This document shows, piece by piece, positions 1-64,000 of a stretch of DNA of 64,000 nt (position 1 is its first letter; every line of letters begins with the position of its first letter). The translations under genes were made by a program, and so were the position numbers. The stretch covers positions 682,001 through 746,000 of the forward strand of contig NZ_JACJRC010000001.1 of assembly GCF_014697025.1 (NCBI RefSeq), written 5' to 3'. Source of the stretch: Alkalinema sp. FACHB-956. GTDB taxonomy: Bacteria > Cyanobacteriota > Cyanobacteriia > Leptolyngbyales > Leptolyngbyaceae. The notes beneath the pieces are model-generated. The model made no database searches. It was not told where the DNA came from and saw only the letters and a list, made by a program, of their open reading frames with translations.

Positions 1-633
1 CTCCAGAATCACCCCGCAAATTTCGCCAGGATTTTCCTCAAACAGCTTCCGCACTGCATCCAGATCGTTGTAGGGCGCAGTCAAAGTATTCGCCGTCGTG
101 GACTTGGGCACCCCAGGGGAATCGGGCAAGCCGAGGGTCGCCACACCGGATCCCGCCTTGACCAGGAACATATCGGCATGTCCGTGGTAGCAGCCTTCAA
201 ATTTGATGACTTTTTCCCGTTGGGTATAAGCCCGCATCAGGCGCAGCACCGCCATACAAGCCTCGGTGCCGGAATTTACAAAGCGCACCATTTCCACACT
301 GGGAACGGCGTCGATCACCATTTCGGCCAAGATATTTTCCAGCGCACAGGGGGCACCAAAGCTGGTCCCTTTTTCCGCAGCGGCTTGGATGGCCTTAATC
401 ACGTCGGGATGGGCGTGACCGCAGATGGCAGGCCCCCAGGTACCCACGTAGTCAATATATTGGTTGCCATCTACGTCCCAAGCGTAGGCATCCTTCACCC
501 GATCGAAGACGATCGGCTGGCCACCCACAGATTTAAACGCTCGAACGGGAGAACTCACACCACCGGGCATGAGCTTCTGGGCCGCCGCAAAGATTTCTTC
601 TGATTTGGTTGTTTTGAAAGTCCCCGTGATCAA
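1..633 (-). CDS. hemL: Glutamate-1-semialdehyde 2,1-aminomutase, N-terminal 211 residues (runs off left edge)
   Basis: HemL converts glutamate-1-semialdehyde to 5-aminolevulinate with PLP, the second step of the C5 pathway to tetrapyrroles (haem, chlorophyll, bilins). The translated N-terminus carries the family hallmarks [66 protein letters not shown] and [19 protein letters not shown]. The PLP lysine lies beyond the edge. I chose a TTG start at 633-631 because AAGGAGAG sits about 7 bases upstream and translation begins [13 protein letters not shown], matching cyanobacterial HemL N-termini; there is no ATG in frame nearby. Transcribed in the same direction as the methylase gene upstream of it, with a 45-base gap. 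Identification is firm; the exact start is likely. Confidence 0.95.
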
Positions 634-648
634 AGCTCTCTCCTTAAA
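634..648 (-). promoter_or_regulatory. Shine-Dalgarno site for the TTG start of hemL
   Basis: On the minus strand AAGGAGAGAG immediately precedes TTG at 633. This strong anti-16S match decides the start codon of hemL, which has no ATG. Confidence 0.7.
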
Positions 649-678
649 AGTGCGTCTGCAATGAGGGTCTGTTTTGAA

Positions 679-1641
679 TTATCCCACGAGGTTGGAGTGT
701 GCGGCATCGCAGCCCGTCTCAGGAACACCCCCCACAACCGGGGAAGCGATCGGGGGCGCGATCGAGGACGAGATCGGGGCAGCACATTCCGGCGCAATCA
801 CGAGGGCTTCGGCGATCGCCCCCCGCAGGGTTTCAAAGGAGCCGACGTGGTAGAAATGCTGGGTCGATCGCAGGTCTAATCCGCCCCAACAGTCCGCCAG
901 ATGGGTGTTGTAGCGGTGGGCGTTGGACAGCCACATGGAGAGGGCAAAGCCACAGGGCAAATTTTTCGTGATCTCTGCCAGGGCTTCGGCTTCAGCAATC
1001 GACCATTGGTTGAAGTAATCCGTATGGCGGCCAATGTAGGGTGGATCGAGATAGACAAAATCCGTCGATCGCGCCTGAGCCAGCGTTTCCCGCCAGTCCG
1101 CTACTTGGAACTGCCACTGTTTCCCTTGCATTTGCTGGGCCACCCAAGCCACTTGGTTGACAATTTTGGTGATGTAGGCCGGGGTAAAGCGCTGGGGTTT
1201 GCGGCAAAAGGGCACATTAAATCCTCCCTTGGCGTTAAATCGCATCAGGCCGTTGAAACAGGAGCGATTTAAAAAGAGAAAATCTAAGGAATCAGGGTGC
1301 TGGTTGAAGCGATCGCGCACCGCGTAGTAGTACGCTTCGCCTTGACTGCGCAACTGTTCCCCCGCCTGGGTGAGAAATTCGCGCACTTGGCCAGGAGTCA
1401 TCTGCCCCTGTTGGATCGATCGATAGAACTGGATCAAATGGCGATTAGTGTCACAGAGCAGCGCATGGGTCGGAGCTAGATTAAACGCCACGACCCCGGA
1501 TCCCAAAAAGGGTTCGATCCAACGGGCCTCTGGTGTCGGTTGCCAAGCCAGATTAGCCGCAATAAAGGGCACCAGCTTCGTTTTGATGCCCTGGCACTTA
1601 ATGGGCGGGGCTTTCACCGATCGGACAGAACAAGGCAGCAT
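679..1641 (-). CDS. D12-class DNA adenine-N6 methyltransferase (Dam/DpnM-like)
   Basis: Predicted SAM-dependent methyltransferase that modifies adenine in a short palindrome, most likely GATC as in Dam, DpnM and the solitary cyanobacterial enzymes. At 320 aa it shows the family order: an N-terminal KCQGIKTKLVPFI segment, the SAM loop WIEPFLGSGVVAFNL (about residues 40-55), NRSCFNGLMRFNAKGGFNVP in the target-recognition region, and the catalytic DPPY tetrad in FVYLDPPYIGR. The last 40 residues are low-complexity Ala/Pro/Ser. No restriction endonuclease gene adjoins it, so it looks like a solitary methylase. GATC is the core of the HIP1 palindrome so frequent here, which makes a housekeeping role plausible; specificity is inferred. 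It is divergent from hisIE with about 107 bases between the starts. Confidence 0.88.
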   Translation of the reverse strand: MLPCSVRSVKAPPIKCQGIKTKLVPFIAANLAWQPTPEARWIEPFLGSGVVAFNLAPTHALLCDTNRHLIQFYRSIQQGQMTPGQVREFLTQAGEQLRSQGEAYYYAVRDRFNQHPDSLDFLFLNRSCFNGLMRFNAKGGFNVPFCRKPQRFTPAYITKIVNQVAWVAQQMQGKQWQFQVADWRETLAQARSTDFVYLDPPYIGRHTDYFNQWSIAEAEALAEITKNLPCGFALSMWLSNAHRYNTHLADCWGGLDLRSTQHFYHVGSFETLRGAIAEALVIAPECAAPISSSIAPPIASPVVGGVPETGCDAAHSNLVG

Positions 1642-1748
1642 GGGCGAGCACTCACATCACAACGGAGAGACGGGCAAGGCAAGAAGAACTTTCAAAGGGG
1701 AGGAGGGCTGTGAAATAATATTGATTTGGTCATTTCCAGGATATCGCC

Positions 1749-2390
1749 ATGTCTGACGTTGTTTCTGCCCAGTCCATTCCTGTTGAGAAAATTAAATATA
1801 ACGAGCAGGGGTTAGTACCCGCGATCGTGCAGGATTATCTGGATGGGACGGTGCTGATGATGGCCTGGATGAATGCGGAGTCGTTGCAGAAGACCTTGGA
1901 AACCGGGACGACCTGGTTCTGGAGCCGATCGCGGCAGGAATTTTGGAATAAGGGAGCAACCTCCGGCCATACACAAAACGTCAAATCGATTCGCTACGAT
2001 TGTGATAGCGATGCCATTCTCGTGACGGTTGAACAGATTGGCGATATTGCCTGCCATACGGGTGAACGGAGCTGTTTCCACCAAGTGGATCACAGCATTA
2101 CTCCCCCGCCCGCAGATACGTTGTCCCAAGTGTTTCAAGTCATCTGCGATCGGCGGGACAATCCCAATCCCGATTCCTATACCTGCAAATTGCTCGCGGG
2201 TGGGGATAACAAGATTCTCAAAAAGGTGGGGGAAGAATCAGCGGAAGTGGTCATGGCCTGCAAGGACGACGATGCTGAAGCGATCGCAGGGGAAGTGGCT
2301 GATTTGTTCTACCACACCTTAGTTGCCATGGCCGCCCACAAGGTAGACATCAAGGCTGTCTATCGGAAATTACAAGAACGGAGACGCTAA
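1749..2390 (+). CDS. hisIE: Bifunctional phosphoribosyl-AMP cyclohydrolase / phosphoribosyl-ATP pyrophosphatase
   Basis: Catalyses steps 2 and 3 of histidine biosynthesis in the cytoplasm. The N-terminal HisI half (about residues 1-115) has [19 protein letters not shown], the metal-binding YDCDSDA segment and [11 protein letters not shown]. The C-terminal HisE half (about 120-213) has [24 protein letters not shown] and [12 protein letters not shown], the pyrophosphohydrolase helix residues. Length (213 aa) is normal for the fused bacterial enzyme. It starts at ATG 1749, and a small membrane-anchored protein follows after 5 bases, so the two are probably co-transcribed. Confidence 0.97.
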
Positions 2391-2395
2391 ACACA

Positions 2396-2800
2396 ATGCT
2401 GCATGGATTACTTTGGTTTCCGCTACTGGGCGTCTTTCTCTGGCTGGCTTGGGCCGGTTGGAATGAATACCAAAAGGTCGAAGGCTATCGCGTATGGGCG
2501 CAGCAGTTCGATCGTTCCAAATACGACATTCGATCGGCCTTGGGTCAAACGGGCGATCGCTTAGTCTGGGGCGTGCCGAGTCGTAAGGGATTGGTTGATC
2601 GCCAGGAACTTACCCTGCCAACGGTGAAAACCGTGCAGTTACGGGTGGATGGTCAGGTGGTGGATTTAGCGAAACCACCGGAAACAGGCAAAACGATCGT
2701 GCTGGAACTGCTGACGGAAACGGCTCCCGCACCGACCCAGATTCCCTTTACGGAAGTGGCGATCGCGGTGGAATGGGCCAAGTCCTTGCAGAAGCCCTGA
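2396..2800 (+). CDS. Small protein with N-terminal membrane anchor, function unknown
   Basis: 134 aa with no recognised function. It begins with one hydrophobic segment (about residues 3-20, LLWFPLLGVFLWLAWAGW), followed by a soluble domain of mixed alpha/beta character. This includes a QFDRSKYDIRSALGQ segment, a GDRLVWGVPSRKGLV segment and two predicted beta strands around KTVQLRVDGQVVDL. It starts 5 bases after the hisIE stop, so it is probably translated from the same message. This gene order does not by itself suggest a role in histidine synthesis. Likely a conserved cyanobacterial hypothetical. Confidence 0.75.
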   Translation: MLHGLLWFPLLGVFLWLAWAGWNEYQKVEGYRVWAQQFDRSKYDIRSALGQTGDRLVWGVPSRKGLVDRQELTLPTVKTVQLRVDGQVVDLAKPPETGKTIVLELLTETAPAPTQIPFTEVAIAVEWAKSLQKP

Positions 2801-2804
2801 CGCC

Positions 2805-3404
2805 CTAGGCTGCTGCGAACTGTCGAACCATCCAGACCAAAACCCCTAACACATAATCCACCGGAGGAATCGAATACTCAAACACATCAACGCTGGCGAT
2901 CGCCCCTTGCAATTTCAGAAATTTCCAGCCGGTTCCAGTGGTCACGCAACCATAAATCAGTTCTGTTTCAGATTGATTAAACTGTTGGGCTGCCACCATT
3001 TCCGCCAGACATTGGGCTAGACCACTGTTGAGATCAACCTTCTTGGCCTCCACAATCACGATCACGGGCTTCTCAATTTCCAGTTGTTGCGGAGAGTTGC
3101 TAATCAAGAAGTCACAGAGTCCGTTGAGACCTCTAGCGGGATCAACGGTGAAATCTTCTCCGGAAAATAAACTGGCCTGTTGGCTGAGATGGCGGCTCAC
3201 CTCCAGCAAGATCGGGGCAATTAACAATTCCGATCGAGCTTTTTCCGATCCTCTTGCCAAAACCAACGGCAGCCCAAGGCGGAGGGCTTCCTTGAGATAG
3301 TCGCTGGGCGAGATCGGAGTAATGTCTGGGAGGAATTGAGCTTCAATAACTTTGATTCCTAATGCCTGAACTTTTGCGATCGTGGTGAAGTCACTGTATG
3401 CCAT
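2805..3404 (-). CDS. PD-(D/E)XK nuclease-like protein, function unknown
   Basis: 199 aa. The centre carries GLNGLCDFLISNS followed by PVIVIVEAKKVDLNSGLAQC. The spacing of the Asp in CDFL, the Glu-x-Lys in VEAKK and the following helix fits the PD-(D/E)XK core of restriction-endonuclease-like folds, so I read it as a member of the small cyanobacterial families of that fold. No DNA-binding or specificity domain is visible and no target is known. It ends 5 bases from the convergent upstream gene. The N-terminal half (ITPISPSDYLKEAL, GLPLVLARGSEKARSELLIA) is typical of this family, in which many members have no proven nuclease activity. The fold call is inference from motifs. Confidence 0.7.
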   Translation of the reverse strand: MAYSDFTTIAKVQALGIKVIEAQFLPDITPISPSDYLKEALRLGLPLVLARGSEKARSELLIAPILLEVSRHLSQQASLFSGEDFTVDPARGLNGLCDFLISNSPQQLEIEKPVIVIVEAKKVDLNSGLAQCLAEMVAAQQFNQSETELIYGCVTTGTGWKFLKLQGAIASVDVFEYSIPPVDYVLGVLVWMVRQFAAA

Positions 3405-3657
3405 ACAACCTCTCCAAGGACGGAAATCCTATTTAATATCCAGACCAAGAATGGTGGGAATGATACCGACGATCGTACCCGATTGTCCACGGCAATGGGT
3501 AGGAGCCAGTCTAGAAAACCTCTTCATGGGATCAACCAGGCTAAAATCAAGCCAAATCCCAGGTATCCCCGCAGCAATCTCTATAAAATCCGTCATAATT
3601 TGACAAGGAGATTTGCGGTATTCAACGCGATCCGCCGCACCCTTGGTTCTGGTTCCC
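3405..3657. other. Intergenic region between divergent genes; weak minus-strand reading frame only
   Basis: 253 bases separate the start of the nuclease-like gene from the start of the SbcC-like gene, so both promoters should be here. A minus-strand frame opens at ATG 3596 and runs to 3429 (55 codons). Its tail RGQSGTIVGIIPT faintly recalls the RGQ-GTIVEIL pattern of DUF4926 proteins, but the rest does not fit. I treat it as noncoding or a relic. Confidence 0.4.
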
Positions 3658-6414
3658 ATGGAAATTCTGTCAGTCAGCCTCACTAATTTCAAAGCCCACA
3701 GCGATCGACATTTTGTCTTTCAGCCCGGAACCAATGCGATCTGCGGCGAAAACGGGGCAGGGAAAACCAGTATCTTGGAAGCGGTGGCTTGGGTCCTGTT
3801 TGACCATCGTGGTAGCTATCGTGTGGAAGATCTCGTGCGGAATGGAGCCACCACCGCTCAAGTTCGGGTACAGTTCATTTCCAGCCGCGACCAGCGCACC
3901 TACGAAGTCCAGCGCTGCACCAAAGCGGGCTATACCATTTACGATCCCCAACTGGGGCAAAAACTGAACTACACCCGCATTAAGGAAGAAGTTCTACCCT
4001 GGCTGCGGCAACATTTAGGCGTTTCCCCCGGTACTAATTTAGCGGATTTATTTGCCAATACGATCGGGGTTCCCCAGGGCATGTTTACCGCTGACTTTCT
4101 GCTGGAACCTAGTAAGCGGAAAGCCACCTTTGACCAAGTACTGAAGGTGGAAGAGTACCAAAAAACCTATAAGGAACTGAATAGTCTGGAAAAGCACGCC
4201 AAAGCTGAAACGGAACACCTCAGCCGCGAAATCGAACAATATCAAACTTTACTCCAAGACTGGGATGATGTCACCACTAAACACAATAATCTCAACCAAG
4301 AAATTAAAACGATTCAGCAAGATCTGAACCAATGCAATCAGCAACTCCAGACTCTCCAGGAGCAACAACAGCAAGCCCAGCAGCAAGTCCAAACACTACA
4401 AACGCTCAATCAATCGATCGAACGATCGCAAGCCCAAGCCCACACCTATGAGCAATTACTAGAACAACGTCAGCAGGAATTACACGCCGCTCAAAAAGCC
4501 GTTGATATCTGCACGGTACGACGGGAACCCTATCGGCTGTTTCAAGAAGCGGAACAAGCCTTGCAAGTTCTAGAGCAACAACGATCGCAGCAACAACTCT
4601 TACTGCAAAATAAGCAAACTTTAATTCAAGCCAGTAGCGATCGCCAAGCCCGGTTAGCTACAATTTCCAGCCAACTCGATCGCTGCCATGCCGCCGAGCA
4701 AACCCTAGCAACCTTGGCCCCTTTGATTGATCAACAGCTCCAGTTAGAAGCCCAGCAACAGGAAATCCGGCAGAAACTGCAAGCGTGCCAAACCGGACGG
4801 CAAACCCAACTGCGCGAACAAAAACGCCTCAATCAATTGCACCAGCGGCGGCAAAGCTTGCAAACGACGATCGACCAATTGAGATCGCTGGCCGATGCAG
4901 TCGCAACCATTCCCCAGCTAGAGGAACAACAGACCCGCTATCAACAGCAATTGAGCCGCATCGCTGCTGCGACTCAATTTGAAACCGATCTGCGCCAGAT
5001 TGTCGGGCAGGCCGATCAACGCGGTCACATCCATAGTCAGCAGTTACAAACCGCTGAAGGCATTTTAGACGAACTGCTACAGGCCGCTCCGTTGTGGGCC
5101 AATCCGTTAGATCAGGTACGATCGACCCTTCAAGCGGGCGTTCACCTACAAGCACAACTGCGAACGGATTTACAGGACATTTTGGAAGATTTGGCAGAAC
5201 AGGTTTTGGTCGATCGGCTCCAACACCATCTCCAAGAAGTTCAACAAGCTTTGCAAAAAGCGCGACAACAGCAGGCCCAATTTTTGACGCTGCCTAGCCA
5301 GGAGCAAACCTTGGCGACCCTCGATCGGGAAATTGCCGAGGTACAGCACCATCTCCAAGAAATGACAGCCCAATTTGCCGATGAACCTTATTTACAAACG
5401 CAAATCGAAAAAATCCAAGGGCAGCTAAACCAGCTTGACGATCCACGCGGACGTAGCCGTTTACTTCAGCAGGAGATTCAGAAGAAACCGCAACTTCAGA
5501 AACAGCTACAGGAGTTACAGAAATCCCTAGAATCGACCGCCACAGAGATTGCGACGATCGACACAGAACTCGCAAGTTACACTGATCTAGCAGATCAAAT
5601 ACAGCAACAGCAAACCCAACGGGAAACTCATCGATCGGATTATACCCTCTATCTCAAGCATCGGGAACTTGCCAATAGCTACCGCCAACGCCAACAGGAA
5701 TTGGAAGCCACCCAATTACAACTCAACCAAATCACAGCCCAAATTACCGATCTAGAGTCCCAAAAACAAGCACTCACCATTACGTTTGATCCCCAGCAGG
5801 CGATCGAGCTACAAGCCGCCTACCAAGCTGCCCAAACCCAGCAAGCAACGTTAAGCGCTCAGCTACCCATTAATGCAAAGTTACTGGCCGAGTATGCAGC
5901 GCAACTACAAAAGTTGGAAACCGTGCGATCGCAACTGGCTACAGCTCAGACTGAACTGAAGCAGAAACAGCGGGTGGAGCGATTTATCAAGTTTGCTCGC
6001 AAAGCCTATAAAGAAGCGGGGCCCCGCATTACCGAGCGCTATGTGCAAAATATTTCCCGTGAGGCCGATCGCTTATTTCGCGAACTGCTCAACCGCCCCA
6101 ACGTCGCCCTGCAATGGACGAGGGACTATGAAATCATCGTGCGGGAAGGGGCCAACGATCGCCGCTTTGTGAATCTCTCCGGTGGGGAGCAGATGTGTGC
6201 AGCCATGGCTGTTCGTCTCGCGTTGTTGAAAGTATTAGCGGACATTAATATCGCATTCTTTGACGAGCCGACAACCAATATGGATCGCCTCCGTCGAGTG
6301 CGCCTTGCAGAAGCGATCGCGAATATTAAAACTTTCCGTCAACTATTTGTGATTAGTCACGATGATACTTTTGAGCAGGTTACGGAAAACATTATTTTTG
6401 TACAACGGGAATAG
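3658..6414 (+). CDS. SbcC/Rad50-like SMC-family ATPase without a zinc hook
   Basis: 918 aa from the ATG at 3658 (translation MEILSVSLTNFKAHSDRHF). I prefer it over a TTG 45 bases upstream because family members start exactly so. Walker A is CGENGAGKTSILEAVAW (about residues 32-48). The ABC signature LSGGEQ and Walker B with IAFFDEPTTNMD lie near the C-terminus, and ISHDDTFEQVTE supplies the H-loop. Between them are some 700 residues of Gln/Leu-rich coiled coil. These ATPases tether and process DNA ends, usually with an SbcD/Mre11 nuclease, but no such gene is adjacent. The turn between the coils contains no CxxC, so the Rad50 zinc hook is missing. It is often annotated exonuclease SbcC in cyanobacteria; DNA repair is the likely but unproven role. 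Confidence 0.85.
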   Translation: MEILSVSLTNFKAHSDRHFVFQPGTNAICGENGAGKTSILEAVAWVLFDHRGSYRVEDLVRNGATTAQVRVQFISSRDQRTYEVQRCTKAGYTIYDPQLGQKLNYTRIKEEVLPWLRQHLGVSPGTNLADLFANTIGVPQGMFTADFLLEPSKRKATFDQVLKVEEYQKTYKELNSLEKHAKAETEHLSREIEQYQTLLQDWDDVTTKHNNLNQEIKTIQQDLNQCNQQLQTLQEQQQQAQQQVQTLQTLNQSIERSQAQAHTYEQLLEQRQQELHAAQKAVDICTVRREPYRLFQEAEQALQVLEQQRSQQQLLLQNKQTLIQASSDRQARLATISSQLDRCHAAEQTLATLAPLIDQQLQLEAQQQEIRQKLQACQTGRQTQLREQKRLNQLHQRRQSLQTTIDQLRSLADAVATIPQLEEQQTRYQQQLSRIAAATQFETDLRQIVGQADQRGHIHSQQLQTAEGILDELLQAAPLWANPLDQVRSTLQAGVHLQAQLRTDLQDILEDLAEQVLVDRLQHHLQEVQQALQKARQQQAQFLTLPSQEQTLATLDREIAEVQHHLQEMTAQFADEPYLQTQIEKIQGQLNQLDDPRGRSRLLQQEIQKKPQLQKQLQELQKSLESTATEIATIDTELASYTDLADQIQQQQTQRETHRSDYTLYLKHRELANSYRQRQQELEATQLQLNQITAQITDLESQKQALTITFDPQQAIELQAAYQAAQTQQATLSAQLPINAKLLAEYAAQLQKLETVRSQLATAQTELKQKQRVERFIKFARKAYKEAGPRITERYVQNISREADRLFRELLNRPNVALQWTRDYEIIVREGANDRRFVNLSGGEQMCAAMAVRLALLKVLADINIAFFDEPTTNMDRLRRVRLAEAIANIKTFRQLFVISHDDTFEQVTENIIFVQRE

Positions 6415-6428
6415 AACCAGAACCCTAG

Positions 6429-6506
6429 CATTCTGGCAATACATTCTGGCAATACGTTCTAGCAATACATTCTGGCAATACGTTCTGGCAATACATTCTG
6501 GCAATA
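6429..6506 (+). repeat. Six tandem copies of a 13-bp repeat
   Basis: The unit CATTCTGGCAATA is repeated six times without spacers (6429, 6442, 6455, 6468, 6481, 6494). The variants differ only at two positions (CG for CA at the start, one A for G). It lies 15 bases after the stop codon of the SbcC-like gene and before the convergent PEP-CTERM gene. The unit length is not a multiple of three and no ORF crosses it. Confidence 0.95.
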
Positions 6507-6572
6507 TAAAGTTCTACCGCCGAATCAACCAACGTTAGAACGTATTTAATTTATTGTTAGCAGATATTCGAT

Positions 6573-7214
6573 TTATTTTTGTCGCTGTTTACGAACGACT
6601 TGCAATCCCCATACGATCGCCCCAGGCAACAGCATCGGTGTTGGAATGGGTTCTGGAATGGGTTCGTTGTAAACAAAGTCATCCATCGCAAACTGCGTTC
6701 CTGAAAGACTTAGTTTAGGATTTTGTATACCGCCGAAGGAGTAGAATCGAAGCTCATCAATTCCAATAAAGTTAAATGTTTGTTGCACAGGATCATCCGT
6801 ATCTACCTGAAATGTCATTTCTGATTTGAGCAGACCATTCAAGTAACCTTGAACAGCTATCTGCAAACCATCATTCCAAGCAGCCGTAAAGTAGGCACTG
6901 TTAAAGGTAAATGTACCCCGATCGACACGAAAAATTTGGGCTGCCGTACCGCCACTGTTGTAGGCAACATTATCACCGGAGACAATCGCATTATTGTAAC
7001 CAGAACTCGGAATCGAGCCTCCATCTACAACAGCCATGGTGTTCCAATTGAATCCCCCATATCCTTCCGGGATAAAGATCCCAGGATTTTGGAAAGGGGT
7101 ACTGAGTACACCATCATCAAAGGTGAGGGTCACTGCTGTTGCCGGAAAACTTACAGCCAAAGAAGCTATTGTCATGCCTACAACAGATAGGCAGAGTTTT
7201 TGCCAACAATACAT
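6573..7214 (-). CDS. Secreted PEP-CTERM domain protein
   Basis: 213 aa. The N-terminus is a signal peptide (Lys at residue 6, hydrophobic LSVVGMTIASLAVSF, then PATA before the mature part). The middle is a beta-rich domain with VTLTFDDGVLSTPFQ, a Gly/Asn-rich stretch and a C-terminal strand FAMDDFVYNEP. The end has the sorting signal: PEPIPTPMLLPGAIVWG, a short hydrophobic helix and the basic tail VRKQRQK. Proteins of this design are exported, then processed by an exosortase and attached to or released from the cell surface. The FDD-rich beta domain resembles other cyanobacterial PEP-CTERM adhesin-like proteins. Ligand or function unknown. Confidence 0.88.
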   Translation of the reverse strand: MYCWQKLCLSVVGMTIASLAVSFPATAVTLTFDDGVLSTPFQNPGIFIPEGYGGFNWNTMAVVDGGSIPSSGYNNAIVSGDNVAYNSGGTAAQIFRVDRGTFTFNSAYFTAAWNDGLQIAVQGYLNGLLKSEMTFQVDTDDPVQQTFNFIGIDELRFYSFGGIQNPKLSLSGTQFAMDDFVYNEPIPEPIPTPMLLPGAIVWGLQVVRKQRQK

Positions 7215-7795
7215 TACTTATCTCCGCAATTTCTCAGTTGAATGAACGTTGCCGGATCGCTTTTGGCATAGCAGCCTAGCCGCCAACACAATCCCCCACG
7301 ATCGATCGGATCAAACCAATCACTACGATCGTGTTGCTAGCAGATGAGTGCGCCCTGAGAAAAATTGGTAGATCGATAGAAATAAGATAGAGCCTGAGAT
7401 TGCCTAGTTACTTGTTCAAATTATTCGGAGAATCAATTTATTTCGTGAGTGTAACAATTTTTGAGTGCAACAATTCATTAGACTTTCCGTGATTTCCCTG
7501 AAATCAATCGGGCTTCTTCTCACTTTTCACGACCATCTGAGAAAAATCCGTAAAGTTTGCCTGCAATTATTAAAATTTTGACAAAGATTAATCGGATTGC
7601 TCCGCAGAAGCACTAATCAGCCAGATCCCTCCCTAGCAGGATCGCGCAGTCGTTATTTCCCATGACTTCTCCGCGACGCGATTGTTTCCGTAAAAATACG
7701 AATTGACAAATTGCAGCACCCCTAGAAATTGAACGATCAACCGTCCAGCGATAGGGATGACGCGCTGTCTAACGTACTGCTATACCGCACCCGAT
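7215..7795. other. 581-bp noncoding region with a short direct repeat
   Basis: No convincing gene. It must contain the promoter of the minus-strand PEP-CTERM gene. A 16-bp imperfect direct repeat, GAGTGTAACAATTTTT followed at once by GAGTGCAACAATTCAT, occupies 7447-7478. No RNA gene or terminator could be recognised. Confidence 0.5.
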
Positions 7796-8704
7796 CTAAG
7801 CGATCGCCACCGTTCGTAACAACCGTTCCACGATCGCCCGCGATCGACGCCCCCCAGCCGCAATCATGCGGTGAGCCAGCACGTAGGGCGCAAGGAACTT
7901 CACATCATCGGGAAGAGCGTAGTCCCGATCTTCCAAAAAGGCAAACGCTTGCACCGCCCGCACCAGCGCAACGGTTCCCCGAGGACTGATCCCCAGCAGT
8001 ACATCCTCATCCGCGCGGGTGGCTCGCACGAGATTCAAAATATATTGCTGGAGTGAAGCTTCCACCTGCACTTGCCGACATTGGGCTTGCAGCGCTTGCA
8101 CCTCCGCTAGGGTAATGCAGGGCTGTAAGGCCGGTTGGTTTTGGGCATTCTGGAGCCGCTGGATCATCAGCAATTCCTCAGACTCACTGGGATAGCCCAA
8201 GGAAAGCGATAGGGCAAAGCGATCCATCTGCGCTTCCGGCAGCGGAAAGGTACCTTGGTATTCCACCGGGTTCTGGGTGGCAATGACAAAGAACGGATCG
8301 GGCACCGGACGCGACACCCCATCGATCGTCACTTGGTGCTCTTCCATTACCTCCAGCAGGGCCGATTGGGTTCTAGGCGTCGCACGGTTGATTTCATCCG
8401 CCAGCAACACATTGGCAAACACCGGCCCCGGCAAAAATTCAAATTCTCCAGTCTTCGGATTCCAGATGCTGGTTCCTGTCACATCCGTCGGCATCAAATC
8501 CGGGGTACATTGCAACCGCTGAAACTTCCCCTCGATCGACTTTGCCAAGGACTTCGCCAACAGCGTTTTTCCCACCCCCGGCACATCTTCTAGCAAAACA
8601 TGGCCACCGGACAGCAACGCAACCAACACCAGCCGAATCGACTCAGTCTTACCGACAATAACCTGATGCAAATTGTGATTGAGTTGTTCAATACGATCGC
8701 GCAT
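7796..8704 (-). CDS. MoxR-family AAA+ ATPase
   Basis: 302 aa of the AAA_3 (MoxR) type, chaperone-like ATPases that usually act on vWA-domain partners. Walker A is LLEDVPGVGKTLLAKSLA (about residues 35-50), Walker B LLADEINRATPRTQSALLEV (about 103-122), followed by MEEHQVTIDG and sensor 1 FVIATQNPVEYQGTFPLPEA. The C-terminal lid has GISPRGTVALVRAVQAFAFL and DVKFLAPYVLAHR. It is a close match to the general cyanobacterial MoxR and quite different from the second MoxR at 21.8 kb. No vWA or DUF58 gene lies beside it, so its partner is outside the window or unlinked. Confidence 0.93.
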   Translation of the reverse strand: MRDRIEQLNHNLHQVIVGKTESIRLVLVALLSGGHVLLEDVPGVGKTLLAKSLAKSIEGKFQRLQCTPDLMPTDVTGTSIWNPKTGEFEFLPGPVFANVLLADEINRATPRTQSALLEVMEEHQVTIDGVSRPVPDPFFVIATQNPVEYQGTFPLPEAQMDRFALSLSLGYPSESEELLMIQRLQNAQNQPALQPCITLAEVQALQAQCRQVQVEASLQQYILNLVRATRADEDVLLGISPRGTVALVRAVQAFAFLEDRDYALPDDVKFLAPYVLAHRMIAAGGRRSRAIVERLLRTVAIA

Positions 8705-8965
8705 GGTGTGACCCCGAACAGACTGGATTCATCATAACCAGAATGCCCAAAAGTCGGGGATTCTCCCTCTTCCCAACTATTCTTCTTTTAAGGATTTTTT
8801 GGCGGATCCATTTACCAGGAGTGGGATGGTTGCAACCTTGCTGGTGAGCCCCCAACGATTCCTGAATTCCAGTTGTTTAAATTAGTTGTTTAAATTTGCA
8901 ATTCTTGTTTCATTAACTATGTGGGAAAACTTCATTCATCCCTAGCAACCATTCTCTCAACTGCG

Positions 8966-9166
8966 CTAGTAATTACTATCCGCCACACAAATCCCCTGAC
9001 ATTTAATGCCATTCGTCGCTGTCCGCAAACAATGGGGGCAGAGAACCTTCTCCGCTGGAGCCGTATCTGTCTGCGAAGTTGCAGAACTCATCGAATTAGC
9101 AGAACTTGCCGCCGCTGGAATTTGCGCTGTTTGCCCTTGCTCCTGAACCATCTGGGAAGTCACCAT
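8966..9166 (-). CDS. Small cyanobacterial protein with C-terminal Cys motif, function unknown
   Basis: 66 aa from the ATG at 9166 (a TTG two codons upstream is possible). The first 40 residues are Ala/Ser/Gln-rich and probably disordered. The tail CPHCLRTATNGIKCQGICV followed by ADSNY holds four cysteines in a CxxC...CxxxC arrangement that looks like a small metal-binding knuckle. I recall similar short proteins ending in NGIKC-G-CVAD-Y in cyanobacteria, all uncharacterised. It follows the TPR gene by 52 bases on the same strand and could be co-transcribed. The plus-strand frame through the same DNA is Arg/Leu-rich and has no family features. Confidence 0.7.
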   Translation of the reverse strand: MVTSQMVQEQGQTAQIPAAASSANSMSSATSQTDTAPAEKVLCPHCLRTATNGIKCQGICVADSNY

Positions 9167-9217
9167 GGCCAATACAAAACTTTACAACTTTCCTTCCATT
9201 CTAGCCGCCCCGCCCCC

Positions 9218-9982
9218 CTATGCCCGCGCCAACTGCTGCTGAATTTGTTCAAACTGTCTCTTAAAATACGGGTCAGGATACCGACTCACCGCAGTCAACG
9301 CCGACTGCCATGCCGACTGCCACTGCTGCAACTCGCACAACACCTCAATTTGGTAGTAATGGGCCCGACTCAGCGTTTCAGGATCGATCGATCGCCCCGA
9401 TTGCGCCTGCTGCAACACCCGCTGCAACACCGGCAACGCCGCTCCATGCCGCCCCAACTGCATCAGCGCATAGGCCCGATCGGTCAAAATATGCCCATCC
9501 TCCCCATAACGCAGACAGATATCAAAGGACGCGATCGCCTCCTCATAGCGCCCCAATTCCAACAGCGCATCCCCCCGCTCATGGGCCAAATTCGACTGCT
9601 GCGGACAAATCTCATAGGCCCGATCGTAGCTCTCGATCGCCGCCTCAAACCGTTGCAACTTCGCCAAGGCCAACCCCCGCTCATGCCAGAGCCGATAATC
9701 CTGAGGATGTTCCTGCAACCCCGCATCATAGGCCGCGATCGCCGCTTCGTACTGCTGCGATCGTTCCAATGCCTTGCCCTGCGCCACCCAATGCAACGCC
9801 TGACGGGATGCTGGGGATGAACCCCGCCCCGCCGATCTCCGACTAGCCCACAAACAGGCCACCCCGATCGCCCCCAGGATCAACAAGCCCCCTGCCATTC
9901 CCCCCACCGGAGCCGTCCCCGTGTCTGGCGTAAACCCATCGTTTGAACTTTGCCTTTGAAGCGTAAGAATCTGCTGATCCAT
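9218..9982 (-). CDS. Membrane-anchored TPR protein
   Basis: 254 aa. One transmembrane helix (about residues 27-46, GGMAGGLLILGAIGVACLWA) is followed by a basic Ser/Arg linker and then at least four TPR units. They start at ALHWVAQGKALERSQQYEAA and continue with YDAGLQEHPQDYRLWHERGL, YDRAYEICPQQ and FDICLRYGEDGHILTDRAYA. TPRs are protein-interaction scaffolds, here likely on the cytoplasmic face of a membrane. It lies 100 bases downstream of the module B membrane protein on the same strand and could be a distal part of that operon. No enzymatic domain. Confidence 0.85.
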   Translation of the reverse strand: MDQQILTLQRQSSNDGFTPDTGTAPVGGMAGGLLILGAIGVACLWASRRSAGRGSSPASRQALHWVAQGKALERSQQYEAAIAAYDAGLQEHPQDYRLWHERGLALAKLQRFEAAIESYDRAYEICPQQSNLAHERGDALLELGRYEEAIASFDICLRYGEDGHILTDRAYALMQLGRHGAALPVLQRVLQQAQSGRSIDPETLSRAHYYQIEVLCELQQWQSAWQSALTAVSRYPDPYFKRQFEQIQQQLARA

Positions 9983-10082
9983 GGCTTATCAACAACCACA
10001 GCTTGACCGACCGTTCCACGCTAGCACAGCCCCTCAGGTAATCGCCTCCGCAAAACGTCACGCTTTTTTTCATGCATGTTGG

Positions 10083-10991
10083 TCAGGTAAATTGAGGCGT
10101 ATCCCGATGACTGCCGCGCCACAGATATTCCGTGAGTTGGCGACCCAATTGTTGCTCCTCCGCTGGATTCGTCGGCAGGGGCCAATGTAGGGCTTTATAC
10201 AGCTCAAAGCGATGGAGATCAAAGGCGGACTCCAGCAAATCCCCATAGGTCGCAGCCGCATTCAACATCCAGTGGTGGGCAAATAGCGTCACGAGCAGCG
10301 CGATCGGCAAAACCCACCAGGCCCAAATCGACCACACCGCAAACAACACCCCCCAGAGCCAAACCCGCGCGGCGGTATTCAAATCCGATCGGGCCTCCTG
10401 AAGTTCCTTTTTCACCCCGTCGGGCAGCACCAGCCACAAGCGAGGCCAGCAAATAATTGCATCCAAACCATACTTATCACTGGGATGACTTTCCGCCGAT
10501 CGCAGAAGATTTCCCAGTTTCGTGGGCATGACGCGATCGGGCTGGGCGGGCACCTGACGCAACTGCCAATCAATCTGCACAAACTCATCCATTTCCCCAG
10601 CCGTTAATTGCCCCGTTTGATCCCGTTTCGCAGCCAATTCCTGCCAGCGTTGATCTAAGCGTTGCAATCTTCGTTTTTGTCGGTTGAGTAACTCTTGTTT
10701 AATGGGATTCATCCAGGTGGGCCAATAGCCTTCAAACCAGCGCAAGACGACCAGATCCAAACGCTGAATGGCAAAGGCCGAGGTGGCCACCAGCAGCAAA
10801 CTGGCAAAGAGAACCGCCAACTGAAGCGGCTCCACCAGTTGGGCAAACCACTGCTGCCACCCCGTCCAACCAAACTTCTGCAACCAGGCCACGAAGCCCC
10901 CCAACCAAAAAATAAATGCTGGGGTGAGCAAGTTCGCGACCCATTGCTCAACTAGTTTATTACCAATCCCTTCCAGAAATTTTGTCGGCAT
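10083..10991 (-). CDS. Multi-pass membrane protein of the caspase/STAND operon, function unknown
   Basis: 302 aa. Two hydrophobic segments near the N-terminus (about 20-36 and 55-72, LAVLFASLLLVATSAFAI) and a broad hydrophobic stretch near 215-250 (VWLWGVLFAVWSIWAWWVLP, then IALLVTLFA) suggest four transmembrane helices. Between them lies a soluble part rich in charged helices, with MPTKLGNLLRSAESHPSDKY and GLDAIICWPRLWLVLPDGVK. I cannot name the family. Its ATG overlaps the stop of the preceding zinc-ribbon-like gene by one base (TAATG), so translation is probably coupled. With a caspase-STAND protein upstream, a role as membrane target, pore or anchor is plausible but inferred. Confidence 0.8.
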   Translation of the reverse strand: MPTKFLEGIGNKLVEQWVANLLTPAFIFWLGGFVAWLQKFGWTGWQQWFAQLVEPLQLAVLFASLLLVATSAFAIQRLDLVVLRWFEGYWPTWMNPIKQELLNRQKRRLQRLDQRWQELAAKRDQTGQLTAGEMDEFVQIDWQLRQVPAQPDRVMPTKLGNLLRSAESHPSDKYGLDAIICWPRLWLVLPDGVKKELQEARSDLNTAARVWLWGVLFAVWSIWAWWVLPIALLVTLFAHHWMLNAAATYGDLLESAFDLHRFELYKALHWPLPTNPAEEQQLGRQLTEYLWRGSHRDTPQFT

Positions 10992-11377
10992 TACGATCGC
11001 GATTCTCCAAACGGTTGCAGTTCACCGTGGGTCGGACAGGTGGGCACCGGAATACCCGCCGATCGCTGATACCAAACATAATCGCCCTGGGGACAGACAT
11101 ATTTCTGGGCCGCGATCGCGCCACTGCTGCCCGGTAGCGGTTCATAGCCTTTACTATTTGCCTTAGCTGCCAGGAATTCCTTAAGCCATTGCAGCGTTTT
11201 AGGGTGACTTTTCAATAGGGTGAGGATTTGCCCATCCACCGCCTGCCCTTGCTGGGCCTGGGCAAGTAGATCGGCCAGTTGACGATCGCACTCCGCCGCC
11301 GCTGCGCCCAATAAATCCGGTAGGTAGGGCCGAATGCAACGCGCACCCTCTAACACATCGTCTGGTTTAAATGCCAT
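10991..11377 (-). CDS. Small helical protein with C-terminal Cys/His ribbon, function unknown
   Basis: 128 aa in two parts. Residues 1-70 form a probable helical bundle (DVLEGARCIRPYLPDLLG, LADLLAQAQQGQAVDGQ, LLKSHPKTLQWLKEFLAAK). Residues 90-125 carry YVCPQGDYVWYQR and IPVPTCPTHGELQPFG, where two Cys and one or two His could bind zinc. The helical part resembles effector-associated adaptor domains that recruit caspases and STAND proteins, but I cannot place it firmly. It sits 11 bases after the SLH protein gene and overlaps the next gene by one base. Probably an adaptor of module B; that is inference from context. Confidence 0.75.
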   Translation of the reverse strand: MAFKPDDVLEGARCIRPYLPDLLGAAAAECDRQLADLLAQAQQGQAVDGQILTLLKSHPKTLQWLKEFLAAKANSKGYEPLPGSSGAIAAQKYVCPQGDYVWYQRSAGIPVPTCPTHGELQPFGESRS

Positions 11378-11388
11378 AGTGCCGTTCC

Positions 11389-13272
11389 TTAGGACTTGAG
11401 ACGATAAATGGTGCTGGGTGTGGTTCCAAAATAACCATCAAAGTTAAGGTTGGTCTCCCAACCGAATGGACGATTGGGCTGAGATTTAGAGGCAGAACGG
11501 ACAGTGGTGGGTGAGATACAAACTCCCATGTGTGGCTCACTATCAGGCACAATCTTCCCATTTTTTAACTCTGGGGGAGCAATTACAATATCGCCTGCTT
11601 GCGCTTGTTTGGGGTCAATCTTGGTTCCCCGTGAATCTGTTTTTCCCGGCTCACCATCGAGCAGCTTCCTTACCCTGGGAACGTAGGTATCGAGGCTCTC
11701 AATGCGCGCCTGAGCCAGCACCTGATTGACCGCCCACCCGCAGGAATTCTCACCCGGTTGTGCGGGAGGTTTTCCTGGTTCTGTGGGGGCGATGAAGGGC
11801 AGGGTGCTAAACTTGCCCAAATCTTTCATGGCTTGGACGATCGCGGCATTCAGAGAATTCTTGGGATCCCGAGTCAGGAGGCGATCGTTAAACAGCTTTT
11901 CGTACTCTGCTCTGGGGAGCGCTTCCGCCTCCGGCACCCAGTCATCCAGAAAGGATTGCATTTCTGGCGATTCAATGATCGATCGGCGATCTTTCTGCTC
12001 AATCACCGTTTTGAATCCTTCGTAACGGCTAACTGTCTTCTTGTCAGGTTGAATTTCATCTCGGATCTCATAGCGGAACCGTTGCCCCGCTTGTAGATAC
12101 GCAATCATAGGCACAGCATTGGGGCTGGCTTGAGCCGTCACCTTGACGAGACCTGTCAGACTGTTGACCTCAATGGTTCCCGATTCTTCCGAGGCATCCA
12201 CCTGCACTAGGGTGACATCCGTAGTTTGTGGAGAAATACGCACCTCAGGCCCCCGATAGGCTGGTTCGTTCGGATCAGGATCGGGCTGTCCAAACACATC
12301 TCTGTCCGCTGTGAGAGCCGGAAGGTCGAAGGACTTGGCAATCAAGCTGGCGGTTTCACCCCGCGTAGCTGCTTGTTTGGGGCTGAGTCGGGGACTGTCA
12401 AGATCAGTGCCGGTGTCGTTCAGCAAACCCGCCTGAACCGCAGCGGCAATGTTAGCCCTGGCCCAATTATCAATTTGGTTAGCATCTTGATAGCGCTTAT
12501 TGAGGACACCTTGCGTATCACTGGGAATGGGTAACCCCAATCCGCCTACCAGAGCAGCGATCGCCTGTTGCCGGGGAATGCGGTCTTCTGGCCCAAATCG
12601 CCCATCTGGATAGCCCGATAGAAAGTTCAGGCGCGCGGCACGGGCAATAGCATCCTTGGCCCAGTGATTGGCAATATCGTTAAATTGGCGAGGGGGATTG
12701 ACGAGGGGTCTTTGCCAATACAAATTCGCCGCAGACACCAGTGAGGCAAATTGGGCTCGGGTGACGGATTCGTTCGGGCGGGGATCCCCGTCTGGGTAGC
12801 CTGTCATAATCTTGCGAGCCACTAGATTTTGAATGGCCAGATCTTGCGCTGAGGGTGGCTTGGAGGATGCCAACGGTACCGCTGCCGGAGCCTCTCCCCC
12901 ACTAGAATCCACTAAGGGAACAAAGAGTTTACCTGTACTATCGTTCTGAATATGAACCACCAGAGAATCACAGCCCATTTTCTGGAGGGACTTCTTGCTC
13001 CCTGGCGGCGGACCGAGCCAAGCGGCAATGGTCAATCCGTTTGTAACCTGACAGGGACAGGTATAGGTACTGCGCTTGGCTTTTCCAGATAGTTGAATTT
13101 TACAGCGGGTGCTACTCTTGTTCTGCCCGAACAAGTAAATGGATGCCGATGCACCATTGGAACAGATTAATGATGTGTTAGAGTCGAGTTCGTTAGGTTT
13201 TGGTATATTGACCTTTGATCCCTTGTTAAATTGAATCTCTCCCGATTGTGTCCCAATCCTTCCTTTTACCAT
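11389..13272 (-). CDS. Triple SLH-domain protein with C-terminal cysteine-peptidase-like domain
   Basis: 627 aa. Residues 1-110 are a beta-rich domain of unknown type (IQFNKGSKVNIPKP, SNGASASIYLFGQN). Residues about 150-330 hold three SLH motifs (ARKIMTGYPDGDPRPNESVT; FNDIANHWAKDAIARAARLN with LSGYPDGRFGPEDRIPRQQA; NWARANIAAAVQAGLLN). Residues about 500-627 have SCGWAVNQVLAQA (Cys near 509) and EPHMGVCIS (His near 581), with QAGDIVIAPPE before the His. That is the order seen in NlpC/P60 and CHAP peptidoglycan amidases. SLH domains normally bind cell-wall polymer outside the membrane, yet no signal peptide is visible at the ATG start (MVKGRIGTQSGEIQFN). The gene lies 19 bases downstream of the caspase-STAND gene. 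The peptidase call is tentative. Confidence 0.75.
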   Translation of the reverse strand: MVKGRIGTQSGEIQFNKGSKVNIPKPNELDSNTSLICSNGASASIYLFGQNKSSTRCKIQLSGKAKRSTYTCPCQVTNGLTIAAWLGPPPGSKKSLQKMGCDSLVVHIQNDSTGKLFVPLVDSSGGEAPAAVPLASSKPPSAQDLAIQNLVARKIMTGYPDGDPRPNESVTRAQFASLVSAANLYWQRPLVNPPRQFNDIANHWAKDAIARAARLNFLSGYPDGRFGPEDRIPRQQAIAALVGGLGLPIPSDTQGVLNKRYQDANQIDNWARANIAAAVQAGLLNDTGTDLDSPRLSPKQAATRGETASLIAKSFDLPALTADRDVFGQPDPDPNEPAYRGPEVRISPQTTDVTLVQVDASEESGTIEVNSLTGLVKVTAQASPNAVPMIAYLQAGQRFRYEIRDEIQPDKKTVSRYEGFKTVIEQKDRRSIIESPEMQSFLDDWVPEAEALPRAEYEKLFNDRLLTRDPKNSLNAAIVQAMKDLGKFSTLPFIAPTEPGKPPAQPGENSCGWAVNQVLAQARIESLDTYVPRVRKLLDGEPGKTDSRGTKIDPKQAQAGDIVIAPPELKNGKIVPDSEPHMGVCISPTTVRSASKSQPNRPFGWETNLNFDGYFGTTPSTIYRLKS

Positions 13273-13291
13273 GACAGCACTCCTCGATGGT

Positions 13292-16204
13292 TTAGGGTTC
13301 TAATGACTTAGGTGAGATTTTGCAGGAATTCAACCGCTCCACAACGGAGTCATACGGGTCATTAAAGATTCGCTCGGTTAGGGTTTGCTTCTGGAGCGGA
13401 CGACAAGCAGGAGCATCGTAGGCATCATAGGTCGCTTTCGTCTGACTATACCAGCCACAGTAACCTTTGGTTGCCTTTCGCCATAATTCTTCAATGTCCT
13501 TTAACAGTTCGCAAGGCATTCGATCGGCTTCCGCTTTCGTATTAATCTGCCCATCATCATTCCAATCTGCCTTAGCTCCCAGTTCCCGATTCAAGAGAAG
13601 ATAGGTCGTTCTGAGGGCACCGGGAGAATAGCGCTGTTCAAAGTCCCGTAGATCATAAGTTAATTTACGAGTACCGAATTTCTGCTGGCTTAGCTCTTTG
13701 GCCAACTGAGGCAAGCGTTGTTCCCGAATCAAGCGCAGCAGAGCCGTTTCAGCATCGGCAGTCGTTTTCTGTAGCAACTTTTGATCAATCTGAGTACCAC
13801 TCTGAGCGGCTTTGGCTTGCAGTAACTGAGTGAACGTGAGAATCACCCGATAGTTGGTCAGGGCATCATCGACCTTACCGTTAGCAGCCAAGCGATCGGC
13901 TTCCTGTTGCAACTCAGCGGCGATCGGCAGGAGTTCCGGACGCACCCGATTCAGAGAAGTATCCCGAATAATTTCCGCAAAGCGACGTTGGCTTTGTTGA
14001 TACCAGGTCAATCCCCCGGCAGTTAACAGAATCAGCAACCCTGCCGCCAAACTTCCACCCAGCCGGATACGTGACCATTGCCTTACCCGTTGGCTCGATC
14101 GCAGTAACTCCTGTGCCAAAACAGATAACGAAACCGTTGTCCCAGTCGTTGCCACAAAACTTTCCGCCTCCTGCAATTTGCGTCCCTGTAACAGATAGGC
14201 CACATCCTTCGGCTTACCCCGATCGCGCCAGAGAGCCGCCGCCGCTTCCAGATCCCGCTGTTGTTTCAGTAACAGGCGATTATCCTCAATCCACTGCCGT
14301 AACTGGGGCCAATGGCGAATTAACGCTTCATGGGCCACATCCACCACATCCACCCGATCGCCCGCTCCACCCTTGGCCAGTAACTGCGCCGTCACAATCA
14401 GTCGTTCACCCGCCAGTTTACCAATCACCCGATCGACCGCGTCGGCTGCATAGGTCGGAGTCAGCAAATCCTGCTTGATCACCTGCCGCCGAGTATCTTC
14501 CGTACCCTCCCCCAGTTGCGTCAAGGCCAGGAAAATATGTTTCGCGATCGCCTGTTCCTCCGCCGACAGGGCTGTATAGACCGCATCAGCCCGTTGTTGC
14601 AAAGTTCCCTGGACGCCCCCCAACTGATTGTAGCTAGCTAACGTTAACCAATTCACCGATCGTTGTTTCCACAATTCCGTTAGCGTATATTGCAGCAATG
14701 GCAAACTTCCCGGTGACTGTTTCACATCCGTCAGAATTTGCGTTACCAATTCCTGCTCCACTTCCAATCCCACCTGACGGGCAGGCTCAATAATGGCCTG
14801 TTGTAATTCCTCCGCCACCATGGGACTGACCGTCACCAAATTCGCCTGAATTTTCTGGGCCAAGCCGCTGTAGTCCTGCTCCAGACATTTGCTAAAAAAG
14901 TCGGCCCGCATTCCCACCACTAAGCACAGCTTCTGACTAGCCTGGGCCAAAGCCCCCAGCAAACAGGCAAAAAACTGTTGACGTTCCAGGTCATCCTGAC
15001 ACACTGTAAAAACTTCTTCTAACTGATCGATCACCAAAACTAAACGGTGGGGCGTAGCCTGGGCTAACTGGGCTAACCCGATCGCGCCGGTACTGAGCAA
15101 TTGCTCAATTTTCGCCAGTTGGGTCGCCCGATCGATCGGCGAGGCATCGGGTTGTACCAAGGCCAAGGCCAAACTTTGCAAAGGATGCTCCCCTGGCCGC
15201 ACCAGGTGAATCGTCCAGTTCTGACTGCCCGAGAGCCGCTGGCCCAATTGCAGTTGATGCACCAAGCCTGCCCGCAGCACCGAAGACTTGCCGCTACCAG
15301 AAGCCCCCAGCACCGCCAGAAAGTTACCTTCCCGGAGTTTTTCCAGCAGGGCATCGGTGAGGGCCGTGCGGCCATGGAAATACTGGGGATCATCGTCATT
15401 GCAATCAAAATAGGCCAAGCCCCGGTAGGGACAGACCCCAAATCTTGTCTGGGAGGGGGTTCGCTGCGATCGGCCAATCAGCAAAATTTTGCCGCCGGAA
15501 TTGGCAAACAGCGGTTGCTGGGGAGCCGATCGCAGGGCAGGGGATTGCTGGATAAATTCCGTCAAACTGAAATTGGTGATGACGCCATCGGCACGACTAG
15601 CGGGATCCAAGCCCGTCAGCAGCGCCTCCGTCAGCAAGCTGTACTGCCCCGTTGTGGATTCAAAGGCGACCTCGTACTCGCGGGAGGCGGAAATAAAACA
15701 GCGATCGCGGCCCCGACCTCGATCGCCCGGATCCACCTCGTCAAAATTGAGCAATTCCCCGCTGTAGCAGCAATCCAACCAGATCACCTGCTGCCGCACC
15801 TCACTTTCCTGCAACAGTCGCCGTAACCATTGCAACGACAAGCCCCAGTTACCCGCCGCCGGATTGACATCACTCGTGGCCAGGAAACCCTCCTGAATGC
15901 CCCGATCTTTACGTAAGCCATGGCCGGAAAAGAAGAGCAGTGCAGTCTCCGGCACATGTTTACCCGTGGGTTTGAACAAGCGGACGAGGGCCGATTCCAA
16001 TTGCTCTAGGGTCACCTCTGCATTGTGGGCAATCCGCCGCGCATCGTCCTCAAAGGGATCCAGGAATTCCGGCAATCGCAGGACACGGAACCCTCCCAAT
16101 TGTTCCAAGCGTTGGGCGATCGCTTCTGCATCAACGGCAGGGGCTTGCAGGGGCTGCAACTGTTGATAGGTGTTAATACCAACAATCAAGGCATCTCGGC
16201 TCAT
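13292..16204 (-). CDS. Caspase-nSTAND NTPase with a transmembrane helix
   Basis: 970 aa. Residues 1-250 are a caspase-like protease (peptidase C14). It starts MSRDALIVGINTYQQL, with the catalytic His in LLFFSGHGLRKD (near 95) and Cys in IWLDCCYSGELL (near 145). A conserved joint CPYRGLAYF leads into a STAND NTPase, with Walker A AVLGASGSGKSSVLRAGLV (near 305) and Walker B LVLVIDQLEEVFT. The winged-helix region contains PLLQYTLTELW and DVAHEALIRHWPQLRQWIED. A transmembrane helix lies near 718-737 (LGGSLAAGLLILLTAGG) and a 230-residue C-terminal domain of unknown type follows. STAND proteins fire once after sensing a trigger, and a caspase effector implies proteolytic signalling or cell death. 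It is the first gene of module B, downstream of the 61-bp repeats. All catalytic residues are intact. Confidence 0.93.
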   Translation of the reverse strand: MSRDALIVGINTYQQLQPLQAPAVDAEAIAQRLEQLGGFRVLRLPEFLDPFEDDARRIAHNAEVTLEQLESALVRLFKPTGKHVPETALLFFSGHGLRKDRGIQEGFLATSDVNPAAGNWGLSLQWLRRLLQESEVRQQVIWLDCCYSGELLNFDEVDPGDRGRGRDRCFISASREYEVAFESTTGQYSLLTEALLTGLDPASRADGVITNFSLTEFIQQSPALRSAPQQPLFANSGGKILLIGRSQRTPSQTRFGVCPYRGLAYFDCNDDDPQYFHGRTALTDALLEKLREGNFLAVLGASGSGKSSVLRAGLVHQLQLGQRLSGSQNWTIHLVRPGEHPLQSLALALVQPDASPIDRATQLAKIEQLLSTGAIGLAQLAQATPHRLVLVIDQLEEVFTVCQDDLERQQFFACLLGALAQASQKLCLVVGMRADFFSKCLEQDYSGLAQKIQANLVTVSPMVAEELQQAIIEPARQVGLEVEQELVTQILTDVKQSPGSLPLLQYTLTELWKQRSVNWLTLASYNQLGGVQGTLQQRADAVYTALSAEEQAIAKHIFLALTQLGEGTEDTRRQVIKQDLLTPTYAADAVDRVIGKLAGERLIVTAQLLAKGGAGDRVDVVDVAHEALIRHWPQLRQWIEDNRLLLKQQRDLEAAAALWRDRGKPKDVAYLLQGRKLQEAESFVATTGTTVSLSVLAQELLRSSQRVRQWSRIRLGGSLAAGLLILLTAGGLTWYQQSQRRFAEIIRDTSLNRVRPELLPIAAELQQEADRLAANGKVDDALTNYRVILTFTQLLQAKAAQSGTQIDQKLLQKTTADAETALLRLIREQRLPQLAKELSQQKFGTRKLTYDLRDFEQRYSPGALRTTYLLLNRELGAKADWNDDGQINTKAEADRMPCELLKDIEELWRKATKGYCGWYSQTKATYDAYDAPACRPLQKQTLTERIFNDPYDSVVERLNSCKISPKSLEP

Positions 16205-16260
16205 GGGGGCCAGTCCTCCGATCGAGGGAGCAAATCACTATGCTTCGTCGATCGCGGGTC

Positions 16261-16443
16261 TTCGATCCCCCTAAATCCCCCTTAATAAGGGGGACTTTGA
16301 AGTTCTAGTTCTTCCCATAAATTCGATCCCTCTAAATCCCCCTTAATAAGGGGGACTTTGAAGTTCTAGTTCTTCCCATAAATTCGATCCCTCTAAATCC
16401 CCCTTAATAAGGGGGACTTTGAGGTTCTAGTTCTTCCCATAAA
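16261..16443 (+). repeat. Three tandem 61-bp repeats with palindromic core
   Basis: Copies start at 16261, 16322 and 16383 and are nearly identical. Each contains CCCCCTTAATAAGGGGG, a perfect palindrome that can form a hairpin, followed by ACTTTGA-GTTCTAGTTCTTC. Short elements with CCCCTTAATAAGGGG and flanking TAAATCCC are frequent intergenic repeats in cyanobacterial genomes. Confidence 0.95.
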
Positions 16444-16471
16444 AGGGGAGCCTTTGAATATATTTTTCCGG

Positions 16472-16505
16472 TTCCCCCTTTATTAAGGGGGGCTAGGGGG
16501 GATCA
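16472..16505 (-). repeat. Inverted partial copy of the palindromic repeat
   Basis: CCCCCTTTATTAAGGGG and the following GGCTAGGGGGGATCAAAG are the reverse complement of the start of the 61-bp unit (GATCCCCCTAAATCCCCC and on). Together with the three direct copies it frames a 240-bp element with inverted ends. Confidence 0.85.
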
Positions 16506-16670
16506 AAGATGCGCGATCGACGATTTTTTCAACTTACTGATCCTGCACTATTCTCTGTCACCAATCGGCCCCTTGCCGTTCAACCACATTATTTTTTCCC
16601 ATTTGAACCAGGTACGGTCGATCGACTCTGCAAGCCGTCAGCCGATCTCTGGGAGTCCTGAAAAAAATTT

Positions 16671-16701
16671 CGACGCGCTGCGCGCGAGGGGAAAGGGAAA
16701 G
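16671..16701 (+). repeat. Short GC-palindrome repeat downstream of an FGE gene, copy 1
   Basis: CGACGCGCTGCGCGCGAGGG followed by GAAAGGGAAAG. A near-identical sequence lies at 18941-18972, again just past the 3' end of an FGE-coding gene. The GCGCG-(ct)-CGCGC arms could form a hairpin. Its two positions suggest it was copied together with the FGE segments. Confidence 0.75.
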
Positions 16702-16737
16702 AAGAGTAGAGAGTGAAAGGGTTAAGAGAGTAGAGGG

Positions 16738-17586
16738 CTACAAAAGAGTCCCTGCGTGGGAGATAACCCGAAAACCGATATCGAGGTTGCGGTCGACGGC
16801 ATCGTACCTAATGCGAGAAGCAGAGCGACAATGCCTGGGAAGGTCGAACCAGGAGCCACCGCGCAGCACTCGTGGAGCATTCTCTGAAGCCTCTGAATTA
16901 CACCAGGCAGAGCCATTCACTGGAGCACCTTCATAGGTTTCATGCCAGTAATCTAAGCACCATTCCCAAACATTCCCATGCATATCGTACAAACCAAATG
17001 CATTCGCAATCTTGAACGAACCAACCGGGGTGGTTTTGTTACGAAATTCGCCTAGTTGACCTTGGCCATACTTACCGGAATAGGTTGTCTCACCCAATTT
17101 CCAATCCTGGGCTCGGTAATTGGCAATATCGGAACCGATCGTCTCTCCGAAATGAAAGGGCGTTGTGGTTCCAGCACGACAGGCATATTCCCATTGCGCT
17201 TCGCTGGGGAGACTATATTCCCGATCGCTGTATTTGGAAAGTCGCGCACAGAATTCAATCGCGTCGTGCCAGGAGACGCTTTCAACAGGATAGTGATTGC
17301 CTTCAAAGTAGGAGGGTTTGGGACTGAGCTTGCGATGGATCTGGGGAAGATGATCGGCTACGGCTTTCCATTGGGCTTGGGTGATGGGATATTTGCCCAT
17401 AAAGAAGGCGGGAACTGTGACGGTATGTTGGGGACTTTCGCACTCTTGGTGACCTTCCTCGGTGTCTGGGGAACCCATCAGGAAGCTGCCACCGGAAATG
17501 TAAACCATATCGATTCCTGGCCCTTGGGGAAGCGCCTGGGTGAAGTATTTGGCAGTGCCGGAGCGACGTTGGAGGACTAGAGCCAT
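16738..17586 (-). CDS. Stand-alone FGE/sulfatase-modifying-factor-like protein
   Basis: 282 aa, almost entirely one FGE-like (SUMF1/EgtB superfamily) domain. Its motifs are MVYISGGSFLMGSPDTEEG, FFMGKYPITQAQW, YPVESVSWHDAIEFCARLS, YSLPSEAQWEYACRAGTTT, FGLYDMHGNVWEWCLDYWHE, VLRGGSWFDLPRHCRSASR and LDIGFRVISHA. True formylglycine-generating enzymes need two copper-binding cysteines just after GGS (as in GGSYMC...C). Here this stretch reads GGSWFDLPRHC, so the pair is absent and the domain is probably non-catalytic or a ligand-binding relative. In bacterial conflict systems such domains are common accessory or effector parts. It is the last gene of module A, 33 bases after the TIR-FGE gene, to which it is closely related. 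Confidence 0.9.
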   Translation of the reverse strand: MALVLQRRSGTAKYFTQALPQGPGIDMVYISGGSFLMGSPDTEEGHQECESPQHTVTVPAFFMGKYPITQAQWKAVADHLPQIHRKLSPKPSYFEGNHYPVESVSWHDAIEFCARLSKYSDREYSLPSEAQWEYACRAGTTTPFHFGETIGSDIANYRAQDWKLGETTYSGKYGQGQLGEFRNKTTPVGSFKIANAFGLYDMHGNVWEWCLDYWHETYEGAPVNGSAWCNSEASENAPRVLRGGSWFDLPRHCRSASRIRYDAVDRNLDIGFRVISHAGTLL

Positions 17587-17619
17587 ACGTAAATTAGTTG
17601 CCTAATCAGTCAGTAGGGA

Positions 17620-18927
17620 CTACGAAAGAGTCTGCGCGTGGGAAATCACTCGAAAACCGATATCAGTGATACGGTAGTCAGCCCTGGCCCTAGAACGCGC
17701 AGCAGAGCGGCAATATCCCGGAAAATCATCCCAGGAACCACCACGCAACATCCTAGGAGTACTCTCAGAACCACCTACATCTATCCATGGAAAACTATCG
17801 GTCGGAGCCCCCTGATAGCTCTCATGCCAGTGATCAAAACACCATTCCCACACATTTCCATGCATATCATATAAGCCAAAAGCATTTGCAACCTTGAATA
17901 AACCTACTGTAGTGGTTTGCCGTCGGGATATGCCTTTGTGCCCCCGTCCATAAGCGTACTTCCCATCATAGTTTGCAATTGATGAATCAATCGTCTCTCC
18001 AAAATGAAAAGGCGTCGTTGTCCCCGCACGACAAGCATATTCCCATTGGGCTTCGCTAGGGAGGCTGTATTCTCGGTTTGTATAGCGGGAAAGTCGCCCA
18101 CAGAATTCGATCGCGTCATGCCAAGCAATCTGCTCGACAGGGCGATTGTCGCCTTTGAAGTTGGCAGGGTCAGGGTTTAGCTCACGATCAACAAGTTCCA
18201 ACCCCGCCACAAACTGCCACTGCGCCTGTGTCACTGGATACCGTCCCATGAAAAAGGAGGGAACTGTTACTGAATGCTGAGGCAACTCACAGGCATAGTA
18301 ATTCTGGTAGCCCTCTTCATCCAATACACTTATGAACTGTGCCTTTTCCGCCTCGGTTTGCCCCATCATAAAACTGCCCCCAGGAATCTGCACCATTTCC
18401 AGGGTCAGGGCATCTCCCAGCTTTTCAATATACCCTTGGGCTGTCTGTCGTTCCCTTATCTGAATCCAGCCTTGCTGCTGGGATTTGCCTGGAAAGGGCG
18501 GTTGAGGCTTGCGGAAGGGGGGCTTTGGGGGTGGCTGGAATGGAAGGGGCTGCACCTGAACTACTTCTAAAATCCATTGCTTAGCAGTGGTGCGATCGCA
18601 ATCCACCAGATTGACTGGAAATACGGCTCCAGCAACAGCACTCACATCACAGGATTCAACCACGATCGGTAAGACCCTGTGTTCTGAACTGGATAAAAAA
18701 CGTTCCTGCAATTCCAGCCAGTCAGATGATTCTGACTGCAAAAACCTTTGAGAATAAACTATGATCAGATGTTGCCCCGCAGGACGAAGCTCACCTGCCA
18801 CTCCACCCTGGGGCAATTCCACCGTATAGCCTTCAGCTTCCAGTACCCAGGCAATCCATTCCGCCCAAGGTCGATCGGCCTCCGCAAACCCCAAAGTAAA
18901 ATCCATCAGTTGTGTAATTGCAGCCAT
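17620..18927 (-). CDS. TIR-like domain fused to an FGE-like domain
   Basis: 435 aa from ATG 18927; a GTG at 18945 is an alternative but falls inside a repeat. Residues 1-130 resemble the TIR_2 type: DFTLGFAEADRPWAEWIAWV, LEAEGYTVELPQGG, QHLIIVYSQRFLQSESSDWL, HRVLPIVVESCDVSAV and FPVNLVDCD follow the fold strand by strand. The usual W-D before the second helix (as in QAWDF) is lost, so NADase activity is doubtful. A Pro-rich linker (QPPPKPPFRKPQPPFPGK) joins an FGE-like domain (about 170-435) with EMVQIPGGSFMMGQTEAEKA, YPVTQAQWQF, SLPSEAQWEYACRAGTTTPF and MLRGGSWDDFPGYCRSAARS. The FGE part lacks the catalytic cysteine pair. It lies between the vWA-FGE gene and the stand-alone FGE gene on one strand. 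Confidence 0.88.
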   Translation of the reverse strand: MAAITQLMDFTLGFAEADRPWAEWIAWVLEAEGYTVELPQGGVAGELRPAGQHLIIVYSQRFLQSESSDWLELQERFLSSSEHRVLPIVVESCDVSAVAGAVFPVNLVDCDRTTAKQWILEVVQVQPLPFQPPPKPPFRKPQPPFPGKSQQQGWIQIRERQTAQGYIEKLGDALTLEMVQIPGGSFMMGQTEAEKAQFISVLDEEGYQNYYACELPQHSVTVPSFFMGRYPVTQAQWQFVAGLELVDRELNPDPANFKGDNRPVEQIAWHDAIEFCGRLSRYTNREYSLPSEAQWEYACRAGTTTPFHFGETIDSSIANYDGKYAYGRGHKGISRRQTTTVGLFKVANAFGLYDMHGNVWEWCFDHWHESYQGAPTDSFPWIDVGGSESTPRMLRGGSWDDFPGYCRSAARSRARADYRITDIGFRVISHAQTLS

Positions 18928-18940
18928 AGGATTCAAAGAT

Positions 18941-18972
18941 TGCACGCGCTTCGCGCGAGGGTAAAGGGAAAA
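18941..18972 (+). repeat. Short GC-palindrome repeat, copy 2
   Basis: TGCACGCGCTTCGCGCGAGG followed by GTAAAGGGAAAA. It matches the element at 16671-16701. It lies between the end of the vWA-FGE gene and the start of the TIR-FGE gene. Confidence 0.75.
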
Positions 18973-19014
18973 CGCAGTAAAGAGCTACAAAAAAGCTACA
19001 CTTCGGAAAGCAAG

Positions 19015-21801
19015 CTACGCGCAGGAAATCACTCGAAAACCGAAGTTGATGTAGCGGTCGTCGGCATCGAATCCAAAGCGGGAGGTAGAGCAACAAAGCC
19101 TAGGATCGTCGCTCCAGGAGCCGCCACGCAAAATTCGTTGAGCATTCTCGAAAGACTCTGGATCAAGCCAAGCAGAGCCATTACCAGGAGCACCTCTGTA
19201 ATTCCAATGCCAGTTATCCAAGCACCATTCCCACACATTTCCATGCAGATCAAACAAACCAAATTCATTGGCATAGGAAAACTGTCCCACCGCAGTTGTC
19301 CCTGAATTTGCACGACCATAGTTCGCTAGTTCATTCGCAATCTCATCTCCACAGTGATATCGCGTCCGTGTTCCTGCTCGACAGGCATATTCCCACTCCG
19401 CCTCCGTCGGTAACCGATATTCTCTCCCCGTATATCGCGACAACCGCGCACAAAATTCCATAGCATCATGCCAGGAAACCTGTTCTACAGGTCGATTATC
19501 ACCTTTGAATCTGGCAGGGTCGGGATTTAGCTTACGATCTACGGATTCCATCTTTGCTACAAAGCGCCACTGCGCCTGCGTTACCGGGTATTTCCCCATC
19601 AAAAAGGGCGCAACCTTAACTGGATGAACCGGCTGTTCATCATATTCATGGCTTCCCATCAGAAACTGCCCCTCAGGAATCGCCACCATTTCCATCTCGA
19701 CAGTCATACCGCTGCCTTTACTCAGACGATTGACTTGAATAGTTTCAACATATTCCCAAGCAGCCGCTGGACGAGTCGTAATATGCTTTTGTCGATCTAC
19801 AGTCGCCACTTTAAACGTAAAGCGCCGCCAATTCAACTCCGCCAACGGATCTGGAACGTCCTCCAGTTCCGCCGCCTCACCCTGTTGGAACGTCAACAAC
19901 TCAAATTCAAACGTCTGAATCTCCGGTTCAGTCGTGCTGGATTCCTCAACATATTCCGCGATTTCAAACTCAAAATCGAGCAACCCCGCTAGAAAGCCAG
20001 CCTCAGCATCAATCTCCGTCGCCGTGCTCACCACCTGAAGCACATTCGCCGCCTGCTCCGCCCAATCCACATAATCCTTCCCCAACCGAGACAACACCTC
20101 CGGCATCACCCGCAACAACGGCAACAACTCTGCCTGCCGCACCGCCCCATCAAACTCCCGCCTCACCAGCAACGCCTGGAACCCCTTCACCGCCAGCCCC
20201 GCCCGACTCGCAAAATACTCCGACAACCGATCCAAAACCAACAACGACTCCGAAACCCGCACCATTTTCGCAAGCTCCGATCGTACCCCCGGCACAAACT
20301 CATACTCCAGTGGCTCACTCCCCGGAACCGCCCGAATCAACCCACTCATAAACACTTCCGCCGCATGCACCTGCCACGACTCCCGCAGCATCGTCTCCTG
20401 AATCAAATACACCACCGACAAACTCACCGGAGCCGCCGCCATCAACTGCACCAACCGCTTCGCCAACGGAGACGCCATCAAGAAAAAACGCCGCACCAAC
20501 AACGCCGCCCGCTCAGCCTCATTCTCCTCTTCATCCCCACTCCCAGCCAACGGCCCCTCCTGGCCCCGCACCACCCCATCAAACACAACCCCCATCGCAG
20601 CCTGATTCCCCACCCCCGCCAACATCCTGGCCCAGCGCTTCATCAAATACGGTTCCAACGCCATCACCGGCAACTTCACCACATTCCGCCCCAGCCCATC
20701 GTCCCCCGCCCGATCGCACCATTCCGTCCCCACAACCTCCAAATCCCCACCCGGCTGCGGCCTCCGCACCTGCACCCCCATCCCCACCTTCAGCGCCGTC
20801 CTGGGCCATAAATTCTCCGGCAATAGCTGAACCAGCGCGATCGGTTGTTGTTTCCCCCACGCTTGCAACAGCGGCAAAATCTCCCCCCCATACCAAACCG
20901 GCGAAACACAATCACTCACCAGCAAAATCAAGCGTCGCCCCGTCCGATCTACTAGCGACTTCGGTCGATTGCACTGCGTCGCCTGCCCACCCCACGCCTG
21001 CAACCCCCAGCGCCGCTGTATCCCCTCATCCAGAGCACCATCCTCCGCCCCAGACAACGCCTCCCCCCCAGACAGCGCCTTCAACTGCCACGTCCGCACA
21101 TTGCGAAACGCCCCTTCCCGCTCCAGCAACCGCCGAAACTCATCAATCAAATCCCGCCACAAAAACGTCGATTTCGACTCCTCAACCACCACATCCACTT
21201 CCAACCACCGCTCCAGCGCAGGCACCATCACCGGCCCATAAAACACCTGATTCGCCACCCGACTTTCAATCATCCGACAAGCCGTCGCCTCCTCATCGAT
21301 CGCCTGTTGATGCATCGACGCGATCAGACGTTTCAACACCCGCAAAGCGCGCGACAACTCCAACGCATTCCGCAACGCAGGAGCCGACGGAACAATAATG
21401 GGAATCGAATCGCGACCACTCCCCACGGTCTGCTTGCGTTCAGGGGGCGCAGGGGGCGGTGACGGAGAGGGTCGTGATGTATCCTCGTCCTCACTCTCCT
21501 CGATCGATGGCTCATTCTCCGCATTCCCAGACGGCAAAACGGCCTCCGCGATCGGCGAGGATGGCATTACCTCCTGCGTAGAGTTTGACGGTAAAGGCTC
21601 TGGTTCCGGAGGATCATCATTCAACGGCTTTTCCGCCTCTGCCATTTCCTGAAACGCTTCAGAAACTACAACTTCCGCCTTTGCAATCTGATCAACCAGC
21701 CAAAGACTTTCCGCCGCCGCCAACGCATCCCCATCCCAAACCGTCCCCAACAAAACCTGGGTCAACTGCTGGACTAGGGATGGCGACTCAGAAAGACTCA
21801 T
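19015..21801 (-). CDS. SAV_2336-type vWA protein fused to an FGE-like domain
   Basis: 928 aa. Residues 1-130 are acidic and Pro-rich. Residues about 140-420 match the SAV_2336 N-terminal region, a von Willebrand A-like domain: LEVDVVVEESKSTFLWRDLI, FRRLLEREGAFRNVRTWQL, RRLILLVSDCVSPVWYGGEI and PIALVQLLPENLWPRTALK. The metal-site DxSxS reads EESKS here. A helical middle (about 430-690) follows, with SPLAKRLVQLMAAAPVSLS typical of the family. Residues about 700-928 are an FGE-like domain (MVAIPEGQFLMGSHEYDEQP, YPVTQAQWRF, RLPTEAEWEYACRAGTRTRY, ILRGGSWSDDPRLCCSTSRF). In known systems the vWA and MoxR ATPase act together to gate an effector. It begins 6 bases after the MoxR stop. Confidence 0.92.
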   Translation of the reverse strand: MSLSESPSLVQQLTQVLLGTVWDGDALAAAESLWLVDQIAKAEVVVSEAFQEMAEAEKPLNDDPPEPEPLPSNSTQEVMPSSPIAEAVLPSGNAENEPSIEESEDEDTSRPSPSPPPAPPERKQTVGSGRDSIPIIVPSAPALRNALELSRALRVLKRLIASMHQQAIDEEATACRMIESRVANQVFYGPVMVPALERWLEVDVVVEESKSTFLWRDLIDEFRRLLEREGAFRNVRTWQLKALSGGEALSGAEDGALDEGIQRRWGLQAWGGQATQCNRPKSLVDRTGRRLILLVSDCVSPVWYGGEILPLLQAWGKQQPIALVQLLPENLWPRTALKVGMGVQVRRPQPGGDLEVVGTEWCDRAGDDGLGRNVVKLPVMALEPYLMKRWARMLAGVGNQAAMGVVFDGVVRGQEGPLAGSGDEEENEAERAALLVRRFFLMASPLAKRLVQLMAAAPVSLSVVYLIQETMLRESWQVHAAEVFMSGLIRAVPGSEPLEYEFVPGVRSELAKMVRVSESLLVLDRLSEYFASRAGLAVKGFQALLVRREFDGAVRQAELLPLLRVMPEVLSRLGKDYVDWAEQAANVLQVVSTATEIDAEAGFLAGLLDFEFEIAEYVEESSTTEPEIQTFEFELLTFQQGEAAELEDVPDPLAELNWRRFTFKVATVDRQKHITTRPAAAWEYVETIQVNRLSKGSGMTVEMEMVAIPEGQFLMGSHEYDEQPVHPVKVAPFLMGKYPVTQAQWRFVAKMESVDRKLNPDPARFKGDNRPVEQVSWHDAMEFCARLSRYTGREYRLPTEAEWEYACRAGTRTRYHCGDEIANELANYGRANSGTTAVGQFSYANEFGLFDLHGNVWEWCLDNWHWNYRGAPGNGSAWLDPESFENAQRILRGGSWSDDPRLCCSTSRFGFDADDRYINFGFRVISCA

Positions 21802-21807
21802 CGTTTC

Positions 21808-22818
21808 CTACTCATTCAACGCACTCAGCAACAACTGAATCAATGTTTCCTTCGTCTCTCCCTCCGGTGCCCGTTCCGCCGTCGTCAGATAAACCGCATT
21901 CAGCAACTGATCGGTCGCTAATTCCTTCTGCTCCCGATCGCGTTTCCTCACAAACTCCTGGATCAGCGCTGACACCTTGTCTGCATCGATCTGATCCCCC
22001 AAATGCCGCTGCACAATTTCATGCAATTCCCTTTCGCCATGCGTCTGCATCGTCAGCCGCAAACACCGCCGCAAAAACGGAGCCGGAAAATCACGCTCCC
22101 CATTACTGGTCATAATCACTAACGGAAACGCCGTACAACGAACAATACCATTGGGGACTTCGTAGGTGCGATCGTGCTCAAACGTTGGCTCCGTTGCATC
22201 ACTATAGGCCGTTGTCACCCTAACGTGCTGCATCGACTCTCCATCAATTTCCTTATCCTTAATTCTGGCCAACTCAGGAATCTCAAACCGCCCTTCTTCA
22301 AAGATATTGAGCAAGTCATTGGGCAAGTCAATATCACTTTTATCAATCTCATCAATCAACAACACTCGCGGTCGATCGCAGGGCATCAACGCCGTTCCCA
22401 AAGGGCCTAGCTGGATATAATCACCAATATTTTTCAAACTGCCCCCCTGCTCCTGGGCACGCCCGATCGCATCATAGCGATACAACCCATCCTTCAGCAT
22501 CGATCGGGTCGTAATCGGCCACTCCAGCACCTCCCCCAACCCCAACTCATAAGCCACCCGATAGGCCAACGAGGTTTTCCCTGTTCCCGGCTTACCCGTA
22601 ATCAACAGCGGACGGCGAAGATATAAAGCTGCATTCACCGCATCAATTTCCGGTTTTCTCGCCTTAAAGGTCATCCCACGCCGCTTCCGAGGCGAAATTT
22701 GAGGCTCCTCCCGATCGGGCTGATGAAACTGACGCCAACTGGGTGGCGGCGGTAACTGTTCAATTCGCTGCGGATCAGGTTCCCCGCTTCCCGTAAAAAT
22801 GTGCCAGTTACTCATCAT
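21808..22818 (-). CDS. MoxR-type AAA+ ATPase of the vWA-MoxR-VMAP system
   Basis: 336 aa. A 60-residue N-terminal extension (WHIFTGSGEPDPQRIEQLPP, Pro-rich) precedes the AAA core. Walker A is LLITGKPGTGKTSLAYRVA (near 75) and Walker B RVLLIDEIDKSDIDLPNDLL (near 155). Then come FEEGRFEIPEL, sensor 1 PLVIMTSNGERDFPAPFLRR and the arginine-finger region FLRRCLRL. This clade differs from the housekeeping MoxR at 7.8 kb and is the one found next to SAV_2336 and VMAP genes. The start ATGATGA overlaps the stop of the trypsin-VMAP gene by 3 bases, so the two are translationally coupled. All ATPase residues are intact. Confidence 0.95.
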   Translation of the reverse strand: MMSNWHIFTGSGEPDPQRIEQLPPPPSWRQFHQPDREEPQISPRKRRGMTFKARKPEIDAVNAALYLRRPLLITGKPGTGKTSLAYRVAYELGLGEVLEWPITTRSMLKDGLYRYDAIGRAQEQGGSLKNIGDYIQLGPLGTALMPCDRPRVLLIDEIDKSDIDLPNDLLNIFEEGRFEIPELARIKDKEIDGESMQHVRVTTAYSDATEPTFEHDRTYEVPNGIVRCTAFPLVIMTSNGERDFPAPFLRRCLRLTMQTHGERELHEIVQRHLGDQIDADKVSALIQEFVRKRDREQKELATDQLLNAVYLTTAERAPEGETKETLIQLLLSALNE

Positions 22819-24605
22819 CCCAAGCTCCGATTACTTAAATTTGCACTGTCATCCTCGATCGGGGGTAGCAGATGGGGGTTTTCCCAAAGAATGCCAATAT
22901 GACGACCGATCGAGCAGTTGGCACCACTCTTTAAAGCAGCACTCCGAGCTTGTTGAATCGCCAATGGCAAGGTCTTCACAGGGGTTCGCAAAATCGCCTC
23001 TAATTCCTGACGACAGTCTACCTCAGGGATGCTCTCCCGCAGCCATACCGCGATCGGATGGCCCGTCCGCAGCAGCAACGCAAAAACACTCCCCTTCCCA
23101 ACACGATCGGGACAGTCAGACAGTCGAAACCCCAAAGGCATCGCCGCCTTGGGCTGACAGATATTTAACGAGGCAAAGAGCGCCTTCACATCCAGACAGC
23201 CCTCTACTAAAACCTCAGAAGCTTGGTAATTGGCTTGCAAATCTTTATTTTGCCAATACTGTAGCCAGTCATCCCGTTTAGCATAGCCCATCGTTCGCTC
23301 AAGACTTCGCAGCACAACTCGATATTCTGCTTCCAAGGGCAGCGAAATACCAAATTCATCTTCAACTTCCCAGCGATCGATCGGCTCATCCAACAAATCC
23401 AACGGAACACAAAATTCAATCAGCGTATGACTCAAATCAACCGAGCTTTCCTGCATCCATCGACAAAACACATCGGCAATTTGATGTCGCTTAATGGCCT
23501 CCTCCGTTTGCCGCCATAGATCAAACCCTTCACAGTTCCTAACATCATAGAACTTGAAATCAGGAATTCGCCAAGCACTGACTTGATACCTATCCGCCAC
23601 TGGTTGAATCAGCACCAGCAAGTGAGCTTCAATCTCCCCCTGTTCCCGAGATCGCCTTTGTTCAGACTGCTGTGCAACATCCTTGACAGCTTGTTGATAA
23701 ATTCCATCAAAATTTTCTAAATATTGATTACACCAATTCTGAAATTGTTTTCTTAACGCATCATCAGAAAATTCTGAAAACGCTAAGAGATACGCAGAAA
23801 ACTTTGATAATACAATCTCAGAATCAACAGTATCTCCAAGTTCTAGCAGCAGCTGATCAAAAGACCAGTCCCCTTCCGATCGTATCCAGTTTTCAGGCAT
23901 TGCATAGTAATAAGCTTGCTCAATGATTTTTTTAGTAGCAGTTTGGGTTACATCCAACCCACAATGTAATATCACAATCCAAAACACATACTGCAACACT
24001 GAAGCAGAGATCATCTGTGCAAAGTCTTGATCAGGTGCCGTAAGCACTAGCATCCCCACAGCAGCTTGTTGCTCCCTATCCCACACAGGCGCACCACTAA
24101 AACCAGGCTGTAGTAATACACCCGCTTGGGCTTGATCATGAAGCTGCCATAACTCCCGTGCAGTTTTGCCTACAACAACAACCTCCGGAGAGATCGCAGA
24201 ATCGTTATATCCCTCCGGAAACCCCTTCAGCATCAATCGCGAGCTTGCACAATGCAGCTCTACGGGAATTGGACGAGCTTGGACAGGAATATTCGAGATC
24301 GGCTCCAGAACTGCAATATCTTGAAAGGCTGTATAGCAATCGATGGGTGCCCATCCCAGCACTCGGGTTTGCACGGAAGAACAGGAAACGATCGGTGACC
24401 GTGGCGCTAATGGGAAGTCCACGCTGATTTCTTGGCAAACTTCTGGTTTCTTACGCTCTGTTCGATCGCGCCTCAACGCATCATTCACCACATGGGCACA
24501 GGTGACAATGTAGCCCGGTGCAACCAAAAAACCGGCCCCAACGATCGCCCCATCGTCTCCATAAATCCTAACAAACGCCTGATCCAGCAACGCCTGATCG
24601 TCCAT
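22815..24605 (-). CDS. Trypsin-like protease fused to a VMAP domain
   Basis: 596 aa from ATG 24605. Residues 1-190 are a chymotrypsin-fold protease: GAGFLVAPGYIVTCAHVVND (His near 38), AFQDIAVLEPI (Asp near 95) and LLQPGFSGAPVWDREQQAAV (Ser near 168). The triad is complete and there is no signal peptide, so it acts in the cytoplasm. Residues about 190-330 are a helical middle. About 330-590 match the vWA-MoxR-associated protein C-terminal domain: LIEFCVPLDLLDEPIDRWEV, FGISLPLEAEYRVVLRSLER, DWLQYWQNK and PLGFRLSDCPDRVGKGS. In ternary vWA-MoxR-VMAP systems this protein is proposed to be the regulated centre, and the fused protease is a candidate effector. The preceding trypsin-co-occurring gene is 30 bases upstream. 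Confidence 0.92.
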   Translation of the reverse strand: MDDQALLDQAFVRIYGDDGAIVGAGFLVAPGYIVTCAHVVNDALRRDRTERKKPEVCQEISVDFPLAPRSPIVSCSSVQTRVLGWAPIDCYTAFQDIAVLEPISNIPVQARPIPVELHCASSRLMLKGFPEGYNDSAISPEVVVVGKTARELWQLHDQAQAGVLLQPGFSGAPVWDREQQAAVGMLVLTAPDQDFAQMISASVLQYVFWIVILHCGLDVTQTATKKIIEQAYYYAMPENWIRSEGDWSFDQLLLELGDTVDSEIVLSKFSAYLLAFSEFSDDALRKQFQNWCNQYLENFDGIYQQAVKDVAQQSEQRRSREQGEIEAHLLVLIQPVADRYQVSAWRIPDFKFYDVRNCEGFDLWRQTEEAIKRHQIADVFCRWMQESSVDLSHTLIEFCVPLDLLDEPIDRWEVEDEFGISLPLEAEYRVVLRSLERTMGYAKRDDWLQYWQNKDLQANYQASEVLVEGCLDVKALFASLNICQPKAAMPLGFRLSDCPDRVGKGSVFALLLRTGHPIAVWLRESIPEVDCRQELEAILRTPVKTLPLAIQQARSAALKSGANCSIGRHIGILWENPHLLPPIEDDSANLSNRSLG

Positions 24606-24635
24606 CAATCCCTATCCACTCGTACACTGAAGACC

Positions 24636-24974
24636 TCAGTCTTGCTTCCACTTCAAGGTCACTTCAAAGTTCACTTCTCCACCAACAGAGGCAAAAATCA
24701 CATCCGTCCCCGCCGTCAGCTTCAGCCCAAATTTGACCTCGACTTCATTGGCATCCTTCGTCAGCCCGGAACGCAAGCGATCGACCACCTGCTTAGTCAC
24801 GGGTTGCACCACGCGCAGCGCTTCATCTAAGGTTTTGCTAGCTTCCACAGCCAAATCTTTGGCAGACCGTCCAGATAAAGAAGGCCCAGTACCAGTTCCC
24901 GATGAAACATCCTCCACTTCAAAAAAATAAGGTGTTCCATCATCTAGGTGAAATTTAAGTAACCGCTTTGTCAT
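24636..24974 (-). CDS. Trypsin-co-occurring domain protein (CU044_2847 type)
   Basis: 112 aa. A beta-hairpin N-terminus (MTKRLLKFHLDDGTPYFFEV) precedes a helix (DLAVEASKTLDEALRVVQPV) and a beta sandwich-like C-terminus with VEVKFGLKLTAGTDVIFASV and GEVNFEVTLKW. The last part (KFG-KL-AG-DVIF, G-VNFEVTLKW) is the signature of the small family that occurs next to trypsin-like proteases in conflict operons. It is first in module A, 31 bases ahead of the trypsin-VMAP gene. Role unknown; it may bind or hold the protease inactive (inference). Confidence 0.88.
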   Translation of the reverse strand: MTKRLLKFHLDDGTPYFFEVEDVSSGTGTGPSLSGRSAKDLAVEASKTLDEALRVVQPVTKQVVDRLRSGLTKDANEVEVKFGLKLTAGTDVIFASVGGEVNFEVTLKWKQD

Positions 24975-25165
24975 AGAAAATCTGCAATAACTATTACTTA
25001 GAATCTTGGCGCGATCGCTTGATTATCCTTTTGCCAATGATTCTAACTGCCAAAATTACGGATAGATACACCTAATCCAGATATTTTCCTGAACCCATTC
25101 ATCAAAACTTGTCAGCCACCACACAAGTAACTGCATGTGAATAATAGCTAAAAGATTCTCTTAAA

Positions 25166-25236
25166 AGCGGGCACCGGGAATCGAACCCGGATCAATAGCT
25201 TGGAAGGCTATGGTTTTACCACTAAACTATGCCCGC
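25166..25236 (-). tRNA. tRNA-Gly (anticodon UCC)
   Basis: The 71-nt minus-strand sequence folds as a cloverleaf. The acceptor arm GCGGGCA pairs with TGCCCGC, the D-loop is AGTTTAGTGGTAAAAC, and the anticodon arm is ATAGC-CTTCCAA-GCTAT with anticodon TCC. The T arm is CCGGG-TTCGAAT-CCCGG, and a discriminator T fits glycine. The CCA end is not encoded. It lies about 190 bases upstream of the start of module A. Confidence 0.96.
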
Positions 25237-25272
25237 AGACTTTTGTTATCTTAGCACAACTTTTTGTAATGT

Positions 25273-26307
25273 CTAGAGAACTTTGAGATTTACCGTCACC
25301 AGCCAAATTGTAGACGGCTTATTCGCGGGACTGTAGGTGGCATTGGGATCCGAGATCACCTCACAGGTTGCCCCCTTCAACACCTTTTCTGCCAGATCCT
25401 GCAACGCCTCCTGCCCCAAAATCCCCGATTGAATCGCCGGACTCTCCGGTTGCACCTCCACGGATACGATCGACCCCGGCTGCCCCCCTTGAATTGGACT
25501 CACTTCCACCTTCACGATCGTCGGTAAGGTCTGCCCCCGCTGGATCGTTGGTGCCAGAACAATTTCTGTCCCCTGCTGAATTTGCAGAATCTTCAGCCCC
25601 GGATTGCCTAAGCTGGGATCATTGCCACTCTTGGGTGCTAAGCCTGCGGTTCCCACAGCAACCTCAAACTGCCCCTTAGGGACATTGGGCGGGCCATCCC
25701 CGTTATTCTTCCCTCCCCCAGGACTATCGCCCGTTGCCGGTATCTTGGGATCCCCGGAACTCGGTTTCCCATTCGGCTTGCCTCCCTTAGGCTGCTCCCC
25801 CGCAGGCTTGGCTGTACTCGGCTTAGAATTTGGCCTCTGAGGATTTGGTTTCTGGGTCGCTGGCGTCTTGGGATCTTGCGTTTTTTTCGTTGAATTCGGC
25901 GGCTTCGATTGCGATGTCTGCGGCGTTATGGGCTTCTCCTCCTTCGGCTGCTTAGGATCCACAGAATCCACAGAGGCTTCAGAAGACGGTTGGGATACCT
26001 GTGGTTCCGGATTCGACGCCGTTTCAGGTGGGGGAGATGCCACGCTAGAGCCCGATCGGGGTTGTTCTGGATTCCCCTTTGGGGCAACAAAGTCCGACTG
26101 CGTTGTCGGCTGGGTCGGAGCATCCACCAGTTCCACCGCGATCGAGTCCCCAGCCCCTCCGCCTGCCAACACATCCGCTCCCCAGCGCCGCACCCCCAGC
26201 AATAGCCCCGAATGCAGCACCAAAGAACCACAAAACACCGCTAACCAGAACTGAACAGGTTCCGGACGGCGGCGAAACGGTAGAGCGGCAGGGGTCGAAG
26301 ATTGCAC
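25273..26307 (-). CDS. TonB-like proline-rich membrane-anchored protein
   Basis: 344 aa from a GTG start at 26307, the only start in frame near the anchor. A single transmembrane helix (about residues 20-42, VQFWLAVFCGSLVLHSGLLL) follows a basic N-terminus. The next 130 residues are a long Pro/Lys/Ser/Gly-rich spacer (KPITPQTSQSKPPNSTKK is typical). A C-terminal domain of about 120 residues (LKILQIQQGTEIVLAPTIQR, EVSPIQGGQPGSIVSVEVQP, STIWLVTVNLKVL) resembles the TonB C-terminal fold in layout. TonB proteins span the periplasm and energise outer-membrane transporters. No ExbB/ExbD or receptor gene adjoins it, so the assignment rests on architecture. Confidence 0.75.
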   Translation of the reverse strand: MQSSTPAALPFRRRPEPVQFWLAVFCGSLVLHSGLLLGVRRWGADVLAGGGAGDSIAVELVDAPTQPTTQSDFVAPKGNPEQPRSGSSVASPPPETASNPEPQVSQPSSEASVDSVDPKQPKEEKPITPQTSQSKPPNSTKKTQDPKTPATQKPNPQRPNSKPSTAKPAGEQPKGGKPNGKPSSGDPKIPATGDSPGGGKNNGDGPPNVPKGQFEVAVGTAGLAPKSGNDPSLGNPGLKILQIQQGTEIVLAPTIQRGQTLPTIVKVEVSPIQGGQPGSIVSVEVQPESPAIQSGILGQEALQDLAEKVLKGATCEVISDPNATYSPANKPSTIWLVTVNLKVL

Positions 26308-26422
26308 AGTAAACAGCGAAATACTGGAAGACTACTCCCAGTGTAACGAAGCTTGTCCAAGCCGTAATTTTGGATACCGAAATTGCAACAGATCTGGGGA
26401 CGTGTGCCGTCCCCAGCCCGTT

Positions 26423-29400
26423 CTAGGCCATTTGGGGCGATAGGTGCGGCAATGGCTCCACCCAGAAGGTCAACACCGTTTCATCGATCCCCTTCAGTTG
26501 CAGTGGCATGCCCTTGATGATTTCCTCATCCTCCAGATAATCCGCCACCGCCGCCGAGACCAGAATACGTCCAGGATCCGCCGCCGCCTGCAAGCGTGCC
26601 GCAATGTTGACGCTGGGGCCGATCGCCGTATAGTCCGATCGCTCACTGCCGCCAAACATCCCCACTACAGCCGTGCCTTGGTGAATCCCACAACGGAACT
26701 TGAGGTTTGGCAAGCCCTGTTCTGCCCACTTCTGATTCAACTCATCCAAGGATTGATACATCCGGCGTGCGGTCGCGATCGCCCGCTTCACCTGTTCATT
26801 CGGCGTCAACTCCTCCGGCGCACCATAGAGCGCCAAGATCGCATCCCCCATAAACTTATCCACCGTACCGCCATTCTCAAACACCGCGCGGGTCATGGTC
26901 GCCAAATACTCATTCAGCAATTCCGCCACCCGCCGCGATCGCAACGTATTCGACAGTTGAGTAAAGCCCACGATATCGCTAAACAACACCGTCACCATCC
27001 TCGGTTCTGGCCGCAGATCCAGCGTCAGTTCACCCTTCGCAGCCCGCTGCACCAAGCTCTGGGGCAAGAAGCGCTTCAGCACCGATTCCGTTAAGTACTG
27101 GTTCAGCTCCACCATGCGCTGTTCCTTTTCCTTCAGCGCCAGCAAGTTCCGCACCTCCGCCAACAGGAGGCGATCGGTAAAGGGCTTCGACAGGTAGGCA
27201 TCAGCTCCCCGTTCCACCCCTTCCAGGCGGGTATCTTCATCGGCCTTCGCCGTTAGCAGAATCACCGGAGTCCCCCGCAACTCATCATCCAAACGGATCA
27301 TGCGAATCATGTCTAAACCGGAGACCTTCGGCATCATCAAATCCGTCACAATCAAATGGGGCCGATGCATCTGAGCCGACTGGAATCCTTCTTCTCCATT
27401 ACGGGCAGTAAAGACCTGGTAGCCCTGCTGCCGCAAGATCCCAGAGACATAGGTTCGCAGATCAGCGGTATCATCCACCACCAACACCCGTAGCCCATTC
27501 AGTTCCACAGTTGAAGAAATGACTTCGACCTCAGTCTCTTCAAGATCCTGCAACTCGGCCTGAATATCAGCCAGCTCCACCGCAGCCCGACTCGCCTGCA
27601 CCTCCGCATGTTCATTGACAATTTGATTCGCTGGTAAATGATCCGCCCCTAGAATGAGGGCGATCGCAAAGGTACTACCTTGACCATAGACCGAGGAAAC
27701 CTGGATTTCTCCCCCATGCATTTCCACCAACTCTTTCACCAGAGACAACCCGAGTCCCGTCCCTTCATAGCTCCGATTCACCGATCCCTCCGCCTGCCGG
27801 AACCGTTCAAAGAGATGGGGAATTTGATCCTCCCGAATGCCAATACCGGTGTCCCGCACCTTCAGCACTGCCCGATCGGTCTGGGAATTGTGCAGCAAGC
27901 TAACCGAAATCGTCCCCCCCGCTGGCGTAAACTTCATCGCATTGGACAGCAGGTTATAGACCACCTTGTCAAACTTCTCCAAGTCCAGATAGATCAGAGA
28001 ACAGGGCTGGAGTTGGGTCACAAGGCTGATGCCCTTCTTTTCGCAGTAGGGGCGAAAGGTTTCCACAATCTGATGGACAAAATCTGCCAGATCGCAAGGA
28101 CAGAACGTTGCCTGCATTCGTCCAGCATCCAAGCGTTGCAGATCCAAGAGTTGATTGACTAAGCGCAGCAACCGTCGAGAGTTACGCAGCGCAATGCCCG
28201 CTTGGTCATAGGACAGACCTTGCTTCTGGGCGATCGCAGACTCCAGCGGCCCCACCATCAGCGTCAAGGGAGTCCGAAACTCGTGGGAAATATTTTGGAA
28301 AAACTCGGTTTTTTGCCGATCGAGTTCCATCAGCTTTTCCGCTTGCTGACGGGTCGTTTGATACAAGCGTGCCTGCTGCACCGCGATCGCCGCCTGTTCG
28401 GAAACGGACTTTACCAGTTGGATCTCCGACTGTTTCCAGAGGCGAGGTTCACGATTCTGGCGCAGTGAAATACTGCCAATAATGCGACCATCCACCAACA
28501 GGGGCAAAACCAGCAACGCCCGTGCAGGGGATCGAAATTCTGGGGCATGCATCTCTGGGTAATGGGCCAGATCTTCCAGGACAACGGGCCGCTGATTGGT
28601 CAGAAGGTACTGAAGTACCGGGTTGCCTTCGATCGGCACTTGGGACTTAGGCAATAGCCGTGAGTGAGCATCTGCATCCTCCGCAAAGGTGCGCACCTCT
28701 TGAGAGCCTGACTCGTATAAACCAACACATTGCACGTACTGATCATCCGCGGTCCACAGCGACAGCGCGCAACCATCCACCTGCAACGCCAACCCTAATT
28801 GTTGAGTAATCGCCGAAAAAATCTCCTGGGGATCCAACGACGATCGAATAGCCGTTGTAATCGTGTTGAGTAGGGCTTCCCGCTTAGCCAGCGCCCGCAC
28901 CCGTTCGTAGGCTTGGGATTGGGACAGGGCTAGGGCTGCTTGATCCGCCACCATGGCGATTAACTCAACCTCACTCTCCTGCCATCCCCGCCCCGATTCG
29001 CATTGGTGCAAGGCAAGAACAGCAATCAGTTCCTGCTGGCAAATGAGTGGAACCAATAGGCTAGATTGAATTCCCGCATCGGTATAGACCTGGTGCAAAC
29101 TGTCTGGCTGTTCAGCAATCACGGGACTAGTTGCCACATCCTGGATGACTGCAACCGTTGCTAAGGGCCACACCGTTCGAGCCAAGGGATGCAATCCCGA
29201 CACCGTCTGACCTGAAACAGCCTGCGTTTGCAGCGAGGACTGCAAATTTCCCTCTGAAGACGCCTCTGCCGCACCTAACTGGCGATCGTAAACAAAAGCA
29301 TCTTCCTCCAATTGGCCATTCTGGCAAGGTCGTAGAACCCCATAGCTAACCTCAAAGGTCTGTCCTACAACGCCAACGATCGTCTTCAGTAACTCCTGGT

Positions 29401-29881
29401 AGCTTAAGGCACTACGAATCGTACTTGTGATCGCATTCAGCAACGTCTCTCGGCGGAGATTGCGGCGAAGCTCCTCCGTTCGAGCTTTCAGAACATTATG
29501 GGTGTCCGCTGCCTGACGAACCACCTGCTTTAGTTGCTCATCATCCCAGGGTTTAGTGACATATTTGAAAACTTTACCCGAGTTAATGGCTTCAACCAGA
29601 TCCTCAACATCCGTATAACCGGTCAAAATGATGCGGATGATATCAGGGTATTTTTGTGCAGTCAGACTGAGGAACTCTGTACCACTCATTTGAGGCATGC
29701 GCTGGTCAGAGATAATGACTGCAATATCACCTTCCTCTTCTAAGATTTTGAGTGCATCTGGCCCATTCTCGGCCCGCAGTACCCTAAATTCTCGATGAAA
29801 CGTCCGGTACAACAAATCCAGATTGTCAGGTTCATCATCGACAACCAAGAGCTTCTGCTTTTTACTATCACGAGCTACCAT
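26423..29881 (-). CDS. Hybrid sensor kinase with C-terminal class III adenylate cyclase (REC-GAF-GAF-HK-REC-CHD)
   Basis: 1152 aa. A receiver domain (10-130: LLVVDDEPDNLD, IISDQRMPQMSG, YVTKPWD) is followed by two GAF domains (about 155-320 and 340-505). The histidine kinase has its H-box in FQNISHEFRTPLTLMVGPL (near 530) and an ATPase part with RDTGIGIREDQIPHLFERF. A second receiver follows (about 795-910: LVVDDTADLR, IVTDLMMPKVSG, AYLSKPF). Last is a class III nucleotide cyclase (about 955-1150: VTVLFSDIVGFTQLSNTL, GGTVDKFMGDAILALYGAPE, RSDYTAIGPSVNIAARLQ). The metal-binding Asp pair, the Lys of VDKFMGD and the Asp of SDYT fit adenylate rather than guanylate cyclase. Cytoplasmic; it likely makes cAMP in response to a small ligand and a phosphorelay. 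No DNA-binding part. Confidence 0.93.
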   Translation of the reverse strand: MVARDSKKQKLLVVDDEPDNLDLLYRTFHREFRVLRAENGPDALKILEEEGDIAVIISDQRMPQMSGTEFLSLTAQKYPDIIRIILTGYTDVEDLVEAINSGKVFKYVTKPWDDEQLKQVVRQAADTHNVLKARTEELRRNLRRETLLNAITSTIRSALSYQELLKTIVGVVGQTFEVSYGVLRPCQNGQLEEDAFVYDRQLGAAEASSEGNLQSSLQTQAVSGQTVSGLHPLARTVWPLATVAVIQDVATSPVIAEQPDSLHQVYTDAGIQSSLLVPLICQQELIAVLALHQCESGRGWQESEVELIAMVADQAALALSQSQAYERVRALAKREALLNTITTAIRSSLDPQEIFSAITQQLGLALQVDGCALSLWTADDQYVQCVGLYESGSQEVRTFAEDADAHSRLLPKSQVPIEGNPVLQYLLTNQRPVVLEDLAHYPEMHAPEFRSPARALLVLPLLVDGRIIGSISLRQNREPRLWKQSEIQLVKSVSEQAAIAVQQARLYQTTRQQAEKLMELDRQKTEFFQNISHEFRTPLTLMVGPLESAIAQKQGLSYDQAGIALRNSRRLLRLVNQLLDLQRLDAGRMQATFCPCDLADFVHQIVETFRPYCEKKGISLVTQLQPCSLIYLDLEKFDKVVYNLLSNAMKFTPAGGTISVSLLHNSQTDRAVLKVRDTGIGIREDQIPHLFERFRQAEGSVNRSYEGTGLGLSLVKELVEMHGGEIQVSSVYGQGSTFAIALILGADHLPANQIVNEHAEVQASRAAVELADIQAELQDLEETEVEVISSTVELNGLRVLVVDDTADLRTYVSGILRQQGYQVFTARNGEEGFQSAQMHRPHLIVTDLMMPKVSGLDMIRMIRLDDELRGTPVILLTAKADEDTRLEGVERGADAYLSKPFTDRLLLAEVRNLLALKEKEQRMVELNQYLTESVLKRFLPQSLVQRAAKGELTLDLRPEPRMVTVLFSDIVGFTQLSNTLRSRRVAELLNEYLATMTRAVFENGGTVDKFMGDAILALYGAPEELTPNEQVKRAIATARRMYQSLDELNQKWAEQGLPNLKFRCGIHQGTAVVGMFGGSERSDYTAIGPSVNIAARLQAAADPGRILVSAAVADYLEDEEIIKGMPLQLKGIDETVLTFWVEPLPHLSPQMA

Positions 29882-30684
29882 GCACCAAGCTCCTGCTGCA
29901 AGGGCATTTCTGTTGACATTAGTTGAACTTGATTATGAAACACCCTGATTGAACAACCAGAAAGGATGCTAGAACGTTCTGCATACCGTTGAGATAGTAG
30001 CCGGATGGGACTAGCTATGTTTTGATTATCAGCAAGGCCCCGTAGGGTTTGCCATTGACTAAGGGAAACATCAATTCTGTCCACTGGTGGCTCCAAGGTA
30101 GTTTACCAACCAAGTTCTGCTTAATCAAACTTGCCCACTTCAGGTGAATTTCTAACTCGACTCCCTGAAAGTTAAGTGACGAATATCACCAACAGGCGCT
30201 ATTTTTCCGTAGTTCTACAGTACATCCTCCACTTCTCGATCGTATTTTCAAGCGACCCCAAGCAAATTCTGGGATTGATTGCCTAGGACAGCCTTTACAA
30301 GTCATTCTGAAATCCATCTGTAAAACCACAGTTTTTGAAAGACCACAGGCAATTGCTGAGTTAATTTCCCTCGGATGCTTTGAACTTTCTGGAGAATAGC
30401 TGGCAAACTAATTCTCTTGTACTATGATCCACTGAAAAATAATTTAAGCAGATTGTCTCTCTTCTATTCTTCTCTGGATCAAGGGTTTGATCAGGATACC
30501 TGAAAAGCTGAGGTTTAGGAATACGCTTGCACTACAGATAGCGAAGGAAAAACAAATCGCTTCATTTCCCACACTATAGGTATCATGAAGGGAAGTTGGC
30601 TCTGGAGTGATTGACTCCTAGGCTGTTTTACCTCTACCGATTTCTGCTTGTTCTTGCACCCTGTGGGTTTTGGGTCAATTTCCT
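29882..30684. other. 803-bp noncoding region between divergent genes
   Basis: It must contain the promoters of the cyclase gene (minus) and nrdR (plus). No tRNA, riboswitch or repeat was recognised. A 73-codon minus-strand frame at 29875-30096 overlaps the cyclase start, has no family features and is not accepted as a gene. Confidence 0.5.
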
Positions 30685-31152
30685 ATGCGCTGTCCAGTGT
30701 GTCATCACCTTGAGAACCGAGTGTTAGAGTCCCGATCGGCTGACTCTGGACAGAGTGTACGTCGCCGCCGAGAATGCTTGAAGTGTGGTCATCGCTTCAC
30801 AACCTATGAACGGATCGAGGTTGTGCCAATCACGGTAATCAAACGCAGTGGGAACCGTGAGATCTTCGATCGGCAAAAGCTGCTTCAGGGAGTCATCAAA
30901 GCCTGTGAAAAGTCCGGTGTCACTGAATCGGTTCTAGAAAACTTGGTCCTATCCGTAGAATCTGAAGTACAGCAACGTGCCTCTCGGGAAGTCAGTAGTG
31001 TGGAAATTGGACAACTGGTACTGAATCATTTAAGGCGGATCAGCGAAGTCGCCTATATTCGATTTGCGTCTGTCTATTCCCAATTTCAAGGATTAGACGA
31101 TTTTCTAGAGGTGCTTAACCAGCTTAAACAAGCAGAAGCACTCAGCCAGTAA
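30685..31152 (+). CDS. nrdR: Transcriptional repressor of ribonucleotide reductase genes
   Basis: 155 aa from the ATG at 30685; a TTG 15 bases upstream is possible but the family begins MRCPVC. The N-terminal zinc ribbon has the four cysteines [17 protein letters not shown] and [17 protein letters not shown]. The ATP-cone domain (about 45-135) starts [20 protein letters not shown] and includes [20 protein letters not shown] and [12 protein letters not shown]. NrdR binds ATP/dATP and represses nrd operons through NrdR boxes. The length is the family norm. Confidence 0.97.
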
Positions 31153-31632
31153 CCTTACGCTTCAAAGGGATCAGGTCAAAGGGATCGGGACTGATCCCGG
31201 TCTATTGGTCTAGCCAGTCGGACAAAAAACTAAAGTTAAAACAGCTAAATATTAGATCTTGAGAAATATGGTTGGTCTTCCCAACGATTTTAATTAGTAT
31301 AAACAGTTAGTGAATGAAAAGAAGGACTGTTAGGCTACTTATAGCCTACTAAGTGGGTGTTATTGTGGGTGTCGTCTTAGTCTAACTGGTGCGGTTCCGT
31401 GACAATCATGGGTCGTGAATGGGTTGTATTGATTCACCACAGGGTCGGGGGTCTTCCCTAGCTGGTGATGGTGATTTGAGAGTGGTAGTATCCAAGTGAA
31501 ACACAGAATCTACCCCTGAGGGCTTGTCCTCTGATGAACTTTAGTCTAGGTAATTTTTGACATCCGATCAGGAGATGACTGGATCAAGTCGGGCGGGGCA
31601 GGATGGCTAGACCAACCTATGTAACTTAGGGA
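31153..31632. other. 480-bp noncoding region after nrdR
   Basis: No gene recognised. It includes a 7-bp hairpin close behind nrdR, GT-rich short repeats near 31350-31370 (GTGGGTGTTATTGTGGGTGT), and the promoter region of the STAND-like gene. Confidence 0.5.
31184..31201 (+). terminator. Possible hairpin terminator of nrdR (no U-tract)
   Basis: ATCGGGA-CTGA-TCCCGGT forms a 7-bp stem with a 4-base loop, 31 bases past the nrdR stop. No run of T follows, so it may be only a stabilising hairpin. Confidence 0.3.
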
Positions 31633-33336
31633 ATGAAGATTTTGCTTGACATGGCCTCGGAAATAGAACAACAACTTCACCCTAGTATCATCGGCAGTCT
31701 TACTGTGGGAGGAAGCAAAGTCCTAGTTGGAGCAGCCCATGGTGCGTTGGTCACTGTTTTGGACAAACCGGCGACGATCGCCCGCCGGAGATTGCCCTAT
31801 TTTTCGCTACCTCCCCCCTCTTCCCTCGGTGGACTGAATTTATCCCTGAGCAATCGGCAATGGGTCGATGAAGTGATTCATACGATTGTGCAGCGCCAGT
31901 CGGTGGTTCTGAGTCTAACCGATTGGGATCAACTTTCAGCCTTCTTAAGAAACCTGGCCCATCATCCCAGTATTACAACCTCACACCCGGATGGCTTGAT
32001 TTACATCAGTCAATCGATGACTGTTGCCGATTGTTTGCAGGAGTTGGTCACGCTGGTTGCCTACTCCTGTCCCACGACCCGCCTTCGCCCAAGGCAATTG
32101 CAGGAAGTGCTAGGGTCTCTAGAATGCCTGATTTTTCTAGAAGCATCTTTTTGGACTCCAGAAGACTTGCGATCGATGCAATCTCATCTACCCGCTTGTA
32201 CGATCGTTGCTGGGGTGACGGACTTAGGCGAGGGGCAATCGGCATTTTCTACGATCGGCTGGAGGACGATGACCCCTGGGGATCTGGTTGCCTCTGACAG
32301 CCATGGGAAGGGCTCGCCAAGTTATGAGCAAGGGATAGAGCAGCAAGTAAGGGCCGAAATTGAACACCATTTTGGATCATCTCAGGTACTGCTCAAAATG
32401 GTGCGCCGCCTGATCACCGCTGGGCCTAACCTCTCGGTGATTCAGCAATTTCTCAAACAATCGGATCCAAAGTTCAGTTTATTGGAACATGTGCTGGCTC
32501 CTTTAGGAACCCCGGAGCGCTGGATCTTGGCAGTCTTGCTAGCGTTAGGCCCTAGCGTCAGTTTAGCGGCAGAGCAGATCGCCAAGATCACTGGGCCCCT
32601 CAATCCGGAGCCCATGCTGCAATCATTACTCGATCGTGATTTGGTGGTGAGATGGGGCGATCGTTATGCTGCGTCTGCGGGGGTAGCGGAAGTTCTAGGG
32701 CGGAACTTTAAGGCTCAGCCTTGGATGAAACGGGTCTTAGACCATGTGCTACCTTGGGCCGAAGCTCACCAGCAGGATGTGGATGGGATCGGGCAGGAGT
32801 TACCTTTGCTGCTCTATAGCTTGAAGTGGGCGGTGGGTGAAGGCTTGTGGTCCGAGGTTTTGCGGCTGGCCCGATCGCTGGATCATACGCTGGTATTAGC
32901 CGCTCGATGGGATTGCTGGCGGCAGGTTTTACAATTTGCGCTCCAAGCGGCCCAGCAGTTGGAGGATCGATCGGCGGAGGCTTGGGCTTGGCACCAATTG
33001 GGGACGCGGGCCTTGTGTGAAGAGGCCATTCCAACGGCCTATGATGCTTTATCGAGATCGGCCCAGTTGCGTAAGACGTTACCCGATCCGTTAGCCTTAG
33101 CGGTGACGCAGCATAATCTTAACTATTTGCTGCAAAGTACACTGCCCAAGAAAGCCACAGAGCCTGGTGATCCAATTGCTGTCCAACAGCCGGTCGATCG
33201 CCGTCGGATGTATCTCATTTTAGGTTTGATCTGTTTTGCGACGTTTGGATTATCCGTAGGTATTGGCTTAGCGGTTCAATGGGTTCTCCAACCCGATGCG
33301 CCTCCCCTGTCAGTGCCGAGGGATGATGAGCCCTAG
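31633..33336 (+). CDS. Membrane-anchored STAND/NB-ARC-like protein with a lost P-loop
   Basis: 567 aa. After a short N-terminal module (GSLTVGGSKVLVGAAHGALV), residues about 90-215 follow the NB-ARC plan: SVVLSLTDWDQLSAFLRNL, HPDGLIYISQSMTVADCLQE and LECLIFLEASFWTPEDLRSM. Where a P-loop (GxxxxGKT) should stand it reads SLTDWDQLS, and the Walker B acids (normally LLVLDDVW) read IFLEASFW. It should therefore not hydrolyse ATP. The middle (about 270-350) looks like a winged-helix part (SLLEHVLAPLGTPERWILAV), and about 375-500 are TPR-like helices. A transmembrane helix ends the protein (YLILGLICFATFGLSVGIG, about 525-545) with a short tail. Likely an inactive STAND sensor or scaffold at the membrane; partners unknown. 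Confidence 0.7.
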   Translation: MKILLDMASEIEQQLHPSIIGSLTVGGSKVLVGAAHGALVTVLDKPATIARRRLPYFSLPPPSSLGGLNLSLSNRQWVDEVIHTIVQRQSVVLSLTDWDQLSAFLRNLAHHPSITTSHPDGLIYISQSMTVADCLQELVTLVAYSCPTTRLRPRQLQEVLGSLECLIFLEASFWTPEDLRSMQSHLPACTIVAGVTDLGEGQSAFSTIGWRTMTPGDLVASDSHGKGSPSYEQGIEQQVRAEIEHHFGSSQVLLKMVRRLITAGPNLSVIQQFLKQSDPKFSLLEHVLAPLGTPERWILAVLLALGPSVSLAAEQIAKITGPLNPEPMLQSLLDRDLVVRWGDRYAASAGVAEVLGRNFKAQPWMKRVLDHVLPWAEAHQQDVDGIGQELPLLLYSLKWAVGEGLWSEVLRLARSLDHTLVLAARWDCWRQVLQFALQAAQQLEDRSAEAWAWHQLGTRALCEEAIPTAYDALSRSAQLRKTLPDPLALAVTQHNLNYLLQSTLPKKATEPGDPIAVQQPVDRRRMYLILGLICFATFGLSVGIGLAVQWVLQPDAPPLSVPRDDEP

Positions 33337-33376
33337 GGGCAGGCTGACCTATCTCCCAACTAGCGTTGCAAAGTGA

Positions 33377-35182
33377 CTAAAGAGCTTGGTGCCTTGGAAT
33401 GGTGATCCTAAAAGTTGTGCCAGATCCGATCGACGAAATGCAGTCTAATTGCCCTTGGTGGGTTTGGGTCACAATTTGATAGCTGATGGAGAGTCCCATG
33501 CCAGTTCCTTTTCCGATCGATTTTGTCGTGAAAAAGGGATCAAATAGACGCTTCTGGATGTCTTCCGAGATCCCTGGGCCGTTATCAGTAATTTGAATCA
33601 TGACTTGATCGCGATCCCCTGTGCGAGTGCAAATCTGAATGGTTGGCTGGAAGGATGGGTTGGCTGTCATGGATCCTGGATGGACGCTTTCTTCCAGTGC
33701 ATCAATGGCATTGCTGATGATGCTGATAAAGACTTGGTTGAGTTGTCCGGCATAGCATTCCACCAACGGCAATTCCCCATAATCTTTGACGATCGTAATG
33801 GGTGGACAATGGGGATTGGGGTGAAGGCGACTTTGGAGAATCAACAGCGTGCTGTCAATGCCCTCATGGAGATCAACCGTTTTCAATTCCGATTCATCCA
33901 GACGGGCGAAGGTTCGGAGCGATCGCACAATCTGTTGGATGCGTTCGGTGCCAGTTTGCATGGAAACTAAGAGATCAGGTAAATCTTGGCTGATGAAGTC
34001 GAGTTCGATCGTCTCAATGGTTTCAGTAATGGTTGGGTCTGGTTTGGGATAGTGGTTCTGATAGAGTGTGGTGAGGGCTAAGAGATCCTGGGTATAGGTG
34101 CGAACATGTTTAATATTGCCTTGGATAAAGCTCAAAGGGTTATTAATTTCATGGGCAATCCCCGCGACCAACTGACCGAGACTCGACATTTTTTCTGCCT
34201 GAACCATTTGAACATGGGCTTGCTGTAATTGCGTGAGGGTTTGGGCCAGCGTTTCAGTGCGTTCATTTACTTTTTCCTCTAGGTCGGTGTAGGCTCCCTC
34301 TAAGGAATGGGCCATGCGATTAAAACTTTGGGCCAGCAGTCCCAGTTCATCCTGGGAGCGATCGTGGAGTCGGGTGGTTGAGTTGGGCGTGGCAGCGACC
34401 TGTCCCATCACGCGAATCATACTTTGTAAGCGGCGGTTGACCAAGCGATCGAAAAAGATATAGATCAACCCAATTAAAACAATGGCAAGGGCGGCAAATG
34501 TGGTTAATACGGTGTGGGTTAAGGCCGCTTGATTGGCCCGCAAATCCTGGGTTGGCACATAAATCATCAGCGTGCTAATGATATCGCCTACTTTCCAGCC
34601 GTAACCCTGATTCCGTCCATATTTTTCTACGAGTTTGGCGGGTGCGGTGTCTGGGCTCCAGTGGCATTTGAGACAACTGGATTCGACTTGAATCGGTTTA
34701 GCAATGTAAAAAGCTTCTTGATGGTTCAATGTCCGATAGCCCGTTGTTTCCTTGAGACTGCGATCGTTCTGAAAATTCTGGATAATTTGGGTTTCAAAAT
34801 CATCGGCTTGATCCGTTGGATTAAGGGGATTAAGGGTTGGTTGCCGATAAAGATATTCCGGAAGGAGTTCGTTAAAATATTCAAAAATTCTGCGAGTTGA
34901 AAATGTCGCTGACATTGCCTCCAACACAAAATCACTCGTGTATGCCTCAATGGCAGGACGGAGATCTTTACTAACAAACTTGCGATTCGCCTCGCCAAAA
35001 TTTAAGACAATTTCGCTGCGGCTCCGAGCTTCCTGTTCAAAAGTGTTGGATTGAATACCTTCTAAATACCAAGTTCCTACCGCTACGGAAACAACTAGGC
35101 ATAAACCGATGACTGCAATAAACTTCAGACGTAAAGAAAGGCGTCTGGGGACATCCCGTAACTTTTGTAGGAATGGGTGCAT
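33377..35182 (-). CDS. Membrane histidine kinase with Tll0287-like (DUF3365) c-type haem sensor domain
   Basis: 601 aa from ATG 35182; a TTG 36 bases upstream is less likely. A transmembrane helix (about 20-40, LKFIAVIGLCLVVSVAVGTW) is followed by a DUF3365 sensor (about 45-215). Its CLKCH (near 167) is a CxxCH c-haem site, as in Tll0287. A second transmembrane helix (about 225-250, TVLTTFAALAIVLIGLIYIF) and HAMP follow. The kinase core has MSSLGQLVAGIAHEINNP (His near 340) and the ATPase motifs ITDNGPGISEDIQKRLFDPF and GKGTGMGLSISYQI. It probably senses redox state or gas through haem outside the cytoplasmic membrane. The catalytic core is closely similar to the three other HEINNP/HELNNP kinases in this window. 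No response regulator lies beside it. Confidence 0.92.
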   Translation of the reverse strand: MHPFLQKLRDVPRRLSLRLKFIAVIGLCLVVSVAVGTWYLEGIQSNTFEQEARSRSEIVLNFGEANRKFVSKDLRPAIEAYTSDFVLEAMSATFSTRRIFEYFNELLPEYLYRQPTLNPLNPTDQADDFETQIIQNFQNDRSLKETTGYRTLNHQEAFYIAKPIQVESSCLKCHWSPDTAPAKLVEKYGRNQGYGWKVGDIISTLMIYVPTQDLRANQAALTHTVLTTFAALAIVLIGLIYIFFDRLVNRRLQSMIRVMGQVAATPNSTTRLHDRSQDELGLLAQSFNRMAHSLEGAYTDLEEKVNERTETLAQTLTQLQQAHVQMVQAEKMSSLGQLVAGIAHEINNPLSFIQGNIKHVRTYTQDLLALTTLYQNHYPKPDPTITETIETIELDFISQDLPDLLVSMQTGTERIQQIVRSLRTFARLDESELKTVDLHEGIDSTLLILQSRLHPNPHCPPITIVKDYGELPLVECYAGQLNQVFISIISNAIDALEESVHPGSMTANPSFQPTIQICTRTGDRDQVMIQITDNGPGISEDIQKRLFDPFFTTKSIGKGTGMGLSISYQIVTQTHQGQLDCISSIGSGTTFRITIPRHQAL

Positions 35183-35489
35183 GGTTAAAATCGATCGGAC
35201 AAAACGTTGTGGGATCAAACGGAGTGAGGGGAATCGGAAGAGGCATCAGCTAGCTTTCTTACTCTGTCTAGAACTGATCAGGTTGATGAATGAAGGGGGG
35301 ACAATGTTGAGAATAGATGCAGGTTGATGATGCAGGGTTTGACCGCTGGGCTTGCCGCTAGAGTACCCTCTGTGAGGAGGATGAGTAACGTTTTGATTGA
35401 AAAATTGCCAAGCTGAAATGAACGTATTGATCACATCAATACGTTCTTGAGTGCGGGACAAATGGTTGTTTTTGGTAGTGTTTGAATTC

Positions 35490-38400
35490 TTAATTTTTCG
35501 CTTTGATAGGTAGGGTAATGGTAAAGGTTGTTCCTTGGCCTAGGGTTGACTGTACCGCCAAATCTCCACCATGCGTTTCTTCAACGATTTGCCGCGCGAT
35601 CGCTAAGCCTAAGCCGGTTCCTTTGCCCACACCTTTGGTTGTAAATAAATGGTCAAAGATTTTAGCTTTTACAGCCTCGCCCATGCCTTTGCCATTATCC
35701 CGCATCTGAATTTCAACGATATTGCCTCCTTTGATTGCGGTTTGAATGGTGATTTGTTGCGGATTGGCGATTAGATTGTCATAGGTTGTTTCCTGTGCCA
35801 TTTCATCAAACATGTCGATTGCATTAGCGAGAATGTTCATAAATACTTGATTCAGTTGACCTGGGAAGCATTGAATCTCAGGAAGGTCTCCATAGTTTTG
35901 CAGGACTTCGATTTCGGGGCGATGTTCATTGGCTTTCAGACGATATTTAAGAATAAGGATTGTACTATCAATCCCTTCATGCAGATTAGCGCTAACGGTA
36001 TGCTCCATGTCTGCCCGCGAGAAGGTTCGCAGGCTGGTGCTGATCGATTTAATGCGATCGGTGGCTCCGTGCATGGAATTGATGAGTTTTACAAAGTCTT
36101 GACGGAGAAAGTCTAAATCGATGTCTTCAGCGTGCCCTTGAATCGCTGGATGGGGATGGGGATAATGCGCTTGATACAGATCTAAATGCGCCAGTAGATC
36201 TTTGAGATAGTCCTTTTCATTGGTAATACTGCCGCTCAGAAATCCGATCGGGTTGTTGATTTCATGGGCGACCCCAGCGACTAAGTTACCGAGGGATGCC
36301 ATTTTCTCACTTTGCACAATTTGTAATTGAGTCTGTTCCAATTGTTGGGCGTAGTGTTGGGCTTGTTGGTAGAGTCTGGCGTTTTCCAGGGAAATGGCAG
36401 CTTGCGTGCAGAGAAAATTCAACACCAGAACACGATCGGGGGGAAAGGCCCCACTGGTGGATTGATTTTCTAGGAAGAGAATCCCAATGAAATGGCCTTG
36501 ATTGAACATGGGTAAACCCAGCACACTTTTGGGTTGGTGTTGTCTGAGATAGTCGCCAATGACGGGTAAATCGGTCTCTAGATCGTCAATTACAACTAGT
36601 TCCTGGGTGTTTTTGACGTACTGAATCAGTTTGACGGGAAGCAGGGGATGATCCGTTAGATCTTCAGTACAAAGCTGCGTTTGATTGACGGTTGCGATCG
36701 CCCGCACTTGCCAGTCTCCAGTGTCGTTCGGCAGGAGCAAAGCACAGCGATCGGCCCCCGAGTTTTGCAGAATAATTTGGCTGAGTTGATGGAGTAGTTC
36801 GTCTAATTGAATCGTGCTAGAGAGAGCTTGCGAGGCTTTGAGGATGGCCGCAAAGTCCAAAGGGTAGTTGATGCTAGCACTGCTGGAACTGGTGCGATGG
36901 TTAGAATGTACGGTGACGGTGGCTGGGGAGAGGGTCAGCAGGGTATTGAATAAGCCCGCTGAGGGATCTGCCTGCTGCAAAATGGGATGTAGCAGGTGGG
37001 GGTAGCGGCTCTCTAGGTCAGCCACTTTGGCTTGGGCACCCCAGCGGGTATAGCAGTAGTAGGCTTCCTGAATGTAGCCTGCGGCGACTTTGTCTTTGCC
37101 CCAATCCAAATAGAATTGAGCGGCAAGTTCATTGGCTAGGGCTTCATCTTGAATAAAGCCATTCTCTTTGGCGCTCGCGATCGCGCGATCGTAATAATCG
37201 ATCGCTTCCCTTATATCACCTAAGACTCGATAATATTCTGCCGCAACCAGTTCCCCGCGATGGTGGTGATTGGTGGGTGCGAAGGTTGCCCAATGCCGCA
37301 ACTGATCCTGTTGTTGTTGGACTTGCTGCAAAATAGTCGGTTGCTCCTCGGAACCTGCATTGGGATAGCAGCGAAGTTGAATGAGGGCATCAAACCAAAC
37401 GTAGAGAACTACGGTAAATGTTGCAGTTCCCCCGTGAAGGTATTCCCTCGCCTCTTGAGAAATGCGTGCAGCTTGCTGATACTCGTTAAAAAGATAATAC
37501 AGGATTGCTTGATTGACATACCAGTGGAACAATCCAGTGAAATTACTATTCACTTTCAGTGCTGGTAAATGAGTCTCTGCATCAAAGAGTTCTCCACTTA
37601 AAATTGCTGGGTGCTGGTTGTGGCCCAGTAAGTTCAACGTAGCTTGTTGGTAAGTTATTTCTAACAGCAGGGAATGTAGATGTTCATGCTTTAGGGTGAC
37701 TTGCCGATAGGCTTCCATTTTCGGGAGTAAGTCTGAAAGTACATGACCTTGGAAATAAGCATAGGCACAATAGGTACCCGCATTGAGGTTTGCGGCTTCT
37801 AAATCCCCTGTTTCGATTCCGTCTTGATAAGCTCGTTCCAATGCAGGAACTACGGTAGATAAAGCATCTTTCCAATGTTTAATAAAATAGTAATTGATAA
37901 ATCCACTACGACTGTAGGAATTCTTCAGATGTAAGCGATCGCGTAAAGCTAGCGCTAATTCTCCAAAGGCATAGCCGTTTTCAATATCACCCACTACGCC
38001 ACAGAGAATTACACCATAGTCGCTATAAGTAAAAACAGAGATGGGGCAATTACCAAACTGAAGTGAGATTTCAAGCTGCTTACAAATCAGTAATGGCATT
38101 AAAGTTGGGGCTACAACATAAGCACTGGCAGATAATCCACTGATTACTTGTAGTTGTGCGAGTAAATGAGGATCGGTCAGCGAAGGTAATTCTAGAAAAT
38201 CGTGAATCTCTCTCTCTGCCCATAGTGCTCTCGTTGCGCTGAGGGCTTGTCCAATATCGGCTGGAGTGGGCTGGGCTGGAAATTCTAGTCCTAGGGTTCG
38301 TAGCAATTCCAAGCCTATTTGTAACGATTCTAAGAGCCGACCCTGTACACTGGCTCCAAGAATTCGATGTTGCTGTACTTTAATGGTATCTAGCAAGGTT

Positions 38401-40910
38401 TTTGCTTGTTGACAAACCAAAGTAGCCCAGCGTTCCAGTTCTACAAAATTAGAGGTGAGATAATTGGCCTCAGTAATTTCTTCGTGAAGTGCCAAGCTGA
38501 GGTCATAGTGGGTCTGCCAGCTATCTGTAGGCAAAAGCTGGATGCCGTGCTCAAAATACGCGATCGCGGCTTGATAGGCAGTGGCAGTTTTTGCTTTGCG
38601 TCCTGCTGCTAGGTTTAAGTCAGCTAAGGTTTCTCGTTCTTGAGGCGATGTAATGAATGTGCTGCCAAGGTTGAGGTGATTGACAATGGTAAATAGTCGT
38701 TCTTCCCGTTCCTGGGGGGAAGCCTCCCAGAGAAGTGTCTGCCCCATCTTGAGATGTGTGATCTGTTTTTGATCGGTGGCAATGAGTGAATAGGCAGCTT
38801 GCTGCACTCGATCGTGCAGGAAGCGATAAGCCGGATTCACAGTAGTTTGGGGAGTTTGCTGATCGAATTTCTCACGATCGACTGACTGGAAAAACTGATA
38901 AACTTGCGTGGTCGGTATAATCAACCCTTCTTGGAGGGCTTGCCACAGAGTGTTGGCCACATCCGTTTGGGATTGTTCAGCCACGATCGCCAGCGTCTCT
39001 AAATCAAACTGGGCCCCAATACAAGCAGCGAATTTAAGGACATTCTGCGTCGATTCTGGCAATTTTTGCAACTGCCTTGCCATTAACTCAACCACATCAT
39101 CGGTCAAAGCTGCATCTCGAACTTGTCCAATCTCGCACTGCCAATGGCCCGATGCCCGATCGAAGGTAATTAATTGATCCTGATGTAACACCCTGAGAAA
39201 CTGCGTAGCAAAGAAAGGATTGCCCTGGGTTTTCTGCATCACTAGTTCCGTTAGCGGTTGAGCAACGGATGCCGCTGCATGTAACGTCTCTGCCACCAAT
39301 TGATTTAAGCTCTGGTCATTGAGCGGTTGGAGGGTGATGGTCTCGATGGGGGTTCCCACCTTGGCGATGCTCTCCAGTGTCAACATCAAGGGATGGGCTG
39401 CAAAGACTTCATTATCCCGATAGGCTCCCAGGATCAGGAGATAGCCCGTCTTGGCCTCCGCCATCAACACCTGCATTAAGTTGAGCGATGCTGAATCCGC
39501 CCACTGCAAGTCATCGATGAAAACGACTAGGGGATGCTCTGCGGTCGTAAAGACCTGAATGAAGCGTTGGAAGAGTAAATTAAAGCGATTTTGCGCCGCA
39601 GTACCGGAGAGTTCCGGGGCGGGGGGTTGGGGGCCAAGAATGCGATCGAGTTCCGGAATTAAGTCAACAATCACTTGGGCATTGTCGCCGAGGGCGTCTA
39701 AAATCCGGGTTTTCCAGGTGTGCAGTTGGGTATCACTTTCACTCAACAGTTGGGCCACTAAGTCGCGGAAGGCTTGGACAAAGGCAGAGAAGGGAATATT
39801 GCGATTGAACTGGTCGAATTTGCCTTTAATGAAGTAGCCCTGCTGTTTGACGGTCGTGCTGCGGGCCCCCTGTGCCATCGGTTTATGGACTTCATTCACG
39901 ACCGCTGTTTTGCCAATGCCAGAAAATCCGGCGACTAGCACCAATTCTGTTGCGCCTTGGGCAACTCGTTCAAAGGCGGCTAATAACGTTTTCACTTCCT
40001 CTTGGCGACCGTAGAGTTTTTCGGGAATGGTGAAGCGATCGCTCACATCTTGGGTACCCAGGGGAAAAACTGCGATCGTGCCAGTTTCTTTTAATTGATG
40101 TAAACAGGTGGCTAAATCATGTTTGATACCCAAGGGGCTCTGATAGCGGTCTTCGGCATTTTTTGCCATCAGTTTGCTGACTACGTTAGACAATGCCTCG
40201 GGAATTGCTGGATTGACAGTATGGACTGGTGTTGGCTGGCTGGCCAAATGACAGTGGATTAATTCCATCGGGTCATCCGTTGGGAACGGTGGCTGCCCCG
40301 TCAGTATTTCGTATAACGTGATTCCAAAGGAATAAAAATCACTACGGTAATCAATGCCCCGGTTCATCCGTCCGGTTTGCTCTGGCGACAGGTAGGCAAG
40401 GGTGCCCTCGAGGATGTTGGGATTGAGGATCTCCTGGGTTTCGCGGGGCAATCGGGAGGAAATGGAAAAGTCGATCAGTTTAACTTGTTGCGTGTCAGGG
40501 TGAATCAGAATATTTGCAGGTTTGATATCTTTGTGAATGATGCGATTTTGGTAGAGAACTTGTAAGGTATCACAGAGCCAGATCGCCACTGGTAATAAGG
40601 CCACCAAGCAGGGCTGGCTCTCCTGGAGCCATTGCGTCAGTGACACACCTCCAAAATCTTCCATTACCAAACCGTAGGCATTTTTGTAAGCTTCGAGGCT
40701 GTAGGTGTGGATGATGCCAGGGGCATTTAATTCCTGGGCAATGCTGTACTGATTCCGAAATTGAACTAATTCATTAAATGAAGGATATTCATGGCGCAGG
40801 AATTTGATGACGACGGTCTGTTGGTCGGCAATTCGTAGGCAACGATGGATAACTGTCCGGCTTCCTTCATACAGCGTTTCTAGGAATTTGTAGCCTGCGA
40901 GTTCCAGCAT
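35490..40910 (-). CDS. Giant Ser/Thr kinase-AAA ATPase-GAF-histidine kinase (1806 aa)
   Basis: Trifunctional signalling protein of the cyanobacterial HstK type. The Ser/Thr kinase domain (about 1-270) has a catalytic RIIHKDIKPANILI (near 127) and QTVVIKFLR for the ATP lysine; its DFG reads DFS. The STAND-like AAA ATPase has Walker A LVAGFSGIGKTAVVNEVHK (near 328) and Walker B VVFIDDLQWADSASL (near 463). A long TPR-like helical region (about 750-1330) is followed by GAF (about 1340-1500: GADRCALLLPND, SVLGLPMFNQGHFIGILFLE) and a coiled coil. The histidine kinase has MASLGNLVAGVAHEINNP (near 1548) and RDNGKGMGEAVKAKIFDHLF. No transmembrane segment. Its neighbour at 41.1 kb has the same architecture, so the pair arose by tandem duplication. 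Confidence 0.95.
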   Translation of the reverse strand: MLELAGYKFLETLYEGSRTVIHRCLRIADQQTVVIKFLRHEYPSFNELVQFRNQYSIAQELNAPGIIHTYSLEAYKNAYGLVMEDFGGVSLTQWLQESQPCLVALLPVAIWLCDTLQVLYQNRIIHKDIKPANILIHPDTQQVKLIDFSISSRLPRETQEILNPNILEGTLAYLSPEQTGRMNRGIDYRSDFYSFGITLYEILTGQPPFPTDDPMELIHCHLASQPTPVHTVNPAIPEALSNVVSKLMAKNAEDRYQSPLGIKHDLATCLHQLKETGTIAVFPLGTQDVSDRFTIPEKLYGRQEEVKTLLAAFERVAQGATELVLVAGFSGIGKTAVVNEVHKPMAQGARSTTVKQQGYFIKGKFDQFNRNIPFSAFVQAFRDLVAQLLSESDTQLHTWKTRILDALGDNAQVIVDLIPELDRILGPQPPAPELSGTAAQNRFNLLFQRFIQVFTTAEHPLVVFIDDLQWADSASLNLMQVLMAEAKTGYLLILGAYRDNEVFAAHPLMLTLESIAKVGTPIETITLQPLNDQSLNQLVAETLHAAASVAQPLTELVMQKTQGNPFFATQFLRVLHQDQLITFDRASGHWQCEIGQVRDAALTDDVVELMARQLQKLPESTQNVLKFAACIGAQFDLETLAIVAEQSQTDVANTLWQALQEGLIIPTTQVYQFFQSVDREKFDQQTPQTTVNPAYRFLHDRVQQAAYSLIATDQKQITHLKMGQTLLWEASPQEREERLFTIVNHLNLGSTFITSPQERETLADLNLAAGRKAKTATAYQAAIAYFEHGIQLLPTDSWQTHYDLSLALHEEITEANYLTSNFVELERWATLVCQQAKTLLDTIKVQQHRILGASVQGRLLESLQIGLELLRTLGLEFPAQPTPADIGQALSATRALWAEREIHDFLELPSLTDPHLLAQLQVISGLSASAYVVAPTLMPLLICKQLEISLQFGNCPISVFTYSDYGVILCGVVGDIENGYAFGELALALRDRLHLKNSYSRSGFINYYFIKHWKDALSTVVPALERAYQDGIETGDLEAANLNAGTYCAYAYFQGHVLSDLLPKMEAYRQVTLKHEHLHSLLLEITYQQATLNLLGHNQHPAILSGELFDAETHLPALKVNSNFTGLFHWYVNQAILYYLFNEYQQAARISQEAREYLHGGTATFTVVLYVWFDALIQLRCYPNAGSEEQPTILQQVQQQQDQLRHWATFAPTNHHHRGELVAAEYYRVLGDIREAIDYYDRAIASAKENGFIQDEALANELAAQFYLDWGKDKVAAGYIQEAYYCYTRWGAQAKVADLESRYPHLLHPILQQADPSAGLFNTLLTLSPATVTVHSNHRTSSSSASINYPLDFAAILKASQALSSTIQLDELLHQLSQIILQNSGADRCALLLPNDTGDWQVRAIATVNQTQLCTEDLTDHPLLPVKLIQYVKNTQELVVIDDLETDLPVIGDYLRQHQPKSVLGLPMFNQGHFIGILFLENQSTSGAFPPDRVLVLNFLCTQAAISLENARLYQQAQHYAQQLEQTQLQIVQSEKMASLGNLVAGVAHEINNPIGFLSGSITNEKDYLKDLLAHLDLYQAHYPHPHPAIQGHAEDIDLDFLRQDFVKLINSMHGATDRIKSISTSLRTFSRADMEHTVSANLHEGIDSTILILKYRLKANEHRPEIEVLQNYGDLPEIQCFPGQLNQVFMNILANAIDMFDEMAQETTYDNLIANPQQITIQTAIKGGNIVEIQMRDNGKGMGEAVKAKIFDHLFTTKGVGKGTGLGLAIARQIVEETHGGDLAVQSTLGQGTTFTITLPIKAKN

Positions 40911-41121
40911 TTCGAGTAACCCTATCGTTGATTGCGCGCAGTTGAATCATTGTTAGAGTACCCCATTCATTTTTAGTAAATGCACGCCAATGATGCAACT
41001 GAAGCTGCACTGCCCAACTCAATCATGCTGCATTTCATCATTCATTGCCAGCATTCGGATGGGATTCACCTGAGCAAGATCGATCGCGGAGAGAGCCGTA
41101 ATGAATAATGACTACAAATGA

Positions 41122-44100
41122 CTACAGTGGCAAGAAAATAATCACTTCAGTTCCTTGATTGGGTTCAGAAACGACTTCGATCGATCCTCCCTGCTTCGCA
41201 ACGATCGCATAGCTAACGGATAGTCCTAATCCTGTCCCTTGCCCAATGGCTTTGGTGGTAAAGAAGGGATCAAATATCTGATGTTTAATGTTTTCAGGAA
41301 TTCCAATTCCGTTATCAGCAATCCGAATCACAATACCCTGTTGTGATGTGGAATCGTCATGACTGTCTGAATGACGTAATTCGGAACGAATCGTAATCGT
41401 GGGTTGCTGATGTTCATTCCAGTGATGGGGTGGCACTGCATCTAGGGCATCCAGACCGTTCATTAAAACGTTCATAATGACCTGATTAATTTGTTTCGCG
41501 TGACAGGTAATAGACGGTAGCTGGCTGTAATGTTTGACAATTTGCACGGCTGGTCGATCGGCCCTTGCGGAGTAGCGATGGTGCATGATAGACAAGGTGC
41601 TTTCAATGCCTTCATGAATATCGATCGGCTTCACTTCCGCTTCGTCGAGACGGGCAAAGTTACGCAGTTCTAGAACAATTTCCCGAATCCGGGTAGCGCC
41701 CACCTTCATCGACTTCAGCAGCGAGGGGAAATCTTTGCGGATAAATTCGATATCTTCTAAGTAGGATTCCAGTTCGTCATTGGGGTTGGGATAGGTTTCT
41801 CCGTAGCACTCCAAGGTTTCCATGAGAGTTTGATAGTAGCTATCAGCATGATCTAAATTGCTGTAGATAAAGCTGATGGGATTGTTGATTTCATGGGCAA
41901 TGCCAGCGACTAATTGGCCTAAACTGGACATTTTTTCTGATTGGATCAGTTGGGCCTGGGTCTGGCGCAGTTCTGTGAGAGTGTGTGATAGCTGTTGGTT
42001 TTTCTCGTGGAGTTCTTGGGTTCGTTGCTGAACCTTTTGTTCTAGGTTGTTGTACAGGCGTGCATTTTCTAGGGAGATGGCGGCTTGGGATGTGAGCAGT
42101 TGTAGAACTTCCAAGCGATCGCGGGTAAAGGCTCCGGCGGTGATGCGATTTTCTAAATACAACAGTGCAATCAGTTTCCCTTGATTCAAAATCGGAGTGC
42201 AGAGTACACTTTTGGGTTCCTGGGTTTGGAGATAGCGATCGACAATCCCTGAGTCGGTTTTCGTGGCATCATCGAGCACGATTGGTCTTAGCGTGTGCTT
42301 CACAGTTTGCACGATCGCAATCGGGAGATCGGCACTCTCTTCCAGAAGGGTTTCAGCGAGGATCGTTTGGTAATCTCCCGTGCTAGGACAGACGGAGGTC
42401 ATGGCCTCGATCGTCCATTGATTGTCCCGAGGGAGAATCAGTGCTCCTTTTTTAGCCCCTGAATTCTGTAACACTAAGGTCATCAGTGCTTGCAGCAAAG
42501 TGTCCCAATGAATTTCCCGCGACAGGGATTGGGAGGCTTTCAGAATCGCGGTTAAATCGAGGGCTGCGGAGAGGGAGGTATGATTCGAAATAACGGTGGG
42601 ATTGCTTTGGGTGACGAGGGTAGAGGTCTGTTGGGCTGTGGTCGATCGTCGGGTAATGGTGTCAAGGGGTTGATTTTGCAGAATGGACTTCAACAGTTGA
42701 GGATAGCGTTTCTCCAAGTCATAAATTTTGGCAGTACACCCCCACCGGGCATAGCCATAGTAGGCATCTTGCAGATAAGTTTGGGCAATTTTTTCCTTGC
42801 CCCAACCCAGGTAAAACTTGGCCGCTAGTTCATTGGCAAAGGCTTCTTCCTGAATATAGCCATGGGTTCTGGCCCCGACGATCGCGCGATCGTACAGGTC
42901 AATGGCCTCGACCTGCCGATCGAAGACTCGACAGTATTCCGCCTGGACGAGATCTAATTTATGTTGGTAATTCATGGGGGCATGGTGTGCCCAAGTCTTT
43001 AATTTTTGTAGGTTTTGTTCTAACCGTTGCTTGGAAGGTTCGTGATCGGTTTGCCACTGAAGATAAGCGAGTCTCGCCAAGGAATCATAGAAATAGTAGA
43101 GGGGCATCATGATTAACGCCGCCGCCCCGCCGAGATACTGCTCAGCGAAGTCTGAACTGGCGATCGCGTCGTCCCACCGTTCAAACCAAATGTTGAGGAT
43201 CAGTTTATTAATCAACAAATGTGCCAGAGCAACGTAATCGCTAGCAGCTTGGTGTTGAGCTAGCATCTCATCTTCGTTATAAATCGTACCGAGGATGCGG
43301 CAAGGATCGGCTGCCGGGGTAATGAGGTTGAGCACTATTTGATGGTAGATCTTTTGATACCCCAGGATGGCTCCTTGATTGAGTCGTTCTAAGACCTGTT
43401 CATACTGTTCAATTTCTAAAATCAGGTTGGGAAGCGGCTGCCCTAGGGCGTAGGCATGGAAGCAGTAGGTATAGGCCGCATAGGCGGTGTAAGCAGAATC
43501 TCCCCCTTCTAAGCCATAGGTATAGCCTGCTTGGAGTTGAGGTAAGGTATTGCGGATGTGTTCTTTCCAATGGGTGATGAATAACCCGTTCATTAAGAAG
43601 GCGCGTGGCCGAAATTCACGATCGCCCAACTTGTTGCAAATATCGACCGCCAGTTGCCCAAAGGCCTGTCCCGCATCATATTCATCTAACATGGCGCAGT
43701 GGAGTAACCCGTAGCATGAAATGAGGTAAGTGGATGCGGGGCACACACCAAATTGGAGGCTAATCACCAATCCACAGTAAGGTAAGAGGGGATACAGGGC
43801 GGGGGCGGATAGGTAAGTGGGGGCGGCCAGTTTCGCGAGGATGCGGGTGATGGCGATCGCGCGTTCATCCGTTGCCAGGGGTAAATGAATGAGGTCAGCG
43901 GGCTGGCGATCGCCTAGGGTTTGGCGGGCTTCGGCTAGGGCGTTTGTATAGTCTTCAAAGGTGGGGTTTTTGGGAAACTGAATGCCAAATTGTTCTAAGA
44001 CTTGCAGGCCCAGTTGCACGGATTCCAACAATTTTCCTTGGGCTACAAGCGCTTCAATGTGAATTTCCTGTGCCTGAACCCGATCGAGATCGGTTTTTGC

Positions 44101-46623
44101 ATGGCGATCGATTTCCGCCAGCCATCGATCCATGGGGGCAAAATCGCCCTTCAGATAATAGGCTTCAGTGGCCTCGGTATAGAGGGATAAAGCACAGGCA
44201 TAATCCTGCTGCCAGAGTTTAGGCGTGAACAATTCGATCGCCCGCTGGAAATAATCGGCAGCAGCGGCATAGGCTGTCGAGCGTTTGGCTTGTTGTCCTG
44301 CGGCTAGGTTCAGTTGGGCCAGTTGTTGCCGCTCCTGTGGATTCCCAATCAATTGGATCGCACAGTTCAAGTGATTGACAATTGCAAACACTTTATTGCT
44401 GTGGAGATCGTCTGGAGTACAGTCTTGCAGCAGAAGTTGACCAATCTGTAAGTGGGTCGCTAATTTTTCATCGGCCTGAATCAGATAGTAGGCGGCCTGT
44501 TGCACCCGATCGTGGAGAAAGCGATAGGGGACTTTGATGGAATCTAGCGTGGCAGTTACGCTACTGTCGCCTTGGAAAAATTTGTAGGTTTCGTTGACGG
44601 GCAAAATTAGGCGTTCTTGCAGGGCCTTCCACAGGGCAGTCGCTACTTCGACTTCTGACTGTTGGGAGACGATCGCTAGAGTATGGAGATCAAACTGCGC
44701 GCCGATGCAGGCGGCTAGCTTCAACATGGTTTGAGTGTCTTGGGGCAGTTTTTGTAATTGCTGCGCCATAAACTCAACAATGTTGTCGGTGAGTACCTGG
44801 GATTTAATTTGATAGAGATCCGATCGCCATTCGCCAGTTGCGGCATTGAACTGGAATCCCCCCTCTTCGTATAAAGCTTGCAGCAATTGGGTGGTGAAAA
44901 AGGGATTGCCCTTCGTTTTGCGGTAAACCAATTCTGTCAGCGATCGACTCAGTTCAGCCAGCTGGGCGTTGGGGGTTGCTCCCACCCCGGCTAAAGCATC
45001 GGTGATCAGTTGAAGAATATGCGGCTGACTTAAGGGTTGAAGCGTAAGGGTCTGCGTACTCACCTCGGATTTTTCCAGCTCAGTCACCGTTAGGATGAGA
45101 GGATGCACCGGAGAGACTTCATTATCTCGATAAGCGCCTATTAACAGGAGATACTGGGTATTCTCCATCAGCAGTTGGAGCAGCTGAAGCGAGGCTAAAT
45201 CCGCCCATTGCAGATCGTCTAGAAAGATGACGAGCGGGTGTTCTGGTGTGGTGAAGACCTGAATAAATTTTTGAAATAACCCGTTGAAGCGACTTTGGGC
45301 GGCATTGCCGGACAGGCTAGGAACAGGGGGCTGTGGGCCAATTAGAAGCTCCAGTTCGGGGATGACTTCAATAATCACCTGGCCGCTGTCACCGATCGCG
45401 GTCAGAATTTTCTGTTTCCACGCTTCCAGTTGACCATCGCTTTCGCTGAGAATCTGGCCAACGAGATTCCGAAAGGCTTGCACGAAGGCAGAAAAGGGGA
45501 TGTTACGGTTGAATTGGTCAAATTTGCCTTTAATGAAATAGCCCCGTTGTCGAACGATCGGTTTATGCACTTCATGTACGACCGCCGTTTTGCCAATGCC
45601 AGAAAATCCGGCGACCAGCATGACTTCTGCTCCGCCTTGGGCCACGCGATCGAAGGCGGCTAATAACGTTTGTACTTCCTCTTGGCGACCGTAGAGTTTT
45701 TCGGGAATGGTGAAACGATCGCTGCGATCGCGACTGGCTAGTTCAAAGGGCGCAATGGCTCCACTATCCTGGAGTTGATGGAGACAAATTTCCAAGTCAT
45801 ACTTCAGCCCCAGGGCGCTCTGGTAGCGATCTTCGGCATTTTTAGCCATCAATTTGGCAACAATATCCGCAACAACTGAAGGAATCGGGCTGGTTTTGCC
45901 GTCCCCAGTCACTTGATCCAGCCGAGGGGGGTGCTTGGCAATGTGGCAATGGATTAACTCCATGGGGTCATTGGACTGGAAGGGAAGTTGCCCCGAAAGC
46001 AGTTCAAACAGAGTGATGCCCAAGGAATAAAAGTCGCTGCGATAGTCGATTCCCCGGTTCATGCGTCCCGTTTGCTCGGGGGAGAGGTAGGCAAGGGTGC
46101 CTTCCAATCCGCTGGGTGTGGTTGCTTCTTGATTTTCCTTGGATAAAAGTGATGCAATGCTGAAGTCAATCAGCTTGATCTGGTGGGTGGTGGGCTGGAT
46201 GAGGATATTGGCAGGTTTGATATCCTTGTGAATAACTTGGTTTTGACTGAGATCGTGGAGAATGTCGCTGAGTTGGATGGCAATTTCGAGTCCCTGGTGC
46301 AGACTTAAGGTGTGGGATTCGAGATAGTCCCGCAACGAAATAGCGCCAATGTCTTCCATGACCATGGCGTAGCTATTGCCGTGGGAGATGAGATCCTGGG
46401 GATGAATAATGCCCGCACTGTCTAAATTTTTCGCGATCGTATATTGATTGCGAAATTGCAGGAGTTCGTTAAAAGTGGGATAGTCCGCGCGGAGAAACTT
46501 GATAATGGTCGGCTGGTTATCGAGTTCTTGAATGGCGCGATGCACTTCAGTGCGGCTACCTTGGTATAAACATTCGACGAGACGATACCCGGATAATGTT
46601 TTTGCCTTGATAATGGTTTGCAT
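41122..46623 (-). CDS. Giant Ser/Thr kinase-AAA ATPase-GAF-histidine kinase (1833 aa), paralogue of its neighbour
   Basis: Same domain order as the gene at 35.5 kb. I start it at ATG 46623 (MQTIIKAKTLSGYRLVECLY) because this aligns with its paralogue; an upstream ATG at 46656 adds 11 poorly matching residues. Kinase: QVIHKDIKPANILI (near 133) and LIDFSIASLL in place of DFG. ATPase: MLVAGFSGIGKTAVVHEVHK (near 341), VIFLDDLQWADLASLQLL. GAF: GALILPRDNQW, SVLCTPILNQGKLIALLYLE. Histidine kinase: MSSLGQLVAGIAHEINNP (near 1573) and ADNGIGIPENIKHQIFDPFF. Unlike the paralogue, its kinase tail matches the haem kinase at 33.4 kb and the HK at 57.1 kb more closely (SFIYSN). Cytoplasmic. Confidence 0.95.
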   Translation of the reverse strand: MQTIIKAKTLSGYRLVECLYQGSRTEVHRAIQELDNQPTIIKFLRADYPTFNELLQFRNQYTIAKNLDSAGIIHPQDLISHGNSYAMVMEDIGAISLRDYLESHTLSLHQGLEIAIQLSDILHDLSQNQVIHKDIKPANILIQPTTHQIKLIDFSIASLLSKENQEATTPSGLEGTLAYLSPEQTGRMNRGIDYRSDFYSLGITLFELLSGQLPFQSNDPMELIHCHIAKHPPRLDQVTGDGKTSPIPSVVADIVAKLMAKNAEDRYQSALGLKYDLEICLHQLQDSGAIAPFELASRDRSDRFTIPEKLYGRQEEVQTLLAAFDRVAQGGAEVMLVAGFSGIGKTAVVHEVHKPIVRQRGYFIKGKFDQFNRNIPFSAFVQAFRNLVGQILSESDGQLEAWKQKILTAIGDSGQVIIEVIPELELLIGPQPPVPSLSGNAAQSRFNGLFQKFIQVFTTPEHPLVIFLDDLQWADLASLQLLQLLMENTQYLLLIGAYRDNEVSPVHPLILTVTELEKSEVSTQTLTLQPLSQPHILQLITDALAGVGATPNAQLAELSRSLTELVYRKTKGNPFFTTQLLQALYEEGGFQFNAATGEWRSDLYQIKSQVLTDNIVEFMAQQLQKLPQDTQTMLKLAACIGAQFDLHTLAIVSQQSEVEVATALWKALQERLILPVNETYKFFQGDSSVTATLDSIKVPYRFLHDRVQQAAYYLIQADEKLATHLQIGQLLLQDCTPDDLHSNKVFAIVNHLNCAIQLIGNPQERQQLAQLNLAAGQQAKRSTAYAAAADYFQRAIELFTPKLWQQDYACALSLYTEATEAYYLKGDFAPMDRWLAEIDRHAKTDLDRVQAQEIHIEALVAQGKLLESVQLGLQVLEQFGIQFPKNPTFEDYTNALAEARQTLGDRQPADLIHLPLATDERAIAITRILAKLAAPTYLSAPALYPLLPYCGLVISLQFGVCPASTYLISCYGLLHCAMLDEYDAGQAFGQLAVDICNKLGDREFRPRAFLMNGLFITHWKEHIRNTLPQLQAGYTYGLEGGDSAYTAYAAYTYCFHAYALGQPLPNLILEIEQYEQVLERLNQGAILGYQKIYHQIVLNLITPAADPCRILGTIYNEDEMLAQHQAASDYVALAHLLINKLILNIWFERWDDAIASSDFAEQYLGGAAALIMMPLYYFYDSLARLAYLQWQTDHEPSKQRLEQNLQKLKTWAHHAPMNYQHKLDLVQAEYCRVFDRQVEAIDLYDRAIVGARTHGYIQEEAFANELAAKFYLGWGKEKIAQTYLQDAYYGYARWGCTAKIYDLEKRYPQLLKSILQNQPLDTITRRSTTAQQTSTLVTQSNPTVISNHTSLSAALDLTAILKASQSLSREIHWDTLLQALMTLVLQNSGAKKGALILPRDNQWTIEAMTSVCPSTGDYQTILAETLLEESADLPIAIVQTVKHTLRPIVLDDATKTDSGIVDRYLQTQEPKSVLCTPILNQGKLIALLYLENRITAGAFTRDRLEVLQLLTSQAAISLENARLYNNLEQKVQQRTQELHEKNQQLSHTLTELRQTQAQLIQSEKMSSLGQLVAGIAHEINNPISFIYSNLDHADSYYQTLMETLECYGETYPNPNDELESYLEDIEFIRKDFPSLLKSMKVGATRIREIVLELRNFARLDEAEVKPIDIHEGIESTLSIMHHRYSARADRPAVQIVKHYSQLPSITCHAKQINQVIMNVLMNGLDALDAVPPHHWNEHQQPTITIRSELRHSDSHDDSTSQQGIVIRIADNGIGIPENIKHQIFDPFFTTKAIGQGTGLGLSVSYAIVAKQGGSIEVVSEPNQGTEVIIFLPL

Positions 46624-46738
46624 ACCGACGCCTCTATCCCAGATCTGGTTGAACACTCACTGGCCGACTAATTACTTTCCAATATGCCCGACGGCTCTAG
46701 GGATCTAACCTGGGAAATTGCGCAATCTTAAGCGGTTG

Positions 46739-47377
46739 TTAACAATGAGATCGCGGTGTACGGAGACGGGGACGAGGCTGGGTTTGGTTCATCCAATGGA
46801 GGAGCGATCGTAGTTCTTCGGAGGTGACATTGCGCCATTCGCCAGGGGCGAGTCCTTGGAGTTGCAGGTGGCCGATCGCAACGCGCACTAAGCGCAGAGT
46901 GGGAAATCCGACGGCAGCGGTCATGCGGCGAACTTGGCGATTATGGCCTTCGGTGAGGGTGATTTCGATCCAAGCGGTGGGGATCGATTTGCGGTAGCGA
47001 ATCGGCGGATCGCGATCGGGGAAGGGGGGCTCCTCCTCCAAAAGCCGGACTTGGGTAGGCCGGGTGCGATAGTTTTGGATGACTAAGCCGCCCTTACGCA
47101 ATTGGTCGATCGCGGTCGGAGTCGGAATGTTTTCGACCTGTACCCAATAGGTGCGGGGATGGTGGAACTTGGGATGGCTGAGCTGATGTTGCAGTGCACC
47201 ATGATCGGTCAGCAACATCAATCCTTCGCTGTCGTGATCCAATCGCCCGACGGGATAGACATTTTCCACGGGAATGTAATCCTTCAGGGTCGATCGGCGT
47301 TGCTCCGGCGAACTATTGTCGCTGAACTGACTGAGAACGTTGTAGGGTTTGTGAAATAAAAGGTAACGGTAAGCCAC
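46739..47377 (-). CDS. RsuA/RluE-family 23S rRNA pseudouridine synthase
   Basis: 212 aa from the GTG at 47377, giving translation [18 protein letters not shown], as in family members; a TTG seven codons upstream is also in frame. The catalytic Asp is in [20 protein letters not shown]. Other conserved parts are [20 protein letters not shown] and [20 protein letters not shown]. No S4 domain precedes it, which fits the RluE subgroup that modifies U2457 of 23S rRNA; the exact target is inferred. It stands downstream of the envelope operon on the same strand, separated by 160 bases. Confidence 0.92.
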
Positions 47378-47537
47378 GACCAGAACGCCTGCAAACAATG
47401 CCTGTTGATCATACTCATAGGATTTGTTGCTATGGAAGATCCGATCTCAGGATTGCTTAGGATTGCTGGCAAAACTGGCTTAAGACAAAGCGACTTAAGC
47501 GAGCGAAGGTGGCTTAAAAGAACCTCACCTACAGAGG

Positions 47538-49214
47538 CTAAACCTGACTTCTAATACGGCTGCGGAACCGCGTAAAGCCAAAATTAGCCCCCGGATTACT
47601 GGAAATGGTATTCAAGCCATAGACCAGTGAGCCGTTGGGATTGCTGGGATTGGTGCAAGCGTTCCCGCTGGGTAAGGGTTGCAGGGGACTTAAAAAGGAT
47701 CCTGCTGCGGTGGGGGCGCTATTGTTTTGGCTGAGGAGGCTACTGCCTGGAATATAGGTGGTGCCTTCTGGAATTTGGTCGCAGAGGTTCACGTTAAAAA
47801 TCGGTTGATTGCCGTCGGCGAGGTAGTAGATGGTGTACTCAATGTCGTCCCCCGATCGCAACGCATCAATAGGATTAACATTGAGCAGGCCGATCGGAGC
47901 CCCTGTGGACAGTTGATTCCACCCTAAGGCCGTGTCGTCTTCCGTGCTGGGATCATTCACGAATTGGTTAAATTCTGTGCGCACTCCATTGCGAATCACG
48001 GCAGTGATTCGTTTCACCAGACGTAAACGCTGCACGACTTGACCGTCGGGTGGGGGTGGTGGGGGTGGTGGCGGTGGCGGGGTGGTGAGATCACTAATCG
48101 CTAAGTTACGCAGTTCATGGATGGCGGTGGAAAAGCCCGTTGAAGCTGCAAACCCAACTTTGAGCGAAGCGGGCACCGGCGGCTGACCGGGTACAGCTTT
48201 GAGATCTAATTGATTGACGACGGTTTGATAGGCGGTTCCAGTGCCCGTAAAGTCAATTTCGACGGTCAGAATGCTGTCGGGCGTCAGGGTAATGCGAACT
48301 CGCCGGGGGGTGACCGCCGATCGTGGAGTATTGGTGTTCACCGTGGCTGCATCGTCAATACTGGGGCCCAAATTTCTGCCTTCAAGGTAAGCATAGCCCC
48401 CCAAGCCATTGCCTGCTCCCCGCAGTACCACGGAGTCGGGAGATTGGCCAATTCCACCCACCCGGCCTTGGGTTCCATTGGAGAAATTGCCAAACTCATC
48501 AAACCCAATGCCAATATAGCCCCCCGCTACTCCAGGGGTATCACTGGAGCTGCCGCCAGCAAGGGTTTCCTGAGCATAGCCGAGGGATCCACCAAAGGCC
48601 CCTGGGGTCGGGTTGGTCACATTCCCATCCAGTAAGAAGAAACTGAGGCCATCGGCTCCAGGGGGCGCGCCATTACTACGTCCGTTGTAAATAAAGAAAT
48701 CAAATTCAATGCGCAGTCCGTTACTGGTAGGGAATGCCTGGTTGAGAATGATCGATCCCCGTTCTCCCTGCGTGTTGAAGTTCCGAGGGGGAGGGCCTTG
48801 ATCAATAAAGCCAACGCGGTTCGAGGTGAGCCGCAGAGCACCACTACTGAGAGCATCCACGCCACTGGGGGGGAGTCCATCCAGTCCGGCGGCACAGCCC
48901 GGTAAGAACGGATCAGAGGGATTGTTGTTCCCCGTGAGACAAACGCTGGGGCCTTTGATGACGCCATCGACTGTATTGGTATTATTACTGCCAACAATGC
49001 GATAGAGCCCTGGATTGGTTAAGGTGCTGCCCGTAAAGGTTTCCTGGAATAGGAGGGTTTGGGCCTGGGCCGATCGCGGGAGGAGCACTAGGCCACAGAC
49101 GAAGGGTACCAGGGCGAATAACCGGGTGATGCGTGGCTGAGTCAGGCGTGGCTGAGTCAGGCGTGGCTGAGTCAGGCGTGGCACAGGGTGTTGCACAGAC
49201 TTATGGTTTCTCAC
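47538..49214 (-). CDS. Secreted lectin-like protein with C-terminal DUF11-type domain
   Basis: 558 aa. I start it at GTG 49214 (translated MRNHKSVQHPV) because GAGGATGG lies just upstream and an earlier start would overlap the previous gene by 137 bases. The long n-region contains the repeat LTQPR three times, then hydrophobic LFALVPFVCGLVLL and the cleavage site SAQAQ. Residues about 50-330 look like an L-type lectin sandwich (LRIEFDFFIYNGRSNGAPPG, ADGLSFFLLDG, GYIGIGFDEFGNF). A Pro run (TTPPPPPPPPPPPDGQ) links to a DUF11-like beta domain (LRSGDDIEYTIYYLADGNQP, LCDQIPEGTTYIPGSSLL). Last gene of the envelope operon, 10 bases after its neighbour. Probably a surface or matrix protein. Confidence 0.8.
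   Translation of the reverse strand: MRNHKSVQHPVPRLTQPRLTQPRLTQPRITRLFALVPFVCGLVLLPRSAQAQTLLFQETFTGSTLTNPGLYRIVGSNNTNTVDGVIKGPSVCLTGNNNPSDPFLPGCAAGLDGLPPSGVDALSSGALRLTSNRVGFIDQGPPPRNFNTQGERGSIILNQAFPTSNGLRIEFDFFIYNGRSNGAPPGADGLSFFLLDGNVTNPTPGAFGGSLGYAQETLAGGSSSDTPGVAGGYIGIGFDEFGNFSNGTQGRVGGIGQSPDSVVLRGAGNGLGGYAYLEGRNLGPSIDDAATVNTNTPRSAVTPRRVRITLTPDSILTVEIDFTGTGTAYQTVVNQLDLKAVPGQPPVPASLKVGFAASTGFSTAIHELRNLAISDLTTPPPPPPPPPPPDGQVVQRLRLVKRITAVIRNGVRTEFNQFVNDPSTEDDTALGWNQLSTGAPIGLLNVNPIDALRSGDDIEYTIYYLADGNQPIFNVNLCDQIPEGTTYIPGSSLLSQNNSAPTAAGSFLSPLQPLPSGNACTNPSNPNGSLVYGLNTISSNPGANFGFTRFRSRIRSQV
49131..49183 (+). repeat. 15-bp tandem repeat inside a signal-peptide region
   Basis: GCGTGGCTGAGTCAG is repeated three times exactly (49131, 49146, 49161) with a fourth partial copy. 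It is in frame on the minus strand, encoding repeated LTQPR ahead of the hydrophobic core of the signal peptide. Copy number could vary without breaking the gene. Confidence 0.95.
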
Positions 49215-49224
49215 AGTTCCATCC

Positions 49225-51318
49225 TCACGGTTCGATTTGCAGGTCGTCTTCCTGCACGATGACTTCAATGTCGCGAATATCTTTGTAGATAATTTCCGTT
49301 CGCCGATCGCGGGCGTAATCGAGTTTCCGGGAACCGTCGGAGAGGCGTTGCCGTTCCCCAAAGGTGCGAATGGTCATGCGGCTGGGGTCGATGCCCTTAC
49401 GGAGCAAATAATTCCGAACAGACAAGGCACGGCGTTTGCCCAGTTCAATATTGTAGGCATCACTGGCGCGGGGATCGGTGTGGCCATGGAGGTCGATGAT
49501 GATTGTGGGATTGGCTTTGAGCACTGCTACCACTTTATCGAGGACTTGGGCGCTGCGATCGCTGATGAAAGATTGATCCAGCGCAAAGTGAATATTTCTG
49601 GGAACCTTTAAGCGAATCGGCTCCGGTGGCTGTACAGGCGGTGGCTGTACGGGGGGCTTGGGAGGGTCTGGGGGCGAAACGCAAACGGGTGGGGTCGCCG
49701 GAGTAGGGGTATCGGGAATCGCTTGGCCGATCGTCGCGTTAATCGCCGGTTCCGAGGTGCCGTATTGCGGGTGGTGGGAGATCGCGCTAATGCGATCGCC
49801 ATTTTTCAACCCACTTTTAACGGTGGCGTAGAACTTACCATTTTTGATTTCGCTAATGGTTAACAGCAAGGTTCCTAGCGCCCCGGCGTCTGTGGGTTTG
49901 TCTTTGACTTGATAAATTTCAACGGTAGACCCCTCATCGGCAGTACCGGATAGGACAACGGCATCGCCTTGCATTGGAATTTGCCGTTGATCAAATTGCG
50001 GGGCATTAATCGCTGCATTACCCGTATCGCGGCGACGATTGGGACTGTTACGATCGGGATTTAATCCATCGCCCCGTTGATAATCGGAGACATCGGTATT
50101 GTGTTGGGTGTTGAGATCAATGCTCAGCCCTTCCAGATCACTGAACTGATTGCGCTCGATCAAATTACCCACACTCGCAGGGGCGGCAGCGACAACAACC
50201 CCCGCAGCGGTTTGATGCTGAATCGTGTTTTGAGTCACGTGATGCCGATTGCCCATTAGGTAAACCGCAGCACGACGTAACCGACGACCGTTGTACACGA
50301 TCGAATTTTCGTAAATGTTGATTGATCCGTCGGGTTTGAATAAATAAATGCCGCTACCATCGTTACCACAAATGTGGTTGCCAGTGATGTCCGTACGATC
50401 GACCTTACCTTCCAAGCGAATAGCATCGGGCATTCCCGCAATGCCATTGCCAGTAATCACATTCTGCGTAATTAATGTATTTTCTGCTTTGACTCCGGTA
50501 ATAATGGCACTGCCGTCATGGTTAGCAATCCAGTTATTGCGAATCGTGGTTCCCGTACTGTTGAACACAGACACGCCAAAGGCCGAGGTGCGATCGGGCA
50601 TGGATTGGTCATGTCGAATCCCCAGCCAGTTGTTTTCAATCAGGATATTTTTCGGCGGAATATCCCGATCGTAAAAGGGTGCATTGTTGGCAGGGGGTTG
50701 CTGCTGGCGAATATCCGGCGGGGGCGCAAGGTGGGCGATAAAAATATCCGCTGGCGGCGTACTGGCAGTTTCCCCGTGGCTGGCGGTAAAGCCGTAGAGA
50801 CTCAAACCGCGAATGGTGACATTATCGCTGGTGATCGTCAGCCCGCGCAGAATCTCGACTCCGGCAGCTGGGGTCAGTTCAACGATCGGTTGGCGTAGGT
50901 TGGCATTTTGGGCCAGGATCACCCGATCGCCTGCGTAGCCCGCTTGGGTGGTGCCGTCGATCGTCAAAGACCGCTTAATCTCCGGCAGGGCTTGCTGTAA
51001 TTGGATCACGGTTTGTCCCGAAGGAAGCTGGAACCCGATCGTCACCAGTGGCGGTTGCCCGGAGGGACTTGTGGGGAGCGTAATCAGTTGCCGTTCCGCT
51101 GGACTGAGTTTCTCCGGAGCCAGATCGCCGTTGGCAACGCTGATGGCCTCCCGCAGGGTCAAGCGATCATCCGGCGCGATCGTGTCGTCTGCACTATTGA
51201 CCGTTAACACCGCCGCGTCGATCGGGTTAGCCCTGGCTGCATTAGTCAGCACTCCCAGGGGCATCAGGTGGCCGAATACCCCGAACAAACTTAGTAACCC
51301 TAGAAATTGAACCTTCAT
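49225..51318 (-). CDS. Right-handed beta-helix protein with C-terminal OmpA domain
   Basis: 697 aa with a signal peptide (MKVQFLGLLSLFGVFGHLMP ... ANA/ARA). It begins with the LREAI motif typical of choice-of-anchor and polymorphic surface proteins (LTLREAISVANGDL). A parallel beta-helix follows (about 140-420: ILRGLTITSDNVTIRGLSLY, NILIENNWLGI, GTTIRNNWIANHDGSAI, GSGIYLFKPDGSINIYENSI). After a Pro-rich linker (PKPPVQPPPVQPPEP) comes an OmpA peptidoglycan-binding domain (about 570-690: IIIDLHGHTDPRASDAYNIE, GKRRALSVRNYLLRKGIDPS). It likely anchors to peptidoglycan and displays the helix outward or in the periplasm. Its start overlaps the stop of the beta-barrel gene (ATGA). Confidence 0.9.
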   Translation of the reverse strand: MKVQFLGLLSLFGVFGHLMPLGVLTNAARANPIDAAVLTVNSADDTIAPDDRLTLREAISVANGDLAPEKLSPAERQLITLPTSPSGQPPLVTIGFQLPSGQTVIQLQQALPEIKRSLTIDGTTQAGYAGDRVILAQNANLRQPIVELTPAAGVEILRGLTITSDNVTIRGLSLYGFTASHGETASTPPADIFIAHLAPPPDIRQQQPPANNAPFYDRDIPPKNILIENNWLGIRHDQSMPDRTSAFGVSVFNSTGTTIRNNWIANHDGSAIITGVKAENTLITQNVITGNGIAGMPDAIRLEGKVDRTDITGNHICGNDGSGIYLFKPDGSINIYENSIVYNGRRLRRAAVYLMGNRHHVTQNTIQHQTAAGVVVAAAPASVGNLIERNQFSDLEGLSIDLNTQHNTDVSDYQRGDGLNPDRNSPNRRRDTGNAAINAPQFDQRQIPMQGDAVVLSGTADEGSTVEIYQVKDKPTDAGALGTLLLTISEIKNGKFYATVKSGLKNGDRISAISHHPQYGTSEPAINATIGQAIPDTPTPATPPVCVSPPDPPKPPVQPPPVQPPEPIRLKVPRNIHFALDQSFISDRSAQVLDKVVAVLKANPTIIIDLHGHTDPRASDAYNIELGKRRALSVRNYLLRKGIDPSRMTIRTFGERQRLSDGSRKLDYARDRRTEIIYKDIRDIEVIVQEDDLQIEP

Positions 51319-54300
51319 CGTGCACCCTCCGCCAGCAGTTTTTCCATGCGAGTCAACCCACTAAAGTGCTGGATAGCCAGAGATTTGGGTTGGGTTTGAA
51401 TCGATTGGGACAATGGAATAATGGATTGTCCCGGTGATGCCTGGGATAGTGATTGAGACAGTGATTGGGATAGTGATTGGGACAGTGATTGGGATAGCGG
51501 TGGCGATAACGGCACGATCGACGACGGACTGAAGGAAGCCTCCGAAACGTTGAAGGCTGCATTCGGCTGTTGGGTCACCACGGATTCCTGCTGTTGCTTG
51601 GGCGCGATGCGTTGGCGACCGAAGCCAAACAGATCGTTCAACTTCACGGACAGGGCAACATACGGCCCACCCCGCGATCGCGAGCCATCAAAATCAACAT
51701 CATCGGTGCGTCCAAAGCTGTAGCCAGCAGCTACCCGCAGATTGGGGGTGATGTAATACCCCGCTTCCAGGAGGAAGCCCAACTCATCGCTACTGGTTTG
51801 GGTTTGGTGAATCCAGCGTACTTCGCCGACCAGATCCCAGTTGTAGCCCAGTTTGTAGCCTGCCCGGAATTGCGTCAGCGTGGTCGTATTTTTGCCAACC
51901 AGATCCCGCGCTAGGTAGGAGGTGGTCGATCGCAGGGCGAATTTGCTGTAGAACTCCCAGCGGAAACTGGGGGCGTAGATTAATTCCACCGCTCCCAGGT
52001 GCACCTTCGATCCCGACCCCACGCCAAACAGCAACGTACTGGGGCTGATGTCGGGATTTTCGCGATATTCATAGCGCAGTAGAGCATTAAAGCGATCGTC
52101 GTTGGGATCGCGATAGGCCAGTCCCAGTTTGAGATTTTTCGTATCCCCCAGGCCCACGATCGTTTGGTTGGCGTAATTGGCCTGCTGGAACCGTCCCAGC
52201 ACAGTCAGGGCGGGTGACACCTTGCCAACGGCGGCAGCGGAAATCACCATATTGTTGCCTTCGCTGGAGTTGCGCTTTTCAAAGCGGGCGCTGGCCTTGA
52301 AATTGGGATTGTCAGTATATTCAAAGCCAATGCTGTAGCTATCCCCAGAGGTGACGCCCAGGGACGCCGCATTCTGCCCGACGGCGTAGGGCTGGGCGTA
52401 CTGTTGCCCGGTGCCTGTATAGGTGAAGATGTCGCCGAAAATCCGCTCATAGGCCAGATTCATCCGCAGTCCCGGCGAGAGCTTGAACTGGTGCTGCAAG
52501 CCGATCGCCCCTTGGCTCGACCAACCGTTAATCCCATTCAACACGGAATAGCGTCCGGTTAGGGTCGTATCTTCGCTGAGTTTTTGATCGACCAGCGTTT
52601 CAAAGGTCGTCAGGGAATTGCGGGCAAAGTCTCCGCCGGAGAGGAACTGCTGGGCCACCCGCAGCGTGACGCCGGGGAAAGCTTTCCAATCGAGGCCCAC
52701 GGTGGTGCGATCGGGATAGAGGGGATCGCGCTGCCCACCGAGGCTCAGTTCGTTCTGGACTCGGAATAGCAAGGTATCGGTGATCGGGTAGGTAAACCGG
52801 GAGACCAGTTGGTTGCTATCCTCCGTCAGGCGATTGGCGATGCGATCGTCGCGGGTGCGATTGACCCAATCCAGGCTGAGGGAGGCCGTGCCAAACTTTT
52901 GGGACACGCCCGCACTAATTGTCGTCAGGGAATTATCCACCGGACTACCGGGAGGCGCTTGCACTCCCGGTTCAAACAGCGACTCAAAGACTGTGCGTAC
53001 CTGGGTGGCGATGCCGTAGTTAATTTCCCGATCGACCCGCGCTTGGAACTGCGTCGAGTCGCTCACTTTGGCGGCGAACTCGGCCCCGTAGCGGGTTTGT
53101 CCCGGCGCAAAGCTAAAGGTGGCATTGTTGGCAAAGCCTTCGTCTACGGATTTGTAGTAGGCGCGGGCGGCGATATCGGGCGAAAACTGCGCGATCGCTT
53201 CCACGCGATAGGCGCTACCGCTGACATAGCCAAAGGGCGAATTGTTATTCGATCGGGCAAACTCCGCCACAATGCGACTGGATTTACCGAGGGAAATTTG
53301 GGCATCGGCTCCGTAGAGTTCAAAGTCCTGTCCCCCCAGATCTTCCCGCAGGTAGGATGTGGCTAACCAGCTTTCCTGACCCAGTTCTCGGGCGAGATTG
53401 TATTGCAATCGACCGGCGTAGAGCTTGGTGTCATTATCTCCCCCATCGTACTGATAGGTCACGACAATCCGCCGCACCAACGTTTGGCCAAATAGATCCG
53501 CCTCCGTTTGTAGAACCGGTTTGCGGAAGATTAATGCGCCGCGATCGTAATCAATTTCGTAATCGCGATTGCGGGATAAATTTAGCCGTTTAACAACAGT
53601 GCCGGGACGGTTTAACTCCTCGGTTTCAATGAAAACGTTTTCACTCCCGGCTAGAACTAAGCGTCGCGATAGGAAATAGTAGCCGCTGGTGCCGTTCGGC
53701 GCGATCGTATCCCGCTGGAACCCCTGCAAGTTATTGCCATACATCAGTGTGGCTTGCAGGTTGCCCAAGTTGTAGTTACCCTTAAAGCCGTGCAGCGATC
53801 GTTGCGTGGCGGTGAACAGTTGAGAGGGACGGGAAAACTCGTCGGTTTTGTAATCTCCCCACATGAAGTAGTCCGAACCTGCATCCGGCACCGGAGAAGT
53901 GCGTTCAAACTTGAGGAACACACTGTCGATCGACGGTGTTAGGAAATCAACCGTAGAGCTATCACCATAGACAGGATAGACCTGATCGCAAAACTGATCG
54001 GCTCGGAATAAGCTGGTGGTGCCTGAACAGGTTTCGTTGAGGTTGCGTTGACTGTTGTAGGCTCCGGTAAAAAGCCAATCGCCTACAGTGCCGATCGCGA
54101 AGACCGCAGCGTTGGCTTCCACGGCGGTTCCGGTCAAATCATCCCGCAGAAAATCCCGAAAGCTGCCGTAGTAGTTTGTTCCCGCTGCCCCGATCCGCAG
54201 ATTCAGGGTTCCGGAGACAAGGGCAGGCCGCAGGTTGGTGATGAACTCCACCGACGTGTAGACTTCCACAGGTGTGGACGGCGGTAGGGAAAATTTTGCT

Positions 54301-54980
54301 GCCGGAATTTTAGCGTTCTGCTGGGGTTGGATCACTCGATCGAGCCCTGCACGGATCCTCACCCTTTGGGGGATGAGATTGGCCTGCAAGTCCACACTGA
54401 ACTCGCCATTGCGGGCCATAACTTGAAATCCGGCCAAATCCGTGTCGTAATCAGCTCCGATGAACTTCCCGGCGGTGGTGGTCAGCGTCACCAAGGCATC
54501 TTGGCTGATGGGGGTGCCATTGGCATCCAGAATGCGACCTGTTAAGCTAACCCGCGATCGGCCATCGGCGGGAATCCGCGAATCACTGCTGGGCTTCAGT
54601 TCGATCTGACTGGGGGGCAGGACGGTGGGAATCGCCGGTGCCGTTGGCGAGCTGCTGGGTACGGCTATGGGTGGATCCAGTGGAGGGCTTTGGGCTAGCG
54701 TTGCTCCGGCTGCGATCGGTTCCGTTGCGATCGGTTCCGTTGCGATCGATTCTGTTGTGGGCTGTGCTGTATCGTCGCTGATGGGGGCCAGCAGAGCGGC
54801 GGGGTTGGAACTGCCCCAATTTGCCTGTGCTTCCTCCAGGGAGACAGGTGAAGCCGTCGTCGCTTCCGATTGAGAGCCCAGGGGTCGATCGGTGGCTTGG
54901 GTTTGACCGACGGCAGGTTTGCTGGCGAAGCTAAGTGCGAAGGTGCCTAGGAGGCTGATCAAAACGGTAGAAGCCTTCAT
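51315..54980 (-). CDS. Very large outer-membrane beta-barrel with N-terminal Ig-like domain
   Basis: 1221 aa with a signal peptide (MKASTVLISLLGTFALSFAS). A Pro/Thr/Ala-rich spacer with IATEPIATEPIA repeats is followed by a Big/Ig-like domain (about 130-230: SRIPADGRSRVSLTGRILDA, DALVTLTTTAGKFIG). Some 850 residues of alternating short beta strands then form a barrel, with many aromatic strand ends (NYNLGNLQATLMYGN, YDIDYD-type turns, LGLAYRDPNDDRFNALLRYE, NWDLVGEVRWIHQTQ, LRVAAGYSFGRTDDVDFDG). The Arg/Asp-rich strands and loops resemble TonB-dependent or usher-type barrels, but I see no plug domain. The C-terminus after the barrel is a Ser/Gln-rich tail with SQSL repeats. It overlaps both neighbours by 1 and 4 bases. 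Transport or secretion role inferred. Confidence 0.82.
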   Translation of the reverse strand: MKASTVLISLLGTFALSFASKPAVGQTQATDRPLGSQSEATTASPVSLEEAQANWGSSNPAALLAPISDDTAQPTTESIATEPIATEPIAAGATLAQSPPLDPPIAVPSSSPTAPAIPTVLPPSQIELKPSSDSRIPADGRSRVSLTGRILDANGTPISQDALVTLTTTAGKFIGADYDTDLAGFQVMARNGEFSVDLQANLIPQRVRIRAGLDRVIQPQQNAKIPAAKFSLPPSTPVEVYTSVEFITNLRPALVSGTLNLRIGAAGTNYYGSFRDFLRDDLTGTAVEANAAVFAIGTVGDWLFTGAYNSQRNLNETCSGTTSLFRADQFCDQVYPVYGDSSTVDFLTPSIDSVFLKFERTSPVPDAGSDYFMWGDYKTDEFSRPSQLFTATQRSLHGFKGNYNLGNLQATLMYGNNLQGFQRDTIAPNGTSGYYFLSRRLVLAGSENVFIETEELNRPGTVVKRLNLSRNRDYEIDYDRGALIFRKPVLQTEADLFGQTLVRRIVVTYQYDGGDNDTKLYAGRLQYNLARELGQESWLATSYLREDLGGQDFELYGADAQISLGKSSRIVAEFARSNNNSPFGYVSGSAYRVEAIAQFSPDIAARAYYKSVDEGFANNATFSFAPGQTRYGAEFAAKVSDSTQFQARVDREINYGIATQVRTVFESLFEPGVQAPPGSPVDNSLTTISAGVSQKFGTASLSLDWVNRTRDDRIANRLTEDSNQLVSRFTYPITDTLLFRVQNELSLGGQRDPLYPDRTTVGLDWKAFPGVTLRVAQQFLSGGDFARNSLTTFETLVDQKLSEDTTLTGRYSVLNGINGWSSQGAIGLQHQFKLSPGLRMNLAYERIFGDIFTYTGTGQQYAQPYAVGQNAASLGVTSGDSYSIGFEYTDNPNFKASARFEKRNSSEGNNMVISAAAVGKVSPALTVLGRFQQANYANQTIVGLGDTKNLKLGLAYRDPNDDRFNALLRYEYRENPDISPSTLLFGVGSGSKVHLGAVELIYAPSFRWEFYSKFALRSTTSYLARDLVGKNTTTLTQFRAGYKLGYNWDLVGEVRWIHQTQTSSDELGFLLEAGYYITPNLRVAAGYSFGRTDDVDFDGSRSRGGPYVALSVKLNDLFGFGRQRIAPKQQQESVVTQQPNAAFNVSEASFSPSSIVPLSPPLSQSLSQSLSQSLSQSLSQASPGQSIIPLSQSIQTQPKSLAIQHFSGLTRMEKLLAEGAR
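51445..51492 (+). repeat. 12-bp tandem repeat in the barrel gene tail
   Basis: Four units alternating GATAGTGATTGG and GACAGTGATTGG (first unit GATAGTGATTGA). On the coding strand they give repeated SQSL near the C-terminus. In frame and therefore tolerant of copy-number change. Confidence 0.9.
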
Positions 54981-55969
54981 TATCGTCCCTCCCCAAAGGT
55001 GGGTGTGACCGCAAAATTCATCCGTGCGAGGCCACCGGGAGCCAGGTTGACCATGCGGGAGGTGCTGTTGTTTTCGATGCGGTAGAGATTGGGGGCGATC
55101 GTATAACCGGGCAAACTGGTTAGATCCAGCGTGCCGACGTGGGTGCCCGCCAGAACTTGGCTGAGCGAGAATAAACCATTGCTATCGGTGGTGACGCGAT
55201 TACCGTCTTCCATGAACAGAACCGCATTGGGCACGCCCGGTTCTCCCGGCTGTTGCTGCCCGTCAAAGTTCTTATCCACAAAGACCCGACCAACGATCGT
55301 GCCGCAATCCGACAGAATCCCGCGCCGAATCTGGAGCTGGTGACTGGCCGTATTGCTGACATAGCGGCCTAGGGGATCGGTGCCTTCCGAAACAGCCAGG
55401 TTGCGACCATTGCCGCGTATGGCATCGGGGGTGACCAAGGCACCATAGACCAGCGATAGTGTTTGTTGCTGAGGAACGAGTGTTCCAGGATAGCGAAAGG
55501 TGACTACCCGACCGTTAACGGTTGTAGTGACATTCTCCAACGGCGTGAGGGGGCCGTTAGTATTACTGATGCCTGCCCGCACGGTATTGGGCAAAAATTG
55601 TAACCCTTGGGGTAACGTATCGGTGATTGTGATGTCATTGGCATTGGCGGAGCCCGTGTTGCGAATCAACAAGCGATAAATGACGGTATCGCCCGGTTCT
55701 GCCGCAACTCGATCGCCTGCTTTAATAATTTCTAAAGCAGGACGGTTGATGATGGAGACGATCGCAGGAACTTGAGTTGGGTTGGAATTAACGCCTACAG
55801 GACTAGGGCCATTCAGCGTTGTGCGAAAGTTAGCAGTGGCAGTGTTGTTGATAGTAATGGGTACTTCAGCAGTATGACTGGGTAACTCCCAATTCCCTAT
55901 CAAGAGGCTGATCAAAAGGCCAAAACCACAGAGCCACCATTTACCCAACGAATGCGTTGGAAAATTCAT
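54980..55969 (-). CDS. DUF11 / SdrD-B-like secreted protein
   Basis: 329 aa with a signal anchor or signal peptide (WWLCGFGLLISLLIG). A DUF11 domain (about 80-200) shows IIKAGDRVAAEPGDTVIYRL, IRNTGSANANDITITDTLPQ and GLQFLPNTVRAGI. An SdrD B-like domain (about 225-305) has VGRVFVDKNFDGQQQPGEPG and ALFMEDG/VTTDSNGLFSLSQV. Such domains form beta stalks in surface proteins, and DUF11 repeats are widespread in cyanobacterial surface proteins. It is the first gene of the envelope operon and overlaps the barrel gene by one base (TAATG). The 17-bp repeats at 56057-56090 lie 88 bases upstream of its start. Confidence 0.88.
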   Translation of the reverse strand: MNFPTHSLGKWWLCGFGLLISLLIGNWELPSHTAEVPITINNTATANFRTTLNGPSPVGVNSNPTQVPAIVSIINRPALEIIKAGDRVAAEPGDTVIYRLLIRNTGSANANDITITDTLPQGLQFLPNTVRAGISNTNGPLTPLENVTTTVNGRVVTFRYPGTLVPQQQTLSLVYGALVTPDAIRGNGRNLAVSEGTDPLGRYVSNTASHQLQIRRGILSDCGTIVGRVFVDKNFDGQQQPGEPGVPNAVLFMEDGNRVTTDSNGLFSLSQVLAGTHVGTLDLTSLPGYTIAPNLYRIENNSTSRMVNLAPGGLARMNFAVTPTFGEGR

Positions 55970-57110
55970 CGAAGATCACCCAATTAAAATGGTATAAACG
56001 CCCTGATTTAAAAGTTGTAAAGGAATGCACCCAATTTAAGAGAAGTTGAACCCCATTTAAGGTGATACTTAAGTTAAGGTAATACTTCAGTAGTAGATCG
56101 ATTGTCAGAGTCGGCAACAACAGCTCAGTCACAACAGTTTCAATAGTAAGTCACCATGGCTCATCCTAATAAATGACTGGTAAACTCTTGATTTGATTTC
56201 AGTGCTTCGAAACTGCCTCAGCGTCGAAAGCAAGGGGGCTGACCACTAAATTAAGAAATGGAGCAATGCAATTGAACAGTGAAATTGACAAGTAAAATTG
56301 ACGAGGGAAAATGGTTTAGGTCAGTGAAATTGACTGCCCAGATTGACTGCCTATTAAGTGAATAGCAATCAAATAAATAGCCCTGCCCTGCATGCTGAAT
56401 GATTTTCCTCCTAGTCTTGATAGACACTTATTGACTCTCTATTGTTCAAGATTACTGGATAATACGGATTTAGCACGAGCTTCATGGAACTTTCTTGCAA
56501 AATTTTACGGATAGTTTGATAAGTTTCTGTTGTGGATACGAACCCTCTGCCTGGGGCAAGATGACGGTTCTAAAGGTGATAGAAAATCAACTTTTTTCCC
56601 TCACTGAAGCTGATCTAGATCACGTTTGCTGAGTCTATGGCAGAAGTCTCGATCGTTCCCCTCAAGATTTAGCGGGTCTGCTCAGCCTTTCAGCAGGCTA
56701 AGACTGGAAACATTGTGAGTATTGTTTAAATTCTTTGCCTGTATCTATCTTTGTCTGCATCTATCCCAGTGATGATTGGGACTGGAGTGGGTCCGCAAGG
56801 GGAGGGGTGAGAGGAATACTGAGATGAAACGAGCGTGCTGTTGGGCAACCTAAAAACGGGGTGTGATTTCTTGGCTACATCCTGACGATGAATAGGGACT
56901 CACTTGGAATAGGAACTCACTTGGGGAGTAAATCTTAGGGGATAAATCTTGGGGGGTAAATTTTTGAATCCTTTCTCTGATGGCTGCGATCGCAGGAATT
57001 TCAGGGATGGGAGAGATTTGATGGGTGGAGAGTGCCCTGATTCAGTGATCTTTGGTTGATACTAGATTTAATCTCGTTCATCGCTGTTGTTTGGTGAAGT
57101 CTTTCCCTCT
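55970..57110. other. 1.14-kb noncoding region between divergent genes
   Basis: No gene recognised. It contains operator-like 17-bp repeats near the envelope operon and, around 56262-56360, a patch of irregular AATTGAC-type short repeats (for example GAAATTGACAAGTAAAATTG). The 57.1-kb kinase promoter should be at the right end. Large enough to hide a small RNA, but none is evident. Confidence 0.5.
56057..56090 (-). promoter_or_regulatory. Two 17-bp direct repeats with inverted arms upstream of the envelope operon (candidate operator)
   Basis: TTAAGGTGATACTTAAG and TTAAGGTAATACTTCAG follow each other without a gap. The first contains TTAAG...CTTAA inverted arms. They lie 88-121 bases upstream of the start of the operon, where a regulator could bind. 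A weaker relative (CCAATTTAAGAGAAGTT) lies at 56031-56047. Confidence 0.4.
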
Positions 57111-59651
57111 ATGGCTCAGTTGTCCCCTACTACGGCTTACTATCTGCGAAAACTATTACGCCAGAATTGGGAACGGCTGAGATCGATCGTGCGTCATGGG
57201 GCTGCATTGGAAGCGGATCCCCTGGGGGATTTAAACCAAGTCCTGGAAAGTCTCTACCTAGAGCCGGAGGAAGTGACCCGTGCTGTCCAGGAGTTAGAGC
57301 GCCTGACCCTGGCCCATCAGGCCCTTGCGGCCCGTCCGGGGGGGTATGGACTGGATCTGCAAAAGTTAGAAGCGCAAATTTTTTGGCTTTTAGGCTATAA
57401 ATTTCAATCCACCGTGAACCAGGGGCTGATCTTGATCATCACCGCTGACCCGGAGTCATTGCGCTCCTTGGCCCAGGCCCTAGTCCGGAAAGAGTACAGC
57501 GTTGAAATGATGAGCCAGAGTCTGACCCAAGCGATCGAACTCGTGCAAATGAAACGTCCGCGCTTGATTCTGACGGATATGACCCTTCCGGATAGTCGGG
57601 GGCATCAGATTTGTAAGCGCTTGCAGGATCTGGAGGCTGGGTGTGACATTCCCGTCATGGTCATAGGGGGGGCGCAGACGCTCTCGGAGAAGCTGCGGGC
57701 CTTGGAGGGTGGGGTCGTGGACTACCTAGTGCAGCCGCTTCAGCAGGAGGAAGTCTTGGCTCGGGTGGCCTATCACTTGAAAGTGAGTAACCTGTTGCGA
57801 ACGCTCACGGCCCAAAATCTTCAGTTTCATCAAGAGTTGCGGCAATCCCAGGAGGAAGGCAATACCTATCGGGCCATGTTTGAACAATCCGTGGATGGGA
57901 TGTTCCAGTCCTCCTGGGAGGGGCAATATCTACGGGTGAACTCCGCTTTAGCGCGCTTGTATGGCTATGACTCGCCGGAGGAATTATTGGCCACGGTGAC
58001 TAATATTCAGGAACAGCTCTATGTGCAGCCCGATCGACGGGAAGAGCTGATGGCTTACCTGAGTGTGCAGGATCAGGTGACGGAGTTTGAATCGCAAATT
58101 TACTGTAAGGATGGCTGCTGTATCTGGATTTCAGAAGATGTGCGAGCCGTGCGAGGTGAAGCGGGGCAGTTGCTGTTCCATGAAGGGGTTGTGCGGAATA
58201 TTGACGATCGCAAACGACTTGATCAGCGCCTTGCGCTCCAGCATCAAGTGACCCAAATGCTAGCAGCCAATCCCACGCAACATCAAGCCAATCAGTATCT
58301 CCTGACGGCGATCGCAACCTGTTTGGGCTGGCCCCTTGGCGAACTGTGGATGGTCGAGCCGGAGAATCACCAACTGCACTGTGTACAAACCTGGCAGCGC
58401 TCATCCGAGGGTGAAGTGGCTTTTCTGGCAGAAGCGCAAGTGTTGCATCTGTCTATAGGAGAAGGGTTTCCTGGCTGTGTGGCGGAAGGCAACGAGCCAA
58501 TTTGGGTGGCCGATGTGACGCAATTGCCCAAATTACGACGACTGGCCTTGGCGCGGCAGGCCAGCATTCAAAGTGCGGTGGGATTTCCCATTTTGCAGGG
58601 GCCGCAGGTTCTTGGGGTGGTGGCATTCTATGCCCAGGCTCTGGTGGAGTTGGATGCAAATCTGATGCAAATGGTGGCAACTATCGTCCAGCAATTTGGG
58701 CAATTCGTGGAACGCAAGCAAGCGGAAACGGCCCTGCGGCGATCGGAAATTCAGCTACGGCAGAAAACCCAACAACTGGAGACGACCCTGCGCCATCTGC
58801 AACAGACCCAAGTCAAACTGATTCAGCAGGAAAAAATGTCTAGCTTGGGGCAGTTGGTGGCTGGGATTTCCCATGAACTGAATAACCCCATCAGTTTTAT
58901 CTACAGCAATTTAGTCTATGCCGAAGACTATATCCAGGATTTAATATCCGTTGTCAAAATCTATCGATCGCATTACCCAGAATCAATCCCAGAATTAGCC
59001 GAGGCGGATGCCCTGGATATTAATTTTCTATTGCAGGACTTTCCTAAACTCCTCAAATCGATCCAAACGGGATCGCAGCGAATTCGTAATATTGTGTCTG
59101 CCCTGAGGAGTTTTGCGCGGTTGGATGAAGTGGGTGAGAAGCCGACCCAACTCAATCAGGCATTGGAAACGATTATGATGCTCTTGGGGGCGCGCTTAGC
59201 GGAAACGGCTCAGCGTCCGGCGATTCAAGTGGTGCGGCAGTATGATCCCGCCCTCCCGGTGGTGCCGTGCGATCCAGGCCAAATGAATCAGGTGTTAATG
59301 ATTTTGATCCTCAATGCGATCGAAGCGATCGATCGCTACTGGGTGGAGGAACGCCCCGATCGGGAACCCACGATCCGTCTTCAGACGGTGGCTCAAGGGA
59401 AAACACTCCAGGTTTGCATTGGGGATAATGGGCCAGGGATTCCGCCGGAACTGCACCAGCGGATTTTTGATCCCTTTTTTACTACTAAACCTGTGGGGCA
59501 AGGCACGGGGATGGGGCTCCCGATCGCCTACCAAATTCTGGAACATCACCACGGCAAGTTGGAATTTCAAAGTCAGTGGGGACAGGGGGCGGAGTTTATT
59601 GTGACGTTGCCGGTGGTGGAAGGAGGAGAGGGGGGAGTCGAGGAGGCATGA
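57111..59651 (+). CDS. Histidine kinase with degenerate receiver, PAS and GAF domains
   Basis: 846 aa from ATG 57111; a TTG 24 bases upstream is in frame. After a helical N-terminus (about 1-100) comes a receiver-like domain (about 107-227: LILIITADPESLRSLAQALV, RLILTDMTLPDSRGH). It keeps the phospho-acceptor Asp but has IGGAQ where the Thr/Ser should be and YLVQPL where the Lys (YLxKP) should be. PAS (about 255-375: FEQSVDGMFQSSWEGQYLRV) and GAF (about 395-540) domains are followed by a coiled coil. The kinase core has MSSLGQLVAGISHELNNP (His near 586) and GDNGPGIPPELHQRIFDPFF. Cytoplasmic. It shares the SFIYSN-type core with the kinases at 33-46 kb. Confidence 0.92.
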   Translation: MAQLSPTTAYYLRKLLRQNWERLRSIVRHGAALEADPLGDLNQVLESLYLEPEEVTRAVQELERLTLAHQALAARPGGYGLDLQKLEAQIFWLLGYKFQSTVNQGLILIITADPESLRSLAQALVRKEYSVEMMSQSLTQAIELVQMKRPRLILTDMTLPDSRGHQICKRLQDLEAGCDIPVMVIGGAQTLSEKLRALEGGVVDYLVQPLQQEEVLARVAYHLKVSNLLRTLTAQNLQFHQELRQSQEEGNTYRAMFEQSVDGMFQSSWEGQYLRVNSALARLYGYDSPEELLATVTNIQEQLYVQPDRREELMAYLSVQDQVTEFESQIYCKDGCCIWISEDVRAVRGEAGQLLFHEGVVRNIDDRKRLDQRLALQHQVTQMLAANPTQHQANQYLLTAIATCLGWPLGELWMVEPENHQLHCVQTWQRSSEGEVAFLAEAQVLHLSIGEGFPGCVAEGNEPIWVADVTQLPKLRRLALARQASIQSAVGFPILQGPQVLGVVAFYAQALVELDANLMQMVATIVQQFGQFVERKQAETALRRSEIQLRQKTQQLETTLRHLQQTQVKLIQQEKMSSLGQLVAGISHELNNPISFIYSNLVYAEDYIQDLISVVKIYRSHYPESIPELAEADALDINFLLQDFPKLLKSIQTGSQRIRNIVSALRSFARLDEVGEKPTQLNQALETIMMLLGARLAETAQRPAIQVVRQYDPALPVVPCDPGQMNQVLMILILNAIEAIDRYWVEERPDREPTIRLQTVAQGKTLQVCIGDNGPGIPPELHQRIFDPFFTTKPVGQGTGMGLPIAYQILEHHHGKLEFQSQWGQGAEFIVTLPVVEGGEGGVEEA

Positions 59652-59655
59652 TGGA

Positions 59656-59677
59656 GCCCTGAAGGGGCAATCAGGGC
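59656..59677 (+). terminator. Possible hairpin after the kinase gene
   Basis: GCCCTG-aaggggcaat-CAGGGC forms a 6-bp stem directly after the stop codon. It has no U-tract, so termination is uncertain. Confidence 0.3.
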
Positions 59678-59767
59678 ATAAATCGGGGGCTGCTTGGGGG
59701 ATAAACCGGGGCAATTATCGCGGAGGGTTGATGCAATCCATCCAAAAACGATTAGTTGTCACTTTCT

Positions 59768-59795
59768 GTTACAAATGTTAATATTGATTTACAAA
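59768..59795 (+). promoter_or_regulatory. HLR1-like element upstream of the high-light-inducible gene
   Basis: GTTACAAA, TTAATATT and TTTACAAA stand at an exact 10-bp period (59768, 59778, 59788). HLR1, the RpaB binding site in cyanobacterial light-stress promoters, is a pair of (G/T)TTACA(T/A)(T/A) half-sites separated by 2 bp. The outer two half-sites here match fully and the middle one is degenerate. It lies about 30-56 bases upstream of the HLIP start. Confidence 0.55.
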
Positions 59796-59823
59796 CTCGA
59801 TCCACGACTGGAGGATTTGGGAC

Positions 59824-59967
59824 ATGCAGAAGCAAGAATCAAAAATGGGTTTCACCGATTTTGCTGAGACTTGGAACGGTCGTTTGGCGATGCTGGGTCT
59901 GGCGATCGGGTTCGCGACTGAACTTTTGACAGGCCGGGGCATCTTGGCTCAACTAGGTCTGATGTAA
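59824..59967 (+). CDS. High-light-inducible protein (one-helix chlorophyll-binding, HLIP/SCP)
   Basis: 47 aa. ATG 59824 is preceded by GGAGG at 59810-59814, an ideal ribosome binding site. The sequence contains the chlorophyll-binding motif ETWNGRLAMLGLAIGFATEL (Glu-x-x-Asn-x-Arg-x-Ala-Met), in a single transmembrane helix, and ends GRGILAQLGLM. HLIPs bind chlorophyll and carotenoid and quench energy or assist photosystem II assembly in thylakoids, typically under high light. A strong terminator follows 75 bases later, so this is a monocistronic gene with its own HLR1-like box. Confidence 0.95.
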   Translation: MQKQESKMGFTDFAETWNGRLAMLGLAIGFATELLTGRGILAQLGLM

Positions 59968-60042
59968 GGTTGTGCCGGTTTCAGTCCGGATTTTAGAAAG
60001 CCTTTGGTTGAAACTCAAGAAAAGCCTACGTGATCTAATCAG

Positions 60043-60069
60043 CCTGGAGTGAATCGCTCCAGGTTTTTT
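60043..60069 (+). terminator. Rho-independent terminator of the HLIP gene
   Basis: CCTGGAG-tgaatcg-CTCCAGG is a perfect 7-bp stem followed directly by TTTTTT. It lies 75 bases after the HLIP stop codon. Confidence 0.92.
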
Positions 60070-60438
60070 GTTGTGGAGTGAGGGGTTGATTGGCTAAGGG
60101 ATTGTCCGATGAATTGGCTGCGGGATTGCCTGATGGATTGTCTGGTCGATTGCCAGGTTGATTGAGTTCAGGTTGATTGAGTCCAGCGATGGAACGGCTG
60201 GGGAAAAACTAAAACCCCGTCAAATTGCGACTGGCTTTGAAAAGAAGCAACAATTCGATCGGGGCGGGAGACGCAGTTAGGAGGTATCTTTACATTTACC
60301 CTAACGAAAAAATTGCTAATTTGGCGGATATTTAATAAGTTCTTAAGGGCTGGAGCCATTGATGGATCTACTGTTGGCTAGATTGAATAATCTATGGTAG
60401 AGGATGATGGCATCAGGTTGGGATGATGAGGTGACAGG
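60070..60438. other. 369-bp noncoding region with degenerate GATTG repeats
   Basis: 60084-60187 is made of irregular 10-15-base units around GGATTG/GGTTGATTGA, ending with a direct repeat CAGGTTGATTGAGT at 60154 and 60169. No gene. The right half carries the promoter of the VOC gene. Confidence 0.6.
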
Positions 60439-60831
60439 ATGATTCAAATCACACATTTTTTACATACTGCGATCGTGGTGACGGATTTGGCTCGATCGGA
60501 ACATTTTTATGGCACGGTGTTGGGCTTACCGAAGGTGGAGCGTAACCTCAAGTTTCCCGGTGCTTGGTATGAGATTGCGGGGATACAAATTCATTTAATG
60601 CAGGCAGCGGTTGTTGATGGAGCGCCGGAGCTGCCGGTGCGATCGATCCCCTGGGCCGAAAAGTGGGGACGGAATCCCCATTTGGCGCTGGCGGTGACGG
60701 ATTTGGCAGGGGTTAAAGCGACGCTCGATCGGGCAGGTTATGTCTATCAAATGAGTGCATCGGGACGACCGGCATTATTTGTGCAAGATCCGGATGGCCA
60801 TGTCATTGAGTTGGGAGAGGTGCAGAATTGA
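60439..60831 (+). CDS. VOC superfamily (glyoxalase/dioxygenase-like) protein
   Basis: 130 aa forming two beta-alpha-beta-beta-beta units. The first metal-ligand His is in ITHFLHTAIVVTDLARSEHF, and conserved positions follow in YGTVLGLPKVERN, IQIHLMQ, HLALAVTDLAG and the final FVQDPDGHVIELGEV with its metal-binding Glu. The layout matches VOC metalloenzymes of the glyoxalase I/fosfomycin-resistance type. The substrate cannot be told from the sequence, and no pathway genes surround it. It starts at ATG 60439 with GGATG-like context only. Confidence 0.88.
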   Translation: MIQITHFLHTAIVVTDLARSEHFYGTVLGLPKVERNLKFPGAWYEIAGIQIHLMQAAVVDGAPELPVRSIPWAEKWGRNPHLALAVTDLAGVKATLDRAGYVYQMSASGRPALFVQDPDGHVIELGEVQN

Positions 60832-60936
60832 AGGTAGAGAGATTCCTCATGATTGTTAGGTGCAACAGTTAAAGTTAAGATGCGGGTTAAAATTTGAGGG
60901 CTATGATGCAGCGATGTCCATTTCCAGGGGCGCACT

Positions 60937-61161
60937 ATGCAAGTCACGTTGAATCTCGATGAAGCTTTAATGAATGAAGCTCTACAACTGACGCAATTAA
61001 TGACGGAGGAGCTATTGAACTTAGCGTTGAAAGAGCTTGTGAAATCCCGCCGCAAGAAAAATCTACTGGATCTTGCAGGACAAATTCAGTTTTGCTCCGA
61101 CTTTGACCACAAAGCTTTATGCGAAATAAGCCATCCTGCTGATGGATCTTCTGTGTGGAAT
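60937..61161 (+). CDS. VapB-family antitoxin, orphan; reading frame runs into a vapC remnant
   Basis: 74 aa. MQVTLNLDEALMNEALQLTQ, then LLNLALKELVKSRRKKNLLD and LAGQIQFCSDFDHKAL, match VapB-type (DUF2191) antitoxins, which dimerise through a ribbon-helix-helix or AbrB-like N-terminus and neutralise PIN-domain VapC toxins. The family normally ends right after DYDYKALR. Here the frame goes on as CEISHPADGSSVWN. That tail looks like the start of VapC (LVDTSVWI) read through. No PIN toxin follows, so the antitoxin stands alone. Confidence 0.8.
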
Positions 61162-61170
61162 TAGGGTGGG
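61135..61170 (+). pseudogene. Remnant of the 5' end of vapC
   Basis: CTGCTGATGGATCTTCTGTG followed by TGGAATTAGG can be read as L-L-M/V-D-T-S-V-W-I-R, the PIN toxin start with its first catalytic Asp, if one base is missing after GAT and one extra A is present after TGG. Both frames are otherwise broken. Nothing further of a PIN domain is visible before the recombinase gene 50 bases later. Confidence 0.45.
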
Positions 61171-61221
61171 GAGGCTGGAGCATTCTGGGTTAATGGGAGA
61201 GGTGGATAGTGGTGGAAATCG

Positions 61222-62580
61222 ATGCGGATTTTGGCGTATCTCTATAGCGATCCTTTATTGGAATCGAGTCCTGACCCGGCTTTGTGGGGTTGGGAGGTCG
61301 ATCGGGTCTATCAGGATTTTGCTGTAGAGGGGAATGCTCGATCGCAGTTGCAGCAATTGCTCAATGATTGCCAAACACAACCTGCTGATTATTTGTTATT
61401 AAGGCGATTGGAAGAATTGGGGGATTCGGTTCAGGCGATCGGCGATCGGTTGTCGGAATTAAAACAGTTATCGATTCGGGTGGTGACGATCGATCCAGTG
61501 GATACTGCCGGAGATAGCTCGGAGAATAATCCTGACGTGATTGCGGATGGTCACATTCGATCGGACGTTTTAAAACTGATTCAAGCATTACAACGGAATC
61601 AGCGCAGTCAACGGATTCAGCAAGGCCATGCCCGCAATCGGATGAAGGCGGCTCCGCCCCCTGGTCGATCGCCCTATGGGTATCGGCGCAGTCGCAATCG
61701 CTATGTGGTCGATCGCACGACGGCTCCGGTGGTGAAGGAGTTTTTTGAGCAATTTTTACTCTTTGGGTCGCTGCGGGGGGCAGTGCGCTACATTGCCAAG
61801 AAGTATGGTAAGAAAATTTCGCCCTCTACGGGGCAGCGCTGGTTAACAAATCCGGTGTATCGAGGGGATTTGGAATTTAAGGGTGGGGATGTGGTGGCGG
61901 ATACCCACGAAGCGATTGTGTCGCGGGAGGAGGCGGCTCAAATCGATCGCTTGTTGCGGCGAAATCGACGGTTGCCCAGTCGGACGGCGAGTGCGCCGCG
62001 ATCGCTGGCGGGGTTGGTGCAGTGCCAAGGGTGCCAGTCGCCGATGACGGTGACGCGGGTGGTGCCGCCCAAGGTGGTGCGGAAAAATGCTAAGGAGGTG
62101 AAGGAGTATCTCTACCTGCGGCCTACGGCTTGTCCTCTTCAGCCGAAATGTAAGGCGATTGCCTATGAAACAATTCTGCAACAGGCGATCGAACGGATTT
62201 GTGAAGACTTACCCCGTGCGGTGGCGGCGTTGGAGTTGCCGGATTTGGAACAGGTGCAGCGGGGCATCAATGGGGCGATCGTGGGTAAGCAGAAGATTAT
62301 TGAGCAATTGCCGGGGTTAATTGCCAGTGGTATTTTGGATGGGGAAACGGCGCAGTTACGGGAATACAAGTTACGCACGGAAATGGCTGCGTTACAAAGT
62401 CGGTTGGCTCAGTTGCCGCCGGTGAATTTACCCGCGATCGCGCAAACGGTTTCGCTGCCGCAGTTTTGGTTGGATTTATCGGAGTCGGAGCGGCGGTTTT
62501 ATTTTCGTGAGTTTCTGCGTTCGATCGAACTAGTGCGAGATGGTAAAAACTGGTCAATTAAACTGATTTTTATTTTTTGA
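61222..62580 (+). CDS. Cyanobacterial serine recombinase family protein (XisF-like)
   Basis: 452 aa. The N-terminal resolvase-like part is divergent (MRILAYLYSDPLLESSPDPA; DYLLLRRLEELGDSVQAIGD resembles the dRLgRs helix). It is followed by the recombinase domain (PPPGRSPYGYRRSRNRYVV, GSLRGAVRYIAKKYGKKISP, STGQRWLTNPVYRGDLEFKG), a zinc ribbon (LVQCQGCQSPM near 268, TACPLQPKC near 304) and a coiled coil. This order is that of large serine recombinases such as XisF, which excise developmental elements, but this family is found in many cyanobacteria without an obvious element. Catalytic Ser candidates are Ser9 or Ser15. It overlaps no other gene and starts 60 bases after the VapB relic. Confidence 0.85.
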   Translation: MRILAYLYSDPLLESSPDPALWGWEVDRVYQDFAVEGNARSQLQQLLNDCQTQPADYLLLRRLEELGDSVQAIGDRLSELKQLSIRVVTIDPVDTAGDSSENNPDVIADGHIRSDVLKLIQALQRNQRSQRIQQGHARNRMKAAPPPGRSPYGYRRSRNRYVVDRTTAPVVKEFFEQFLLFGSLRGAVRYIAKKYGKKISPSTGQRWLTNPVYRGDLEFKGGDVVADTHEAIVSREEAAQIDRLLRRNRRLPSRTASAPRSLAGLVQCQGCQSPMTVTRVVPPKVVRKNAKEVKEYLYLRPTACPLQPKCKAIAYETILQQAIERICEDLPRAVAALELPDLEQVQRGINGAIVGKQKIIEQLPGLIASGILDGETAQLREYKLRTEMAALQSRLAQLPPVNLPAIAQTVSLPQFWLDLSESERRFYFREFLRSIELVRDGKNWSIKLIFIF

Positions 62581-62679
62581 GCAGGTTTGGATTACCTGTG
62601 CTGCGGCTAAGATTGAATACTCTACATATTCTACTCTGCCATGACTGATATCCAATGGTCTCTGAACTTCCTTTGTTCA

Positions 62680-62706
62680 TAAAAAATTCCTACAGATTAT
62701 GTAGGA
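62680..62706 (-). terminator. Rho-independent terminator on the minus strand
   Basis: On the minus strand TCCTAC-ataatct-GTAGGA is followed by ATTTTTT. It lies 24 bases downstream of the stop codon of the PEP-CTERM remnant, which supports that remnant having been a real gene. Confidence 0.8.
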
Positions 62707-62729
62707 GGGAAAAACAGAGGTTAGACGAA

Positions 62730-62915
62730 TTAAACTTCGATCTCGTCTGTCAACTGAGGTTCTTCACTATTGCGTTTCTTCCTGAACGCTGCGACACCTA
62801 GCCCAACTAGACCAGGGAGGAGCGCTGGTGTGGGTATAGGGGTAGGGGATATCGAACTCACTTTCAAGTCAGCGTACGTATTGCCACATTGGTAGAAGTG
62901 CCGAGGACAATAATT
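62730..62915 (-). pseudogene. C-terminal remnant of a PEP-CTERM protein gene
   Basis: The frame ends with SPTPIPTPALLPGLVGLGVA, then AFRKKRNSEEPQLTDEIEV and a stop: the PxPALLPGLVGLG sorting signal, helix and basic tail of a PEP-CTERM protein. Upstream, NYCPRHFYQCGNTYADLKVS is in frame but a stop codon cuts it off 60 codons before the end, and no signal peptide or start is found. The terminator is intact. Could also be a frameshifted gene with the rest lost. Confidence 0.75.
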
Positions 62916-63078
62916 TCACGTCGTATAGTCCATTCAAAGTGAATGACTGCCAGTAGAGCCGATAATGAAGGTTTTTTAACCTAAAATGCTTAATTTATGC
63001 GGATCTCTAGTCTACACAAACCAATCCTGATTGGCTTTTCAGCTTTTTGGATTGACATTGTCTAGCTCAGAGTTTACA

Positions 63079-64000
63079 TCAGACGGCATTTGATGACTCA
63101 GTACTATTTAATCCACTCGTACCTACAGTACTCAAGTGGTAGCTTTTCTCCATTAAATTCTTGAACTCAAAATCTGACTGAATTGTAATAAAGCCTATCT
63201 CTCTGCTTGCCCATTTGATATATTTCTCGTCTTGTGAGATAGCTTGAACTAAATCTTGAATGGCTCTATTTTTATCGTTTGCTAGTGCATAGCAAATAGC
63301 CCGTTCATAGAAGAAATCACCTTTCTCGATATCATGATTTTTGTGGTTCCTGGAAAATCTATGATGTTTATCAGTCACCTTGTGAAGAGCGATATTTCGA
63401 TCTGAAAGCACTTTTTGTTCGTATTCGTCTTTTTCTTCCTCAGAAAGTACGTCTAATTTCAGAATTTGCTCGTTAGCATAGGCTCGACAAGCCCATAGTC
63501 GAAAAGATTCACTTTTAAGACTGACTGCTTCATCATAGTGACGTACTGCATCAAAGTATTCTCCTAATCGGAGATACGTGTCTCCGATTTTTCTATGAAT
63601 TTCATAGTCACCAACACCATCTTCAGATGCAATTTCTGATGCACGTTCATATTTCTCGAGAGCTTTTTCATAACTTAAATGTCCACCCATAAGGTATAAA
63701 ACATCACCCAACGCTCTCCAAGTTTGATACTGACGTGGATTAGCAGCTAGAGCTTCTTCATATTTTTCAACTGCTTGTTCATATTCCTCTAAACTGGTGA
63801 GTGAATCGCCTAAGCTATGTAAAACCCAACTATTTTTAGGGTTGAATTTTAACGAATCCTCATAACAATTCTTTGCCTGATGATACTTAAGTTGTTTGGC
63901 ATAAGTAATTCCCTTTTTGTAAAGAGTCTCAGCATACCAAGTTTCAGGAATTTTAGAAACTTTGAGAGCTTCATTGTATTTACGAATTGCCTCTTCATAT
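63079..64000 (-). CDS. TPR protein, C-terminal 306 residues (runs off right edge)
   Basis: At least seven TPR units in a row, for example YEEAIRKYNEALKVSKIPET, YHQAKNCYEDSLKFNPKNSW, YEQAVEKYEEALAANPRQYQ, YEKALEKYERASEIASEDG and FDAVRHYDEAVSLKSESFRL. A final charged part follows (ENKHHRFSRNHKNHD-like, DLVQAISQDEKYIKWASREI). The last 60 residues (FITIQSDFEFKNLMEKSYHL) resemble the ends of bacterial TPR effector-adaptor proteins. The frame is open to the window edge, so the N-terminus and any other domain are missing. The gene is markedly AT-richer and has almost no HIP1 sites compared with the rest of the window, consistent with horizontal gain. Confidence 0.85.
   Translation of the reverse strand, partial: YEEAIRKYNEALKVSKIPETWYAETLYKKGITYAKQLKYHQAKNCYEDSLKFNPKNSWVLHSLGDSLTSLEEYEQAVEKYEEALAANPRQYQTWRALGDVLYLMGGHLSYEKALEKYERASEIASEDGVGDYEIHRKIGDTYLRLGEYFDAVRHYDEAVSLKSESFRLWACRAYANEQILKLDVLSEEEKDEYEQKVLSDRNIALHKVTDKHHRFSRNHKNHDIEKGDFFYERAICYALANDKNRAIQDLVQAISQDEKYIKWASREIGFITIQSDFEFKNLMEKSYHLSTVGTSGLNSTESSNAV

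Follow-up and report, generated by a model that had tools for sequence, protein, structure and literature searches.

A cyanobacterial four-gene operon combining a giant outer-membrane barrel with a DUF11-like domain apparently split over two proteins

The key feature of a four-gene operon of Alkalinema sp. FACHB-956 was a cut-off DUF11-like domain ending its last protein, P4, together with an orphan strand opening its first, P1. With a probability of about 0.55, the operon was read as a display system for exchangeable adhesins, joined head to tail through donor strands, probably sealed by a Lys-Asn bond, and mounted on an OmpA-tied barrel. The computed part of this reading comprises the conservation and co-occurrence of the genes, the C-terminal domain with its missing strand, the orphan strands at the N-termini and the gene fusions.

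The window analysed was a 64,000-nt stretch (assembly GCF_014697025.1, contig NZ_JACJRC010000001.1, positions 682,001-746,000), in which the operon occupies positions 47,538-55,969. Its features, in window coordinates, were as follows.

54980..55969, minus strand: P1, protein of 329 aa with DUF11 and SdrD_B-like domains; putative base subunit
55826..55864, minus strand: N-terminal orphan Asn-bearing strand of P1, residues 36-48 in VPITINNTATANF; proposed donor strand
51315..54980, minus strand: P2, outer-membrane protein of 1221 aa with a giant barrel; putative anchor and platform for export
54333..54614, minus strand: Ig-like domain before the barrel, P2 residues about 123-216 (Big_1, sub-threshold; AlphaFold2 model)
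53514..53726, minus strand: highly conserved barrel segment, P2 residues about 419-489 (dense invariant columns in alignment A1)
49225..51318, minus strand: P3, right-handed beta-helix and OmpA-type domain, 697 aa (Pfam)
49321..49587, minus strand: OmpA domain of P3, residues 578-666 (PF00691); proposed peptidoglycan anchor
47538..49214, minus strand: P4, lectin-like passenger and conserved C-terminal domain; proposed tip adhesin
48108..48830, minus strand: L-type lectin-like part of P4 (PF18483, 3.7e-6, 27.4 bits, curated cut-off 78.3)
47541..48026, minus strand: C-terminal domain of P4, incomplete CnaA/DUF11-like, without the final Asn-bearing strand (alignment, AlphaFold2)

Gene order and conservation

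All four genes were found on the minus strand in the order P1, P2, P3, P4. The original prediction had described a four-gene operon with overlaps of 1 base (P1/P2) and 4 bases (P2/P3) and a gap of 10 bases (P3-P4), and its position was confirmed. It had also described all four proteins as exported; each opens with a signal-peptide-like stretch, recognised by eye. The start of P4 was placed at GTG 49214, the mechanical ORF extending back to an alternative start at TTG 49361. Promoter- and terminator-like sites in the operon region were no commoner than in shuffled sequence.

Synteny was assessed at 80 barrel loci, 71 of them testable on the upstream side and 62 on the downstream side. The DUF11/SdrD_B gene (P1) stood directly upstream of the barrel in 71/71. 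Downstream, on the same strand, a gene with the P4-type C-terminal domain was found at 58 of the 62 loci and was missing from 4/62; the beta-helix/OmpA gene (P3) was present in 42/62. This check had been proposed with the original prediction, and it found the genes kept together. Of the two outcomes named there as refuting, genes scattered in other genomes and a standard plugged TonB-dependent receptor, neither was observed. Because the arrangement is kept in relatives, it is not due to chance.

Co-occurrence was scored in 386 cyanobacterial genomes, and the counts are not independent because the sampled genomes are related. Strong barrel matches and strong P1 matches fell in the identical 43 genomes, and strong C-terminal-domain matches fell in those 43 with one further match at a contig end. 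Two C-terminal-domain genes were clearly unlinked to a barrel (genomes G000 and G278), the barrel lying elsewhere in each genome; a lone gene 195 bases from a contig end (G296) was left out of this count. At loose cut-offs, weak matches in genomes with no barrel were obtained for the C-terminal domain (G103 and G262, about 5e-7) and for P1 (G195 and G354, 4e-11).

Relatives were also found in proteobacteria. Among relatives, DUF11 and SdrD_B come ahead of the barrel as a single giant chain or are fused to it, and an Acinetobacter relative has all three, DUF11, SdrD_B and barrel, in a single polypeptide. The OmpA domain of relatives lies within the barrel ORF (6/386 genomes) or in the next gene. 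P3 itself matched Beta_helix (1.4e-10) and, over the cut-off, OmpA (1.4e-16), and from the latter match a putative peptidoglycan anchor is proposed. The original prediction had suggested that the gene products work together as one assembly in the envelope, whose role might be to secrete or display the lectin-like protein. Synteny, co-occurrence and the unlinked genes of G000 and G278 speak for this, with the amendments that P3 is not universal and that the lectin part is exchangeable.

The cut-off domain, the orphan strand and their proposed joining

P1 matched DUF11 over the Pfam cut-off (3.8e-10) and SdrD_B below threshold. The isopeptide triad of its DUF11 domain, K83/D117/N190 (positions 54, 88 and 161 of alignment A2), was invariant as Lys-Asp-Asn in 53/53 aligned relatives, and the solved DUF11 structure 9IFR matched P1 by sequence (3.8e-6). 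By match and triad this is a CLIPPER-type isopeptide domain, the bond itself being predicted.

The C-terminal domain of the P4 type carries several different passengers, the lectin one among them. BLAST clustering of the passengers was uninformative, 66/68 being merged in one group. P4 had been called a lectin-like protein; the PF18483 match lies far below its curated cut-off, and 'lectin-like' is therefore a lead and not a firm assignment. The C-terminal end of P4 matched TIGR01451 (DUF11-like) at 29.7 bits against a cut-off of 24, a match not noticed earlier. Taken alone, the window copy of the domain gave no Pfam match at E 0.01. It aligned with 52 relatives, and a Pfam scan of 53 C-terminal domains (E 0.01) returned DUF11 in 40, with no sorting-tail family among the seven families listed. 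Lys5 and Asp83 of the domain were kept in 53/53 aligned sequences and in 73/73 of a larger alignment; a stricter motif pattern applied to the 73 recovered 49 for Lys and 69 for Asp, the alignment raising each to 73/73. An RF-type motif no more than 8 residues from the chain end was found in 73 distinct proteins with this domain.

The domain was modelled with AlphaFold2 (pLDDT 90.4, pTM 0.86), its last strand spanning residues 149-158 of 162. Judged against the complete P1 DUF11 domain and two solved isopeptide domains, the P4-type chain stops ahead of the Asn-bearing strand. The model aligned with isopeptide pilin domains in VIA (best Z 8.2), and the alignment halted at residue 312 of 2X9Z and 697 of 5DZ9, before the triad Asn residues given as 318 and 703 in Table 1 of PMC12617251; these were the two listed chains for which that table gives a triad in the aligned domain. 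Foldseek gave no match to the domain below E 0.001, and 9IFR matched it weakly by sequence (0.016) and was absent among the VIA matches listed. The C-terminal domain of P4 is not a complete DUF11/CLIPPER domain: its own Asn strand is missing, and Lys and Asp are kept. Away from that strand, internal Asn columns were well conserved at positions 78 (64/73) and 129 (61/73); against the split-domain reading, the Lys might pair within the domain with the Asn at 129, although such a pairing would be unusual.

At the other end of the operon, an Asn motif past the signal region was found in 68/77 P1 proteins as against 58/465 control ORFs. A looser pattern found it in 78/80, the controls having been scored with the stricter pattern only. 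Within DUF11 arrays the motif lay upstream of 34/50 domain starts, yet it also occurred in 26-63% of random 50-aa windows. Since the motif is a weak test inside such arrays, a junction profile was used, made from 56 DUF11-junction segments of six proteobacterial proteins chosen with a similar Asn motif. This profile recognised 23/80 P1 N-termini, 22/31 N-termini of shaft proteins and 4/668 controls.

The proposed shaft protein (DUF7925, about 860 aa) is encoded in a sister operon, and an orphan Asn-bearing strand follows its signal peptide. DUF7925 C-termini are likewise cut short, with Lys in 31/31 and Glu in 30/31. A further protein, U, also ends with the strand preceding the Asn-bearing one and has Gln in place of the acid in 31/34; it is only a candidate chaperone.

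In the proposed mechanism the four gene products would together display exchangeable adhesins at the outer membrane, here as a lectin-tipped fibre outside the cell. P2 would be tied to peptidoglycan via the OmpA domain of P3. P1 would serve as the base, its C-terminal SdrD_B-like domain beside the barrel and its N-terminal strand outward, and P4 as the tip, presenting the lectin-like passenger on a DUF11/CnaA-like domain whose final strand is missing. This gap would be filled, in chaperone-usher style, by the Asn-bearing strand that opens mature P1; in the sister operon, the N-terminal strand of the shaft would take its place. The donor Asn would then probably form an isopeptide bond with the tip-domain Lys, aided by the Asp. 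We infer that the strand docks and bonds covalently, in which direction the fibre is assembled, and that export goes through the barrel.

More tentatively, the genes may belong to a sortase-independent covalent pilus pathway of diderms, with isopeptide domains split between neighbours, a giant non-usher barrel and a DUF7925 shaft. An acceptor (Lys with Asp/Glu) at one C-terminus would receive the donor Asn from the next N-terminus, subunits snapping together while the chain passes through the barrel or stays held by it. DUF7925, whose two ends would act as donor and acceptor, would polymerise as the shaft; P4-type proteins would be the exchangeable tips, P1 would terminate the chain at the barrel, and U, in which Gln replaces the acid, would be a non-bonding cap or donor-strand chaperone.

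It is rather unlikely that no split coupling exists and that the barrel reads the P4 domain as a C-terminal sorting signal, as in type IX secretion, with P1 a periplasmic or surface accessory. Varied passengers on a conserved, Ig-like, extreme C-terminal domain linked genome-wide to one barrel would suit such a system, and the type 9 translocon appeared, with a low TM-score, in the Foldseek list for the barrel. Sorting leaves unexplained, however, why the domain ends before the DUF11 Asn strand with Lys and Asp retained in 73/73, and why orphan Asn strands open P1 and the DUF7925 proteins; the 53 scanned domains moreover lack a Pfam sorting tail (E 0.01).

Also unlikely is a non-covalent donor-strand assembly, in which Lys and Asp would have a structural role and hydrogen bonds alone would keep the partner strand in place. 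The donor-strand anatomy fits it equally, and chaperone-usher assembly works in the absence of a covalent bond, as noted in the available text of PMC9715654. Against it, the conserved acceptor Lys with Asp/Glu and the donor Asn are the residues that an isopeptide bond requires, and the Gln of U (31/34) could mean that selection has set bonding proteins apart from non-bonding ones.

The giant barrel

P2 gave sub-threshold Pfam matches only (Big_1, Invasin_D3 and others) and no match at all to NCBIfam. No relative among solved structures was found by phmmer up to E 10, and a profile search of solved structures returned one chance-level match (E 1.5). The structure prediction proposed with the original prediction was run on residues 100-1160 (AlphaFold2 model m5bcb2980fd12, of middling quality; pLDDT 78.7, pTM 0.69). 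It placed an Ig-like domain before 39-42 DSSP strands, counted with a minimum length of 8-9 residues, of a putative barrel. The Ig-like domains of GH2 enzymes matched the model in VIA (Z up to 14.6). The matched region of several proteobacterial relatives surrounds the conserved segment at about residues 419-489, which is possibly a plug or gate.

Three known classes were considered for P2 and rejected. A Pfam scan up to E 1 returned no TonB plug and no TonB-receptor family, in agreement with the earlier description of a barrel with an Ig-like domain and no visible plug; nor did it return any autotransporter family. A genome search with Usher (PF00577) at E 0.001 found neither copy of the barrel, the E. 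coli control being matched, and the sole Usher match in the genome lies elsewhere (C3:162280-163734).

SlpA, SprA, LptD and FimD were among the Foldseek matches of the model; no query TM-score exceeded 0.22 in the best 50 listed, so no barrel-fold identity is claimed. In VIA, FimD reached a best Z of 13.9 (325 residues aligned, rmsd 9.2), and FimD, SprA and plain porins were similar in Z. A role of P2 as porin or uptake channel, with P1, P3 and P4 as loosely associated envelope proteins travelling along, is very improbable: some relatives are annotated 'TonB-dependent receptor' and many porins appeared in the fold comparison, but P2 lacks those Pfam families, the barrel co-occurs with P1 and the C-terminal domain even where the C-terminal-domain gene is unlinked, and DUF11/SdrD_B is fused to it in Acinetobacter.

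Comparison with known systems

In type 1 pili the tip adhesin FimH combines a lectin domain at its N-terminus with a C-terminal Ig-like domain that is short of its last strand. The operon resembles chaperone-usher pili (FimD-FimH) in its outer-membrane barrel platform, in subunits with N-terminal extensions and in a P4-type subunit whose incomplete Ig-like domain misses the last strand. It differs in that the barrel is outside the Usher Pfam family and in that the domains are DUF11/CnaA-like, with isopeptide residues and an associated OmpA domain. No PapD-type chaperone gene was apparent within this operon.

In type IX secretion the barrel is very large and varied cargo proteins end in Ig-like domains, and both traits recur here; unlike that cargo, the 53 domains scanned at E 0.01 had no sorting-tail match. 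SprA_N (PF14349) had no match in this genome, and none in any of 14 controls. SpyTag/SpyCatcher is an engineered split isopeptide domain that reforms and bonds, whereas the present pair, if the reading is true, would be a natural one.

CLIPPER (DUF11) fibrillar adhesins share the domain family and the Lys-Asp-Asn triad. As described in the available text of PMC12617251, their bonds are intramolecular within single chains, whereas here the domain is apparently split over two proteins and a dedicated barrel is present. The same text lists DUF7925 as a predicted isopeptide domain and includes an Acinetobacter example bearing an OmpA-like anchoring domain. Archaeal threads (Saci_0406), as presented in the available part of PMC9715654, combine donor-strand complementation with a proposed intermolecular isopeptide bond; there, however, Asn57 would bond the alpha-amino group of Asp24 in another subunit, no Lys takes part and no usher was identified. 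The likeness is conceptual.

If the display reading is true, cyanobacteria would have a dedicated pathway for assembling adhesins or pili beside type IV pili, and many hypothetical genes annotated 'DUF11', 'SdrD B-like' or 'OmpA family' in cyanobacteria and proteobacteria would be parts of one machine. Evolution would couple separate proteins via split isopeptide domains, a new mode of joining bacterial surface fibres, and natural SpyTag/SpyCatcher-like pairs would be a possible source of new protein-ligation pairs. The split-domain idea is testable with small recombinant pieces.

The original prediction knew of no described system of such composition, and literature searches likewise found no description of this one; the portions available of PMC9210967, PMC8779699 and PMC3597751 contain nothing on it. 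Close conceptual relatives do exist in chaperone-usher pili, archaeal threads and CLIPPER stalk domains. In a signal-peptide study of Synechococcus sp. PCC 11901, the available text of PMC13297417 mentions a leader taken from a DUF11 protein with a predicted outer-membrane location.

The operon and its barrel

The four-gene envelope operon that the original prediction had described was recovered by ORF listing and translation, with all genes on the minus strand and with the claimed overlaps of 1 and 4 bases and the 10-base gap. In P1 (329 aa) DUF11 and SdrD_B-like domains were recognised; P2 (1221 aa) comprises a giant barrel preceded by an Ig-like domain, and the 697-aa P3 pairs a beta-helix with an OmpA domain. 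P4 consists of a weakly lectin-like part, here called the passenger, and a C-terminal DUF11-like domain that was missed in the first reading. The downstream neighbour, 139 bases from the operon, was identified by eye as a pseudouridine synthase gene; about 1.1 kb upstream of the operon held no listed ORF of 100 aa.

47538-55969, minus strand: the four-gene operon
51441-51497, minus strand: short in-frame repeats (LSQS) past the barrel, in the P2 tail
49134-49178, minus strand: short in-frame RLTQP repeats at the start of P4, ahead of the signal sequence
41122-46656 and 35490-40910, minus strand: two giant adjacent ORFs, one of which (1844 aa) has by eye the look of a Ser/Thr kinase - ATPase - GAF - histidine kinase sensor

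An AlphaFold2 model of P2 residues 100-1160, of fair quality (pLDDT 78.7, pTM 0.69), contained the Ig-like domain and, after it, strands numbering 42 at a minimum length of 8 residues, 39 at 9 and 37 at 10. SprA has 36 strands, and the P2 barrel would be at least as large provided that most of its strands form one barrel. No TonB plug family was present among the Pfam matches of P2, in keeping with the predicted absence of a plug. The barrel model had no good match among PDB chains, and no single family stood out for it with VIA.

Conservation of the gene set

Species genomes scanned with P2 yielded 113 relatives, from which 80 loci were kept, 79 of them titled cyanobacteria. A typical cyanobacterial operon copy (L059) was found in a record titled 'Candidatus Gracilibacteria' MAG; the contig is probably misassigned. 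By profile search, a P1 gene lay upstream of the barrel in all 71 loci whose upstream sequence extended to 1.5 kb or more. Among the 62 loci with at least 6 kb downstream, a gene for a P4-type protein (one sharing the P4 C-terminal domain) followed on the same strand in 58 and was not found in L021, L058, L069 and L071; a P3 gene was present in 42. Many loci had a longer version of the operon with two extra genes ahead of P1, the first encoding a protein of ~860 aa (the shaft; DUF7925 in all four scanned) and the second a small protein, U, of ~180-260 aa. The same genome holds the full longer operon on contig C28 (L091) and, more than 200 kb from the operon in the window, a barrel-less set of DUF7925 gene, U and C-terminal-domain gene (C1:501-507 kb, L098).

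Across 386 cyanobacterial genomes the barrel was detected in 46, strongly in 43 and more weakly in three (G032, G035, G047). P1 at E <1e-100 occurred in exactly the 43 strong-barrel genomes, and at 1e-10 in 47, including G195 and G354, which have no barrel. Matches spanning the whole of P3 or its beta-helix occurred in 23 of the 43; the remaining P3 matches covered the OmpA domain alone. The C-terminal domain at E <1e-20 occurred in the 43 genomes and, at a contig end, in G332; at 1e-6 it occurred in 48, with weak matches in the barrel-less G103 and G262. Strong barrel and domain were thus both present in 43 genomes, the domain only in 1, the barrel only in 0 and neither in 342, for which a Fisher value is no fair probability because the genomes are related. 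Stop codons, one or two each, interrupt some of the barrel matches (G019, G042, G068, G185, G191, G289, G352); these may be pseudogenes, or matches that extend beyond the end of the gene.

Pairs in which barrel and domain are unlinked are more telling than this table. In G278 P1 and the barrel share a contig, the surrounding 19 kb examined held no C-terminal-domain gene, and a lone such gene sits inside a different contig. The window's own genome has an unlinked C-terminal-domain gene at C1:506 kb, and in G116 the gene lies on the opposite strand, converging on the barrel. The lone gene of G296 was left out, being too close to a contig end.

Truncated domains and orphan strands

Iterated profiles of the C-terminal domain gave 68 hits above 80 bits, every one at the extreme C-terminus of a protein of 559 to 2067 aa. 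Among nine passengers scanned with Pfam, three contained SdrD_B repeats and three DUF11-type domains; one combined SdrD_B with a lamin-tail domain, one had a sub-threshold FlgD-type domain and one gave no match. DUF11 matched 40 of 53 aligned C-terminal domains at E 0.01, that of the window not among them. Lys5 and Asp83 were invariant (53/53 aligned domains, 73/73 distinct proteins), Asp83 aligning with the DUF11 Asp of P1, in which Lys, Asp and Asn are kept in 53/53. For a solved domain (712-812), a survey renaming DUF11 'CLIPPER' gives the triad Lys 715, Asp 748 and Asn 806, which places the Asn near the domain end (PMC12617251).

P4-type chains stop earlier than a complete DUF11 does at its Asn. 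In 69 of 73 cases the tail consists of G, a spacer of one to three residues, an RF-type pair and a final five or six residues, and three more differ solely by the absent G. The P4 of the window has eight residues past RF. In the complete DUF11 of P1, about a dozen further residues lead from the corresponding strand to the Asn. The AlphaFold2 model of the P4 domain (pLDDT 90.4, pTM 0.86) has its final strand at 149-158 of 162. Its full length was covered in VIA alignments to domains of isopeptide pilins and adhesins; Z was modest (at most 8.2), and other Ig-like folds were among the matches. For the two VIA-listed chains whose Asn in the aligned domain is given in the survey, the alignment ended before that residue: at 312 before Asn 318 in 2X9Z, and at 697 before Asn 703 in 5DZ9 (PMC12617251). 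Two conserved internal Asn columns, position 78 (64/73) and position 129 (61/73), count against a missing Asn. Position 78 probably faces the other way, since it lies five residues ahead of Asp83 on the same strand; position 129 may be an unusual internal partner.

P1 and the DUF7925-type proteins open, directly past the signal peptide, with a strand hydrophobic-x-Asn-x-Ala, the form taken by the final strand of DUF11. The motif was present in 68/77 P1 and 29/31 shaft proteins; elsewhere it occurred in 7/70 P4-type, 11/83 P2, 5/53 P3, 3/34 U and 58/465 other ORFs. Other patterns, run without controls, were found in 78/80 P1 and 31/31 shafts. A junction profile built from 56 segments of continuous DUF11 arrays in six proteobacterial proteins (threshold 5 bits) detected 22/31 shaft and 23/80 P1 N-termini, 4/668 controls, 1/73 P4-type, 1/87 P2, 0/53 P3 and 0/34 U. 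Shaft C-termini are truncated like those of P4-type proteins, with Lys (31/31) and Glu (30/31) at the likely catalytic place; U is truncated likewise, with Gln there in 31/34.

Fusions and proposed assembly

Of 24 matches in plasmid records, two were cyanobacterial. The Acinetobacter version joins DUF11, SdrD_B and barrel in a single polypeptide. Next come an OmpA gene and a gene for a 978-aa protein whose end resembles a truncated DUF11-like domain; upstream are, by eye, pieces of a broken shaft-type gene, and also a weak relative of U (40 bits). On an Acinetobacter haemolyticus plasmid a gene that by eye resembles the shaft type is spread over several reading frames (L086:5377-8722), and the barrel, OmpA and tip (P4-like) genes are complete ORFs. 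The Vibrio barrel (L088) has on its upstream side a giant DUF11 chain whose C-terminal region is P1-like, and an OmpA gene downstream. The giant chain and the barrel are both present in Sinorhizobium (L090) and Eleftheria (L089), and in Eleftheria the barrel protein begins with OmpA. A giant gene also lies ahead of the barrel in L105 and L107 (a small ORF intervening in L107); L104 has a giant gene annotated as OmpA family, and L106 has insertion sequences and a short ORF only. Six cyanobacterial genomes have an OmpA domain inside the barrel ORF (G058, G083, G193, G211, G282, G346), three confirmed on fetched DNA, plus a fourth case from a plasmid.

DUF11 and SdrD_B ahead of the barrel thus occur as one giant chain, as a barrel fusion or as individual proteins. 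Where the proteins are separate, the break lies within a DUF11-like domain, ahead of its last strand. Mainly for this reason we propose that the P1 strand would complete the P4 C-terminal domain, perhaps sealed by a Lys-Asn isopeptide bond. The barrel may export the chain or merely anchor it, and OmpA would tie the barrel to peptidoglycan. Conservation, pairing, truncated domains, orphan strands and fusions are computed observations; the system is real and conserved, and no artefact. No published description was found in searches of the open-access literature. Strand exchange has a precedent in chaperone-usher pili, and a report on archaeal threads describes it with a proposed intermolecular isopeptide bond of chemistry unlike the Lys-Asn proposal (PMC9715654). 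The system is best seen as a variant of a known theme, strand-complemented adhesive fibres on a barrel; the covalent split-domain reading, if true, would merit a class of its own.

P2 was also considered as an Usher family member and rejected, as the Usher model picks a different, classical Usher-family gene in this genome, outside the window (G000:C3:162280-163734, 1.8e-39, 784-aa frame); that gene raises the possibility of an additional chaperone-usher system in the organism.
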